This document shows positions 1 to 64,000 of a stretch of DNA of 64,000 bases, in pieces. The translations under genes and the position numbers were made by a program. Each line of letters begins with the position of its first letter. Position 1 is the stretch's first letter. The notes below the pieces were generated by a model, which worked only from the letters and a program-made list of their open reading frames with translations, had not been told where the DNA came from and made no database searches. Location: the NCBI GenBank assembly GCA_030737835.1, contig CM060853.1:14507590-14571589 (forward strand), given 5' to 3'. Source of the stretch: Acorus gramineus (Eukaryota > Streptophyta > Magnoliopsida > Acorales > Acoraceae).

Positions 1-189
1 AAACTTTTTCATAAATGCCCCAACTTCGAAGTTGATACTTGTTCCTATAGTAGTTTTTGTATGGGGGATTTAAGCAAAGAGAGGCAAATAATTCTTCTTT
101 GTAACAACCAATTTGAATAAATAAAATGAGCTGTTAATTAAAATGAGCTGTTAATGCAATATAACATAAATCTTAGTTAGAAGTCCACA

Positions 190-1205
190 AATATGATAAA
201 CAAAATTTTCCGAGCGGATATTAGTAAGAGTTACATGTAAATCTACCTTCTCTTCAGCACATACTTTTTTAATTTCCCTCTTGATTGTGTTACATGAAAA
301 AGTTTAAAATTGAGGACCTAAAGCTTTTAGAATCCATTCTTCAAAATCAGGATAATCAACCATAGAAAATGGTTTTTCAGTTTATTTATATATTTAACAG
401 TCTCTCTTCAAGCAACAACTTGATTAAAACTATGATTAGACAATTTCCCAATAGAAGTCATGCTTGCTTGTGATTGTCTACTAGATCCAACAATTCTACA
501 GTTATATTCATTAGCATGTCTAATTAATTAGCTGGTGCCACTACTAGCATGACCAGTAAGTTCCTTACCACAAAAACGACAACAAGCAATGATTTTTAAA
601 CATCCTGCTGGTTTTATAGGATCTTAGACACTTACTTTGTCAAAAGTTTTCCAAGCTGTTGAAACTTTTTGTTTTGGTTTGGTATTGGAGCTACCAATTT
701 CATTCACATTAGGGGAACTCGCTGATGGATATTCAGCCTCAGGTCTGAAACATAAGCGGTAGAATTGTGAGTCATTCTAAATTTAAAAAAATACTGAAAT
801 AAATAATCTAAAAAGTGAGAAGAAAGTTTGAGGGAGAATGATCAAATGACGTAGTACAGAACAGAATAACTTCAACTTCGTAGAGCAACTTCAGCTTCTT
901 CTTCTTCTTCTTCTTCTTCTCTAAGTTTGAGGGAGTTTAAGAGAGTTTGAGAGATGAGATGAGTGATTGAAAGGGTTTAAAGGTATTTATAATGTCTGTG
1001 AGATTCAAAATTCAAATTCAAATAGAGCTGTCGGTGGATATTCTCATCTTGGGAACCCCCTAAAATGACTCTATTTTTCAAATTCAAAACTAACCGTCTG
1101 GTCTAAGATCCCTACTGGGCTTGGGGTTTTTCCTTAAAGCCCACGCCTAGCTCTATTGGAGTTCCGGGCATACGGGCCATTTAGGGTTCCATTTAGCCAA
1201 CCCTA
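190..1205 (-). mobile_element. Decayed hAT transposon, 5' part with BED zinc finger
   Basis: Read on the minus strand, this is the 5' part of an hAT DNA transposon. It starts at 1205 with TAGGGTTGGCTAAATGG, a typical hAT terminus, followed by a GC-richer leader, a TATA-like ATTATAAATACC near 990 and a CTT-rich leader. An exon-like frame from about 746 encodes a BED finger: AWKTFDKVSV, then CCRFCGKELTGHASSGTS and LIRHANEYNC, giving the C-X2-C...H-X4-C pattern. Further on, EKPFSMVDYPDFEEW and WILKALGPQF match the region that follows the finger in hAT transposases, and NTIKREIKKV follows that. The frame carries at least three stops (in the finger region and after GPQF) and one frameshift near 400. 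Similarity is lost near 190, so the catalytic and dimerisation regions are absent. It is not functional. Confidence 0.8.
895..921. repeat. CTT trinucleotide microsatellite
   Basis: About nine uninterrupted CTT units. It lies in the leader of the decayed hAT element, where the minus strand reads GAA/AAG. Confidence 0.9.
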
Positions 1206-1429
1206 AATTAATGTGTACATTTCCATATCAAAATGTTATAAATATTTTTCAAACAAATATTAGAAATTTTAATTGCAATTTTTTCCTTCAAAATATTTAG
1301 TTCCACTTCACTTAAATAACGGAAAATCGCAATATTCAAATATGTCAGGATCAAGTCTATATCCGGTTTGAGTGATTTTATCTTGAGAACATATTGTTGA
1401 GAGACATGTGCAATTAAGAAAACATATTA

Positions 1430-1960
1430 TTTAATTTTTGTTATCTTTTGGTTTATTAAATTGTAGTATTATTTTCCAAACAGAATACATTAGAATGGTT
1501 TTATCTAGGTGAGAGCCATGTATAAGTTTGACCTACTGATTCAATGGCGTCATTGAGTTCGTCACTGTGGAAAGTTTTTTTTTTTATTATTATTTCTTGA
1601 GCTCCAAGGTTCGTTGACGATCGAGTACTTTTGTAATAAAAAATGCTAGACCTCCAATAAACCTCTCACACACGGGGGATGGTGTTTTATCATAATGTCT
1701 TCAAATCTGTCACATTAACTAGTGAATAATACAGACAGGTACGAAGGAATTGTTTTTAATTACATATATTAAAATACGCTATTATAGATTATTATTATTT
1801 TAATAGCAAAACAACATGCAATATATAGCATTGTTTATTTCTATAGAATATTGATTAATTGCAACTTTTGATGTAAAATATGACATAACTGAATAAACTC
1901 AATAAAAAGGAAATGGGAAACCACAAAATCATGACAGTTTAAAAAATTATACAAATACAA
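1430..1960. repeat. Diverged duplicate of the GST1 upstream flank
   Basis: This stretch matches, in the same order, the sequence upstream of the first GST gene. 1440-1580 (attagaatggtttt, ctgattcaatggcgtcatt) corresponds to 9335-9413 plus 10201-10240. 1640-1665 (gctagacctccaataaacct) corresponds to 10311-10326 plus 11037. 1790-1945 corresponds to 11500-11670, for example gggaaaccacaaaatcatga. The copy here lacks the two transposons (9414-10200 and 10327-11027) found in the other copy, so it shows the empty sites. No GST coding sequence remains beside it. Confidence 0.75.
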
Positions 1961-2070
1961 TATATACAAATTTATATAAAATGGAGAGGTTATTGAATAC
2001 AATAATATAAACACTAAATCTATTTGCAACGTAAAATGTAATCATATACAAATGTATGGAATAAAAAAAA

Positions 2071-2950
2071 AGAATTTTTATTTGTAAATCCCTGATAATT
2101 ATGTTATTTAAGGATTGAACTATCCATTCTTCATATTTTTTTTTGAGTCCCTATTTTCAAATGTCTAGTTCTTGCTATTAGCCTGTATGTCAAACGTCAG
2201 TTTGTTTGGATTGAAGAATAGTTGAAATCCCTAAACTACCCTTTAAAATTCTTATTTTTAAGCATATGTAATTATGTTATTTAGTGATCGATCTCTATTT
2301 TCTTTATATTTTTTTAAAGTCCAAAATAAATAAAAATTAAATGAATAGTAGCTTAAATGTAAAAAATCATTAATACTCTAAATAAAATAAAATAAATAAA
2401 TAATATAAATATGTTAGATTCCTATAAAATCACTAAATCTTTAAATAAATAAAAGTTTAGAACCTTGCCAAATAATTTTTTTCATTGCCTGCATACAAAT
2501 TTTTAATGGTATCTAATTTTTTAAATTTAAAATTCTAAACATACTCAAAATATCAATTTGATATTTTAAAATTTTCAACCAAAAAAATCATTTAAATTAA
2601 AATTCAATAGTGCAAAAAATCCTCATAATTACTTATGTAATTATTATTCTTCTGCTTATGTATTTAATTTTAATTAGATAATTAAGGCTAGAAGAGAATG
2701 CAATTTCATATTGGCTATACATGCATTGTTGAATAACATTGAAATTGTCACTGAACACCTAACAATGCAAATACAATTTTGATTTAATTATATAAACAAA
2801 CATTTTGTATATAAATTTTAAATATTAAAATACTAATAAAATCACCCAGACATTTTGGGTCTAATAAGGAGAAAAAAAATTTAAAGTTGAAGACTTAATT
2901 TAAAAAAAAATATAAAGAAGCGAGTGACTGATCACTAAATTACTTTGATA
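2071..2950. mobile_element. Foldback MITE, copy 1
   Basis: The left arm (2071-2335) holds two head-to-tail units, each built as tttttatttgtaag, gttatttagtgatcgatc, a T-rich run, aagtcc and tcaaatgtct. The right arm (about 2855-2945) carries the same blocks in inverse orientation (gaagacttaattt, gatcactaaatta). The core (about 2640-2800) matches the core of the element at 39282-40049 on the opposite strand, sharing for example ttgcattctctt and cataagca. The outer right end appears truncated here. There is no coding capacity. The family resembles non-autonomous Mutator-like foldback elements. Confidence 0.65.
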
Positions 2951-3125
2951 TCATTGAAGAGCACCACACCATTTAAAGATTCGCAATGCGCGCAAGTTGT
3001 GTTTATTGGTCTACTGGAGGCTCTCTTGATCAGATTGTCTCCAAAATTTGCATATGTCATCCTTGCACAGCCACCTACACATATGCAGGTTGGATATGCT
3101 CTCTGATAGATCACATGTCAGTGTG
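2951..3125. other. Unassigned spacer
   Basis: A short, moderately GC stretch between the foldback MITE and the LTR element. Both strands have an open frame of about 60 codons, but neither resembles a family I know. No feature is supported. Confidence 0.4.
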
Positions 3126-3130
3126 TTGTT

Positions 3131-3617
3131 TGTTGGGATTATGTCTCGATTCGGTGTATCAACATTGGATGGCCATGATGAATCCATATTAGGGTGGGCA
3201 CCTAATTGATAATTAATTAAGATTTGATCTTAATTAAGATATAAAGTGAATCTCTTAAAATCAGGGAAACAGATTTGTTTGTTACAGATTTGTTTGTTAG
3301 GAGATTACTTAGAGAGGAAGTTATTTATTCATATAAATATCCTCTAGTTTTTCATGGTAAAACTTGGCATGGTAGCATAGAAAAAAATGTAGAGATCCAT
3401 ATGAGAGGGGTTGAGAAGGTTGAAGAGAGGGTAACTCCATGAGAGAATTTGTAAGGCTTTTTTGTATCTCAACTATTATAGTGGATTCTCAGTTTTTGCC
3501 CCGCGGATGTAGGCCTAGGCCGAACCACGTATTTTTGTGTTCTTCGTATGATAGTGTTCCGTTCTTATATTTGATCTCGTGTTTTATTGTGGACTTCCAT
3601 GTATTTGTTTCTCAACA
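3131..3617 (+). repeat. 5' LTR
   Basis: 487-bp LTR pairing with 6593-7062. It starts TGTTGGGATTATGTCTCG and ends TCTCAACA. The shared internal landmark gatgtaggcctaggc lies near 3507 here and near 6951 in the 3' copy. Confidence 0.85.
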
Positions 3618-3809
3618 ACCCTTTTGTCGAATCTCATTGTTCATCCCCGTGTTGGAACCTCCCGTGGACAGGACTCCGATGTTAAACGACTGCTCAAATA
3701 ACTTTTTCACGGGACCGTTTATTATTGGATAACGATACGGTATAATTATTTCATTAAATAAGGGATATTTTGCACAATTTTGTATGTATAGATTGTAAGT
3801 TAATGCTGG

Positions 3810-3965
3810 GGAAGATTAGGTGGGCTTAAGGGCAAGTGGTGGAACGTTTGACAAAACAATAGATGATGGGTTCAATTAATCTTGTTCAGAATTTAAAGAC
3901 GATCGCCTCTGACTTCAAACAGGTCATGTCGTTTGTGTGTGACTTTAATTAAAACACGGATTTAT
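3810..3965 (+). repeat. Possible tRNA-like SINE remnant
   Basis: The block contains gggcaagtggtgg, which resembles a pol III box A, and gatgggttcaatta, which resembles box B, about 55 bp apart. No poly-A tail or target duplication is evident. It lies inside the LTR element. This is a weak call. Confidence 0.25.
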
Positions 3966-4399
3966 CATGATTTGATGGGGAGATCTGCATATATATATCC
4001 TCCAAAAATAATTAATTAATAAAAAAACTCATATAGTTCATATATTTTAAACATCGTAAAATTGATAATAATTTATATACCTATAAGTCAGATACATTCA
4101 ATGAGGTTGTTAGCCATCTCCGAAAATCCATTTCAATCGCCATATTGAATTATTTGAGCAAATACAATATATTCGTCTTTGTTATTTCGAAAGACTAAAA
4201 TGTCAGATATATTTTTGGTAAAATATATAAAAAACGACTGTCAACGGTGGTGTGGACGTTGACAGAGAAAACCGGTAGCATGGTGTCGGGTTCCATGCGA
4301 AGAAGAAAAATACACGAGGAGCCGTGTATTGGAAAGAAAAGAAAAAAAAAAAGGCCTTCGGCCTTCAATAGTTTACATGTGGAGTTGCATGCATCCATC

Positions 4400-5691
4400 C
4401 ATGGGCGGAGGCACATTAGGGCGAGTGGGGGCAGCTGCCCCCACTCATTTTTTTTTTTTTAATTTATATATATACTCAAAAGACTTAATCACCCTCCATG
4501 ACCTTTAACATTATCCAGAATATCCTCACTTTAACTCTTCCATGCTTTTTTTTATTGTTTGATTAAAATATGAATATTATAGAGATTTATGTCTTTTTGA
4601 AACAGTTATGGATAAATACTTGAAAAGAAAGTCAAAATTTGAATCGTCACCTCCTTCAGAAAGAGATGATAATTCATCAAAACAAAGTCGTGTAGAAATC
4701 AATTTGACAGATCTTCCTGCAGATCCAGGGTTACGATCACGAATTACGGATTACAATCCTAATGATAGAGACCCAATTCGTAGAGCATATTTGCAAAGGG
4801 GTCCTTGTCAACCTTGTGGTCATAATTTTCCACAAAGAAAGTTTGGGCAATCATCACGGCGATTTAATCAGGCTTGGTTTAAAGAATTTGGCAACTGGTT
4901 AGAGTATAGCATAACAAAAGATGCTGCATTTTGCCTATGTTGTTATCTTTTTAAAGAAGATATTGGAGAACAAGGAGGTGGTGAGTCTTTTGTTGGTGAA
5001 GGGTTTTCAAATTGGAAGAAGAAGGAAAGATTACAAATTCATGTAGGAGGTCTCAATAGTTCTCATAATCAAGCTTGGAGTAAATGTCAAGATTTACTAA
5101 ATCAAAAGCAAAGTATTCAAACAGTTTTTTCCAAGCAGTCGGACCAAGCTCGAAGTGATTACGCAACCGCATGGGTGATCAATGGATGAATGATGGCTTG
5201 ATTGCATATATAGAGAGAGATATTTTTGGGGATATTGACAACGAGGCTATCATTCAACGCTTTCAAAGCATGAAAACTCGTCGGGGTCAATTATAAAGAT
5301 GCCAAATAGAAATGTTTTTGGAAATGTAGATCACATACTATACTTTTTGTAATCTTGAATTAATGTAAAGGGTGTAACTAGTCAATTTTTTATACACACC
5401 TTATAGTTTCAGTTTAATTATTGTAAAAGGTGTAATTAGTCTCTTTTTTGGTATACACCTTACAATATTTGGTTTGGTCCTCTTTTGTACTTCATGAATC
5501 TTTATATCATATAGATTTGTTGAAACTATAAATGAGTTTCAATGACTTTACTTTTTGTACTTAAATTATTGTAAAGAGAGTTTTTTTTTTTTTTTTTTGG
5601 TACATCCCTTAGCTTCAAGTTTTTAGAAAAATTTTTAAAGATTATAATTAAAATTCGCCCCCCCTAGAATGAATTCCTGGCTCCGCCACTG
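4400..5691 (+). mobile_element. Ds-like deleted hAT transposon (ZMYM/DUF4371 type)
   Basis: A 1292-bp hAT element inserted in the LTR element. Its ends are imperfect inverted repeats (CATGGGCGGAGGC at left, CTCCGCCACTG at right). The 8-bp flanks are catccatc and cctccatc, a duplication with one mismatch. The element keeps the first and last parts of its transposase gene and has lost the middle, the same design as maize Ds elements derived from Ac. It cannot supply its own transposase. Confidence 0.85.
4608..5296 (+). pseudogene. Deleted hAT transposase, TTF-type zinc finger
   Basis: The 193-codon frame at 4608-5189 starts MDKYLKRKS. It contains the TTF/ZMYM-type finger of plant hAT proteins: YLQRGPCQPCGHNFPQRKFG, then RRFNQAWFKEFGNWLEYSIT and DAAFCLCCYLF, followed by FSNWKKKERLQIHVGG and SSHNQA. 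After KQSDQARSDYATAWV the frame stops. A second frame from 5171 reads MGDQWMNDGLIAYIERDIF and ends RFQSMKTRRGQL at 5296, which is the usual C-terminus of this family. The DUF4371 and catalytic RNase H-like core are missing between the two pieces, so this is an internal deletion with a frame change at the join. Confidence 0.8.
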
Positions 5692-5856
5692 CCTCCATCC
5701 ATGCGTATAAAAAAAAAAGAGGTGTGCTGGTTTGTTTTTATTTGCATGGGTGATGGAAACGGAGACATTGCATATATGCCTCAGAAATTAAAAAAAAAAA
5801 AAAATTAAGAAGAGCAGCAGGTGATGTGTGCACAGGCGCGGGTGCGCACATGAGAT

Positions 5857-5944
5857 CACGGCATGTGATGATGAGGCAAAGAAGCTTTGCAAAGACGTGG
5901 CACGGCATGTGATGATGAGGCAAAGAAGCTTTGCAAAGACGTGG
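5857..5944. repeat. 44-bp tandem duplication
   Basis: Two perfect or nearly perfect copies of a 44-bp unit beginning cacggcatgtgatgatgagg, at 5857-5900 and 5901-5944, inside the LTR element's internal region. Confidence 0.9.
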
Positions 5945-6128
5945 CAAGGATGAGGCACAGGTGCGGGTGCGGCCGAGGAAGCAGGCAGACGCATGTCGGC
6001 ATGTGCAGAGACATGTGCGAAGAGCGACACGTGAGGCGGCACGTGACGACTGACGAGGAGCTCGGGGTCACAATGAGAGGCATGTGATGCAGATGCTCAA
6101 TTCGTGCAGAAGAAAAAGATAAAACAAT

Positions 6129-6392
6129 GCAACACAGAAAAAAACGTTCTGAACCCGGGTGGCGTCCCAGGTGGTTCAGGTAAAAGCGAGTCCGGGTTCG
6201 GAGCTCGCGAGCGCGTGGTGAAGCTTGTTCAAGGTGGAGTCCAGATCCTTCTTCAGAGACGCAACACAGAGGAGGCGTTCTGAACCCGGGTGGCGTTCTA
6301 GGTGGTTCAGGTAAAATGAGAGTCCAGACATTTGGTACTCGCGAGCGCGTGGTGTAGCTTGTTTAAGGTGGAGTCCAGACGACCCTTCTTTA
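6129..6392. repeat. 132-bp tandem repeat before the 3' LTR
   Basis: Two units of about 132 bp (6129-6260 and 6261-6392). Each begins gcaacacaga and contains gaacccgggtggcgt, ggtggttcaggtaaaa, ctcgcgagcgcgtggtg and aaggtggagtccaga. It is part of the internal region of the LTR element. Confidence 0.85.
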
Positions 6393-6592
6393 GAAACGCA
6401 CATAGGGCATGCGACAGATTCACATGATTACCAAGTCAAGATGTTGACTTGGAGATGCAGTAGTGCAGACTTCCGGAAGAAGAAAAGTTCTTCAACCAGG
6501 TGGAGTTTGCAGAGCGAGGTGGAGACATCAACAGAAATCTTCAAGGGGTTCGTGGAAGTCGGAGTTTACCGAATTCGAGCCAAGGTGGAGAT

Positions 6593-7062
6593 TGTTGGGA
6601 TTATGTCTCGATCCGGTGTATGAACATCGGATGGCCATGATGAAACCATATTAGGGTGGGCACCTAATTGATAATTAGTTAAGATTTGATTTTAATTAAG
6701 ATATAAAGTAAATCTTCTAAAATCAGGAAAACAGATTTGTTTGTTAGGAGATTACTTAGAGAGGAAGTTATTTATTCATATAAATATCCTTTAGTTTTTC
6801 AGGGTAAAACTTGGCATGGCTAGCATAGAAAAAAATGTAGAGATCCATATGAGAGAGGTTGAGAGGGTTCAAGAGAGTAACTCCATGAAAGAGAGTTTGT
6901 AAGGCTTTTTTATATTTCAACTATTATAGTTGATCAGTTTTTGCTCCATGGATGTAGGCCTAGGCGGAATCACGTATTTTTGTGATCTTCATGTGATGGT
7001 GTTCCGTTCTTATATTCGATCTCGTGTTTTATTGTGGACTTCCGCGTATTTGTTTCCCAACA
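6593..7062 (+). repeat. 3' LTR
   Basis: 470-bp LTR starting TGTTGGGATTATGTCTCG just after the purine-rich aaggtggagat and ending TTCCCAACA. It is followed by the 5-bp duplication TTGTT. Confidence 0.85.
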
Positions 7063-7351
7063 TTGTTAAGCAAGGGCTCGGTTTCAATTAAAAATACAAT
7101 TTATATAGTACATTAGAATAACAATTATGTAGGCAGTTCGCAATGGATGATAACTCTATTATGAGTTTGTTTAGAAGGGAAGTTGAAGTACACATTTGAA
7201 ACTTATGAGAATACATTCAATACCATATCATGAGTCATGACTAACAAGAAGGCATGCTAAATGCATCCCATTATTCACTACAACTAATCCTACAAAATCC
7301 AATTAACCAAAGCAGAAAACAGAGATTCCCAGCAGAAACCATAGTGATCCT

Positions 7352-8989
7352 CTACTGCGCAGCCTGCGGAGCAAACCTCTCCTTGACGAACTCGAGGAGC
7401 CTCTCAGTCTCTGGCATCACACCCTTCACGGCTTCGCTAGCGCAGAAGCGTTCAGCCCACGCAGCTAACAATGGAGTCTTGTCATCATCGAGGAGCTTGA
7501 AGCCTCCCATCATCAACTCAACCACCTTGATTGACACCAAGTAGCTCCCGATCGCCACATCGAGGTATCCGATGTTCTCACCATTGAAGAATGGCTTCCT
7601 CTTGCTGCATTTCTCGAAGGTTTCCTCGAAAAGCTGCAGGCCCTCTAGGACCTTCTCCGTCGCCTCTGCCTTGGTCTCATCGGTCTGGGATTTGGCCATC
7701 TCAATTAGAGCTGGTAACCACTAGATAAAAACATGGAATGCATAAATAAGAACAACTCTGTTATATCAAATTAATATTTATACGGAAGATAACCATTTAT
7801 TGAATATGAATTGGACAAGGAATGGAATGCATGTCATTATTGAATATGAATCCAACAAGGCCTCAGAGTCCTGTTCGATTTAATTTTCTTTCAACCAATA
7901 TCCATTTAGTACACAGAAACATGAGTGGACGATCCGGAGAGGAATCTAATGGATGAGCAAGGTGAGGGATATTTAGATTGAGAAACATGGAAAGATACTT
8001 TTAAGGATAATCTTTAATTGGAAATCTCAACTTTGACAGTCCCCTCATGACATGTCCAGCTCCATTTGCAGTTCAATATGTAGTCTCTAATCATTTTGAA
8101 TTTTTTTAATTAAAGTATACATTTGTCTGATAAAATACATATTATTATAAAAAATAAAATACATATTTAGATAAATCAGTACATATAATTATCTTTTAAA
8201 AAAATAAAAAAAATTTAATCAAGCACTACGATAATATAAATTCTACTAATAGGTTCTATAGTAGACTAAAGACCGTATTTGAATTACAAATAGGATAGTA
8301 AAAGAGATTGACTATATCAATACTCATTACTAATGTTTTAAAAACGAACCATTCTTCAAAGAAAAATGAACGAGTCAATGATTACTAATTTAACTGTTGG
8401 ATCAACTAGAATAATATATAAAATCTAAAATTTTATTAGACTTTATATTTTAACAAGTAATTAATCATAATTTCTATGAATAAAGAATCGTTCGATTTAA
8501 TCACCCTATAACCGGTTCACAAAAACTCTCGATTCAATAAGTAGTTTGGTTGGATTTTAATAATATACCGAACTAGAATTCAAAACAATTAAACATTCAC
8601 CTGTTCGACCGAGCGTGTCAAGTTTTAAAACACAACAAAAACAGATCATAGAAAGGAAGATAAATAAGATTAATTAACACCTTGTCGTCGACGTAGTGGG
8701 CCCAAAAGCGCGCCGTCGCACGTTCATGGGGATCCGACGGCAAAAGCGAGGGTCCGTCGGTCCAAACCTCATCGATGTAGGAGACGATAATCATGGACTC
8801 ACAGATTGATTTGTCGTCATGGATGAGCACAGGGACCATTTTGTAAACCGGGTTCGATGTGAGGAGCAACTCGCCCTTGTTCCTCAAGTCCTCTTCCACG
8901 TACTCGTAATCCACCGATTTGAGGTTCAATGCCATCCTAGCCCTCATCGCGTAAGGACTTGGCCATGCCCCTATGACCTTTACCGCCAT
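7352..8989 (-). CDS. GSTU: Tau-class glutathione S-transferase, copy 1
   Basis: Cytosolic enzyme family that joins glutathione to electrophiles or reduces peroxides in stress and xenobiotic responses. There are two exons: 8681-8989 (103 codons) and 7352-7720 (122 codons plus stop), with a 960-bp phase-0 intron (donor after YVDDK, AAG/GTGTTA; acceptor CTAG before WLPALIEM). The predicted protein is 225 residues, normal for GSTU. The N-terminal thioredoxin-like domain has GAWPSPYAMRAR with the tau catalytic Ser11, the cis-proline loop VPVLIHDD (Pro53) and the glutathione-binding ES pair (64-65) in ESMIIVSYIDE. The all-helical C-terminal domain contains FFNGENIGYLDVAIG and LLAAWAERF. The one intron at this site is standard for tau GSTs. 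It is a tandem partner of the copy at 12846-14844 and looks intact. Confidence 0.93.
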
Positions 8990-9062
8990 CTCTCGCCTCT
9001 CCTGTAAACAAATTTAATTTGTTGAATTGAAGGTAACGAAGGATGATGGGTTGCGTTAAACC

Positions 9063-9090
9063 AGTGAGGGAGGTGGTTTTATATATACAT
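9063..9090 (-). promoter_or_regulatory. Likely core promoter of GST copy 1
   Basis: The minus strand reads TATATATAAAACCACC about 90 bp upstream of the start codon at 8989. The block after the TATA box (gtgagggaggtg on the plus strand, 9065-9076) is also present beside the TATA box of the second GST gene at 14930-14941, so it is conserved between the pair. Confidence 0.55.
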
Positions 9091-9413
9091 GCACTGGATG
9101 GAACTTTCTAGATTCATTGTTTTTTTCTAAGTAAACTTGTCTAAAGAAATTGCTTATTGATTTACATTCATTTTCCGTGTAAAATGGTTTAACTATATAT
9201 TGATGCCTAATGTGTCGGAAAATTAAAACATTTCTATAATAAAATGTTTTAAATAGTTTTCAAATAAAGATTATTTCTTTTTAAATTGTTTCTCAGATCG
9301 AATCGTGTGTGATTGAGGGAGTGCATTTTTAAATTTTTGTTATCTGGTTAATTAAATAATAGTAATATTTTTTCAACGTTATGCATTAGAGTGGTTTGAT
9401 CCACTGATTCAAT

Positions 9414-10200
9414 CAGGGGCGGATATATTAGTTGGCTGGGCCGGGCTTTACTATAGCCCGGCCCAGCTTTTAATTTGTTTTATGTTATATATATGTTGTA
9501 TTTTATAATAAATATGATTTTATTTTATTCATAAAAACCTTAAATCTAGTATAGTAATCTGATTTAATGTAAAAATAAAACATAAAATATAACTCACTTG
9601 TCATATAGAATAGAATGAATTTAAATAGAGTCACTAAGCTAGTAGGCCATAAATCTTAATCATGACCTTAAATAATTTAGAATTGATGATATGTTGTTTT
9701 GCTGTAAACAAATAATAATAAAAAACTAAATCTCATTTTAATGAATAAATCAACTCTCTTTAATAAATCAAATCTCAACACACTTTATCCCAACAATTTA
9801 TATCTTTGAATATATAGATAAATTCTAACAATTTCAAATATTATCATAAATTATAAAAGAGAATTTATTGAAAATAATGATGCAAACATCATATATACTC
9901 AACGAATTCAAATAACATTTCATTATAAAAGACTTAAGGGGCTGCACATGTTGAGTCTAGTTGTATAGTTGGGAGTTGGGACTGTTGGTCTCTATACAAA
10001 ATAAAATAAAATAAACCCAAATAATATTTTATTATATTTTTTGTATATATCATTGTCATTTTGATTTTACATTGAATGAATTTTTCATCTATTTTAAACA
10101 TTAGTTTATTTACTTTAATAAAAAGTTAAAAACACTTATTTTTTGAAATATAAGAATAAAACTTAGCTCATCCCAGAATAATGTCCTGGATCCACCCTTG
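9414..10200. mobile_element. hAT MITE with perfect 8-bp target duplication
   Basis: A 787-bp non-coding element. It begins CAGGGGCGGATATATTAG and ends TGTCCTGGATCCACCCTTG, which are imperfect inverted repeats. GATTCAAT is duplicated exactly at 9406-9413 and 10201-10208. The empty site is preserved in the duplicate flank near 1541-1548 (ctgattcaatggc). The interior is AT-rich apart from a GC hairpin near 9435-9470 (gctgggccgggc, gcccggcccagc). It lies upstream of GST copy 1. Confidence 0.9.
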
Positions 10201-10531
10201 GATTCAATGCCGCCATTGATTTCGTCAGTGTGGAAAGTTTTTTTTTTTTTATTTATTTTATTTTTTCTATAATGAAAAGTGTTAGACAGAGTATTTCTAT
10301 GATGAAAAGTGCTAGACCTCCAATAAGGGGGCAGCTATTACCACCCCCATCAACTCTCAACCCACCCCTTATAAAAAAATTTTTAATTTTTTTTTTTTTG
10401 TGTGATCCTAACTTACCCCCAAATCCAACCCTGACTCCCCCTCTCCCTTCCTCTCAAACCCTAACCCTAGCTCCTCCTCTCTCTATCCCTCCATTGGTTC
10501 CTCCACGGCCACCCCCAAAACCTCCGCCCCC

Positions 10532-10770
10532 CATGTACCCCTCCGTCAATGTAAACGAACTCTTCAAAGCCGAAGAAGAAGAAGCCCCCGCCACTATCAA
10601 AGAGGCCCTCATCAAGATCCCCGGCGCAATCGACCTTCACGAAGCGTGGAACTCGCCTCCGGCGACTTGACCGTCGTCCGCCTCCGCCAGGGGAACGACG
10701 TCGTGGAGATCCTCATCCGGATTGACAGCAAAGGCGATGACAAACTCCAGTTGCCGCTCGCGAAGGACTA
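10532..10770 (+). pseudogene. Captured ERD7-like senescence/dehydration gene fragment
   Basis: Carried inside the Pack-MULE. The first frame reads MYPSVNVNELF then EALIKIPGAIDLHEA. After a frameshift near 10640 it continues VELASGDLTVVRLRQGNDVV, then LQLPLAKD and a stop near 10768. This order of blocks (MYPSV, a KIPGA motif, a VELA-GD-VR-QG-VV strand pattern, then PLAKD) matches the N-terminal part of plant senescence/dehydration-associated proteins related to Arabidopsis ERD7. The C-terminal senescence domain is absent. It is a gene fragment, not a working gene. The family assignment is from memory of the motif pattern. Confidence 0.65.
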
Positions 10771-10910
10771 GGCGGTCGTGGTAGCGGCGGGTGGAGATGA
10801 GGGTGGCAACGGAGGCAGAGAAGGCGTCGGTGAGGGCGATGACGATGTGGTCGGGGTGGGGGCAGGTGGAGATGAAGATGGCAGCATCAAGGGGTGTTTG
10901 TTGGTTGGTG
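10770..10910 (-). pseudogene. Second captured coding-like fragment in the Pack-MULE
   Basis: On the minus strand an open frame reads TPLDAAIFISTCPHPDHIV, then IALTDAFSASVATLISTRR. Nearly every codon ends in C, which is how host exons of GC-rich genes look and not how chance frames look. I do not recognise the source gene. It abuts the ERD7-like piece in the opposite orientation, as in Pack-MULEs assembled from two genes. Confidence 0.45.
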
Positions 10911-11036
10911 GTGTCAAGGGTTTGTTTTTAGGGGAGGGGTGGGTTAGGATCACAAAAACAAAAAAAAAACAAAAAAAAATTATAAGGGCTGGGCTGAGGA
11001 AGTGATGGGGTGGTAATAACTGCCCCCCTCCAATAA

Positions 11037-12410
11037 ACCTCATACAGAGCGGACGGTGGTTATTGTTAAATGTGCATATATGTTAGGGTTAAGGGTAGAT
11101 TTATCTTTTCCTCTTTTTCTTTTTTGTACTATAAATATTAGGTTCAAACCCTAATAATATTTTGGTTCATTCTCTTCAATTCCTGATTCTAACAGTTATC
11201 ATAAACTGTTCCATCTGTCACATTAGTAAATAAATATGAAAAATGATGAGCACAACCTCTATACACACTCTCATCGCACTGATATATGAAATGAAATATA
11301 CGTTGATAAACAATAATGTGTTTTTTCTTTTTAATGAAAAAATAAAAAGTAACTTTTCATACACTAAGATAACATAATATTATATAATACGCTATAATTG
11401 TATATGCGACTGTAAACTAGATTGCAAAACGGACTGAGTGTATCAGCGCTCAAATAATATAGACTAGCATGAGGGGATTTTTTTAAATACATATTAGAAT
11501 ATGCTATTATAGAGGTTTATTTTTTTTAATTCACAAACAATCTGCAATTTTTAGCATTATTTATTTTGAGAAAATATTGATTCGTTGAAGCCTGTGATGC
11601 AAAAATATGTCATAACTGAATAAATTAATAATTAGGAAATGGGAAACCACATAATCATGAGAGTTTGAAATACACTTATCTATTGAAGTACATGTTAAAA
11701 TATGAATTGAAGTATACACTGAGTTACATAGTGTATTTTTTCTTTAAAAGAAAAAAAATTGCAATCCCATAGGCTGCCGACAGAGTTGCAAAACAGATTG
11801 AGTGTATCAACGCTCAATAACAAAAGAAAGATGGCCAACAAGAAGAGATATTATTCATGCAGCCCATTATTCACTGCAACTAGCTAATTGACAGCGTGAT
11901 CATGGATCATTCAATTGAGGACCACGAAATGAACGATTATGTATAATTTACAATTTATTCTCTTTATTTTTATTATGGATGATTCAGATATGCCTTATAT
12001 TTTTATTTAGGATTTAGTTAAGATTCAAATGATTTGATATATTAGATTTGTTGAGATCCTAGTTTGTTAAGATTCTTTGCTCTATAAATAAGCTCTGTAA
12101 TCATAAAATGAGTTTAGACTTTGATAAAAGAATTTTATTCTCTTTATTTTTCTATATTAGTTTTGTTATCATAGGTGGAATAGCAAATACATAAACTCCA
12201 TCATTCTGGTATTCCTTGTTAGGAATTAACAAATATGTTGAAGCCTATCATCCTGGTATTCTTCGCCAAAGATTCAAAATCGTCGTTGAAGTCTACAGAT
12301 CTCTCATCCCTTCGAGCGTAATCAGATCAGCAAAAAAGCATAACCTGCACGCTACATCACTAATTCTACCATATACAACCAAAGCACAAGACAGTGTCTA
12401 AGCAGAAACC
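11037..12410. other. Intergenic AT-rich region with MITE remnants and an LTR-like block
   Basis: No gene. 11240-11445 and 11650-11820 each end in a motif of the type gattgagtgtatcaacgctc, the end of a MITE family repeated through the window (see the entry at 55269). 11500-11670 matches the duplicated flank at 1790-1945. 11950-12210 has an LTR-like character: ctctataaataagctctg is followed by T-rich blocks and tggtattc. I could not define its ends, so no LTR is called. Confidence 0.4.
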
Positions 12411-12413
12411 ATA

Positions 12414-12840
12414 AGCCCTTGTTTGGATGGCAGCATAAGTGAGGAATAGAGAGGAATAGAAGATAATAAGACCTAAAAGTTGTTTGTTTGCAAAGAATAA
12501 AGAGGTATATAGTTAAACCAAAATAGATAAAAATAAGCCGGTATTGGTATTCCAGGTCCCTTATATAATTGTGTTATTTCATTCAATCTACTCTGCTCAC
12601 AGGTCACCACCTCTATCAAATCAAGGGACTCACATGTGAAATCAATTTTTCATATTTTATAAATCATTATTTTTATTTCATTCACTTTTTATCCATAACT
12701 TATTTATTATCAACGAAACAATAAAAACTTTATTATTATATTTCTCAGTGACAATAACTAAAAACATAACCAAATCAAAATGATTTATTCTTTATCCATA
12801 CTTAAATAATTACATATACCAGAATAGCTTATGTCACTAG
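12414..12840. mobile_element. MITE (GTTTAGATG-end family) in the GST2 3' flank
   Basis: Begins near ccttgtttggatggcagc and ends near atagcttatgtcac, within about 10 bp of the GST2 stop codon at 12846. Shared internal blocks are ggtattccaggt, gttatttcat, catattttata and ttattcttta. They recur at 17870-18212 and partly at 40370-40770 and 48110-48345. It probably forms the 3' untranslated region of the GST gene. The ends are diverged and no target duplication was fixed. Confidence 0.55.
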
Positions 12841-12845
12841 TTTCT

Positions 12846-14844
12846 CTACTTCGCAGCCTGCCAACCCAACTTCTCCCTACCCAATTGGGCGAGCTTCTGA
12901 GCGTCGGGCATCACGTCCTTGACGGCTTCATTAGCGCAAAACCGTTCAGCCCATGCAGCCAGTACAGGAGTTTCTCCGTCGAGGAGCTTTACGCCTCCGA
13001 CCAACTCAACGGCCTTGATCCACCCCAAGTAGCTGCCCAAAGCCAGGTCCAGGTATCCGATGCTCTCCCCATTGAAGAATGGTTTCCCCTTGCTGCATTT
13101 CCCAAAGGCCTCCTCCAATAGCTTTGTGCATGCTAGAACCTCCCCAATCGCCTCTGTCTTGACTTCGTTGGTCTGGGCTTTGCTGATCCCAAACAGAGGT
13201 GTGGACAACTGGAAAACATGGAATGCATGAACATTGTTGAATTATGGGACAAGATGTAAGAACTTTGTTCAACCATTGTTTTTTAAAGTTAATTAATTAA
13301 GACATATTTACATGGTGCATCTAAATTCTTCCTTACTAATTAAAGTTTAATTTAGGCACTAACTATAGTTTCTATGGCCCAAAGTTGAAGTTATGGTAGA
13401 AATATATTTAGAGATTATGAAATATATTTAGAGATTGTAAAATATATTTTCAAAATTATAGAGATTGTGAAATTCGTCTTTAAGATTCTTAAGATTGTTA
13501 AATCTGTTTATTTCAAAATTTGTTTATTTCCTCTTTAAGCTGTTTGTTTTCTCTATATATATGTTCTTGAGAAAAACAAATTGTAAGAGGTATATAGACA
13601 ATTCTTTTTAATAAAATCATCACCACCGCCCAATGCCCATGAATGTAAGCAATTTATCAAACTACGTAAATTTCTTGTCTTTTGTGTGATTGTTTGTTTG
13701 ATTTGTTCATATTCTCTCTCAAACCCTCGCACTTAGATCTATTTAGGGAGGTTTTCTGCAACACTAACACAGAAGGTGTGATCCAATGGTTATAAAGTCA
13801 ACATTCTCATTCTTCCAAATAGATGAGAGAGTGAGAAAATTTTATTACATGCAGAAGTTAATCACTCGAAAGAAGGCAATATTGGCAAGCATCAGCATAG
13901 AGGGAACGCTTAGAGAGATACCTAAACTGTCAGCTTGACAGCTTCTTGGGCTGATCGAACAATGTATATTATTCGGATTTGGGAGCTGATATATATATTC
14001 AGTATGTTTTGCAGGGCTATCTGCAATGTAGATGTGGTCCTCCAACCGTGTAATATATATATAAACTAAACTAATCTAGTGAAAAATTAATTTTTTTATT
14101 TTTCAAAAAAATGTAATGATTTTTTTTAAATATATATTTCATTTTCATTATAGTATGTATTTCATTAGACAATTATATTTATTAAGAAAAAAGAAAATCA
14201 AAATTGTTGAGAACTACATATGGGATTGCACAAATTAGATATACCATTTTCACAAAAAAAAAAAAAGATAATTCGCTTAGAGTGCTGTTACACACAATTT
14301 TTTTTTCCAGCTCTAATTCTAGTTTTATATGCATCAATAGAGAGTCACTAGAGCATATACTCACATTGATGAGGTATATGTTTCGATAGAATTTTTTTAC
14401 TTTTTCTATAAATGCATCTATACAATTTATTTAAACATATACTTTATTTTTTATAAAAATATATACTTCATTAAATAAAATTTATCAGACCGAAATTAGA
14501 ATCATAAGACAAGATCTAAGATGATTCATACATACCTTATCGTCAATGTAATGGACCCAAAAGCGTGCCATGGCGCGGTCATGGGGATCCGAAGGAAAAA
14601 GCGAGGGGCCATCGCTCCAGATCTCATCGATGTATGACACGATGATATTCGACTCACACATTGGTTTGTCGTCATGAATAAGCACAGGGACCTTCTTGTA
14701 AACCGGGTTCGATTTCAGGAGCAGCTCGCTCTTCGCCCACAAGTTCTCTTCCCGGTATTCGTAATTCACCGATTTCATGTTCAATGCGATCCTAGGCCTC
14801 AACGCGAACCGACTTGCCCATGACCCTATCAGCTGTACGGCCAT
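12846..14844 (-). CDS. GSTU: Tau-class glutathione S-transferase, copy 2
   Basis: Two exons: 14536-14844 (103 codons, start MAVQLIGSW) and 12846-13208 (120 codons plus stop), giving 223 residues. The 1327-bp intron has donor AAG/GTATG after YIDDK and acceptor TTCCAG before LSTPLFGI, the same phase-0 site as copy 1. An upstream in-frame ATG at 14970 lies beyond the TATA box, so 14844 is the start. The domain has the Ser11 expected in tau GSTs, but in GSWASRFALRPR the usual Pro after Ser is Arg (S-R in place of S-P). VPVLIHDD and ES (64-65) are kept. The C-terminal domain contains FFNGESIGYLDLALG and VLAAWAERF. The Arg12 change next to the catalytic serine may alter activity. The intron holds a solo LTR and a MITE. 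Confidence 0.92.
13364..13763 (+). mobile_element. Solo LTR (Copia-like fossil) in the GST2 intron
   Basis: A 400-bp block flanked by the 5-bp repeat CTAAC at 13359-13363 and 13764-13768. It ends in CTGCAACA and has the layout of a Copia-type LTR: a TATA-like ctctatatatatg near 13552, a polyadenylation-like region, then caccaccgcccaatgccc and caatttatcaaactacgtaa. No internal region is present, so it is what recombination between two LTRs leaves behind. It reads on the strand opposite to the gene. Confidence 0.75.
14278..14510 (+). mobile_element. MITE, GCATATACTCA family, in the GST2 intron
   Basis: Contains the family blocks gtgctgttacacacaa, ccagctctaattctag, atatgcatcaatagag, agagcatatactcacatt and gaggtatatgtttcgata. 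The same order of blocks is found at 16778-17045, 26285-26605 and 59029-59212. It has no coding capacity. Confidence 0.6.
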
Positions 14845-14928
14845 CTCTCTCAAAAACCTTCTGATGTGTATATATATGAAATTTAAAAGAAACTTTGTGG
14901 TATAGAAAAGGTTATCCTGTGTTACAAC

Positions 14929-14953
14929 AAGTGAGGGAGGTGCTCTATATAGA
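14929..14953 (-). promoter_or_regulatory. Likely core promoter of GST copy 2
   Basis: The minus strand has CTATATAGAGCACCTCCC about 100 bp upstream of the start codon. The adjacent plus-strand block gtgagggaggtg is shared with the first GST promoter at 9065-9076. Confidence 0.55.
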
Positions 14954-15136
14954 CAATATTGGAATGCCATGGAACTTTCTGGAATTCATTTTTTTTTAAT
15001 GTTTTAGGAAAGCTGTGTCAAGTCTTTAAGAGGCATGTTTATTCAATTCAGGATTAAATGTTGATTAAAATGTATTAATTACTTATATCTATTGCACTAG
15101 AGTGGCTTTATTGGACTTGATCACTAATTTTTTATT

Positions 15137-16190
15137 GGGTGAATTGTTCAACTGTCGATTGATCAATGATCTAATTTTTCCTGTCCCTGATTTTTTTTTT
15201 ATTTTCTATTTACTCCTAAAATCTAGTCCATTTTTTTTTGTCTGTGACTTTTCATAATACCCAAACTACCATTTACAGATAGAGTTATAAAAATACATAA
15301 ATATAATGTGATACATACAGAAATTATACACATAGTTACAGATATTTAATAGTTATCTACAAAAAATATTAAAGTACGCAAAGATATTTAAACACAAAAT
15401 GGTCATGTATACATTCTCAGTGTCATTACATTATCATTTGTAAGTACATTCAACGTACACAAAAATTATTATAAATACAATTCCAAAGTTTCATTAAAAT
15501 AAATATATCAATTATTTGAATTACGACGTTTTCTTCATATCTTAATGATCAATTGTTGTCTCCGCTTTAATCCTCTTTATGTCCTCTTGGGTTAAATGAA
15601 GCTCATTGAAAGACCATCGAACTAGACATTCAATGTACTCCATAACGAAGAAGAACCGGCTTTTCAAGCTACATTAAAAATACAACAATCAGTCAAAAAT
15701 CTAAATAAATTTTTATTTAGCAATATAAACAAAATTAGTAATAGCATAAATTCGAACTGAAAATTTATGAACAATTGTAATATTTTAGTAGAAATACTTC
15801 TTGATACGTGTATTTAACAATTACAGAAACTAACATCTTTATAACAAATGCAACAAAAAAAACTACTAATATAATGCCCAATAACGTAATCTACCATTTA
15901 CAGAATAGAAATGTAATATCATATATCATTCTTATAATAATTACAACATAAATTATAAAAATTATAATTTACATAACAGGGTGGAATATCATATATGGAA
16001 ATAAACTAAAGATATATAAATTACAGAAAGATAATGACCAATTACAGAAATGTAATATTAATTTTTAGATGTGAGATATTTTAAATATGAAAAATGAGGT
16101 GGTACAAGAGAAAAAAAATTTATATTTTAAAAATAAATAAATAAATAAATCAATAAATAACCTTGATCATTAGTCATTTGAACAATCCAA
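15137..16190. mobile_element. Possible TIR element carrying an exon-like piece
   Basis: The left end ggtgaattgttcaactgtcg, followed by attgatcaatgatc, resembles the inverse of the right end (gatcattagtcatttgaaca then atccaac). This suggests long degenerate inverted repeats around a 1-kb AT-rich interior with many ttacagaaa motifs. No clean target duplication was found. It contains the coding-like piece at 15542-15668. Confidence 0.4.
15542..15668 (-). pseudogene. Isolated terminal-exon-like fragment
   Basis: After a good splice acceptor (TTTTTAATGTAG) the minus strand reads LKSRFFFVMEYIECLVRWSF, then NELHLTQEDIKRIKAETTID and a stop, in 42 codons. The composition is protein-like and clearly unlike the AT-rich surroundings. 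I do not recognise the family. No upstream exon was found within 1 kb, so it is probably a transposon exon or a captured gene end. Confidence 0.4.
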
Positions 16191-16777
16191 CTTTTTTTTG
16201 TTTGGATATGCTTGACTCACTGTGCAAGTCTTCCACTTATCCTTCTTTACATTGGACGGTTGAAAAAAATATTGTGTTGCCTTTTTTTTTTTTTTTCTAC
16301 AGCTATTTAAAAAAAAAAAAAAAACTTTTTCTGCCTCTTTAGCCGCCACTTTTTTGTTTTCTTGCAAACCTGGACAAAGTCTTCCAATGTTTTTTTGTAT
16401 TTTTCTATCGTTCAAGCCATCCTATCTCATTTTTATCTTGTTAAAATATTATTAATCTTATATTTAAATCTAATCTAAAGCAAGATCTATTTGTTTTTAA
16501 TCTAAAGCAAAATCTAATCTAAAGCAAGATCTTAAAAATTAAAATATTTTCAATCTATTATTTTTTTAATCTGTGTTTTTAACATCAAATATAAAAAACA
16601 AGATCTAAAAATATGAAGGATACGTGTGAGCGTAACATTGAGACGGATTCTAAGTTATAACAAACCTATAAGTATAGGTCCCTCCTTCATCAAATCAACT
16701 ACGCATATCAGGACTCCCAAGCACCCCCTTTCCCAACCTTTTCAGGAAATGGGGTGACAGTTGTTGATTTTTCAAAA
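16191..16777. other. Intergenic AT-rich region
   Basis: Long A and T runs near 16280-16325 and a short array of taatctaaagcaagatc repeats at 16470-16535. No gene or clear element is visible. Confidence 0.5.
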
Positions 16778-17045
16778 GTGCTAGTACTCACAGTTTTTTA
16801 TTTCAATCTCAATTCAAGTTTCATATGCGTCGTGAAAAAATTACTGAAGCATATACTCACATTAACGAGATATATACATCGATATTTTTTTTTCATATTT
16901 TATATAAATACATCGTGCAATTCATGTAAGTATATGCTTTATTTTTTTATAAAATCATTTACATTATTAAATAAGGTATATTATTTTTAAGAAATTCAAA
17001 ACACGTGTAGATTGAAATTGCGGTTAAAAAATGACTTGTACATAA
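16778..17045 (+). mobile_element. MITE, GCATATACTCA family
   Basis: Shares with 14278-14510 the blocks caattcaagtttcatatgcg, gaagcatatactcacatt, acgagatatata and, near the right end, aattcaaaacacgtgtagat. Non-coding. Confidence 0.6.
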
Positions 17046-17325
17046 CATATTCTTTTCAAAATAGGTGGGGCCCCACCTATTGACCTACCCAAATCCCTCT
17101 GTCCATCCATCCCACAGGCCCATGGGTCGGGCCCATTGATGGACCTACAGGTTAAACCAAAAGGGCCAGTTTAGGCTGGCCCTTGCCCCGGCCCTATGTA
17201 TAACAGCCGGGCCGGCCTGGCCTGTTGGCTAACTTGGGTCGGATGGGTCAGATTTGTGAATTTCTGAGTTAAAATGTTGACCCCTTACTTCCATGCGAGC
17301 TCCAAACGAGAGCATGGCCTAAGTG
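17046..17325. other. GC-rich island with palindromic motifs
   Basis: Unlike its AT-rich surroundings, this stretch carries ggtggggccccacctat and repeated gggcc/ggccc words such as agccgggccggcctggcc. It looks like the subterminal repeat zone of an hAT element of the kind found complete at 52287-53114, but I found no matching ends. Confidence 0.4.
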
Positions 17326-17404
17326 CAGATATGAACAACTCCCACCAAATTATCTCAGTCCCTTGTGCAGATATGAACAAATGCCACCAAAATCTCAGTC
17401 CCTT
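17326..17404. repeat. 41-bp tandem repeat
   Basis: cagatatgaaca then a ccaccaaa block then atctcagtccctt occurs twice in succession, with a few differences between the copies. Confidence 0.75.
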
Positions 17405-17429
17405 GGGCGGCGGAACAGGGGAGGAATAT

Positions 17430-17791
17430 GATGAAACATGCACTAAAAGTGCATAAGAAATCACATTGTTCTTCAAATCATAAAACTCATGTCTATCAGA
17501 AATGGACTGTAAATTACATTTACAAAAAGAAGAATGGTGTAGCAGACTTCCTTGCAAGCTCCAAACAAGAGCATGATCTATACAACTACCACCAAATACA
17601 AGTCTTTAGAGTAATTTTTTTGGCTCTTGGGAGGGGGTGGGATAGTCATTGGTAGATCCCCATTTACCAATGTTCTCTACACGAGCCCCCTCCTTACTTT
17701 GTATGTACCTCTAATTAAATCTTGTAACTTCACTTTAGTAATGAAAGTATTGATAGAAAGATCTACTTTTTTCAAAAAAAAAAAAAAAAAT
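17430..17791 (+). mobile_element. 5'-truncated LINE tail with RNase H-like end
   Basis: A short frame reads KWTVNYIYKKKNGVADFLAS, matching the end of the RNase H domain in plant L1-type LINEs (W-V-Y-x-x-x-N-x-VAD-LA). It is followed by about 200 bp of 3'-UTR-like sequence with acttcactttagtaatgaaa and a 17-A tail at about 17774-17790. Only the 3' end is present. The short RNase H match limits confidence. Confidence 0.5.
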
Positions 17792-17869
17792 ACCACCAAT
17801 TCTCTCAACCCATAGGTAACGGAAAAAGAGAAAAATATGATGGAATAAGAGTTAAAAAAAAAACATGAA

Positions 17870-18212
17870 AACATGTTTGTTTGTATTAAATAAGTGAGTT
17901 ATGTCATCAGAGAATAAACTGATATTTGATTATTGATATTCCAGGTCTACCCTCAAATTATGTTATTTCATCTAATCTATTTGACTAGTAAAAGAGAGCT
18001 CACTTATCAAATTATTTTTTCATATTTTATAAATTGATATCTATATCTTATTCACATTTTATCAACTTATCCATGGTCAATAAAAAAATCATTATTACAT
18101 TTTCAAATTAAAATAATTAAAAACATAAACCAACAAAAAAAAATGTTTTATTCTTTATTTATACTGAAATAATTCTTTATTTAGAAATAGTTTATATCAC
18201 TGTTTAAACAGG
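17870..18212. mobile_element. MITE (GTTTAGATG-end family)
   Basis: Shares gatattccaggtcta, gttatttcatctaatcta, catattttataaatt, tattacattttcaa and gttttattcttta with 12414-12840, in the same order and orientation. Non-coding. Confidence 0.6.
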
Positions 18213-18337
18213 GTTCAAGGATCTTCTGTCAAAAGATAAGCAAATATATTACAAGATATGAACCACATCCAAGATTCATGGCTATGGTGGAATCACCTTT
18301 TTAAATATACAGGGTACGGAATCATCTCACTTTGGGT

Positions 18338-18435
18338 GTCTCTATTTGCACATTTTTTTGTTCCCTTGCACACCCACATAAGAAGAGGAAACAACAGAAA
18401 AGAAGTGCAAGGAAACAAAAGAAGTGCAAATAGAG
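18338..18435. repeat. Imperfect hairpin
   Basis: The left arm tctatttgcacatttttttg then ttcccttgcac (18340-18370) pairs with gtgcaaggaaacaaaag then aagtgcaaataga (18406-18435). The loop is about 35 bp. It lies next to the GC-rich block at 18440-18775. Confidence 0.7.
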
Positions 18436-18559
18436 GATGAAAGAAGGAGAGGAGGAAGAAGAGGGGGGGGGTCAGGATTGGATAGCGTGGATGAGGGTGA
18501 GGAAGGGGGGAGAGAAGGGGAGAAAGAAAGATAGGAGGAAGAGGAGGGCGAGGCAGAAC

Positions 18560-18775
18560 AACACGTGGGATTGGAGGCACTTGATGGCCACAACCACATC
18601 TCCCTGCTGCTCGTGCTCCTCCCCTAGCCCCCACAGTTCCACCTCCTCCATCTCCTTGTGTCTCTCCTCTCCATCTCCTGCGCCTCCCACCCCGACCTCG
18701 ACCCCTCCACCCCCGCCCCACCCCTACCCCTCCTCTCCTTCCTCCTCCTCTTGCACACCCACAAGATCAATTTAA
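18560..18775 (+). pseudogene. Coding-like GC-rich fragment, origin unknown
   Basis: A plus-strand frame reads FHLLHLLVSLLSISCASHPD, then LDPSTPAPPLPLLSFLLLLH. Most codons end in C or G, which suggests a piece of a host exon moved here, as in the Pack-MULE at 10327. No terminal repeats could be fixed and the piece has a stop shortly upstream. I do not recognise the family. Confidence 0.35.
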
Positions 18776-20223
18776 GATCCACTTATTTGAGGTGTTTAAA
18801 GAACATCTTCTATTTGTGTTGAGTGTGCTTAGATATGTATGTGCACAAGAAAAAAAGCTTGAGAAACAAAGATTGGCTGAGGTATATTATTTCCTTTACT
18901 GGATTTTTGATGTGGCACTGTTCACATGGGCGTATATGTAAATACACCATTCTCCATATCATACGAAGGGGATGGAGCCAGTTTTACTGGTTTGCCTCCC
19001 TTGGTGTGAAGGTCCAGAATTGCCATAGAAACTTCTTGCACATGAACAAAAATAAAAAAATGACACATAAAAATACAATTTTATGTACCAATAAAATGTG
19101 ATGTGATGCGTATATGTTAAAAGAAAATGTTAGGTACAACCTTATTTACAGTCCCGTGTGCAGTTAGTCCTCAGTCCTGCATATTTTGATTTTTTAAAAA
19201 TAGTAAACCTTATTTAATAAGTCATACTTTTATGAAAAATGCACATATCTTCGTGATAAATTAAATGGACCATATAATGGAAGACGTGAAAATGGCTTTT
19301 CACAGCTAACACAAAAATAGTGTTCTCAAATTTCATCATCCTCTGAATCTTTCAGAAGTGATGATGAGGGCAGGAGATCCATGCCAAAATCATGAAGAAA
19401 GGAAGCAAAAGTCATGAAGAAATATTCAAGCAGTGATGGGAAAAAGAGCAATGGCCTTGTGAATCCATCTAGATTCTGGGTCAATGGAAATAGCTGATCA
19501 TTCACCCCTCATCCTGTACAATATCAATCTTGGAACAAGTACATCACAATTATTGTCTAGAAATGCAATCAATGTGTCCTGTGAGTGTATCTATGTTTAG
19601 TTTTGTGTTCCTGGAAATATGGGTATAAAACCTACAATCATGGAAATTGCTTCTCACAGCCAACACAAAAACATGCATTTTATCGCAATGAAATTGGAGC
19701 AGTAGATGGTAAATGCAAACGGAAGGGATGGATGCAACTGATATGGAAGAATTGCTAGCAGTGTCAAAAAAAAAAAAAAAAACTATACCGGGGAACTGTG
19801 ACTGATGTTTCAGTTTCATTGGAGGAATGAGTCTATGATTTAAATCCGTGATAACTTCAATTTGCAGTTGCTACTGCTGATCACTTAAAGAAATCTAGTT
19901 CAAGAGTTTCTGAAAAATCCATCAGACAGAGCTTCCTCAAGTTGTGATTGTCAATACTACCCTCACATCTGCTGCTGTGAGTATAAACGAAGTTTCAAAA
20001 AATGTTGAACAAAAAACATGTGCATTTATTCAAAGAACAATTTCAAGTAACAGCTCCAGTTCTAACTCATTTGGCAAATTTAATAAAAAAGATTACTACA
20101 AGAACCTCCACCTTTCCTCCAATTGCCATTGAGAAAAATAAAATAACTGTAACTGACAGTATAGATCATTTGGCCTAGTTCATAAAAAAGATTACCAGAA
20201 GAACTTTGAGTTTCCTCCTGCCA
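18776..20223. other. Intergenic region downstream of the PPR gene
   Basis: No gene recognised. A poly-A run lies at 19766-19782. About 60 bp at 20072-20132 is repeated imperfectly at 20169-20226, directly at the stop codon of the PPR gene; both copies contain ataaaaaagattac followed by agaa and tttcctcc. Weak open frames of 60-90 codons lack support. Confidence 0.5.
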
Positions 20224-22095
20224 TTACGCCTCAATAGCAACTTTGGAAGACTCTATTTCCTCCCCTTCCAGCTGCTTGACAGCATTGATAAGGCTTCTTG
20301 TGATACCCCTGAGATACAAACCACCTTCTTTCATCTCCTCCAAGAGCTTCTCTGCCGTGCGCCAGTCCAGAGCTTTGAAACACAGTGACACAATCATCTT
20401 ATCATACTCGTCCGAATTCGGGGAGACACCATCTTCTTTCATCTCGTTCAAGCACTCCAAAGCACTGTCAAACTGCTCAAGCCTGCAATACCCACGGATA
20501 AGGGCATGATAGATGACCCGGCTTAGCTTGGGATGCCTCTTTTTGGCCTCAAGGAAGGCATTGCGTGCATCACTCATCTGACCACCCTTAGTGAAACCAC
20601 TCACTACAACTGTGTATGTGTAAATATCCGGCCTCAGGCCCCGATCCTCCATCACCTTCATCAAAGCCATTGCATCCTCCATGTTTCCTGCCTTTGATAA
20701 GGCGGTAATGATGTAATGGAACGCCCTACCTCCTGGAGGGGGCCCAGACTCTATCATTTTAAAGAGAAGCATCTTTGCCTCTTCAAAATCATTAATCCTA
20801 CACAAGCCATTAAGAACATGAGAAAAGGGTTTGATGGCATACTTTCGAGAATCGCCCACGAAGTCCTCCAATAGCTCTAAACCTGTACGGACTGTATCGT
20901 TGTCCTTACATAAGCTGATAACAAGAGAAACCAATTCCCGCCTTGGCGGACACTTGTCGTGATCCTTCGCCATCAAATAAATCAAATGAGCATCCTTCGC
21001 CCTCTTTCCCTTGCAAAACCAGGAGATGATCTTCGCAACCTTCTTGCCATCCGGCAACACGCCCGAGCCGAGCATCTTCTCACAGATCGACCACGCAGAA
21101 TCAAACATTGAACGACTACAAAGGGATCCAATAGTCAAGTAATAACTATCTCCATCAGGCACACATTTAAAATCATCAAATTTGTCAAACACTTCCAATA
21201 AAGAATCCCTCTCGGGCACAAATTCCCATTCTTCAGATTCACTGGGCAATTCCTCAAAGGACTTCTTGCTCTCCTGGAATCGCCAAAGAAGAGCGAGCAA
21301 TCCATTGAGAATCTCCGTGTTCAATACTCCACTCTCCCTCTCACCAATCCCCCTAATCAAATCCCACAACATGAACACGTCATTCTCAACAACAATATCT
21401 GAGTTGCCAACAGCTTCAACCAGAAGATGCACGCATTGCGGGGTCACGACAAAATCAGGACTTTCAGAAGCCCATCTGAAAAACCAGATCAGCTTCTCCC
21501 CCGACCCCAATGGGCTACGAATCACCCTCCCAACGAATTCTTCATTCAATGTCAAATCCAAGCCATCAAGCTTTGATTCTATCGGCTCACCCGAATCACT
21601 CCGGAGAATAGATAACACATTCTCCACTTGTTCCTCATTGATTTCAGGGGTTTCTTCATCTGGGCCTTCTCCATTGCCTTCCAAATCAAAACTAGGATTT
21701 CCCTCTCCATCAAAATTCTTCCCTTTATCAACAATATCATCAAATCCCGGAGAGGAACTTGTGTCCTCTTCGGCAAAGGCGGCATCTTTATTGATACCCT
21801 CATCAAAGACCCATGGAGAAGCTTCAGATGCTTCTACAACAGATTCAGGAGCAGAACAGTTAGAGTTCTTACCGTTTTCAGTTACACCGGGTTCTGAAGC
21901 TGATTCGATCCAGGCGGAGCTCGAATCATTAGAGATGAATCTAGGGTTTTGGAAGAGGACCCATTTGTAGGGATGAGGTACTGGTGGTGTTGAATTTTGG
22001 GTTAGGGTTTTCTGGGTCGGCTGGGGTTTGATTGAATGGAGACTTGGTTTTGAAGGGGACCTCAAAAGGAGAGCTCGAGCTCTGGATCTCCACAT
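20224..22095 (-). CDS. P-class pentatricopeptide repeat protein, probably mitochondrial
   Basis: A single uninterrupted frame of 623 residues with no intron, as in most plant PPR genes. PPR proteins bind organellar RNA one base per repeat to guide processing, stability or translation. The N-terminus (MWRSRARALLLRSPSKPSLH, rich in Arg and Ser, few acids) looks like a mitochondrial transit peptide. Residues about 60-170 are acidic and low in complexity. From about 310 to 600 there are roughly eight PPR units, for example PDIYTYTVVVSGFTKGGQMS, YHALIRGYCRLEQFDSALEC and EYDKMIVSLCFKALDWRTAE. There is no E, E+ or DYW extension, so it is P class and not an editing factor. It resembles Arabidopsis proteins of the At3g02650 type, but orthology was not tested. 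It is the one clearly single-copy gene in the first half of the window. Confidence 0.93.
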   Translation of the reverse strand: MWRSRARALLLRSPSKPSLHSIKPQPTQKTLTQNSTPPVPHPYKWVLFQNPRFISNDSSSAWIESASEPGVTENGKNSNCSAPESVVEASEASPWVFDEGINKDAAFAEEDTSSSPGFDDIVDKGKNFDGEGNPSFDLEGNGEGPDEETPEINEEQVENVLSILRSDSGEPIESKLDGLDLTLNEEFVGRVIRSPLGSGEKLIWFFRWASESPDFVVTPQCVHLLVEAVGNSDIVVENDVFMLWDLIRGIGERESGVLNTEILNGLLALLWRFQESKKSFEELPSESEEWEFVPERDSLLEVFDKFDDFKCVPDGDSYYLTIGSLCSRSMFDSAWSICEKMLGSGVLPDGKKVAKIISWFCKGKRAKDAHLIYLMAKDHDKCPPRRELVSLVISLCKDNDTVRTGLELLEDFVGDSRKYAIKPFSHVLNGLCRINDFEEAKMLLFKMIESGPPPGGRAFHYIITALSKAGNMEDAMALMKVMEDRGLRPDIYTYTVVVSGFTKGGQMSDARNAFLEAKKRHPKLSRVIYHALIRGYCRLEQFDSALECLNEMKEDGVSPNSDEYDKMIVSLCFKALDWRTAEKLLEEMKEGGLYLRGITRSLINAVKQLEGEEIESSKVAIEA

Positions 22096-22275
22096 CTCTC
22101 TGAGTGAGTGAACGAGAGAGGCGATGAGAGAGACAGAGTAGGGTTTAAGGATCCGCTAATGCTAGTCAGCCTTTTGAATTCTTCTTGATGTTAAATCCTG
22201 ACCGTCCATAAAGTGATGCCTTATGGCCTTATTGCGAGTTTAATCATCGCCGTCTGTTCCATGATAAAATAAAAA

Positions 22276-23076
22276 GGGACATTTAATACCACCCCATTAG
22301 CTACTCATCCCACCCCATGCTAAATTGCTTCTTTTTTTTGTGTATTTGAAAGAGACCAATCCCATCACATCCCATCACAACTTAACCCACTTGGCGACCT
22401 CACCTTCTTCCCCCATCAAAAGCAAACACCTTGTTGAACTCTTTCCCTGATGATATTACCTTCCCTCCCGTCAATAGCCCCATCTTTAGTCTCTCCCGCA
22501 TAAACTTGTACAGTGAATATCACCAACACTCTCCTGGTGATCTTGACACCGATGCGTTCCCCACCTCATAAGCTGCTCTCACCACCTCCACCTCCTTGTG
22601 CATGACCATCCCATTTTCACTCCATCTCGCACCCCTCTCCCTTTCCATCTCCCCACGGTCACTCTCCTTCCATTCTCCTTCCATCGGCAGCTCCTCCTCC
22701 AATGAGGCTTGTCCAACGATTTCTCGGTGGTTTTGGTGTTGGTTGTGACGATGGTGGCGGTGGTGGTTTATGTGTTGGGAAGTGAATATGTGATTTTGAT
22801 GGTCAACAAGGATCACAAATGACAACAGTAGGAGATGATGCGACGACAAGCATGATAGAAAGCATTGACGACTGGGGGAGGAGGCGAAGACAGCAGGATA
22901 GGAAGCATTGGTGGAGGGAGAGAGTGAGGAAAAAGGAAAATTTGTTTGGGGTGGGGTTGCATTGTGTAAAGTGTATTATATATATTGGGTTGGGATTGTG
23001 GTTCATAAAAAATGGTCTAGGCGGGTTAGCTAACGAGGTGGATTGGTATTAACAAAGGGTAAAAATAACTGCCCCC
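22276..23076. mobile_element. MULE-type MITE upstream of the PPR gene
   Basis: 801 bp. The left end GGGACATTTAATACCACCCC and the inverted right end GGGGGCAGTTATTTTTACCC are related to the ends of the Pack-MULE at 10327-11027. The 9-bp flanks are aaataaaaa (22267-22275) and gaataaaaa (23077-23085), one mismatch. The interior is C-rich to G-rich with frames of about 100 codons on both strands that I do not recognise. It begins about 180 bp upstream of the PPR start codon, so it may overlap the promoter. Confidence 0.8.
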
Positions 23077-23085
23077 GAATAAAAA

Positions 23086-24775
23086 TCGATTGATTAAGCA
23101 TCGATGGGGCATCATCGCCTTAGAACTATAACAAACTCGGTAGAGGAGATGGTTAACACTTAACACTGATGTGGTGTCAGCCCAGTGCACTCAGATTCTC
23201 AAGTTAGATAGAGCTTTCTCTTTCTTAGGAAAAAGACAAGATAAAGCTTGTGCAAAAGTGAAATCCCATACCTAATGTTTGGGGTCTGTCCTTTATTTGT
23301 AGATAATGTCATGCTATTCACACGTATCACGATAAGATGAGACCACGTAGATGACAATTAGGTTCTTGGACACATCAGATGGAGGTGTGATCACGCTGCC
23401 AGCTTACCATGAGCTATTCATGTTAGATTCATGAGGGAACTATGAGAGTCGCTAATCTTGATCTGGTGAACTGCATAGTCTGTGAGTTACCACATCGTTC
23501 GATATTATTTTGGTTTAATCTCTATATTTGGGGAATGTAGAAAGAAAATCAGCAAATACATCTAAAACTCTTTGTTTGACAGAGTTTGAAATATATAATC
23601 TAAAGTACCAAATACCCTTGTTAGAAGAGTCTGGGTTATAATGGTAAGAGAAGGACGGAAGAAACCTTCCCCAAAATCCTTTAGTTGTGGTACACAATCC
23701 TTCAGGTGTCTTACAATCTCAGTGATTCTCTATATAAGATGGTTATTTCTATTGACATTTTCCCTTGGGGAGTACTTTGGAAATGAAAAATACTTCATAA
23801 GACATGAGGCACTTTAGGGATGCATAATGTGTTTTAGATAGAAAGAATACCTTATGTCATGTGTCCACTAAACCAGGCGATCATGCAGTTATGATTGAAT
23901 TATCATTTTTCATTTTTCCTTCAATTAGGCATTTTCCTCTAGATGACATCAGCATCAGAGGAGTTGATGGTAAAACTCCTTCAATACCTGTATCTTTCTT
24001 TACTATTTGTATTGTGCATTAGAAGGGACAAAATCTGACTATCTGAATTCGGGTTATCGGATCAGCCCACTCCGCTACTCGTCTGACCGTTGACATCGAG
24101 CGTTGATGGACCAGATGGGAATTGAATGACTTGCATAAAGTCCTTCGACGCCCAACTTAGTAGATATTGGATCTAGGGTTCATGTAAAATAAAATTTTAC
24201 ATACCTCAAATGGGAGAACTACTCCCCTATCTATAGTCTTAGTGTCCGCCCCACATATTGATGAATGAATTTGTCACTGATTCCATCGAATGGGAAGAAA
24301 TCTAGTGATCCATGAGATTTTAAAAGATTTTGCGGATCTATGTTGATCTCCCCAAATCTGATTTATGTGGGATTTGGTCCCAATTTGATTTAAGTTGGGC
24401 TTGGTCGTCGGATGCACATGTTTTTCACGGGTACAACTTATGCGAATCATCAATTGATCAGACGGTGGAATGGTTAGATACGTGACGCGCTGCTATTGGG
24501 TCTAGAAAATGGCCCCTACATGCATGTTTTGGACAAAAGTTAAGAGATGCTCTACATATTGCATTCTCATGCTGAATTATTATCAGCGTCCCACAATTGT
24601 TTTTATCGATTTTTCATGTAAATTTAGTGTTACCTTGTGTTTTGATATCTTTTCTATTTTTCAATTATGAATATCGTACTCCGTGATTGTTCGGGTTACA
24701 CATAGTTTACCACATCATTATTTATTTATTCTATACAGAACTATCCCAACAAGTTCTATCAAAGGGACATATGTC
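23086..24775. other. Unassigned, probably transposon-derived sequence
   Basis: Base composition here is more even than in the AT-rich spacers, with ordinary-looking words such as cagcccactccgctactcg and cttcgacgcccaacttag, but no frame over 60 codons. It resembles the non-coding interior of a large plant transposon or LTR element. I could not find ends, so no element is called. Confidence 0.4.
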
Positions 24776-24850
24776 ACTACAGAAAATAGGGCCTCGTACC
24801 TACCTCCCAAAATGTGATCTACACCCAAAGAGAGTATTTTAGTATCTTAT
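24776..24850 (+). mobile_element. Possible CACTA transposon terminus
   Basis: CACTACAGAAAATAGGGCCT closely fits the consensus end of plant CACTA (En/Spm) elements, CACTACAAGAAAA. The matching inverted end was not found in this window, so this is an isolated or truncated terminus. Confidence 0.45.
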
Positions 24851-24952
24851 TCTTTTTATAAAAAAAATTTGAATAACGTCTTTCATATTTCACTTGAAAT
24901 GTCTTTTTAGCGCGTTCTGCATGAATTCAGAAGATAATTACTAAATAATTAC

Positions 24953-25180
24953 AAAAGAGCGCTGATACACTCAGTTTGTTTTTCTGTCCCATCTGCAATC
25001 TCATATGCACTATCATAGTGCATGGGATTCTATTATAGTATATGACACGATTTTTTTTTAATTTTTCAAAACAAAAAAATATATTAATGTATCTCAAGAT
25101 ATACTTCATTTCATATAACATTACGTATTTCAAGAATGTATAATTAAAAAAAAATGGTGTGAACTACAAATGGGGCTGCA
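24953..25180. mobile_element. MITE, TGATACACTCA-end family
   Basis: Starts gagcgctgatacactcagtt then gtctgtcccatctgcaatc-like sequence. Internal tatcatagtgcatgg and ttatagtatatga blocks resemble those at 32564-32950. The right end is diverged. Confidence 0.5.
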
Positions 25181-25188
25181 CTAGGGGC

Positions 25189-26203
25189 CAGTGGCGGAGC
25201 CATGATTTTTATTAGGGGGGGGGGGGGGCCTAACGTGATTTATGTAAATATTTTTTAAAGTTGTATCATTATGTTTTTTTTTTCAATTTCACAGCATAGC
25301 TTAAAAAATGAATATGTATAAAATAAAATAAAAATACTTTAAAACATCTCTAAATAATTTTAAAAGATAATTATCAAATTTTAAAACGATTTGTCAAATT
25401 TCATATCGATGATTTAAAAAAAAATGTCAAGATCTAAATTTAAAAAGCAATATACATTATTTTTTAAAGTTGTATCATTATGTTTTTTTTTTCAATTTCA
25501 CAGCATAGCTTAAAAAATGAATATGTATAAAATAAAATAAAAATACTTTAAAACATCTCTAAATAAGTTTAAAAGATAATTATCAAATTTTAAAACGATT
25601 TGTCAAATTTCATATCAATGATTTTTAAAAAAATGTCAAGATCTAAATTTAAAAAACAATATATATCTTTAATTTGACCTCAATGAGGTTTCATATTCTG
25701 AAAATGTTGAATGATTTGATTATTTTAGATATTTACACAAATATTTTAAATTTTAAATAAATTAATAACAATACAATAAGTTAAAAGAAAAATTATATAC
25801 CTTCGAAATGTTGATGGATGAGATAAGAGGATTATTGATTGCAGATTCCCAATTGTGGGATGGTTAATGGAACAAAAATAAAAATTAAGGATTTTTTTAG
25901 AAATGAGGATTGATATTAGGAACAATTGAGATACCAAAAAAAAAAAAAGATTAAAAAATTTATTTATTTCAGAATGGGCACCCGGGTGGGGACGCCAAGG
26001 AGTGGAGTCCATACCTCCATTGCTGTGTGTAGGATATGGATATTGAAGGAGGCTTAGGGGTCAATGAAAAGGTAGAATCAAAATAGATTTTTGTTTTATG
26101 TAGGAGGGAGGGTTAATTAAAAGAGAAGGTGAGGGTTTAAAAGTAAATAAAAAAAATTCAGGGGGTCCTGCCTCCCCCCGGTCCCTAGGTGGCTTCACCA
26201 CTG
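25189..26203. mobile_element. hAT MITE with internal 209-bp duplication
   Basis: 1015 bp. The left end CAGTGGCGGAGCCATGATTT and the inverted right end CAGTGGTGAAGCCACCTAGG are imperfect inverted repeats. The 8-bp flanks are ctaggggc (25181-25188) and cttggggc (26204-26211), one mismatch. It contains a 14-G run near 25215 and two nearly identical copies of a 209-bp unit (25251-25459 and 25460-25668) starting ttttttaaagttgtatcatt. No coding capacity. Confidence 0.88.
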
Positions 26204-26284
26204 CTTGGGGCTTGACATATCATTTTCCATTACAAAAACATCTACACAAGGGTATCAGGGTATCCCATGGTTTTTGGTGCACAA

Positions 26285-26605
26285 ACTTACGAGTTCAGTT
26301 ACACCCAGATCCATTTTTATCCCTAATTCCAATCTTTTATGCATCGATAGAAAATTAATAGAGCATATACTAATATTAACAAGATATATGTTTTTTTTTA
26401 CATTTTCTATAAATGCATCTATACATACTGATATATATTCCCTTATTCTCAAGAAGAGCAAGAGTAATTATTGGAGTATATGTTTCATTAAAAAAAATAT
26501 ACTTTATTAAATAAAGTATAAATTATTTTAAAAAAATTTAAAACATGTGTAAACTAAAATTGAAACTAAAAATGAGAATGCACGTAACATTATCCCAAAC
26601 GTTAA
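26285..26605 (+). mobile_element. MITE, GCATATACTCA family
   Basis: Blocks shared with 14278-14510 and 59029-59212 are ccctaattccaatctt, tatgcatcgatagaaaatta, agagcatatacta and, at right, aaaacatgtgtaaact then gcacgtaacattatcc. Confidence 0.6.
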
Positions 26606-28271
26606 TATATGCTAACACAGTGGATCCAAGACCACATTCTAAAACTGTAGATACTTGGGGCGTAATGGCCCATAAGCAGGTTATGGGAACAAACCCACAC
26701 AACCATCCTAGACGGGCTTTTCCACATGAATGTTTTTATACTCAGCTCGTTTGAAAACGGGTTTGGGTAACTTTTGAGTTTGTAAAAAAACTGTTTTTTT
26801 CAAACCCATTTTCAAATAAAGAAATCGGGGCCAAAAGGTGCAGAAAGATTCCTTTGAAAAATGTTTAAAAATTTGAGTTTTTCAGAAGCTGTGGAGAGAC
26901 AACTTTCTGCAAAATCATTTTTAAACCAAGTTTTTACCTAAAATTAGTTTTACAATCATGCAATCAAATGCAAGCCTCAGTTTCCTTGTTAGTCTTGTTT
27001 ACAATTTGGAGGCAGTCCCTAAAGGATTATACACTTCATTAGTAGAGTGTATACTATCTCAGTGTAGTATATACTCCATTAATAGAAAGAATGCTGGGTG
27101 AAATTTTCTTTATTTTTTTAAAATAAAAAATGTAATAGTTTACTATATATATTTCACTTTCATAATGGTATATAACTTCATTAGAAGAATATATATTTTT
27201 TTAAAAAAAAATTAAAATGGTTAGGGACTATAGTAAGAACTATAAACGAAACCGAATATATCAATTTTCTTTGTACATTAAATTATACGGATCCATATTT
27301 GTTTAGGTTCTACGGTGGAAACATTTCGAGCATTTTTTTGTGTTCATCGCGTTTTATTAGTCAATTATCATGCATTTCAAACTTTTCAGAAATACCGCTT
27401 CTTAGAAATGATGTATATTTGTAATAGAGTCTTGCTACATGGGCATCAAAATATAGGCCCTAATTACAAGTCCCATTAGGTGTCATAATTTCATTGGTTG
27501 GATATTTAATTTTTAAATTACTTGAAAAAGCAAAATACCTAAATACACTTTATTAGAAATCCATGTTTTTTTTCTCCCACTTTCTCTCTCCTTAGCAAAA
27601 GAGCGGGTACTTTGTTTATAAAATCAAGCGATCCTTATTTTCTAAGAAGAAAATTCACCGCTTCTCTCCTTTTATGTTGCGGTCATAAAGACGAATTTCT
27701 TGCTTTCTATACCAAAGTGGGCTTATTATTGTTAATCTTCCTTGTATGCTAACACTTCTACATGTATGAATGAAAATAAAAAAGAAGCAAATCAAACTCT
27801 TTGCGGCTCTCGGAAATAAATGTTTTAAAAAAACCTCTAACAGCTTCTCCAATAAAATCAAATGCCATAAAAAAAAATCGAATGCCATAAAAAAAACTTT
27901 CAATGTAAAAAGAAGCCATCAAAACTCTAAGTCAGGTAGTATTGCATCCAAGCTCCATTAATCATTTCATGAAATCATGTAATTGGAGGAGTAAGATGGG
28001 GAAAATTTGCACACTTGATCAAGAAAGATGAAGGAATCTGAGTTTCTAATCCTAATGTATTTGTTGCTACTGTAGGCATCGATTTTGAAGCAAAAGATGT
28101 TTTTTTACCTGAAAATCATATGGGAACAAAATGAATGTGTCTAAAAAACAGAATGTGTAAGTGATTCCACTAATTGAAATGAGAGAAAGAAAGGAAGAAG
28201 TATACATAGAAAACATGAAAAAGGAATTCCTTCTACAATGTCATGCATGCGGTTAATTAAACATGTATTTA

Positions 28272-28460
28272 GATTTCATTGAATGTAACTGGATCTGGAA
28301 CAATGTATCTGAATTTTAATTATGACTGAATTTTCAATGCAATTGAGTTTTCAAAATATATCTGGATATGGATTTCATAGAATGTAACTGGATCTGGAAC
28401 GATGTATCTAAATTTAATTATAACTGAATTTCCAATACAAGTGAGTTTTCAAAATTTAAA
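28272..28460. repeat. 99-bp tandem repeat
   Basis: gatttcattgaatgtaactg, gatctggaac and aatgtatct recur with a 99-bp period (28272-28370 and 28371-28460). Confidence 0.85.
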
Positions 28461-28829
28461 CATGCATCTGAAACTTATGTAGCTAATATAACAAATTAAT
28501 CATTCACTTAAATAAAAAAGAAGATGAAACATGGCTCACTTCTGGGAGGTAAAATAGCGATCTTAGATTATTGGATAGTATAAATTTAAATGTATCTTGA
28601 TTTTTTAGAAAATGTATCTTACTTTTTCAGAAAATATAATCTGATTACTAGGAAAAAGACATAAAAATGAAAAAAAGGATCAACAATCACATAAATGGAG
28701 CAAAAATATAACTTGGTATTATATAATTAACATAACAAAATAGTCATTCGTTAAATAACATTACATAAAATAAAAAAAACACATGTGCAAAAAAACTCAC
28801 ATAAACATAATGCAACTGGTTTATCAGAT

Positions 28830-28921
28830 CCACATCTTCCTACCTCCACCTACACTTGTTTTTTTTTAAATTCAGATACATTTCAGATAAAAAAGGTGTA
28901 GGTGGAGGTAGGAAGATGTGG
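28830..28921. repeat. Perfect 26-bp inverted repeat (hairpin)
   Basis: The arm 28830-28855 begins ccacatcttcctacctccac and its exact complement lies at 28896-28921, ending gaggtaggaagatgtgg. The 40-bp loop is A/T-rich. It could be the core of a MITE or a small-RNA precursor; the sequence alone does not decide. Confidence 0.9.
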
Positions 28922-30020
28922 AGATCAGAGAAGAGCTCAAAAGATAGCTTAACCACCTCTCATATGATAGAGGGCGGCGAGAGAAATTTAAGGGTGGTGA
29001 TGCCGGTCGCTAGAGATGAGTAGGCCGGTTAAAATGACTTTTTGAAGTGGCGGATAGCTTAGGAAAGTATTATCGATAATATCACTTATGTCATCTCGTG
29101 GGATTTATATGGGACCTATATAATAGGGTTTGTGAATCATTATTGTTTATGAAAATGGATGATTTGAAACTCAGTTCCAAACAAAACGTGAACATCCTCT
29201 ACAAAGACAGCAAGCTCCGGCGGGTCAAGTGCGCCAAATTTGACCGTCATCATCTCTACCAAACGGCCAACACGCACAATGTTATCCCGTTATGCATAAT
29301 TCAGGCACGATCGAACGAATCTCAAACATATCGATATTTAATTCAACATTTTATTACTTGTGGTTTTAAAGCGAAGTGGAATCGAAGAAATATCAAATCT
29401 GTCTCGGCACACGTACCGACAAGAAAAAGGGATTCGGATCCATATAAAGAAAGGGACGGTTGTCTAGAGTCACGCGGCTCCACCTTTTCACACACAGTGG
29501 ACAAATAGAGAAAATTCAAAACGAACACGGTACTGTGATCGGGTTGGCCACGGTCAGTCGTGATCGTGATAGTGACCGAGGTGTGAACATGAGTGAACCA
29601 CCACTGGAACTTGACTGCCTACAGCTCAGTTTGACCCTCAAATCATTGTACATCCAAATTTAAAACACATGAATTTTCTATGGTAGTCATTAAAGTTGAT
29701 TTGACAAGTGATTAAGATTTTACAGATAAATTATTTTAATTTTAGGGATAAAGAATTCATCAATTTTGTTCATATTCACATGTGTCAAAATTGAGATAAA
29801 AAAGTGATGATAAATGCTATCACGACTTTTATGTGGAACAAAATATCTCAATTTTCATTTCAAAATTACTATAACTATTGCAGTTTATCTCGATTAGTTT
29901 TATATCAAAATGGAATAAGCGGTCTCCCCACTCACTTATCCTTATAATTACTATTTATCTCACTACTTATCCTCTTCTCAAACCAGTCCTAAAAGACTGT
30001 TACGAAGGCAATATAAAATA

Positions 30021-30691
30021 GAGTTAATGACATTTGAATCCCTGTAAATATCCATAAACCTATATAAGTCATTGCAAACTTGGAGTCGGACATACAGGTC
30101 CTTTAAACTATTATGGTAAGTCAAATGAGTCAATGAGTTAATTTATTTATCCAATTTGATGATATATTCTTATAATATTCCATCTATGTTAAATTAAACA
30201 CTCTTATAAATCACTGAAAAAATAGAAAATATATATATATATCTCCTTTTAAATGACCATCTTACCCCTGATCAAACTCATTTTCACTTCTTTTTTTCTT
30301 TTGTGGATTTTGACGTTATTGTTGCATCCTACTCCATTATTATTATTATTTTTTGCTTCTATTTTAAACAATTGTCATTATGAAAATGATTTTATTTATA
30401 TATTGCATTTAATATACTATAGGAGTTATTTAGATTTTTTATTTTATATTTTGATGAGGTGATTACACAAGTTAAAAAGCTCATGTTAATCACCATGTTG
30501 TGCATTGTAGAGTGTATAATAGTAAAATCACACATATGGTTAATTTTAACCATGATAAGTTAAAAATGATTTAACAATAAGGATGTATCAGACATTTTTT
30601 GTGTTTCGAGGGATGTAATTGTCATGTCCTAAGTTTACAAGGACTTATATAGGTTTATAGATATTTATAGGGACTCAAACGTCTTTAACCC
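30021..30691. mobile_element. MULE-type MITE with perfect 9-bp target duplication
   Basis: 671 bp. The ends are long inverted repeats of about 80 bp: GAGTTAATGACATTTGAATC at left and, inverted, GGGTTAAAGACGTTTGAGTC at right, both continuing through ataaacctatataagtc. TATAAAATA is duplicated exactly at 30012-30020 and 30692-30700. AT-rich and non-coding. Confidence 0.9.
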
Positions 30692-30973
30692 TATAAAATA
30701 TTATGTTTTAATAAACTCTTAACAATAAGAGTAAATCGAAAATTATGCTCTTTTTTAATAGACTTACCATCTATGCGGCAACCTCTTATTAGTTAACACA
30801 GGGAATTCTTCTATCTTTGACACATGAAATCTGATCTCCTTAAGATAAATGATATTTTAAATTAAATTTTAATTATTTAATTTAAGATATAAAATTTGAA
30901 TGATTTAATATTTTTTTCTCGTTTTATTTTTTTATTCCATTATTAACATTATTTTTAGTCTTTCATGTTTTTT

Positions 30974-31390
30974 ATTTCGTTTGAGTGGGACATTATATTT
31001 TGTAGAATTCCAACCGTTTAAAATAATATATTTTAATTAGAAATCAAACTTGATCCAATTCAATTCAAACTCGAATTTGACTCAACATGATTCAAACCCA
31101 AGCCACACCTGATGGGTTGAATTCTTTTTTATTTCGTTTGAGTGGGACATCAAATTTTGTAGAATTCCAACAGTTTAAAATAATATATTTTAATTAGAAA
31201 TCAAACTTGATTCAATCCAATTCAAACTCGAATCTGACTCAGCATGAACCAAACCCAAGCCACACCTGATGGGTTGAATTTATCGGGTTTTGAAGGTCTT
31301 GTTTGATTGAGTTGAGTTTAAGTTTATTTTTGACAATTTATGATCGGATGTGGTTTGAGCTCAAATATAATCTAACTCTTTCGAGTTACA
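30974..31390. repeat. 157-bp tandem duplication with hAT-like end
   Basis: Two copies (30974-31130 and 31131-about 31285) start atttcgtttgagtgggacat and end cacctgatgggttgaatt, roughly 93% alike by eye. The words caaactcgaa, gactcaacatg and gagctcaaa, and the end gagttacacccttaa near 31383, fit a degraded hAT element of the TAAGGGTGTAACTC type. Confidence 0.6.
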
Positions 31391-32160
31391 CCCTTAACTT
31401 CACCCTCATTTTTTTTTACATGAGAAAATTGGAGGTGAAGCTTTGTTTTTTTTTAAATAAATAAATAAAGAAGCTCCCTGGAGGAGTTGGTCATTCACCT
31501 GATCATGTGCTAGTGCAACTGTGTAGATCTAGTACGTCGTTATCTTTGGATAAAGGTAGTGCAGGCTTTTTGCAAGGATCCTTCCTATATTCCTATCCTA
31601 TCCACCCCATTTGAAGATGTGACTAGTCAAATATTTGTAAATTTTTTTATCTCGCCTACTTGTATACGATGATTGGTTGTGAGGAATTTAAATTCGTACC
31701 ATGCTCTCAACGAAATAGTGGGGATGCTTTTGACATGGAATGTATCATGACTACAAGTTAAACTGCTTCTCTGTTTAGCATTCCTCTTCCTATATAATTA
31801 TTTACACCTGTAGTATTCCCTATTCCTATATGATAATTCAAGAGTAGGGGATGAGCATTGTTGGCGTGAAGAGCATCCAGATTAGTGAAGTGGTTTGGAG
31901 GATTATTGAGTTGGGTGTTGGTCGAGTGGGATCGGAGCTGAATAGAAGCTTTTTCTATCGAGTTTCGATTGGAGCGACATTTGGTCACACTATTTTGGAT
32001 GTTTTGTGCTCTCTTTGTTTATCTTGTTTTTCTTTTTTTTCTTATCTGTACTATTTTCATTATTGGAATAAAAATGTCTATAATTATTTCAAAGAAAAAT
32101 ATTTTACACCGGACTATACATCTTAATGGTCTTTACCAAGACAAGATAACATATATATAC
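31391..32160. other. Intergenic, possible retroposon 3' end
   Basis: 31850-32100 has an open-looking stretch followed by tcattattggaataaaaatg and an A-rich end, which resembles a LINE 3' untranslated region. No domain is visible. No gene supported. Confidence 0.3.
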
Positions 32161-32563
32161 TAAATAGACAAGGATAATGATACGCTAAACCTCTTTTATA
32201 ATCTCATTTGTACTCCGCATGCTTTTTAATTTTTTTTTAAATATATATTCAACTAGAGAAATATATTCTTCTATAAAAAAAAACATGATGTGCATACTCA
32301 TACGAACATTGAATGCATATTATCTTTACATGTTTTGCATTGAAATATATTAAATTATTATAATATATAATATATGGTATTAGACGATTACATATAGTGC
32401 TTGAATGAAGTGCGGAATGCAAATGAGACTGTACAATGGATTTGCAAAATGTATTAAGTGTGTGAGTGACCATCTAACAAATTAAATAGACCAAATAAAT
32501 TGGTTTTAGAAAAATGAATGGGGCTGTTTGTTTGTTGGGCAGCCCTAACTTATCTTTATATGG

Positions 32564-32950
32564 CTTGAGCGCTGATACACTTAATCTATTTTACAACTCT
32601 ATTTGCAACTCAGAAATGATCTTCCATCTATCTATATACTATGACAGTGTATATTACATTACGCTATCACAGTGTATACTGTATACATAATTACAATATA
32701 TGAAAATTAACCATCTATCTATATACTATGATAGTGTATATTACATTACGCTATCACAGTGTATACTGTATACATAATTACAATATATGAAAATTAATTT
32801 TTTTATTTTTTATAAAAAAAATCATATTAGTGTATCTTAATATATATTTTGTATTATATGATTAAAAATATGTACATCAATAGATGAACATACATTTAAA
32901 AAAAAAAAATGGTATGGGCTGCATACAAAGGATGCAAAGCGGTTGGCCCA
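32564..32950. mobile_element. MITE, TGATACACTCA-end family, with 88-bp duplication
   Basis: Starts gagcgctgatacacttaatc then ttttacaactctatttgcaa. Inside, an 88-bp unit beginning ccatctatctatatactatg is tandemly duplicated with about one difference (32623-32710 and 32711-32798). A second, more degraded member may lie just upstream at 32168-32478. Confidence 0.6.
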
Positions 32951-33069
32951 GGAGTGACAAACACGTGGCCAGTTAATCACCATCCAACTTATATACTTTC
33001 ATATATAGTTCGTGGGGGGTCAAAAATGAAAAAATAGTAGTTTTGGGGTTTTTTTTAAAAAAAACTTAT

Positions 33070-33085
33070 CCTATTATATATAGGG
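33070..33085 (+). promoter_or_regulatory. TATA box of NPF copy 1
   Basis: cctattatatatagggc lies about 50 bp upstream of the start codon at 33131, a normal distance for a plant core promoter with a short leader. Confidence 0.5.
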
Positions 33086-33130
33086 CGGTAGCTCGATGAG
33101 TGAAAATGCAGGAGTTAATACTTTGAAACG

Positions 33131-34097
33131 ATGGAAGTAGAGAAAGCTTCGTTGGAACTGAAAACAGAGAAAATGAAGAGGAAGCACAGGGGATGGGGGG
33201 CCATGCCTTATGTCATAGGTACGTACAACTCACACGGGTTTTTTTTTTATATGGTTCATAATCAGATTGGTAACTCAATTAATTCTATTTTTTATGCTCT
33301 TGGATCTTGTTTAATTTGGAACCACTGAGTAATTTTAAGTTTAATACTCCTTGAATGACTGTTAAAGAGTATATATGCAAATTATACATATATACAACAT
33401 TATATATACATATATACATTATATATATATATATGCACCACTGTAAATATACATTTATATATATACAGTGGTGCATATAATATACAGTTAATGTAAATTT
33501 GAAATATACAGTGGTGCATATATATATATATATATAGGGGGCGATGGGGTGCGCCCCGTGCGCGTGCGCCCCCCTCGTCGACCGTTCGATCGACGCACTC
33601 GTCGACCGTTCGATCGACGCACGGTCGACATTTTTTTTTTGGGTTTTTTTTTATTTTTTTTTTTTTTTTTTAAAAAAAACGTCGACCGTGCGATCGACGA
33701 GTTCGTCGATCGCACGGTCGACGAGGGGGGCGCACGGGCGCACCCCATCGCCCCCCTATATATATATATATATGCACCACTGTATATTTCAAATTTACAT
33801 TAACTAGTTAATGTAAATTGTAGCATGGTTCTAGATCCTCACCATAACCTTATCAGTAAGCTTTTTATGAGTGGCTGGTTCATATTTTTTATTGTTTATT
33901 TTTTTGTTTATCCCTTTTTTCCATTTGAAAATATATAAATAAAAAAATAAAACAGAAAACAAATCCTTATAGACTGGAGGTGCAAGGGAATGGTTTATCA
34001 GGAAAAACATATCGAAATATGAGAATACGGAAAAATGGTTATTATACAACCCAAACCTGAGACATGATAAAGACAAATTCATAGTATGAAGTATGAC

Positions 34098-34140
<43 letters not shown>

Positions 34141-37100
34141 ATTGAACGAAGGATCACTAACACGGTCTATCAAGAATATACAGTAAAACTTGATCTAGTC
34201 CCAAGTAAATTAAACTTCTATAATCTAGTTCCATGCATATTCACACATAAAAATAATTTTGTTAACCACCCACAAATTTCGTTCATATAATTATATAAAT
34301 TTTGGGACTTGGGAATGAGGACTATTCTGGATGGGGGGGCCTACATGACTATTCCTGTGAGGGATGAGCAGACTTAAAATTAATTTGTTTTTTTATGTGA
34401 TACAGGAAATGAAACCTTTGAGAAGCTGGGGACCATTGGAACAGCAGCAAACCTATTAGTGTACCTGACCACTGTTTTCAACATGAAAAGGGTGTCTGCA
34501 GCCACTCTCCTCTACGTTTGGAATGGCACCTCAAACATTGCACCTCTAATGGGTGCTTTCATCTCCGACTCCTTTCTCGGTCGCTACAAGACACTAGGAA
34601 TCGCTTGCATAGCTTCATTTATGGTAATCAATTACTTACTCTGTATATCAAAATAAAAAAAAACACATATTGTCAAAATATCTCCCTTCGAACTTTATTA
34701 TTATCAATACCCCTAAAAAAGAATTAAATTGTACATAAACTTTCTTTTGATGGATGCTTATGTGTAATATAAATATTTTAAATTTTACAATTATACTCCC
34801 TACAAGAAAATTCATGCACAATATAAAACACCTTTGAAGATTATTACTGAATATAGAAATTCATCAAAGGTATTTTAACAAATAAATTTTTTTTCTTCTT
34901 AAAAAAAAAAAAACCAAATAAATAAATAATTTTTTAAAGTGTGTGTGTGTGTAGCTAGGTGAAAAACTCTATTTATTTTAACATATATCTTTAAGTTTTT
35001 TTTCAAAAACAAAATTCTCCCATCAACCATTGGATAGCCTTCACTAGCCATATATGAAGAAATTTAAGATACAAATGACTTCATAGTTACAAATATAACT
35101 TGTTTAATTAACATTACAATTTATACTGTATATTTTTTCCGCATCATCAAAGGCCAGCTTGACATTAATTATCATTTTCTCTCTGTTGGAATACTAAAAG
35201 AAATCTTATTTGGAATTCTAGAAAACAATATCTCCTTCCACGGAATTCACCCTAATGAAATTAGTAAACTAAAGTTATCAAACTCGTCCTAAGTAAATGG
35301 TTGGTAACTGGATTATCAATTCCAGGGCATGCTGACCATCATGTTAACATCCGGGATACCAGTGCTGCACCCTCCCCAGTGCGGGAAGGGGGAGGCTTGC
35401 GTCGGCCCGACCGGATGGCAATTCGCCTTCCTGACATGCGGATTAGGTTTCATGGTGGTGGGTGCGGGAGGGATCCGTCCATGCAACCTCGCATTCGGTG
35501 CGGACCAATTCGACCCGAACACCGAGTCCGGTAGGAGGGGCATCAACAGCTTCTTCAACTGGTTCTACTTCACCTTCACGTTTGCGATGATGATATCGGC
35601 CACGCTCATCATCTACGTACAGAGCAACATCAACTGGACATTGGGCCTCGCTATTCCCACCGTCCTCATGTTCTTCTCGTGCTCATGCTTCTTCTTGGGG
35701 TCAAGGATTTATGTTAAGATCAGCCCCAGTGGGAGTCCTTTCTCAAGCATGGCGAAGGTGGTGGTCGCATGTTTTAAGAAGAGGGGACAAAAGCCGCCTG
35801 TGGACCCCAAGATTGAGCTTTTTAACCCGCCCCTGACTGCCAATTCTATCAACTCCAAGCTTCCTTATACTGATCAATTCAGGTACTGCATTTCCCATTG
35901 TCAATAGACTCAATACTCTTGTGCTATTCATTTCGGCTTTTTATAATCTTAAATGTAATCTCATATATCTCTCTTTGAAATTTTTTTACATTTTTTTATA
36001 AATGATGATACTGTTTAATTCATTAGAGTATATATATTTTATATAATGTAAAAGTAATCATTAGATGAGATATATGATTTTAAAATAATTTAAAACATGA
36101 ATGGACTTTGTTTGATACTCGAAGTGAGACATGAATCTAACATTTTTCTTTCTTATAATTCTGTTTTTTTTATAAAAAAAAAAAAGAAAGAAGGAGCTTA
36201 GATAGGATGGGATCCATCCATCCGGTTTCATCATAAATTGTTCACATGTGACAAGAAAGCAAAATGATATGTTCAATCCTTTGTACAACCCCATTTGCAG
36301 GTCACACCTTTATTTTAATTATATATTGCACTCTCTCATTAAAGTATACTGAGATAAAATAAAATATTTATTTTCTTTTTAAAAAAATGAAAAAAAAAAT
36401 TTATCCATACGTTATGATAGAATCTCATACATAATGATAGATAGCTCTATATACACTACGTTATTATAGTTGAAGCTGTAAAATAGATTATAAAACAGAT
36501 TGAGCGTATCAATGCTTGACAAAAAAAATAACACAAACCTCGTATGCATGTTGTCACATATTAGTCTCTAAACAGAAAAGATCTGATGATGGGATCCACT
36601 AATATATTTTTGAAACAAAAAATTCTGAAATCCATGTCAACACTGACATTTCCAATCTTCAATGTATTAATTTTAACATCGCATGATTGTTTTAAAAAGT
36701 TCTCTAAACAACACCAAGTTAATATTGTGGATCATATTATTGTTGCCTCCAGGTTCCTCGACAAGGCAGCAGTCGTAACCATAGAAGACCAGATCAACCC
36801 GGACGGCTCCCCCGCCGACCCCTGGAGACTCTGCAGCCTACAACAAGTCGAAGAGATGAAGTGCCTCTTACGCGTAATACCGGTCTGGTCCTCGAGCATC
36901 CTCTTCTTCATGGCACTCTCCCAACAATTAACCTATTCAGTAATCCAAGCCATCCAATCCGACAGAAAACTCGGCAAGACCGGGTTCCAAATCCCCGCAG
37001 GATCATTCATCGTGTTCTCCATGCTCACCCTCACCGTGTGGATCCCAATCTACGATCAAATCTTCGTCCCCTGGCTACGCAAGGCCACTGGCAAAGAAGG

Positions 37101-37596
37101 CGGCATAACATTACTCCAAAGAATAGGCATTGGGATCGGTCTAACGATCGTTATGTCGATCGTCTCTGCCCTCGTTGAGGAGCGGCGGAGAGCGACATCC
37201 AGAGGGGGAGGCTCTATGTCAAGCTTATGGTTGATTGCTCAATGTGTCCTAGCCGGGCTTGCTGAGGCTTTTAGCATCATTGGGCAGAATGAGTTCTATT
37301 ACAAGCAGTTCCCGGAGAACATGAGGAGCGTCGCGGGCTCATTGTTGTTTTGTGGCATGGCGGCCTCTGATTACCTGAGTGGTTTGCTTATAAATGTGGT
37401 GCATAGGACTACGGGGGGAGCGGGGAGGGACAACTGGTTGGCGGAGGATCTCGACATGGGGAGATTGGATTACTACTACTATTTGGGTGCTTGTTTGGGT
37501 GTCATCAATTTCTTGTATTTCTTGTGTTGTGCGAGGTGGTACAGATACAAAGGTTTTGCTACAGATCATGAAATTGCAGAGATTGTCATGCAATAG
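33131..37596 (+). CDS. NPF: NRT1/PTR family (NPF) transporter, copy 1
   Basis: Proton-coupled membrane carrier of the major facilitator superfamily; members move nitrate, peptides, glucosinolates or hormones. Four exons: 33131-33218, 34406-34623, 35326-35882 and 36753-37596. They sum to 1707 bp, or 568 residues, the usual NPF length. Splice phases 1, 0 and 2 join cleanly (VIG/NETF, SFM/GML, DQFR/FLDK). Visible family features: GNETFEKLGTIGTAANLLVY in helix 1, ISDSFLGRYKT, VVGAGGIRPCNLAFGADQFD, INSFFNWFYFTFTFAMM, FLDKAAV, DPWRLCSLQQVEEMKCLLRV, GLAEAFSIIGQNEFYYKQFP and WYRYKGF. The helix-1 segment has FEKLG where proton-coupling members have ExxE(R/K), as in the NPF2 group. It most resembles NPF2-type proteins; the substrate cannot be told. 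Intron 1 carries a large palindromic insertion. Confidence 0.93.
33420..33811. mobile_element. Large GC-cored inverted repeat in NPF1 intron 1
   Basis: Nested palindrome. The outer arms are gttaatgtaaatttgaaata then tacagtggtgcatat (33487-33521) and the inverse ending caaatttacattaac (33770-33804). Next come TA runs, then gggggcgatggggtgcgcc on the left and its complement on the right, then gtcgac-rich arms made of repeated tcgtcgaccgttcgatcgac units. The centre is a T-run/A-run (33630-33678). A further gcaccactgtaaatatac copy at 33434-33451 extends the symmetry. This is the structure of a foldback MITE inserted in a TA repeat. Sense and antisense transcripts would fold into a very stable hairpin. 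Confidence 0.75.
34101..34137. repeat. AT dinucleotide microsatellite
   Basis: About 18 AT units in intron 1 of the first NPF gene. Confidence 0.9.
36255..36522. mobile_element. MITE, TGATACACTCA-end family, in NPF1 intron 3
   Basis: The right end aaaacagattgagcgtatca matches the inverse of the left ends at 24953 and 32564. The left end has ttcaatcctttgtacaacc then ccatttgcagg. The interior is AT-rich. Confidence 0.5.
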
Positions 37597-38900
37597 ACAT
37601 CTTTTGTGATCAGCATGTTCCCCACCTAGCACTCTTGAGGGGCAGATCTAAAATATGATCATGGATTTTAGAGTTGTCTATGTAGTGTTGCATTACAATA
37701 TTAATATGTAGTATAGGAGAATGGGAAATGGGACAAACCACACATGTTTTTCATATGTAAGCCTTGCAAAGGGAAAAAGTTTTCTATGTCAATCATCAAA
37801 TAGTATATTCTTCATCAGCTTTTATAATTAAAGGGATGTAATTATGGTGGCACGATGAATCGTTGGCATGATTAATTATGGTGGCACGATGAATCATTGG
37901 AAAGCATTTATAATTTCCGAGATGTATTTAATTTACACTACAATGATGAGTAAAAATTATGCAGAGAATGATTCAACTTCCATTAAACTATCACAGTCGA
38001 GTATCACATCCGAAAGTACCATACCGACTTGCTGGCTAGTTTTTCCTTCCCTAAATTGTGCAAATTAATATCTCATAATTGAACAAGCCAAAGAGATACA
38101 ATCAACCCATAGAAAATTTGCCAACCACTCGACTATAGAAGGGCATCATCCAACCGTTATGAGAGGTCCAGGGGTTTGTAACAGCCCCTCGTGGGTCTTT
38201 CAACAAAAAATTAAGATAGAGACAAAAAACATGTTATACCCTCAATTCATTTTCCAGTTTAAAATATAATTTATCTATATTTTATTTAAAAAAATAAAAT
38301 TGTATTCTATTTAATGAGACATGTATTTTATTAAAAATTAAAGTATATACTCCAATGAATTAAATAATATCAATTATAAAAAATATAAAAAACTTTAATG
38401 AGACATATGAAATTGTATTTGACAAAAAAAAAACTGAAAATGTTATGAAAAAAAACAAAAAACATAGATATTTGAAAACCAGCGGCCAAAACCTAATCAA
38501 AGACTTCAAGACCACGTGGAGTGGAAAACCATCGCACCTGTCTCTATGCAGAGTGCAAACACCAAAAAAAAGGGAAAGTCATAACGCAGGGGAGAAGAAG
38601 AGACACCCTGCTTATCTTTCTATTAAAGAGCAACTTGGGGAGAAGAAGAAGACACGCTGCCTTATCTTCCCATTAAAGAGTAACTTCCAATGTTGAGTAC
38701 ACCACCACCCAGTACTGAAGACAAAATTATATAATGCCGACCCACCTCACACTGTGTGATACATATAATGTGACCAATCGCTGACGACAATGGTGATCGT
38801 GACCCCGTTGGACTTGTGCACGCCAACCTCAATTATTTTGGTCTTTCTTTTACTTTCCTTCAGGGTCCCTTGTTGGACTAATATTGGACCGTACTGGGTG
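37597..38900. other. Spacer between the two NPF genes
   Basis: No gene. The first 200 bp probably hold the 3' UTR of NPF copy 1. A short duplication lies at 37841-37895 (attatggtggcacgatgaat twice). 38150-38440 is AT-rich. 38590-38687 carries a 48-50-bp tandem repeat in the upstream region of the second gene (separate entry). Confidence 0.6.
38590..38687. repeat. Tandem repeat in the NPF2 promoter region
   Basis: Two units of 48-50 bp, each with ggggagaagaag, gacac, cttatctt and attaaagag, about 270 bp upstream of the second NPF start codon. Confidence 0.8.
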
Positions 38901-38918
38901 TCTTTTTATATATAAAGG
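38901..38918 (+). promoter_or_regulatory. TATA box of NPF copy 2
   Basis: tctttttatatataaagggg lies about 50 bp upstream of the start codon at 38959. Confidence 0.6.
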
Positions 38919-38958
38919 GGTTGAGTTGAAGAAGAAGCTTGAATGCTCACGGGAAAGG

Positions 38959-41900
38959 ATGGACAAGGAAGCTATTAGTGCAGAGAAAATGAAGAGGAAG
39001 CACAGGGGGTGGAGAGCAATGCCTTATGTGATAGGTAATATATGAAATGGGGAGAATCAATTTAATTTGTTTCATGCATTTGTGGATCTATAATTAATTC
39101 TTTCTTTTTTTTCTATTAATACATGGATCTATATTTCAATTCTATGAATTGTAGTTTGCCAAAACATCCTAAACCATAATATTCAAACACATAATTGAGT
39201 TTTTGTATATAAACAGCCATTGAGTAATTTCCATCATTCTATGTATCCCACTTCCAGATAGAGAGTAGGTAATTAACTTATGGAATTTTTATTTGTAAGT
39301 TCTTATAAATTAATGTTATTCAGTGATCAATCCCTTCTTTCTTTATTTTATTTTTTAAGTCTTCAATTTTAAATGTCTATTTTGTTTTTAGTCCCTACAC
39401 CAAACGTTCGTCTATACACAATTAATTTGTGAAATTGGATTTTTATTTGTAAGTCTGTATAAACTATGTTATTTAGTGATTAATCACTCCTATTTTTATA
39501 TTTTATTTTAAGTCAATAACTTCAAATGTCTTTTTCTTATTAATCTCTGGACAATGTCTATATGATTATGTAAGTATATTGATATTTAAAAATTTTATAC
39601 AAAATGTTTGGTGAAAAACATAAGATAAAATTACATTTGCATTCTTAAGTGTTCAATAACAATTTTAGTGTTATTTAACACAGCATATGCGCACTTAATC
39701 TGATATTGCATTCTCTTAATCTTAACTGTCTAATTGTAATTGATTACATAAGCATAAGAATTTTAAATTAAAAAATTTATATGCTATTAAAAAATTTATT
39801 ATAGGAATGATCACTAAATAATATAATTTACAAAAATCGATCACTAAATAATATAGTTTACAGAGACTTAAAAATAAAAAATTTAAATAGTAATTTAAGA
39901 ATTTCAACTATCTGTTAGCCTAAATAGATGGACGTTTGGTGAATGAACTATTAATGAAATACGTATATAAAATTGGGGATTTAAAAAAAATATGAAAAAG
40001 GAGGGATCAATTAAATAACATATTCACATAGACTTAAAATAAAAATCCCTTAAATTGTTTATTATGCATAATATAAGATTCGCATATAGTAGGACGAGCT
40101 AATCTAATAAATTCAAGAAAACTTTTGGATTCTTTCCCAAGCTTCTTTATTAATTGTTGTCAATTTTTTCCCCTTATTTTCGTGTGATAATGTTTGAACA
40201 AGAACATAGTTGCCAGTTGTCACCCGCCCTTCCCATGAATAAACAATGAAAATTCTAATAGTTAACCCAAGTGTAGCAGCCGAAATATCTTTAAAGTCCA
40301 TAACATTAACTTTTGTGGAAATTTTACCCCTCTTGTAATAGCCCATAAAATAAGTGAAAATAAAATAAAATATGTGTTTTTTTGTTGTTTAGATGCAAGA
40401 AATACCCTAATATAACCTATATATATATCAAAATAAACTGGTATATAGATTCCAACCAATCATTAGAATTAAAATTATTTCAAGGTTATTCTAATCAAAG
40501 AATGTGTGAGTCACCTGTCAAATCAACTATCATCATCTGTTATAAATCATCTATTAAATCAACTATCATCATTTTTCACCTTTTATGAATCCTTATTCAC
40601 ACTTTATTCACATTTTATCTAAATAACAAAAAAATTATTATTACATTTTTCAACGAGAATAATTTAAAACACAATTAAACACAAAATCACTTTATCCTTA
40701 TTTATACCCATTTATGTTGGAATAACTGTATATAAAAAAATAAGTCATATTTTACATCTAAACAGGTGATGGTCAATTGCAAGCTTTTATTTTACAATTT
40801 TTGTTATCAGGACCGGCGTGTGTAAGTTGATTATGTATTTCCTAAAGCATGTATATATTTCATAAAATTATGTGTATATAAACATTGTATATGCCAATGA
40901 CGGTACATGTGGCTTGTTGTGTTTTTTTACATCACTTTTCTTAAACTTTTTAGGATGTGATGTGTCTGAATTCTAATTTTAATATCAGTTTCTCAACTTT
41001 AATCTAAAAGAATAATTTTTCATTCACATAAATTCATTCCCTGGAAAAAAAAATTTATCTATAATTTTAAAAGAAAAAAAATACAAAAATGAAATATTTA
41101 AAACGCCATTTTTCATAGTGTTCCACCAAATAAATACGAGAAAGAATGTCACACTCAATTCTTAATTTCGTCTTACAAATTACAATAGATTCCAACTATC
41201 ATTTCACAGTCTAACATAAATGAATGCCACGACGAATATAAATGATATTGAACAGTCTTGAATTGATTTAATTGTCTCTATGTGACACATGCAGGGAATG
41301 AAACCTTTGAGAAACTGGGGACCATTGGAACATCCGCTAACCTGTTAGTGTACCTGACCACCGTGTTCAACATGAGCCGAGTCTCTGCAGCTAATCTGCT
41401 TTACATCTGGCGTGGCACCACCGACATAGCACCTTTATTGGGTGCCTTTATCTCCGACTCCTTTTTAGGCCGCTACAAGACGGTTGGAATTGGTTGCATT
41501 GCTTCACTTGTGGTAATCAAATTGTTGTCACTTTCTATTTTATTTTATACATTGTCAGTTCTCTTTTTACTTGTAGAAATGATAGATGTGAAATAAGATA
41601 AATATGAGTAAATAAACTTAAAAAATATATATTTGTTTGAAGGAAATAAATATGTATACTTATGCTAGAATATATAAAATATGTTTCCATATCAAATCAC
41701 GTATTATCAGATCTTGTAAATAAAAAAAGATAATTAAAGTGTAAAAAATCATTTCAACCTTCATCATAACTAAATAAGTCTATGTGAACGGATCAAATAC
41801 GAATCTTATACCTTAATATTCATATTCTATCCTAACTATTCATATACAAATATATGAAAAAAATTAAAATTGAGCATTTAAAGTTTTTCCGATACAAATA

Positions 41901-44104
41901 GTTATTCATGAAGGATAATTGAACTTAAACAATATATAATATAAATATAAACAATCTAAAATATATGTTATATTCATATATTTTTTAGAGTGCATGTTGA
42001 AATATATATCTACACTTCCGTATAGTCAAATACTGGGCATTAATATAATCTGATTTTCCATGTATATTTTTGTTGCATAATATACAGGCTTAATCATAAC
42101 ATAGAACACTTGGATTTGCATAAACACGCACCAAATTATCCTCCTACCTCTAACATTCACAAAAAAATAATGTGATTTAATTTTCATGAATCAAATTAAT
42201 GGTTTCTTGACACATGATTTGCAATTGGTTTCCAGGGTTTGTTCACTATCATGCTAACATCAGGTATTCCAAAGCTGCACCCCCCACAATGCGCGAATGG
42301 GGGGACCTGCATTGGCCCAAATGGGTGGCAACTAGGCTTCCTGTTATGCGGATTGGGGTTCATGGTTGTCGGGGCCGGAGGGATCCGTCCATGCAACCTC
42401 GCATTCGGCGCGGACCAATTCGACCCGAACACCGAATCTGGGAGGAGGGGCATCAACAGCTTCTTCAACTGGTACTACTTCACCTTCACGTTTGCGATGA
42501 TGATATCGTTCACGCTCATAATATACGTCCAGAGCGACGTCAACTGGACTCTGGGTCTAGCCATCCCAACAGTTCTCATGTTCTTTTCGTGCGCGTGCTT
42601 CTTCGTCGGATCGAGGATTTATGTGAAGGTTAGGCCTGAGGGAAGCCCTTTTACAAGCATGGCAAGAGTGTTTGTCGCCGCAGTTAGGAAACGGGGAGTG
42701 AAGGTGCCGGAGGATCCCAGAAATGAGCTTTTTAACCCACCTCAGCCTGCTGGTTCCATCAACTCTAGGCTCCTCTACACTAACCAATTCAGGTACAATG
42801 TTTGGGACTTACATTATATAGTTCTTCCTTTGCCTCTTGATTTTGCTAGAAATTCAGTTGATTTGCATAGATAGAACAAGCTTTTTTTCACCCACAACAT
42901 CATCCTATCAGTGCATATATAGCAAGAACCCAGATCATTAAATAGTGTCAAACATGGTTGAATAAAGGTTTGAGGGGGATTGTCTGGTTCTGGAGGAGTA
43001 ACATTAGCACCACGGCGCACCAGGTGGTCTCTCGTCCACTGGGTCTTTCTTGGGAGCGCCTCTAATTTGGGGGCCTCTTGTTCACTCATCATGACTACGT
43101 TTCTAAAGAAAATGCATTAGATATTGGTCGAATAAATGAATGATTATGGCCATTTGACATCTTCACACAAATAATGGATCATCTAGGCTAAAGTGATCAT
43201 GCTTTCTTTATCAAGGTTCCTCGACAAGGCGGCGGTCATGACAGCCGAAGACGAGCTCAACCCGGACGGCTCACCGACCGACCCCTGGAGACTCTGCAGC
43301 CAACAACGTGTGGAAGAGATGAAGTGTCTCATTCGAGTGATCCCAGTTTGGTCCACAAGCATCATGTTCTTCATGGCCCTCGCACAACAGTCAACCTATT
43401 CAGTATTCCAAGCCCTCCAATCCGACAGGCACCTCGGTCGAACCGGCTTCCAGATCCCCGCCGCCTCATTCATGGTCTTCAGCATGCTCACACTCACCCT
43501 GTGGATCCCAATCTACGATCGAATCGTTGTCCCGTGCCTAACAAAACTCACAGGCAAAGAAGGCGGCCTAACTCTGCTCCAGAGGATGGGCATTGGCATC
43601 GTCCTCTCGATCGCGATGTCGATCTCTTGCGCGCTAATAGAGACTCAGAGGAGGAAGTACTACTACTCGAGAAGAGGGCATGGGCATGGCATGCCAAGTC
43701 TGTGGCTTGTCGTGCCGTGCCTTCTGGCTGGGCTTGCTGAGGCTTTTAACATCATTGGGCAGAATGAGTTTTACTACAAGCAGTTCCCGGAGAACATGAG
43801 GAGTGTCGCAGGGTCTCTGATGTTCTGTGGGATGGGGGCTTCTTATTACCTGAGTAGTTTGCTAGTGTCGATCGTTCATAAGACAACGGGGGGAGGCGGG
43901 AGGCGTAATTGGCTGGCGGAGGATCTGAATGAGGGGAGATTGGATTGGTACTACTACTTGGGTGCGGGTATGGGTGTGGTCAATTTCTTGTATTTCCTCT
44001 GCTGCGCGAGGTGGTATCGGTACAAAGGCATCTCCCCCTCCCTTGAAGCGGCGGAGATCGCCTTGGAAGAAAAAGAGAAGATCATCAAAGTACAAATGGT
44101 TTGA
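38959..44104 (+). CDS. NPF: NRT1/PTR family (NPF) transporter, copy 2
   Basis: Tandem duplicate of the preceding NPF gene with the same four-exon plan and identical splice phases: 38959-39034, 41295-41512, 42236-42792 and 43216-44104. The total is 1740 bp, or 579 residues. Exons 2 and 3 are exactly as long as in copy 1 (218 and 557 bp). Motifs in order: MKRKHRGWRAMPYVIG, GNETFEKLGTIGTSANLLVY, FISDSFLGRYKT, GAGGIRPCNLAFGADQFDPN, FNWYYFTFTFAMM, FLDKAAVMTAEDELNPDGSP, IPIYDRIVVP, LTGKEGGLTLLQRMGIG, AEAFNIIGQNEFYYKQFPEN and ARWYRYKG. The C-terminus is longer than in copy 1 (EIALEEKEKIIKVQMV), and a Tyr/Arg-rich loop (RKYYYSRRGHGHG) differs between the copies. It is NPF2-like; the substrate is unknown. 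Intron 1 holds a foldback MITE. Confidence 0.93.
39282..40049. mobile_element. Foldback MITE, copy 2, in NPF2 intron 1
   Basis: 768 bp. The left end GGAATTTTTATTTGTAAGTT and the inverted right end GGGATTTTTATTTTAAGTCT open long arms. Each arm consists of two head-to-tail units (left near 39282 and 39437; right, inverted, near 39820 and 39960) with gttatttagtgat, caatccct, aaatgtct and ccaaacgt words. The flanks ttaacttat (39273-39281) and ttaaattgt (40050-40058) match at 7 of 9 bases, suggesting a 9-bp Mutator-like target duplication. The core matches copy 1 at 2071-2950 in opposite orientation. Confidence 0.78.
40370..40770. mobile_element. MITE (GTTTAGATG-end family) in NPF2 intron 1
   Basis: The left end ttgttgtttagatgcaag and the right end ttttacatctaaacagg are inverted repeats. 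Internal blocks ttattcacattttatct, tattattacatttttcaa and actttatccttatttatacc match the copies at 12414 and 17870. Confidence 0.65.
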
Positions 44105-44357
44105 GTGCTATTACAAGTGTGCCTGCAATTCTCGTTGTAAAAGATATCTTTCTAAAGCACAAAAGGTTTGGGTGCTTTCCACTCGATTGTTTAGAAACAA
44201 GAGTGGTTTTTTCTTTTGCATATATAGTTGGAAGAGCATCGTTACACCCTCATATGAACGAGGTGTATATCTGCTTTCAAAAAAATTCACATTAGATCCA
44301 TGTAATTCTTGGATTATATATTCCATGTTTTATAAAAGCATATACAATTGAGACTAA

Positions 44358-44581
44358 GCGTGCGTTTGGTTGCGCGATTGAAAAACTGATTCTGTAGGAA
44401 TCTGGATTTTAAAACTGATTCTACAGCAAACTCACTTTCTCAGTTTTTTGAAATCGCAGTTTTTGAACACTATTTACCTGAAATCTATGTGCAAGAAGCT
44501 GCTATAGTAAAACGGCTTGGTTGCACGATTGCAGCTTCATGCAATCGCAAACGCTGCGTAATCACGCAACCAAACGCACCC
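44358..44581. mobile_element. Tourist-like (PIF/Harbinger) MITE after NPF2
   Basis: 224 bp. The left end GCGTGCGTTTGGTTGCGCGA and the inverted right end GGGTGCGTTTGGTTGCGTGA are flanked by the 3-bp duplication TAA (44355-44357 and 44582-44584), as expected for PIF/Harbinger. It lies about 250 bp past the NPF2 stop codon, perhaps within the 3' UTR. Confidence 0.85.
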
Positions 44582-44736
44582 TAAAAAATATTGTACCTAA
44601 GATTGTTCTCTTGTAAAGTCATTATATGTTTATGTTTAATTGAAACATTACTTTTAGCATTAATAAATTAGTTCATGTATGATCATATGAGTATTTTTTA
44701 TTATTAGACATATGATTTTCATGTAAAATATGTGTT

Positions 44737-44950
44737 AAACTACAAGGAAATATCATAAAAATATTAACGGCGGTTTAGAACTCACAGTAAAAATCTTTTC
44801 GTGATGAGTTTAGTTGCTGTCGCAAAATACTTTTGCAACGGTTTCAATTTTTTTATGACGTATCTTGTTCTACCACAAAAGGTCTTTTACCTGTCTCATT
44901 TGCTATAGTTCCAAACTATTGCTAATATTATTTCAAGAAAATTTATAGCT
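44737..44950 (+). mobile_element. CACTA-like subterminal fragment
   Basis: aactacaaggaaatatcat resembles a CACTA end with a changed start. It is followed by ggcggtttagaa, tgctgtcgcaaaatac and gcaacggtttc, typical of CACTA subterminal repeats. The opposite end is not visible. Confidence 0.4.
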
Positions 44951-46660
44951 ACTGTTCCATTCAAATAAAACTATAAGAAAATTGCCAATAATGGAAAACA
45001 ATTCATACCATTCAAATCAAAATTTATTTCAATTCCTCTATTATATTCAAACATCATCCATTAATAATAAAATTTCAACTCCATTAACAAACCATCACTG
45101 AAAAACATCAACACAATATTATTTTCTGTGTATAACATGAACAATACAATCCCAATCAATGTGAATAAGAACTTGTAGTTGAACTTCATGTCTTATCCAC
45201 AAACGAGAAGCAGAACCTTTTCTTAGAACACATTCATAACTATGAATGTGCAAGACTGGACAAAGAAACCAAACAATATAGCAACAAAGGAAAATGATAA
45301 TGACACTAGAGTTTATTACTAAAGAAGAATATAAGTCAGGTTTCAACTTAACTACTTTAACCCTGACCAAATATAGGCTAACATAGAGAATTGCCTATGA
45401 TTTGAGTTTCATATTATCTAAATGTTGTAGATTACGTCCTCTGTCAATATCATTCAATAGACAAAACAAAAATTAAGAACAATAGTCTGTCGATAAGAAA
45501 CAACCCAGAAGAAAGGAAGTCAGGAATTCCAAATGGAAAGCAAAGCAGAGGGTAAGTTATTGTTACATTAACAGTTTTGGATTTTTTTTTATTTTGAGAT
45601 AATGTAGGCATTTCTATTTCATAGAGAATTGTATAAAATAGAAAAGTCTGAATAGGAGGTGTGAGGAGAAGAGAAAGTAAAAACAAACAAAATATAGACG
45701 CAGAAAAACACACGGACATTGTGAATATAGAACAGTTTTGGAAATTAAAGCAGACATTGTGAATTCATCATTCAATCTAGAAGAAAAATTCTGATTCCAA
45801 TGAAGTTAGAAATCTGAGATCCCTTTGTTAAATATTTAGACCTTTGATCATTGTAATAGAAGAGTGGATGAAGATCAAAGAACTTAAGGTGGATGAACTT
45901 GTAGGACCCTTCCAAAGCTGTGAGTCCTACCATTGCTAAACAAAATGTAAGAAAATTTCTTTGAAAACTGAAGCAAATTTATGATTGAACCTGGCACTGA
46001 ATTTGATGGTGATAGTAAAGAAGAATTGTCTTCCTGGCAAAAAATTTAGAAAAATCTTAAAGAGACAAAAGAGCTTGCGCTAAACATATATTTTCTAAGA
46101 ATAAGAAAGACAATTAAAATTTAAAAAGAAAAATGGCAAAAAAAAAAAAATGTCCAGATAGCAAAACTGAAAGAGAATAATAGAGCAATGAATGAAACTT
46201 GGGATCATAGATGTGTAGACACCAAAAATATTATTTTCACTTTAATTCTTCACCAAAAGACTTGGGATCACTTTAATTCTTCACCTAATGAAATGAAAGT
46301 TCTTGTCATGAACCCTTTGATCCTGAAGATGATGATGACCCACAAGTGGCTTATATATGACAAGCTGTATAATGAAATATTAACTTATTAAGAGCAATAA
46401 AAACTTGACATTGATGTAAAATATTCAAAATAATTTAGCATTTGACTTTGCCTCTTACCTTACTGGAGGGTGATGCAAAAAACTGCCAACGCATTCCAAG
46501 GTTGTAAGCCTATTCATTCATGCTCAATACAAAAATGCTACCACAAAATTAGAATAAAGTGGTGTTCATCCATCAAAGCTATAATCTCTAAAAATGCAAA
46601 CTAAAAAACATCATCCTTAGAAGTAGAACTTTATTCCATCCCTTATTCTTCGAACTACCA
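44951..46660. other. Intergenic region downstream of the LBD gene
   Basis: No gene supported; frames of 60-90 codons lack motifs. Composition is AT-rich with no long repeats seen. The last 200 bp probably hold the 3' UTR of the LBD gene. Confidence 0.5.
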
Positions 46661-47556
46661 TCAATTGACACTGGTAAGCGCACTGGTAAGAGTACTAGTA
46701 AGGGTGAAACATGCAGCAGCACTCTTGAGTTCATTTTCAGCAACATTGTCCTTCTCCTCGGCCAATATCGGGTTCTTCAATGATGAATCGTCAGAACTGC
46801 CATTCAGAAGAAAAAAAACATTCACTAATAATGATCATAACAATATTATGCCAATAAAACCATAAACTAAAATTCATATGAAGACCTTGATTGATAAGCA
46901 TCCTTCGAATCCATGGTGTCGAAAAATGGTGAGATCTCGTCGTACTCATGAGTGGGGGGCATGATTTGTTCATGTAGCTTCTGTTGTTCGCAACTGAAAG
47001 ACTGAGCAGGCGCGGAGACGCCACAATGTGTTTGTGTTTGTGTTTGCATTTCTGGCGTCACGGTGTTTCCATTATACAAATGTTGTAGCCACATGGTTTG
47101 GTCGTTGTGCTCGTCACCTGTAACTTGTGCATTTGAATTAAACAGAACATTATCATTGAAAAGCGGGAGAGCGGCCACAGCTTCAGCATTGTGACAGTGC
47201 AGCTGCTGCTGCTGTCTGATATGCTCGAGCTGATTGTTGACTAAGTTACACTCATACTGAACTTGCTGAATCTGGAATTGGAGCGTCATGATGATGCCTA
47301 GACAACCGTAGACCGGGTACTTGTCCCTGATGTTAGACTCGTAGATAATGGAGCGCATCGCCTCGGACTTCTGAGAGGGATCAATCCTGTTAAGAATCTT
47401 CAATATGTTGCTAACTCCGAAGAGCTTGTGTGCGTTTTGGAATTGCTTTGGATTGTCAGGTGGAAAATAAGGCGCGAGTGGGCACGTCGCCGAGCACTTC
47501 CTCCTCTGATACTTGCAAGCTGCACATGCTTGGCTTGTCCCTCCCTTCACCGTCAT
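46661..47556 (-). CDS. LBD: LOB-domain transcription factor, LBD27/LBD22-like
   Basis: Plant-specific DNA-binding regulator of organ boundaries or, for the LBD27 type, pollen development. Exon 1 is 46886-47556 (223 codons plus 2 bases); the 89-bp intron is 46797-46885 (AAG/GTCTTC to GGCAG); exon 2 is 46661-46796. The product is 268 residues. The LOB zinc-binding block is C-X2-C-X6-C-X3-C at C11, C14, C21 and C25 (CAACKYQRRKCSATC), then the GAS block FGVSNILKILNRID and PVYGCLGIIMTLQFQIQQVQ as the coiled-coil-like segment. The middle is Gln-rich. The opening MTVKGGTSQACAACKYQRRK resembles LBD27. Exon 2 supplies a conserved-looking end, AENELKSAAACFTLTSTLTS, closing ALTSVN. Reading exon 1 through the intron gives a false stop at 46867. 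The TLTS repeat looks like a local tandem expansion. Confidence 0.88.
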
Positions 47557-47609
47557 AAAAGTTGTATCTGATCTGGGTTTTTTTTTTTTTTTTCTATGGT
47601 GAGAATGAT

Positions 47610-47626
47610 AAGATTAATATATAGTG
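47610..47626 (-). promoter_or_regulatory. TATA-like box of the LBD gene
   Basis: The minus strand reads CACTATATATTAATC about 60 bp upstream of the start codon, with a T/A tract between them. Confidence 0.45.
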
Positions 47627-48932
47627 CAGGTGAGAAAGAGATACGGAGGAGGCTTCATGGGATAGTGAGAAATCTGAACAGATTGTTCAATTCAAAAAAG
47701 TTTAGCTGGTTTTGTTGGGATTTTGGATTGGACTTAGTAAAATGTAGGGGTGGTTATTATTTTGTTGAGATGCTGGATGTTGAAACCGTTGCCACCTGGT
47801 TGATATCAGTGGTTGAGATGGATGTGAGAGAGCACTCACAACAGAAAGCCTTTGAAATGGTCTTCTACATTTATCATAATGTGAATTTCATATTGAACCT
47901 TTTCGTTGTCTTTTGCATGTAACAATACTTAACTTGCTAGGGGAGGAGGTTTCCTTTTTGAAACTAAGCCAAATATGTTAATAATGTAATCCGCCATATA
48001 ATCTTCTACGAGCTCCCAAATGATTAAACAAACCTCAAAGATAAAGAAAAAGACCGAAATACCAAATATATATATACAATATATATACACACACACTTGT
48101 TCCAGTGGCCATGACGATTATTCGAAATAATTTTATGTGTTTGAATAAAATATGGATAATAATTCATTCATAAAAAGTAAAAAAAATCATTATTTGACAT
48201 GAACCCTCATTTATAAAAAGTTATAACAATTGATTTGATATGTGACCAATTATACTAATAAGATAAGATAAATCTGGTGGAATACCAATAGCTTATTTCA
48301 ATTTATTCTGAAGTAGTTGTACCCACTTTTTTTTTTTAACTACTTATTCTTTACTAATAAACATGTTTTTGGGCTTATTCGGCCTTATTCCATCCTATTC
48401 CCCCGCTATCACTCTACTCAAATATCTCTTTGTTCAACTCATCCGGTGATTGTTCGATCACCAACTGATGCTCAATGGAAGCAGGGTACCAATCATGGCC
48501 TTGAATTAGAAGACTGAATTTAGTTAATTTTGACTAAAAACACATTATACCAAAAAAAAAAAAACCTACAACATATAAAAAATACAAAAAATTCTCCATA
48601 AATGACGATTTTACCTTTTCGAAAAGAGTTTTACAGGTGATTCAGATGAGTAAATCGTCATTTATAGATGATTTTTTGTATTTTAAATACATTATAGGAG
48701 GTTTTTGATATATAATGTTTTCAGTCAGGGTTAACCAAACTCAATATTCACAATATATTCATCATCTATCAACAGAAGTTTCACTCGGGGAACTATTTGG
48801 ATTTACATGTGACTTAAAGAAAAGTCAGAGTTATATAAATTTCAACCAATTTACAAGGGATTATTTGAATTTTTTTTGTTGCTGAGTTTTTATTAGAAAT
48901 TTATTAAAATATTATATTATTTATTAATTTTA
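47627..48932. other. LBD upstream region and MITE remnant
   Basis: No gene. A short TA/CA repeat lies near 48066-48094. 48110-48345 resembles an inverted copy of the GTTTAGATG-end MITE family (gtgtttgaataaaatatgg, tgatatgtgaccaatt, ggaataccaatagc). 48590-48680 contains a small imperfect inverted repeat (aaatgacgattttac and gtaaatcgtcattt). Confidence 0.5.
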
Positions 48933-49717
48933 GGGTAATTTGCAAAAATGGATCCCTAAAATCAGTATTAACAATTTAGCTCCGCCCACTTGACAAAAAT
49001 AACCCTGAACCCAATCACCCCTCTCTCTCTCTGTTTTTTTATCCAATATCCACATTTGTATATTTTTATATTTGATTTCAAATTAAAATAAAATCTAAAA
49101 AATATTAAATCAGAATTGATATATTTAATTAAATATAGATAAGATTATTTTGAATTTTATCTATATCTCAATACAGATAAGATTGAAATTTTTATTTTTA
49201 ATTATTTGAGATTCTAAAATTTAGATAAAATCTTCATAGATTAGATTGAAATAAAGTTCGAATTTAAAATATAATTCAAAATTTAATTTTTTATCTCAAT
49301 CTTATCTTATAAGATTTTATAATCTCATATAATTAAAATTTTAAAATTTCAATCTTATTTGTTGAGATTGAGATGAAATTCAAAATAATCATATTCAAAA
49401 TAATAATGAGACATAATTAACATTTTAAATATTGTTTCAATCTTATCTGATATGAAAGGTGATTTATAAAACACATCAGACGTATAAAAAAATAACTTCT
49501 GCATGAAATTTTTTTTTAACTAAAAGAGTTTGAGGTGTGATTTATAAATTATGCTTCCCTTTTAAAAGGAGGCATAATTTATATATCATGCCTCTGTAAA
49601 ATAAAAATAAAAAACCTAATCAGCGCCGATCAGGTCATGGGGCTATTTCTTGTTAATTTTCGAGAGAAGGGCTATTTGTACTAATATTCAGTTTAGGGGG
49701 GTCATTTTGTATTGCCC
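48933..49717. mobile_element. MULE-type MITE with perfect 9-bp target duplication
   Basis: 785 bp. The left end GGGTAATTTGCAAAAATGGA and the inverted right end GGGCAATACAAAATGACCCC are flanked by exact TTAATTTTA repeats (48924-48932 and 49718-49726). The interior is AT-rich and non-coding, with a hairpin near 49540-49600 (aaattatgcttccctttt, aaaaggaggcataattt). Confidence 0.88.
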
Positions 49718-49726
49718 TTAATTTTA

Positions 49727-51044
49727 TTTTCACGCATATCATGCGTGAGTGAAAACTAGTTTATTAACTATTCTCATTGCATTTATATTGTTTCACATTG
49801 AACTTAATTAAGTACATCAATTGATCACATAGCGTATTGGATACTTTAATATCTATATCTAATCATTTTTAGAGTGAATTCATTGATATTTTCAATTTTC
49901 ATCCGCACCTCTAGGTATTCGTATATCAGATAGACACGATTTGGAATGGATATGAATATTTTTTCAAAGAATTGATATTGCTTATTGAGAATTGATGATA
50001 ACCTAGCCATAGCTATTTGAACTAATTTTAAAAATTAGTCTTTATTCATTGCAAAAAGTACAATATAATCTACATACAAAAAAGATTATATTGCTCTATT
50101 CCCCTTCTTTTATTATTTGGTTCTTTTTATAGGCATAATGGGTATTTCCCTACATAAAATTTTTTATTCATTATTTATAATTAATTTTTATTCATTATAG
50201 ATAAATTTTATTTATTTTTCATGTTTTTTTGAAATTTTTAATTTACTTTTAATTAATTTTTGTTCATCGTTAATGATTTTTATTTAAATGATCTTTAATC
50301 CATGTCAATATTTGCTAAATTTAAGAATATGAACATCTTGTAATTTATATATATGATTTAGGTTATTTGGTTATTTTAAATGAATATTGATAAAAATGAT
50401 GAGGTTTTTGAAATGACAAAAAAAAAGAATGACTCTCTACATTTCATAGAGAGACAATCTCTTCTCACGGTGTAGGAAAATAAAAAAGAGGCTTTTAGAG
50501 ATGCTCTTAAGTACTTGAATACTGAAAGTTCCAAAACGGGTTATTGCATGGTCGAAAGGGTTATCAAAACACATGGAAATTAATATTATGGTATGCTTCA
50601 ATGGTTCTCCTGGACCACATAATATTTTGTGCACTTTAATATTCTATCTTCTAATTAATATTATCAGATGGAGTGCAATTGAATGAGCATATAAATTATA
50701 TTTATATAGCCAAGCTTTATTCTCCCCCACAACTGTCTCTGAAAGGACAGAAGTGCTAAGAGTGTTTCTGAGGAGAAGAATATTGGAGGACGTAATGCAA
50801 AAGTTGAATTCAATCCAGATGTCATCAATTTGATTTAAAACATTGGCAATTTGAAGGCAAGAGTCAATGACTCTGTCTTGATCAGTTCGATTCTCATTCC
50901 ACACCCAATGCTGTGGGTGTGATTGTAAAACCCAACTGAGATGATTCTCTCTCAACGAACCAAGTAAGGTCTAAGAGACAGGTTGAGATTTTCTGCTTAT
51001 TTTTCTATATTTATTTTATGCTTGGATCAAACAGACGACCAGCT
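49727..51044. other. Intergenic AT-rich region
   Basis: No gene recognised. Minus-strand frames at 50437-50634 and 50644-50955 are open, but their sequences show no motif I know. The region has the look of old transposon sequence. Confidence 0.45.
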
Positions 51045-51356
51045 TTGAAAACTTTTTCTCTCTCAATAACAATTCGTCTATTTATTTTATCACTTTACAA
51101 CTTGTGTGTTAATACTCGTAATATCAAAAATCAAAATGGTAGTACTAAAGTCTCTCCATAGCCACCTTGAGGCAATGAGATTGAGCAGAGGAATACAATT
51201 GAGACTATGTTGAAACATTTTAATTAACTCCCTAACCACCTTGAGTTATTTATTGTGTTTTTTCACCTTTTGTTTTTGTCCATTTGCTTCGAGATTGTGG
51301 GATTTATTTCTTCGTTTATGGCTGAATTAATTAGTGGTGAATGTAAATGGTAAAGG

Positions 51357-51494
51357 TCTCCAACAGCTTGGGTCATGTGATAAGGGGCATTCTCTCTTCA
51401 GAGGAATGCCCAGGTTCAAACCTTGCTGATGCTGGTTACCATGGGCTTTGACCTACAAGATGTCTAGATCTTTGTATAAAAAAAAAATTAAATC
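51357..51494 (+). mobile_element. tRNA-derived SINE
   Basis: 138 bp. It has cttgggtcatgtgataaggg, resembling box A, then cccaggttcaaacctt as box B about 40 bp later, a short body ending tctttgtat, and an A-rich tail. The 12-bp flanks aaatggtaaagg (51345-51356) and aaatgataaagg (51495-51506) are a target duplication with one mismatch. The matching point in duplication unit 2 (near 55097-55106) has a single undisturbed copy, so the SINE came after the duplication. Confidence 0.85.
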
Positions 51495-52286
51495 AAATGA
51501 TAAAGGGGTAATTTCATGGAGATCAAAGAGACATCTATCTCCAGAATGGCCTCTTGTATACTGCTTCCTCAAATCTGATGGCCAGATTGTCATCATGTTA
51601 GACGAAACAGGGGACACCTTTTTTTTCTTTCAATGCTGACTTTTCTGTAGAGATGCTCAAGTATGGTTCATGTATTCAGTGTCACTTTGTTGTATTGCCT
51701 GAAATTAATGTGTTATGCAATTTCTAGCTTTCTGTGCTTGGAGGGGATGCAACCTAGCAGCTGGACTGCTTAGGCTTCCCTCCCTCTAGAAACAACTTGC
51801 CATATCTTGTGAGTTTCATTGAAGATAGACATTTGGACTTTTGATTGGGTGAAATTCATTTACTTACCAAAGAAAAGGTTCATGCGAAAAACAATTCTAA
51901 ATAACTGCCCATCAATAAATACCCTTTTTTTTTTTTTAATTGATACAAACCAATTTGTTTATTATCATTTAAAACGTTTAGAACTGTCATTGATACCTCA
52001 TCAGTGGATAGAATTCATTGTGTTCCACACTCTTATAATGATGACAGCAGCCCAACATCCAGGTGCTTGTACTTCAATTTAAATCCAAAAATCTCTCTTG
52101 AACACGTCCCTTGCAAACTCGTTAACGGTGCGTAAGTGAAAGAGAACTGATTCTCATTGAATTCCAGCAAATAAAGGCAAAAAAATTACTGTTTAAAAGG
52201 GGTCCAAAAAAGGAACCCAAATGTTCCACGGCGTTTTGTCGGCTGTTACACTTTACATATAGCTTGTTAGCCATCTGCACTCACTG

Positions 52287-53114
52287 TAGGCCTGTCAACG
52301 GGTCGGGTCCGGGTCGGGTCAGGGTGGACCCGGACCCGACCCGTGACAGGACCCGGCGGGTCTGGGTCCAACCCAGGACCCGGTGGGTCCGGAGAAATGT
52401 GGACCCGGACCCGGACCCGTCGGACCCGGGTCGGGTCCGGGTCCGACCCGACCCGGATGGTTGGGTAAAAAAAAAAAAAAAAAGAGAGAAGAGCTCATGT
52501 ATTTGTTTGTCTTATCATTCTATTTGAAATTTTTTGTAATAAAACATTATTGTTAATGAGACTATGTTTGAATATAATTTTATACAATTCAAAAGAAGTA
52601 AATGAATTATTAAACAACATCCAAAACAATAATCACTAACATAAAAAACATATTAACCTAAATAATAAACATAACTAACATAAACAACATTCAAAACAAT
52701 AAACACTAACATATTAACCTAAATAATAAACATAAATCATGCAACAAACTAATTAATCATCCAAATTCAAATGCTAATAAATTAATTGTCCAAAACAAAC
52801 CGATTTATAGGCTTGTTATGATTATGATTTATGAACTTGTACATACAAAAATAAGTTAAGTAAGAAATAAAATTATGTATCAACTAATACTAATGGTCTT
52901 ATAATATATGAATATATATTAAAAAAAACAGTCGGGTCCAACGGGTCCAACGGGTCGGGGCGGGGTGGACCCGGACCCGACCCGTTTGTTTGTTCGGGTC
53001 CGCCGGGTCGGGTCCAACTCGGGTCGGGTTCAAATCGGATCGGGTATATTACACGTGTAATCAGATCCGGGTCGGATCAGGTCCGGGTCTGGACCCGACC
53101 CGTTGACAGGCCTA
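52287..53114. mobile_element. hAT MITE with GGGTCGG-rich subterminal arrays
   Basis: 828 bp. The perfect ends TAGGCCTGTCAACGGGTCGG at left and CCCGTTGACAGGCCTA at right are flanked by the exact 8-bp duplication ACTCACTG (52279-52286 and 53115-53122). Both ends carry arrays of gggtccgggtcgggtc and their complements; the 400-bp centre is AT-rich. Non-coding. It is inserted about 290 bp upstream of Trx copy 1 and is absent from copy 2. Confidence 0.92.
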
Positions 53115-53322
53115 ACTCACTGTAACGATTTATATACCTTGTTAAAAAAAAATTTATACAATCTATATAATTCATTAGAATATATATTCATCTTTTTAAA
53201 AAACATATATCTCATTAAACGAGATATATTATTTTAAAAAAAATAAAGAAGGATATGTACTGTATTTGGGACAAGAATTGAGGCTATGCATGGCATTTTC
53301 CTTGCCTTTTACATTGTGAACG

Positions 53323-53334
53323 GGCTATATAAGA
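53323..53334 (+). promoter_or_regulatory. TATA box of Trx h copy 1
   Basis: ggctatataagaaatcctcc lies about 75 bp upstream of the start codon. Copy 2 has ccctatataagcaatcctcc in the same place. Confidence 0.65.
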
Positions 53335-53405
53335 AATCCTCCCTCACCCCCAAGAACTCCATCAAAACATTTCTTATATATACGACTTCACAAACAAACA
53401 CTAAA

Positions 53406-53982
53406 ATGGGTTCAGGATACTCATCCTACCAAAACCATGGCAGCTCATTCTTTGCCTCCCCAGAAGTTGTTCCATCTGCGCCGTCGACAATTCTCACGTT
53501 CCACTCTAAGACTGCTTGGAAGGCACACTGGGAGACAAATAAAAACTCCACAAAACTTGTGAGTAAATCAGCACCTCTTTCAGACACAATATCTCAAAAT
53601 ATATGGAATAATTATAAGTATTTGATTTCTTTTACTAGATGGTGATGAACTTCACTGCTTCATGGTGTGGTCCTTGCCGGACCATTGAGCCTACAATCAA
53701 AGCATTGGCGGCCAAATTTACAGACGTCATATTCGTGAAGATCGATGTCGATGAGCTCATGGTATATATTCATATTCATGATGATGATCTAGTTTAAGGT
53801 TTTAATGGGTTGTTTATATTAATGTTTTTTTTTTTTTTTCATTTCATTAGTCTGTGTCGGAGGAGTGGAAGGTGCAAACAATGCCGACGTTTGTGCTGGT
53901 GAAGAAAGGAATGGAGGTTGATAAGGTTGTGGGAGCCAAAAAGGATGAACTTGAAAGGAAGATTGAGAGGCAGAGGTTCTAG
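53406..53982 (+). CDS. TRXH: Thioredoxin h, subgroup II-like, copy 1
   Basis: Small dithiol reductase of the cytosol or membranes. Exons 53406-53558, 53639-53761 and 53851-53982 (phase-0 introns of 80 and 89 bp) encode 135 residues. The active site is WCGPCR (Cys61, Cys64) in [18 protein letters not shown]. The conserved cis-proline lies in [11 protein letters not shown], and the end [16 protein letters not shown] is typical of Trx h. The N-terminal extension of about 20 residues starts [10 protein letters not shown]. Gly2 with Ser6 fits the N-myristoylation consensus, as in Arabidopsis TRX h2-type proteins, so membrane attachment is likely but inferred. Introns sit at the usual Trx h places. 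It differs from copy 2 at Asn45 (Tyr) and Ile82 (Val). Confidence 0.94.
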
Positions 53983-55268
53983 ATTCAAGAACCATAACCA
54001 ATATAATAACATGCATGCAACATTGGTTCTCCAGCGTGCTAGCAATATCTACCTTCTTCTTCTTGTTTCTTTCTTTCTCACCCAGCCCACTTCGGAATTG
54101 TACTACGATTTCAGAAATGAAAGCGCCATAGCAATGTTTATCTTCTTTTTAATAAATATATAAATAAGCATTGGTTCTTTAGCCTTTACATGTGTGACTT
54201 GCTTCTTTTTCTTAATTCTTTCTCACTCTTTTCTTCATTTCTTTTGATTTTTTTTTTCTGGGCTGTGTCTTTATGCTTGTAATGCAATGGCTGCTCTATG
54301 CCTAAGAAAGTAGAAGATCCCAAGCGTGGATTTATAATAATAAAGATTCATTTAATAATGAATGGAATTAAATTTTTTATTATTTAAATGTGTGTTCCTC
54401 CAAAATATGTTTTTGACCAAACAGGGTATGTTTGAAATTTCAGAACATAATTTTCCAACATCTGGTGGAATAATATAATGCATAATTTTTGTGGATATAC
54501 AACAATAGTGCATATATACTTCGTTTAGATAAATTTTAAAGTTCGTTTAAAATAGCACTCCTTTCATATACAAGAACACTGGTTATATAAATTTTGTGCA
54601 TGGTCATTATGTGACCAATACAGAAACTGCATGGTTTTTATAACTTATAAAGTAAATCACTTTTTAACCGCATTATGGTCGACCCTCGTCTTTCTCACTC
54701 CAATCTAGCATGTGTTTTTCTGTTTCCATCCCTCTTTCTAGCCTGATCTGTATTTCTCTATTGATAACATATTGTGTATTAATTCTTTTAATCACCCTAC
54801 AACTTCTGTTTTATTCATAATATCAAAAGTCAAAACGGGGCTAGCTACGCGAGGACTTTAAATTTCCTAATTAACCACCTAAAACTATTGAGACTGAACA
54901 GAAGAGCAGAATTCGGACCAAGTTATGACAATGGTGGGAGATCATTTTGTTCATGGTGGGTTCAAACGACCCTCACTACCATGTGTCAGTCAACATGAAA
55001 CATGACATGCCTTAACAATTGTACCTGCTTCAGACTAACACATGGTTTTTACCATGTTAAAAACCATGAAACAAACACTCATGGCCAATGGTTAAATAAT
55101 GGTAAAGTGGGTACTTTCATGGGATCAAAGTGCTTTCATGAGATCAAAGGGACTCTTCTAGACTTCTATCATACAATGGATCTTCTAAATCAGCTAAAGG
55201 AACAGACGGTTTTGAACATCCAGAAAATCCAAAATGGGCTTTCTATCTTGTCTCCTCATATTGAAAAA

Positions 55269-55521
55269 TGTTACACTCTATCTATTTTATAATACAAAAC
55301 ACAGACAGAACATGTTTTCATTTTTAAAAAAAATTACATACCTCATCTAATGAGGTATATACTTTTATAAATGTGTGAAGAACATACTCTAATGAATTAG
55401 ATTTTATCATTTACAGAAAATGTGAAAAATTTCCGACGAATTATATATCTCAATACAATTAATAGAAGGCTAATGAGGTATATAAGATTGTGATCAAGCT
55501 TTAAAAGGACTGAGTGTAACA
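55269..55521. mobile_element. MITE, TGATACACTCA-end family, in unit 2
   Basis: 253 bp from TGTTACACTCTATCTATTTT to the inverted end GACTGAGTGTAACA. The same region of duplication unit 1 (near 51560-51590) runs through without it, so its borders are supported by an empty site. Related ends occur near 11445, 11820, 24953, 32564 and 36522. Confidence 0.75.
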
Positions 55522-56373
55522 GAGCTTCCTGATACTTTGTGACCATTATGTTAGACACAACAGGGGACAAAATTTAAAAGAGGGGCAAATGACTAAGAGC
55601 TGAACTCTGTTTTTTTAGTTCTTACCCTTCTGTGGAGATGCTCAAGTGTGGTTCATGCATTCAGTGTCATTTTGTTGTATGGCCTCAAACGAATGTGTTT
55701 CACATGATCTAGGTTATTGTGCTAGACTGACGCTTCCTCTCTCTAAGAACAACTAGCTATATCTTGTGAGTTTCTTTGAAGATTGACTCTGTACAGCTGT
55801 GTATTTTGGGCTTTTGATTGAATGAAAGTCATTTACTTACCCAAAAACAGAAAGAGTCAATGCCACAAACCACAAAGTTCACATATATTTACAAGTTTCC
55901 GGTTCTAATATTTACAAGCTTGTTTAGATATGAAATTCTAAGTACCCATACATCAATAAATACTAATACATATATTTGGTTTTTTATTCGAATTCGAGAA
56001 TGAAATCGGATAGCAAACATCTACCAATTTTCAAAAAATAAATACCAATAACTTTTTTTAATCTCAATTGATACAAAACCAATTTGTTTATTTATCATTT
56101 AAAACGTTATGATGAACTGTTACTGATACCCCATCAGTGGAGAGAATTCAATGTGTTCCACTTTTTTATCCAGTTGCATGTACTTCAAATCCAAATCTCT
56201 CTAGAAAATCGTGTTTGCAAACTCAACGGTGAGACATACGTGAAAGAGAACTTGTTCTCCTGGAACCTCCTCCACCAACTAAAGGCAAAAACATTTCTTA
56301 AAGGTGTCCAAAAAATTAAGACACCCAAATGTTCCAAGGTGCATGTTTGTTTTTTACATAGTGAACTAGCTAC

Positions 56374-56385
56374 CCTATATAAGCA
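56374..56385 (+). promoter_or_regulatory. TATA box of Trx h copy 2
   Basis: ccctatataagcaatcctcc lies about 75 bp upstream of the start codon, equivalent to the copy 1 box. Confidence 0.65.
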
Positions 56386-56456
56386 ATCCTCCTCCACCCC
56401 AAGAACTCCATTAAACCATATCATCCCATACAACTTCACAAACCACAAAAAACAAA

Positions 56457-57031
56457 ATGGGTTCAGGATACTCATCCTACCAAAACCATGGCAGCTCATT
56501 CTTTGCCTCCCCAGAAGTTGTTCCATCTGCGCCGTCGACAATTCTCACGTTCCACTCTAAGACTGCTTGGAAGGCACACTGGGAGACCTATAAAAACTCC
56601 ACAAAACTTGTGAGTAAATCAACATCTCTTTCAGACACACTCTCTCAAAATATATGGAATAATTATAAGTATTTGATTTCTTTTACTAGATGGTGATGAA
56701 CTTCACTGCTTCATGGTGTGGTCCTTGCCGGACCATTGAGCCTACAATCAAAGCATTGGCGGCCAAATTTACAGACGTCGTATTCGTGAAGATCGATGTC
56801 GATGAGCTCATGGTATATATTCATATTCATGATGATGATCTAGTTTAAGGTTTTAATGGGTTGTTTATATTAATGTTTTTTTTTTTTTCATTTCATTAGT
56901 CTGTGTCGGAGGAGTGGAAGGTGCAAACAATGCCGACGTTTGTGCTGGTGAAGAAAGGAATGGAGGTTGATAAGGTTGTGGGAGCCAAAAAGGATGAACT
57001 TGAAAGGAAGATTGAGAGGCAGAGGTTCTAG
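56457..57031 (+). CDS. TRXH: Thioredoxin h, subgroup II-like, copy 2
   Basis: Exons 56457-56609, 56690-56812 and 56900-57031 encode 135 residues with the same WCGPCR active site and the same potentially myristoylated start [10 protein letters not shown]. Only two residues differ from copy 1 (Tyr45, Val82). The introns are also nearly identical to those of copy 1. In contrast, the sequence just upstream of the ATG and from about 50 bases past the first untranslated stretch differs noticeably. It is intact and probably active, with a promoter that has evolved separately from that of copy 1. Confidence 0.94.
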
Positions 57032-57883
57032 ATTCAAGAACCATAACCAATATAATAACATGCATGCAACATTGGTTCTCCAGCGTGCTAGCAATATCTA
57101 CCTTCTTCTTCTTGTTTCTTTCTAACCCACTTTGGAATTGTACTACAATTTTTATAGATGAAAGCGCGATAGCAATGTTTACTTTCTTTTCAATAAATGA
57201 ATAAAAAAAGCATTGGTTCTTTAGCCTTTACATGTGTGGCTAGCTACTTTTTCTTCTTTCTCACTCTTTTCTTCATTTCTTTTGATTTTTTTTTTCTGGG
57301 CTATGTCTGTATGTTTGTAATCCAATGGCTGCTCAATGCCTAAATTGCATTAAGAAGTTGAGATCCCAAGCGTAGATTTTATAATAATAAAGGATAATAT
57401 AATAATGAATGGAATTAAATTTTTACTATTTAAATGTGTATACCTCCAAAAATATATTTTTGAACATACGTATACTTGCAAAATTTATTACTTTACCCAT
57501 ATCACAATTATAAAAAAGTGTAATTTTTTATAAAGATTTTTATAAATATTTAATGAATGCAAATAAATAAAACAAACACATTACACATCACATATTATAT
57601 CGATTATAATAATATCTAAATCAATCTATAAAATAAAAATTGAATTCAAAAACATAAAATAACAGAGTTTTATAGTTATAAACGGTGAGTAAAAAAAAAA
57701 AGAAGGAAGCTATTTATTTTAGAAATGATATAGATAGTAATTTAATTAATTTGTAAATGATAGAATAATAATTTAATTTAAGATTCAGTGAAATTTGAGT
57801 TTACCACAAAAAAGAATGAGAATTTTATTCCATCACATTATTTCACATGTCTTTATTTTAATTTCAATGAGGCTACAATTACT

Positions 57884-58399
57884 TAGGGCTGGTAAACGAG
57901 TCGAGCAACTCGGGCTTGGCTCGGGCTCGGCTCGGTTAAAGCTCGCTCAGGCTCGTTCGATTAGACAAACGAGCCGAGCTTGAACAATTTTTAAAGCTCG
58001 GTTTGTAAACGAGCCGAGCCCGAGCCTAGACGAGCTCGTTTACTTAACTGAAAAAAGGTTAACGAGCCGAGCTCGAGCCGAGTCCGAGCCCGAACTTATG
58101 TTACTTTCACATGTATAAGGTGTTGTGATTTATGAAATGTGACTTCTCAAATGCTAAACAAGATTTTTTTTTAGCTAAACGAGCCCGAGCCGAGCCTTGA
58201 TTCGAGCTTCAGCTTGGCTTGTTTAACAAACGAGCCGAGCCGAGCTTTAACCGAGCTTTTCACGAGCCCAACGAGCCGAGCTTGAACACAAAATGAAGCT
58301 TGTTCCCGAGCCGAGCCGAGCCCGAGCCGAGCCTGATACTAAATGAGCCGAGCCTAAGCAGGTCAAAGCTAGGCTCGTTCAATTCGTTTACCAACCCTA
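57884..58399. mobile_element. hAT MITE with GAGCCGAGC-rich arrays
   Basis: 516 bp. The left end TAGGGCTGGTAAACGAGTCG and the right end AATTCGTTTACCAACCCTA are inverted repeats. The 8-bp duplication CAATTACT is exact (57876-57883 and 58400-58407). Most of the element is made of gagccgagc and gctcggctcg words on alternating strands. Non-coding; the frames across it are by-products of the repeats. Confidence 0.92.
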
Positions 58400-58407
58400 C
58401 AATTACT

Positions 58408-60160
58408 ATCAAGATTAGTACTAACCAAATACTGAATTTTACACACTTTTCTGATAATTTCATATGAAATCAAAATTCATCCCACAATGAGAAGAACCAG
58501 ACGGGGCCTAAGAAGTGAAAATTCGGTTTGGGCCTTAGCGAATTTTTAAATAAAGCTCTAGTACACATTTATAGCAAAAAAAAAAAAAAAACAAAGAGTA
58601 ATGTTACATGTGATCCGCGCGAATAGTCCCACAAACAGTCCATATATTTCCATACCTATTAGCGAGGTACATATATATATCTCTTCCACAGTGAGTTATA
58701 TATCTCATTAAAATAAAATATCATTATTGGAAATATTTAATGCATGTATAGCTTTGTGACATGGTCTATGTTTATGTGGTACGGTGTAGGTTTACGTGGT
58801 CAGGTAGAGAAGCATTTACCAAAATCTACGTTGTTATGTCTGTATGGCTAAATAAAAATTAGTCTTCACGCACAATGTGAGTAAAAATAAAATCAATAAA
58901 TTATATGATAAGTTAATGAATTTCGTTGACAAAAATCTACCAACACAAATATGAAGTAAAAATAATTTAATGATCAGACCATTTAATCCCAATGAGTTCT
59001 TTTTTTAGAATAAAATGAAATAAAATAAAGAGTGTTATTATACACAATTTTTATTCCAGTCCCAATTCCAATCACATATGCATTAATAGAAAATTATTAG
59101 AGCATGTACTCATCTTACCGAGGTATATGCTTCGATAAAAAATTCAAAACACTTGTAGACTGGATTTTATATTGGTAAATGAACTAGACGTAACATTATC
59201 CTAAAATAAATAGACCCCCACCCACATCCCTATAACCCACCAAATAATATGACATGTTAATAAATCTTCAAAAATAACACACGAACAAATTAAATAATAT
59301 TAAAATGAAAATATATACATTCTTTGATAACATAAGTATCTTAATTAATTATTTAAAATGTGCATTAAAACTATAAATTTTCTAAAATTTAATGAGATTT
59401 ATTGAATATGTAATACATATTCTTTTTTAGTTAATTTTTAATTAATTTGTTAGAGAATCTGATAATATATAAAATTTAAAAAATCTATCATCTATTTAGA
59501 ATCTTAAGATAAATTAGAAGAAAAAAAACAATGGTTTAGAGTCTATTTGGAAACACATTTGAAAAATAAGATCTTGAATAAAGTGACTTCAATGGTATAA
59601 TTTTTATTATAAATGAATTAATAATAATAATAATATTTATTAATAAATTTTCATGTAACATTATATAATCTTAAAAATGATAAGTAAAAATAGAGGGGAA
59701 TAATCGAAGTGTAACACCCTCTAAAAAAAAAAAAACTTTTAACACACTTTGTACGGATTGAAAAGATGCTGTTTATTAAAGATGCTTTCTAACACACTTT
59801 TTAAGGACACTACTTTTTTTTATTGCTTTTTAATAAATCTAGGTTTTGATTTCAAATGCCATGATTTATGCAAAAGCATTTATACAAATACAACGCTTTA
59901 TAAAACATGGCTTTCAAGGCAAAAAAGTGAACAAATCATGAGGTTGATTTACATTTAATCCACCCTATTTGGTATCATGTTTGGAGCTTCCAGATTCTAG
60001 AAAGTTGGGAATTAGCCTCAAACAGCCCCTCTCTAAAGCCCTTTGAGTCCCTCTTACTGCATGATCTTTATCAAGGCGTATGAATTGCTCCAGTACCTCA
60101 AGTCCGAACTTCATCTGTCTCCTTACATTCTCATCTTCACCAGATCGATCGAGTTCATAA
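58408..60160. other. Intergenic AT-rich region with MITE copy
   Basis: No gene. 59029-59212 is a GCATATACTCA-family MITE (ccagtcccaattccaatcac, agagcatgtactcatctta, gaggtatatgcttcgata, gacgtaacattatcc). 58610-58740 has AT-rich MITE-like words. The rest is simple AT-rich spacer. Confidence 0.55.
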
Positions 60161-60164
60161 CGAA

Positions 60165-60555
60165 TTGGGTTATATTAAGCCTCTCAATCGAACGGATACG
60201 GATCGAATAGACTCATATTTGTATCCATATCCGAACTAAATATCTAAATAAATATCCGTATTCGATATCCGACATATTTTAAAAGTAAGTATTTGTATCT
60301 GATCCAAAAATTCGGATTCGGATACGGATAATTATCCGAAATATCCAAAAATTCAAAATGAACAAGAAATGATTAAAATATCCAAAGATTCAATATCCGA
60401 AAATAAAAATCATAAATTTAGCATTTGAAATATATAAAAAAACTAATAATTACTTAGTATAAAACATAAAATTATAAGTATATACATAAGACATTACACG
60501 TTTTAGAGTAAAAATAAAAATAAAAACACATATTAATCTTAAAAATATAAACTAA
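60165..60555. mobile_element. Truncated hAT-like element with GGATACGGAT arrays
   Basis: Starts near gcctctcaatcgaacggata and is rich in cggatacggat and atccgaaatatcc words, the third repeat-array hAT type in this window. It is cut off at about 60555, where the LINE begins, so the LINE probably inserted into it or replaced its right half. Confidence 0.5.
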
Positions 60556-63500
60556 TCGGCTGATCGGGTCCCCTCAGCGGAGTTTAGCGGGGACCGAGCG
60601 TGCGAGAAGGCGGCGAAGCTGGGATTGAAATTCCAGGAACGTAAGGATAAAAAGAAATTCATCACTTTTTTAAGAAGAGGCTTGGGACCTTTCCCCTTAG
60701 CTCTTTTTGTAAGAAGCAGTGACGTAAGGGGTTTTTTTGTCTGTTAATTATGTTGAAAGCCTTATGTTGGAATGTCCGTGGTCTTCATGATCGTAGAAAG
60801 AAGGAGGCGGTTCGAAGCTTTGTTTTGGAGCACCAAATTGATTTGTGTTGCCTTCAGGAAACCAAGTCGTCTGTGATTTCTCCTGACACTCTTCGGGCAA
60901 TTGGAGGCGGTAGGTTGGACGACTTTCGTTTCTTGCCCTCAGAGGGTGCGTCCGACGGTATAGGAATTGGATGGAATTCCAGTAGATGGAGGTGTTTGGA
61001 GGACCGCATTGGAGAGTTCTTGGTGTCAATCAAGCTGGAAGACTCTGTTACTGGATGGTCATGGGGTTGCTCTGGGGTTTATGGCCCCTTAGATGGTTCC
61101 CATCGTGAAAGGTTATGGGCAGAACTGAGTGTTACCAAAGCTGTGTGGGCTATTCCATGGTGCTTTATGGGTGACTTTAACGTCACTAGGTGGGTGGAAG
61201 ATAGAAACCGGCCGGGTGGCGCTACTCCCGACATGAGGCTATTCTCATAATGGATTGGTAATGAGGGTCTTATTGATCTCCCTCTACTTACTTAGTCTTT
61301 CACCTGGAGCAGCCTTCGGGAGTTCCCGTCTTTGGCCCGGCTTGATAGGATCCTAATTGATAACGACTGGGAAGAGGCTTTCCTGTCATGTTCTATCACT
61401 TTTCTCCCGCGAGTCATCTCAGACCACTGTCCGCTCATGCTAGTTGGAGATTTGCCGACATTGGGTAGGTCCCAGGTCCGTTTTGAATCCTGGTGGTTAC
61501 GTGTTGAGGGATTCCGAGAGGTTGTCTCTTCTTCATGGACTCTTCCGATGAAGGGGGTCTTTGGGGGGTTACGTGTTGAGGGATTCCGGGAGGTTGTCTC
61601 TTCTTCATGGACTCTTCCGATGGAGGGGTCTCTGGGCCCAAGAGGGTGGCTCTTAAGTTGAAACGACTTAAGCACACTCTCAAAGTTTGGGGTCGTGAAG
61701 CCAAGAGGAGGCGGCGTGAACGTAAGTCTGTTCTCGAGTTTGACAGTTATATGCTTGATGCTCTTGAAGAATGTGGTTTATTAGGGGAGGAAGATCGTGA
61801 GAGGAGGAATTCCCTTAAGTTGGCCATGCAGAATATCTTCGGTATGGAGGAAGAAGAGTGGCGCCTGCGGTCCAGAGCCACTTGGCTCAAAGAAGGAGAT
61901 TCCAACACAGCATACTTCCATAAGGTGGCAAATCATCGAAGGCGGGCTAACCGGATCGATTCATTACTAATAGGGGAATCTCGGACTTCATCGGTTAGAG
62001 CTATTCAAGAGGCTTTCGTGTCACATTTTCAGGAGATGTTTAAGGCCCCTAGAGGGGAGAAGGTGGCATGGCATGATGATGGGCTGGCTATCTTGTCAGA
62101 GTAGTGGAAAATGAAGATCGAATGTCCTTTCTCTAAAAGGGAGATTCGCCAGGCGATCTTCGACACAGAGGGCGATAAAGCCCCACGCCTGGACTGGTTT
62201 AGTACCCGGTTCTATAAAGAGTTTTGGGAAATCGTGAAGCAAGATATATTGCAAATGTTCGAGGAATTTCATGCAGGACTTTCTGGTGTTGGATGCTTGA
62301 ATGCTATGTTCCTCACTCTCATTCCGAAGAAGTCGGGAGCGGAGGAAATTTCAGATTTCAGGCCTATTAGCCTGATAAATGCAAGCTACAAAATGGAATC
62401 CAAGGTTCTCGCCAATCGCTTAAAGGAGGTGATCAGTTTCTGGTGGAATCCAATCAAACAGCTTTTGTTCCGGGTCGTGCACTGTAGGAAGGCTTCTTGG
62501 CGGTACAGGATGCTATATCTGGGGTTCATCGTCTTCATTGGAAAGGAACACTTATCAAGCTGGACTTCCTTAAAGCATATGACCAAGTGGACTGGTCATT
62601 TCTCAGACACCTTATGGTCTCTCATGGCTTTGGGGACCGATGGGTACGAATGATTTTTTACTGTCAGCTTCAGTCCTTGTCAACAGCACCCCTTGCGGCT
62701 TCTTCCCCATTCATCGTGGGCTTCGGCAGGGGGACCCTTTATCCCCTTTTCTCTTTATCATAGTTACAAATGTGCTAAGTCGAATGATACACAGAGCTGA
62801 GATTGATGGCTGGGTTCAAGGAGTGCGATGCGGAAGGTCAAACTTCACCCTCTCCCATGTTCTTTATGTTGATGATACTATGCTTCTTTGTGAAGGAGAG
62901 AAGCGTTTTGTAGAGGGCATCATGTTTGTGGTCTCGGTCTTTTGTTGGCTATCAGGGCTAGTTATTAACAGGAGAAAAAGTGTTTTCTTTGGCATTAACA
63001 TAGAAGAGGAGGAACTGCACTCTATGGTTGACCAGTTCTCATGTCCCGTGTGGTCATTCCCAGCTAGATATTTGAGGCTGCCCCTGAGTTTACGTGCTCT
63101 CTCTCTTGTGGATTGGGATCCGCTAGTGCGCAGATTCGACCAACATCTTGCGGGCTGGGCGGGAAGATTGCTAAGCTTGGGGGGTCGTCTCGTTCTCCTT
63201 CAAGCAGTTCTATCTAATCTCCCGGTTTTTCTATTATCCTTGTTTAAAATTCCAAAAACTATCCTGCATCGCATTGATGTGCTAAGAAGACGGTTTCTTT
63301 GGAGCGGGGTGAGTCTGGGCCCTCGTCGTGTGCATTTAGTTTGATGGGAATCAGTGTGCACAAGTAAAAATATGGGTGGTCTAGGCGTGATTGATCTGGA
63401 AGACTTTAATAGAGCTTTGTTGGCCAAGTGGGTGTGGAAATTTTTGAGTGATAGGCATGCGGTATGGAGAAGAGTGGTTTCAGGTGGTCTCCAAGGTAGG

Positions 63501-64000
63501 GGACAAAGATGCACGCAGCTTCCCTTGCCAAGCCTCTGTTCGTCGGGTGTGTGGAAGGCTATATCTAAGATGGCTGGTCCGGTGCTGTTTGCTTTTAAGC
63601 GGCACCTGGGTCGAGGAGAGCATATCAGATTCTGGATATATCATTGGTGTGGTTCTGCCTCCTTATCAAAAGTTTACCCTCAACTCTATCATGCTGCGTG
63701 TGACAAGGAGGGGCTGGTTCAAGAGTTTTGGAAGGCGTCGGGTGACATCGGGGGCTGGTTTTTTCATCTTCAACAGCGTCTTACTGAGGAAGAGTTTCTC
63801 CAGTATGCTTAATGTTTCAGTGTACTAGCGAACTACCGAGTTGATCCTCATGCAGAAGACTCACCTGTGTGGACTACTTCCCCAAATGGAATGTTTACTG
63901 TGAAGTCAACTAATACTTGGTGGCGTAGGGACAAGCCATTCAACATCGAGGTCGCGCAGAAAGCCAGGCAGATCTGGGGGAAAAAAGCGCCTTTGAAGGT
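60556..64000 (+). mobile_element. Decayed L1-type LINE, runs off the window
   Basis: Non-LTR retrotransposon. 60600-60740 reads as the tail of ORF1 (KLGLKFQERKDKKKFITFLR). ORF2 starts at 60750: an apurinic endonuclease domain with MLKALCWNVRGL, QETK, GVYGP, GDFNV and, later, VISDHCPLML; then reverse transcriptase with FRPISLINASYK, GLRQGDPLSPFLF and the catalytic YVDDTML near 62870; then a zf-RVT-like region (RFLWSG, NMGGLGVIDLEDFNRALLAK, FTVKSTNTWW). In-frame stops occur at 61248, 61293, 62102 and 63342, and there are at least three frame changes between 61600 and 62700. A 72-bp in-frame tandem duplication lies at 61495-61638. It is 5'-truncated and inactive. Confidence 0.92.
61495..61638 (+). 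repeat. 72-bp in-frame duplication in the LINE
   Basis: ggttacgtgttgagggattc recurs at 61495 and 61567, with the following 50 bp also alike. The period of 72 bp is 24 codons. Confidence 0.9.

Follow-up and report, generated by a model that had tools for sequence, protein, structure and literature searches.

The 64,000-nucleotide stretch of Acorus gramineus DNA analysed here (the window), part of the 24.7-Mb contig C7 in a genome of 398.6 Mb and 137 contigs, carries two thioredoxin h (Trx h) genes in direct tandem on the forward strand. Copy A (53406-53982; exons 53406-53558, 53639-53761 and 53851-53982) and copy B (56457-57031; exons 56457-56609, 56690-56812 and 56900-57031) each have three exons and a reading frame whose 135-amino-acid translation contains a WCGPC motif. 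Exon borders were inferred from the sequence, and the terms 3'-side and presumed 5' UTR denote positions rather than mapped RNA. The copy A protein matches Pfam PF00085 (E 1e-25), and its best solved chain is Thioredoxin H (6x0b, E 5.1e-42) in an alignment that begins at residue 1. The pair has the thioredoxin domain with WC[G/P]PC that defines plant h-type thioredoxins, and its MGS start and three exons are further likenesses to those members with an N-terminal extension; we presume that it belongs to h-type group II, an assignment based on the 6x0b match and not on a tree. Proteins with an MGS start can undergo N-myristoylation. The two coding sequences differ at 3 of 408 sites, one synonymous and two changing an amino acid (N45Y and I82V). 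In a genome search with all four candidates scored, the closest other relatives are a tandem pair on contig C9 with 74-82% DNA identity, and more distant thioredoxins are present elsewhere in the genome.

Other features of the window, where a Pfam domain search covered 10 of the 44 long frames listed, include pieces of glutathione S-transferase genes at 7350-14849 (by Pfam, GST_N at 8621-9013 and GST_C at 7355-7720), each with a related stretch further along. A LOB-domain gene occupies 46870-47613 on the minus strand, LINE-like remains are found in pieces at 60723-63341 as endonuclease/phosphatase-family and reverse-transcriptase frames, and a DUF4371 fragment lies at 4563-5186. The DUF4371 domain occurs in hAT-type transposases.

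Both Trx h genes lie within a larger duplicated unit on the forward strand, whose limits, drawn from alignment and BLAST, are approximate: 51045-54440 for copy A, with clear homology from about 51560, and 54743-57487 for copy B. BLAST pieces of the copy A unit fall at 51055-51139, 51625-51877, 51914-52231 and 53307-54422. The copies were compared by aligning 51045-54480 with 54700-57540, and the part from 51045 to 51560, where the alignment is near noise in many windows, was excluded from tests. The copies differ at 17 of 94 sites in the proximal 5' flank, 53 of 285 in the 5' block 51914-52231, 52 of 238 in the 5' block 51625-51890 and 36 of 312 in the 3' flank (54075-54400). These rates rest on gapped alignments, and three gap settings left the flank counts unchanged (5' 21/101; 3' 52/352 if extended to 54440). 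The 3' flank has diverged less than the two nearest 5' blocks pooled (36/312 against 70/379, p 0.014), with no clear difference from the proximal 5' block alone (p 0.12), and an older, wider layer of conversion is one possible reading of this lower divergence.

The flanks contain different transposons, from which the earlier note concluded that the duplication is old, an argument that holds for one element and fails for the other. The upstream flank of copy A only carries a non-autonomous element of 828 bases (52287-53114) with an 8-bp target duplication, ACTCACTG, and TAGGCCTGTCAACGG at both ends, limits to which frames shifted by 1 and 2 bases also fit. We take it to be hAT-like, since matching ends and an 8-base target duplication are typical of hAT elements; its GGGTC/GACCC ends are G+C-rich and its middle A+T-rich. 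Among the matches listed (40 of 1,812 first-look candidates scored), its nearest other copies are 97-98% identical and at least 39 other long copies are 94-98% identical, so that a recent burst of the element in the A. gramineus genome is probable. Identity of 97-98% to the nearest listed copies indicates a late insertion, and the element was therefore rejected as a sign of an old duplication. A MITE-like element in the upstream flank of copy B (55262-55525) is diverged, at about 77% identity to its nearest full-length copies among the matches listed and up to 81% over part. Flank divergence together with this diverged element is better evidence for an old duplication than the hAT-like element.

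Within this unit the two genes fall in a near-identical tract on the forward strand, 53403-54074 in copy A aligned with 56454-57123 in copy B, where 7 of 670 aligned sites differ. The earlier note had described genes and introns that differ at few positions, with the match ending just upstream of the ATG and divergence resuming near 54070/57120, and all of this is borne out. Intron 1 differs at 4 of 80 sites, intron 2 at 0 of 87 with a 2-base indel in a T run, and the 92 bases 3' of the stop codon at 0 of 92. The final 5' mismatch, at 53402, is four bases upstream of the ATG, while a 9-base indel follows directly after 54074, with a mismatch at 54085. Identity across the aligned unit is uneven (7/670 in the tract against 36/312, 17/94 and 53/285 in the flanks), and a penalised segmentation covering 1,400 aligned sites does best with three segments, whose boundaries fall at 53402/53403 and 54084/54085 (BIC 749.1, against 840.4 for one segment). 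Both edges are sharp and lie inside the homologous block, homology extending beyond them on either side, as gene conversion leaves them. Mismatches and indels precede the ATG, and a polypyrimidine stretch with the 9-base indel lies at the 3' end; the edges fall where homology turns poor, a possible reason for the tract to end at these points.

Over 53307-54400 the longest mismatch-free run spans 344 aligned sites with gap columns ignored, a length reached in 0 of 20,000 shuffles, whose largest run was 223; the shuffle ignores selection on exons, which the silent-site test below takes into account. Among 20 self-matches of at least 150 bases in the window, unbroken identity extends furthest in the Trx h pair (248, with gaps counted as breaks), the runner-up, a local tandem repeat, reaching 109. 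Two POT-family transporter genes in tandem at 34300-37700 and 41200-44200, whose matched pieces are 77-82% alike, were used as an unconverted control, and their longest identical run is 34 bases.

At neutral-type sites the tract differs at 1 of 63 four-fold positions, 4 of 167 intron positions and 0 of 92 positions after the stop, in sum 5 of 322, and the comparison is significant both with the 3' flank (Fisher p 1.4e-7) and with the proximal 5' flank (p 3.0e-8). The earlier note had held that equal silent-site divergence in genes and flanks would speak against conversion, and the two are plainly unequal. Silent and non-coding sites carry an excess of identity over homologous flanks that is characteristic of gene conversion, and this process, or an equivalent recombination, is well supported by silent and intron divergence far below that of both flanks. 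Synonymous divergence between copies A and B is 0.011, and between the C7 and C9 genes 0.56-0.73. Set against the latter, the flank divergence on C7 suggests that the tandem duplication there postdates the C7-C9 split, the tract being far younger still.

A correction to the earlier note is that the near-identity is not uniform through the tract. A patch at 53537-53591 on the forward strand, in which 6 of 55 sites differ, holds six of the seven tract differences, and all five neutral-type differences sit there (0 of 285 outside it). It separates a first identical segment (53403-53536, forward strand, 0/134) from a second, near-identical one (53592-54074, forward strand, 1/481, at 53729). The patch rate is close to that of the 3' flank, and 24 of 200,000 random placements were equally tight. 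Polarised against the C9 genes as outgroups, copy A carries the derived state at 53571 and 53589 and copy B at 53538, a polarity that is clear for only three of the six sites and less certain at 53589 than at 53538, since intron sites hang on a loose alignment to C9. At 53537 and 53591 the two outgroups, p1 and p2, conflict with each other, and at 53574 the outgroup state matches neither copy. Derived changes in both copies make the patch resemble the old divergence of two lineages and, as far as three clear sites of six allow, disfavour a single burst of mutation as its origin. A five-segment fit that includes the patch is slightly worse than the three-segment fit (BIC 752.5 against 749.1), so that the BIC does not demand two tracts and the island rests chiefly on the clustering and polarity tests. 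On these, the patch is a probable unconverted island, with old divergence preserved between a converted segment on either side.

The tandem Trx h genes of contig C9 (L007 and L008, in 2112500-2132300; 2676-3386 and 14665-15466 in reversed positions) provide a yardstick. One of the two is missing 69 bases of exon 1 without loss of frame, and upstream segments of the cluster are present in several repeated copies. The pair has a dS of 0.114 and a dN of 0.091, with differences at 18 of 114 sites in exon 1, 9 of 123 in exon 2 and 6 of 132 in exon 3, and at 10 of 86 in intron 1, 24 of 254 in intron 2 and 38 of 295 in the 5' flank, so that its introns have diverged nearly as much as its flank. It is a mosaic, 161 of 1356 sites differing before a break and 33 of 1032 after it (BIC 1303.7 for one break, 1304.8 for three segments and 1353.6 for no break). 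The break lies inside exon 3 (p1 position 3284) and not at the ATG, which partly accounts for the low divergence of that exon. Recombination between tandem copies may recur in the Trx h family.

Our results, built on one genome, make it very probable that the C7 tract reflects a recent interlocus (ectopic) gene conversion, possibly discontinuous, within an old tandem Trx h duplication. In this account a Trx h gene was duplicated in tandem long ago, and the flanks of the resulting copies went on to diverge by about 11-22%. At a much later date, about 0.67 kb of one copy, running from around the ATG to a point about 92 bases beyond the stop codon, would have been written over the other by recombinational repair between these neighbours, which lie about 3 kb from each other on the same chromosome. 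The tract appears discontinuous, a 55-base island comprising the end of exon 1 and part of intron 1 having kept the older difference, and this could represent either two events or a single patchily repaired heteroduplex. Non-reciprocal transfer is what we infer, as are its direction, how many events took place and any advantage gained, and the tract comparison gave no site informative for direction. A third gene as donor of tract or patch was rejected, genome searches having listed only copies A and B, the C9 pair at 74-82% and the more distant thioredoxins.

Unequal crossing-over could have left the same pattern. If A and B crossed over, on either sister or homologous chromosomes, a three-copy array would result, from which a second crossover or a deletion would drop one copy; tandem direct copies permit this, and the C9 cluster has several repeated upstream units. 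However, such a history requires at least two events with both breakpoints near the gene, where conversion takes fewer steps, and the outer flanks of both copies all retain their own diverged sequence, so that we regard it as improbable. An artefact of assembly or polishing, in which reads of one copy wrote or corrected the other, has to be weighed because the evidence is assembled sequence and mis-polishing can yield a near-identical stretch within diverged sequence. It appears very unlikely, as the tract retains seven substitutions and the T-run indel, each copy is embedded in separate diverged flanks on a single 24.7-Mb contig, and a pre-conversion divergence of about 10% would, we presume, usually keep reads apart. 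Purifying selection alone might be invoked to hold the genes alike, as the protein is a conserved thioredoxin, but protein-level selection cannot explain near-identity where 0 of 285 four-fold, intron and 3'-side positions differ outside the patch, and another pair of the family, that on C9, varies freely in introns and at many coding sites, which leaves this account barely credible. Equally implausible is a merely apparent flank divergence, arising from uneven mutation rate or from misalignment of AT-rich flanks with indels and transposons, since flank counts were constant under three gap settings and a stretch with 0 of 343 sites differing, set directly beside 36/312, is a sharper step than a gradient in rate would give.

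Conversion limited to the transcribed gene, which the earlier note proposed would keep the proteins alike while the promoters drift, fares less well than conversion itself, which stands. Confinement rests on one positional coincidence. The true 5' edge can be placed no more closely than between 53402 and the earliest exon 1 difference to have been erased; the tract excludes the presumed 5' UTR, and its 3' end lies about 92 bases past the stop. Random placement of two edges in the homologous block puts one of them no more than 20 bp from the ATG in 6.8% of trials and, when the stop and the assumed transcription start are counted too, no more than 20 bases from any of these in 20%. Edges can be compared with gene boundaries in two pairs only: C7 has one edge at the ATG and one about 92 bases past the stop, and the C9 break is in exon 3. 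These two pairs do not support a start-codon rule for conversion edges, though they are too small a sample to exclude it, and the sharp edge at the C7 ATG may well be coincidental. We think it unlikely that selection sets the 5' edge, with conversions that reach into the promoters removed because these have separate roles, and with repeated conversion of the gene body keeping the proteins interchangeable; the lower 3' flank divergence and the patch would then be traces of earlier rounds.

Read as recent gene conversion, the Trx h pair provides a clean, checkable case between two plant redox genes. Dating by the coding dS of 0.011 would make the duplication about ten times too young relative to its flanks, which are 11-22% different. 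Should the edge at the start codon turn out to recur from species to species, this would inform the question of how duplicates retain a single protein while using two promoters. A literature search combining thioredoxin h, gene conversion and tandem duplication returned nothing on these genes and only work on SRLK genes; it covered open-licence papers, so this absence says little.

Interlocus gene conversion and the concerted evolution of duplicates are described generally for worm, fly and yeast (PMC3966223, PMC3924832, PMC2728529), and low synonymous divergence need not imply a young duplication. The Trx h case shares with the conversion described there a stretch of near-identity within an older duplication that crosses exons and introns, and no feature tested here sets it apart. 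A closer parallel is Arabidopsis halleri, where three tandem HMA4 genes are reported to undergo ectopic gene conversion, with coding sequences 99-99.3% identical and promoter segments that behave as separate loci (PMC3749932). Support for this conversion comes from population data, from network-like genealogies and from a selective sweep, and the genes have a known dosage role; conversion was also observed beyond the coding sequence and, in a single individual, involving two promoters (PMC3749932). The Trx h pair is like HMA4 in consisting of tandem plant paralogues with homogenised coding sequences and distinct promoters, and differs in that HMA4 has three genes and population data, whereas the Trx h case comprises two genes in one genome, known from sequence alone. 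The kind of process is well known, ectopic conversion with concerted coding sequences and separate promoters having been published for HMA4.
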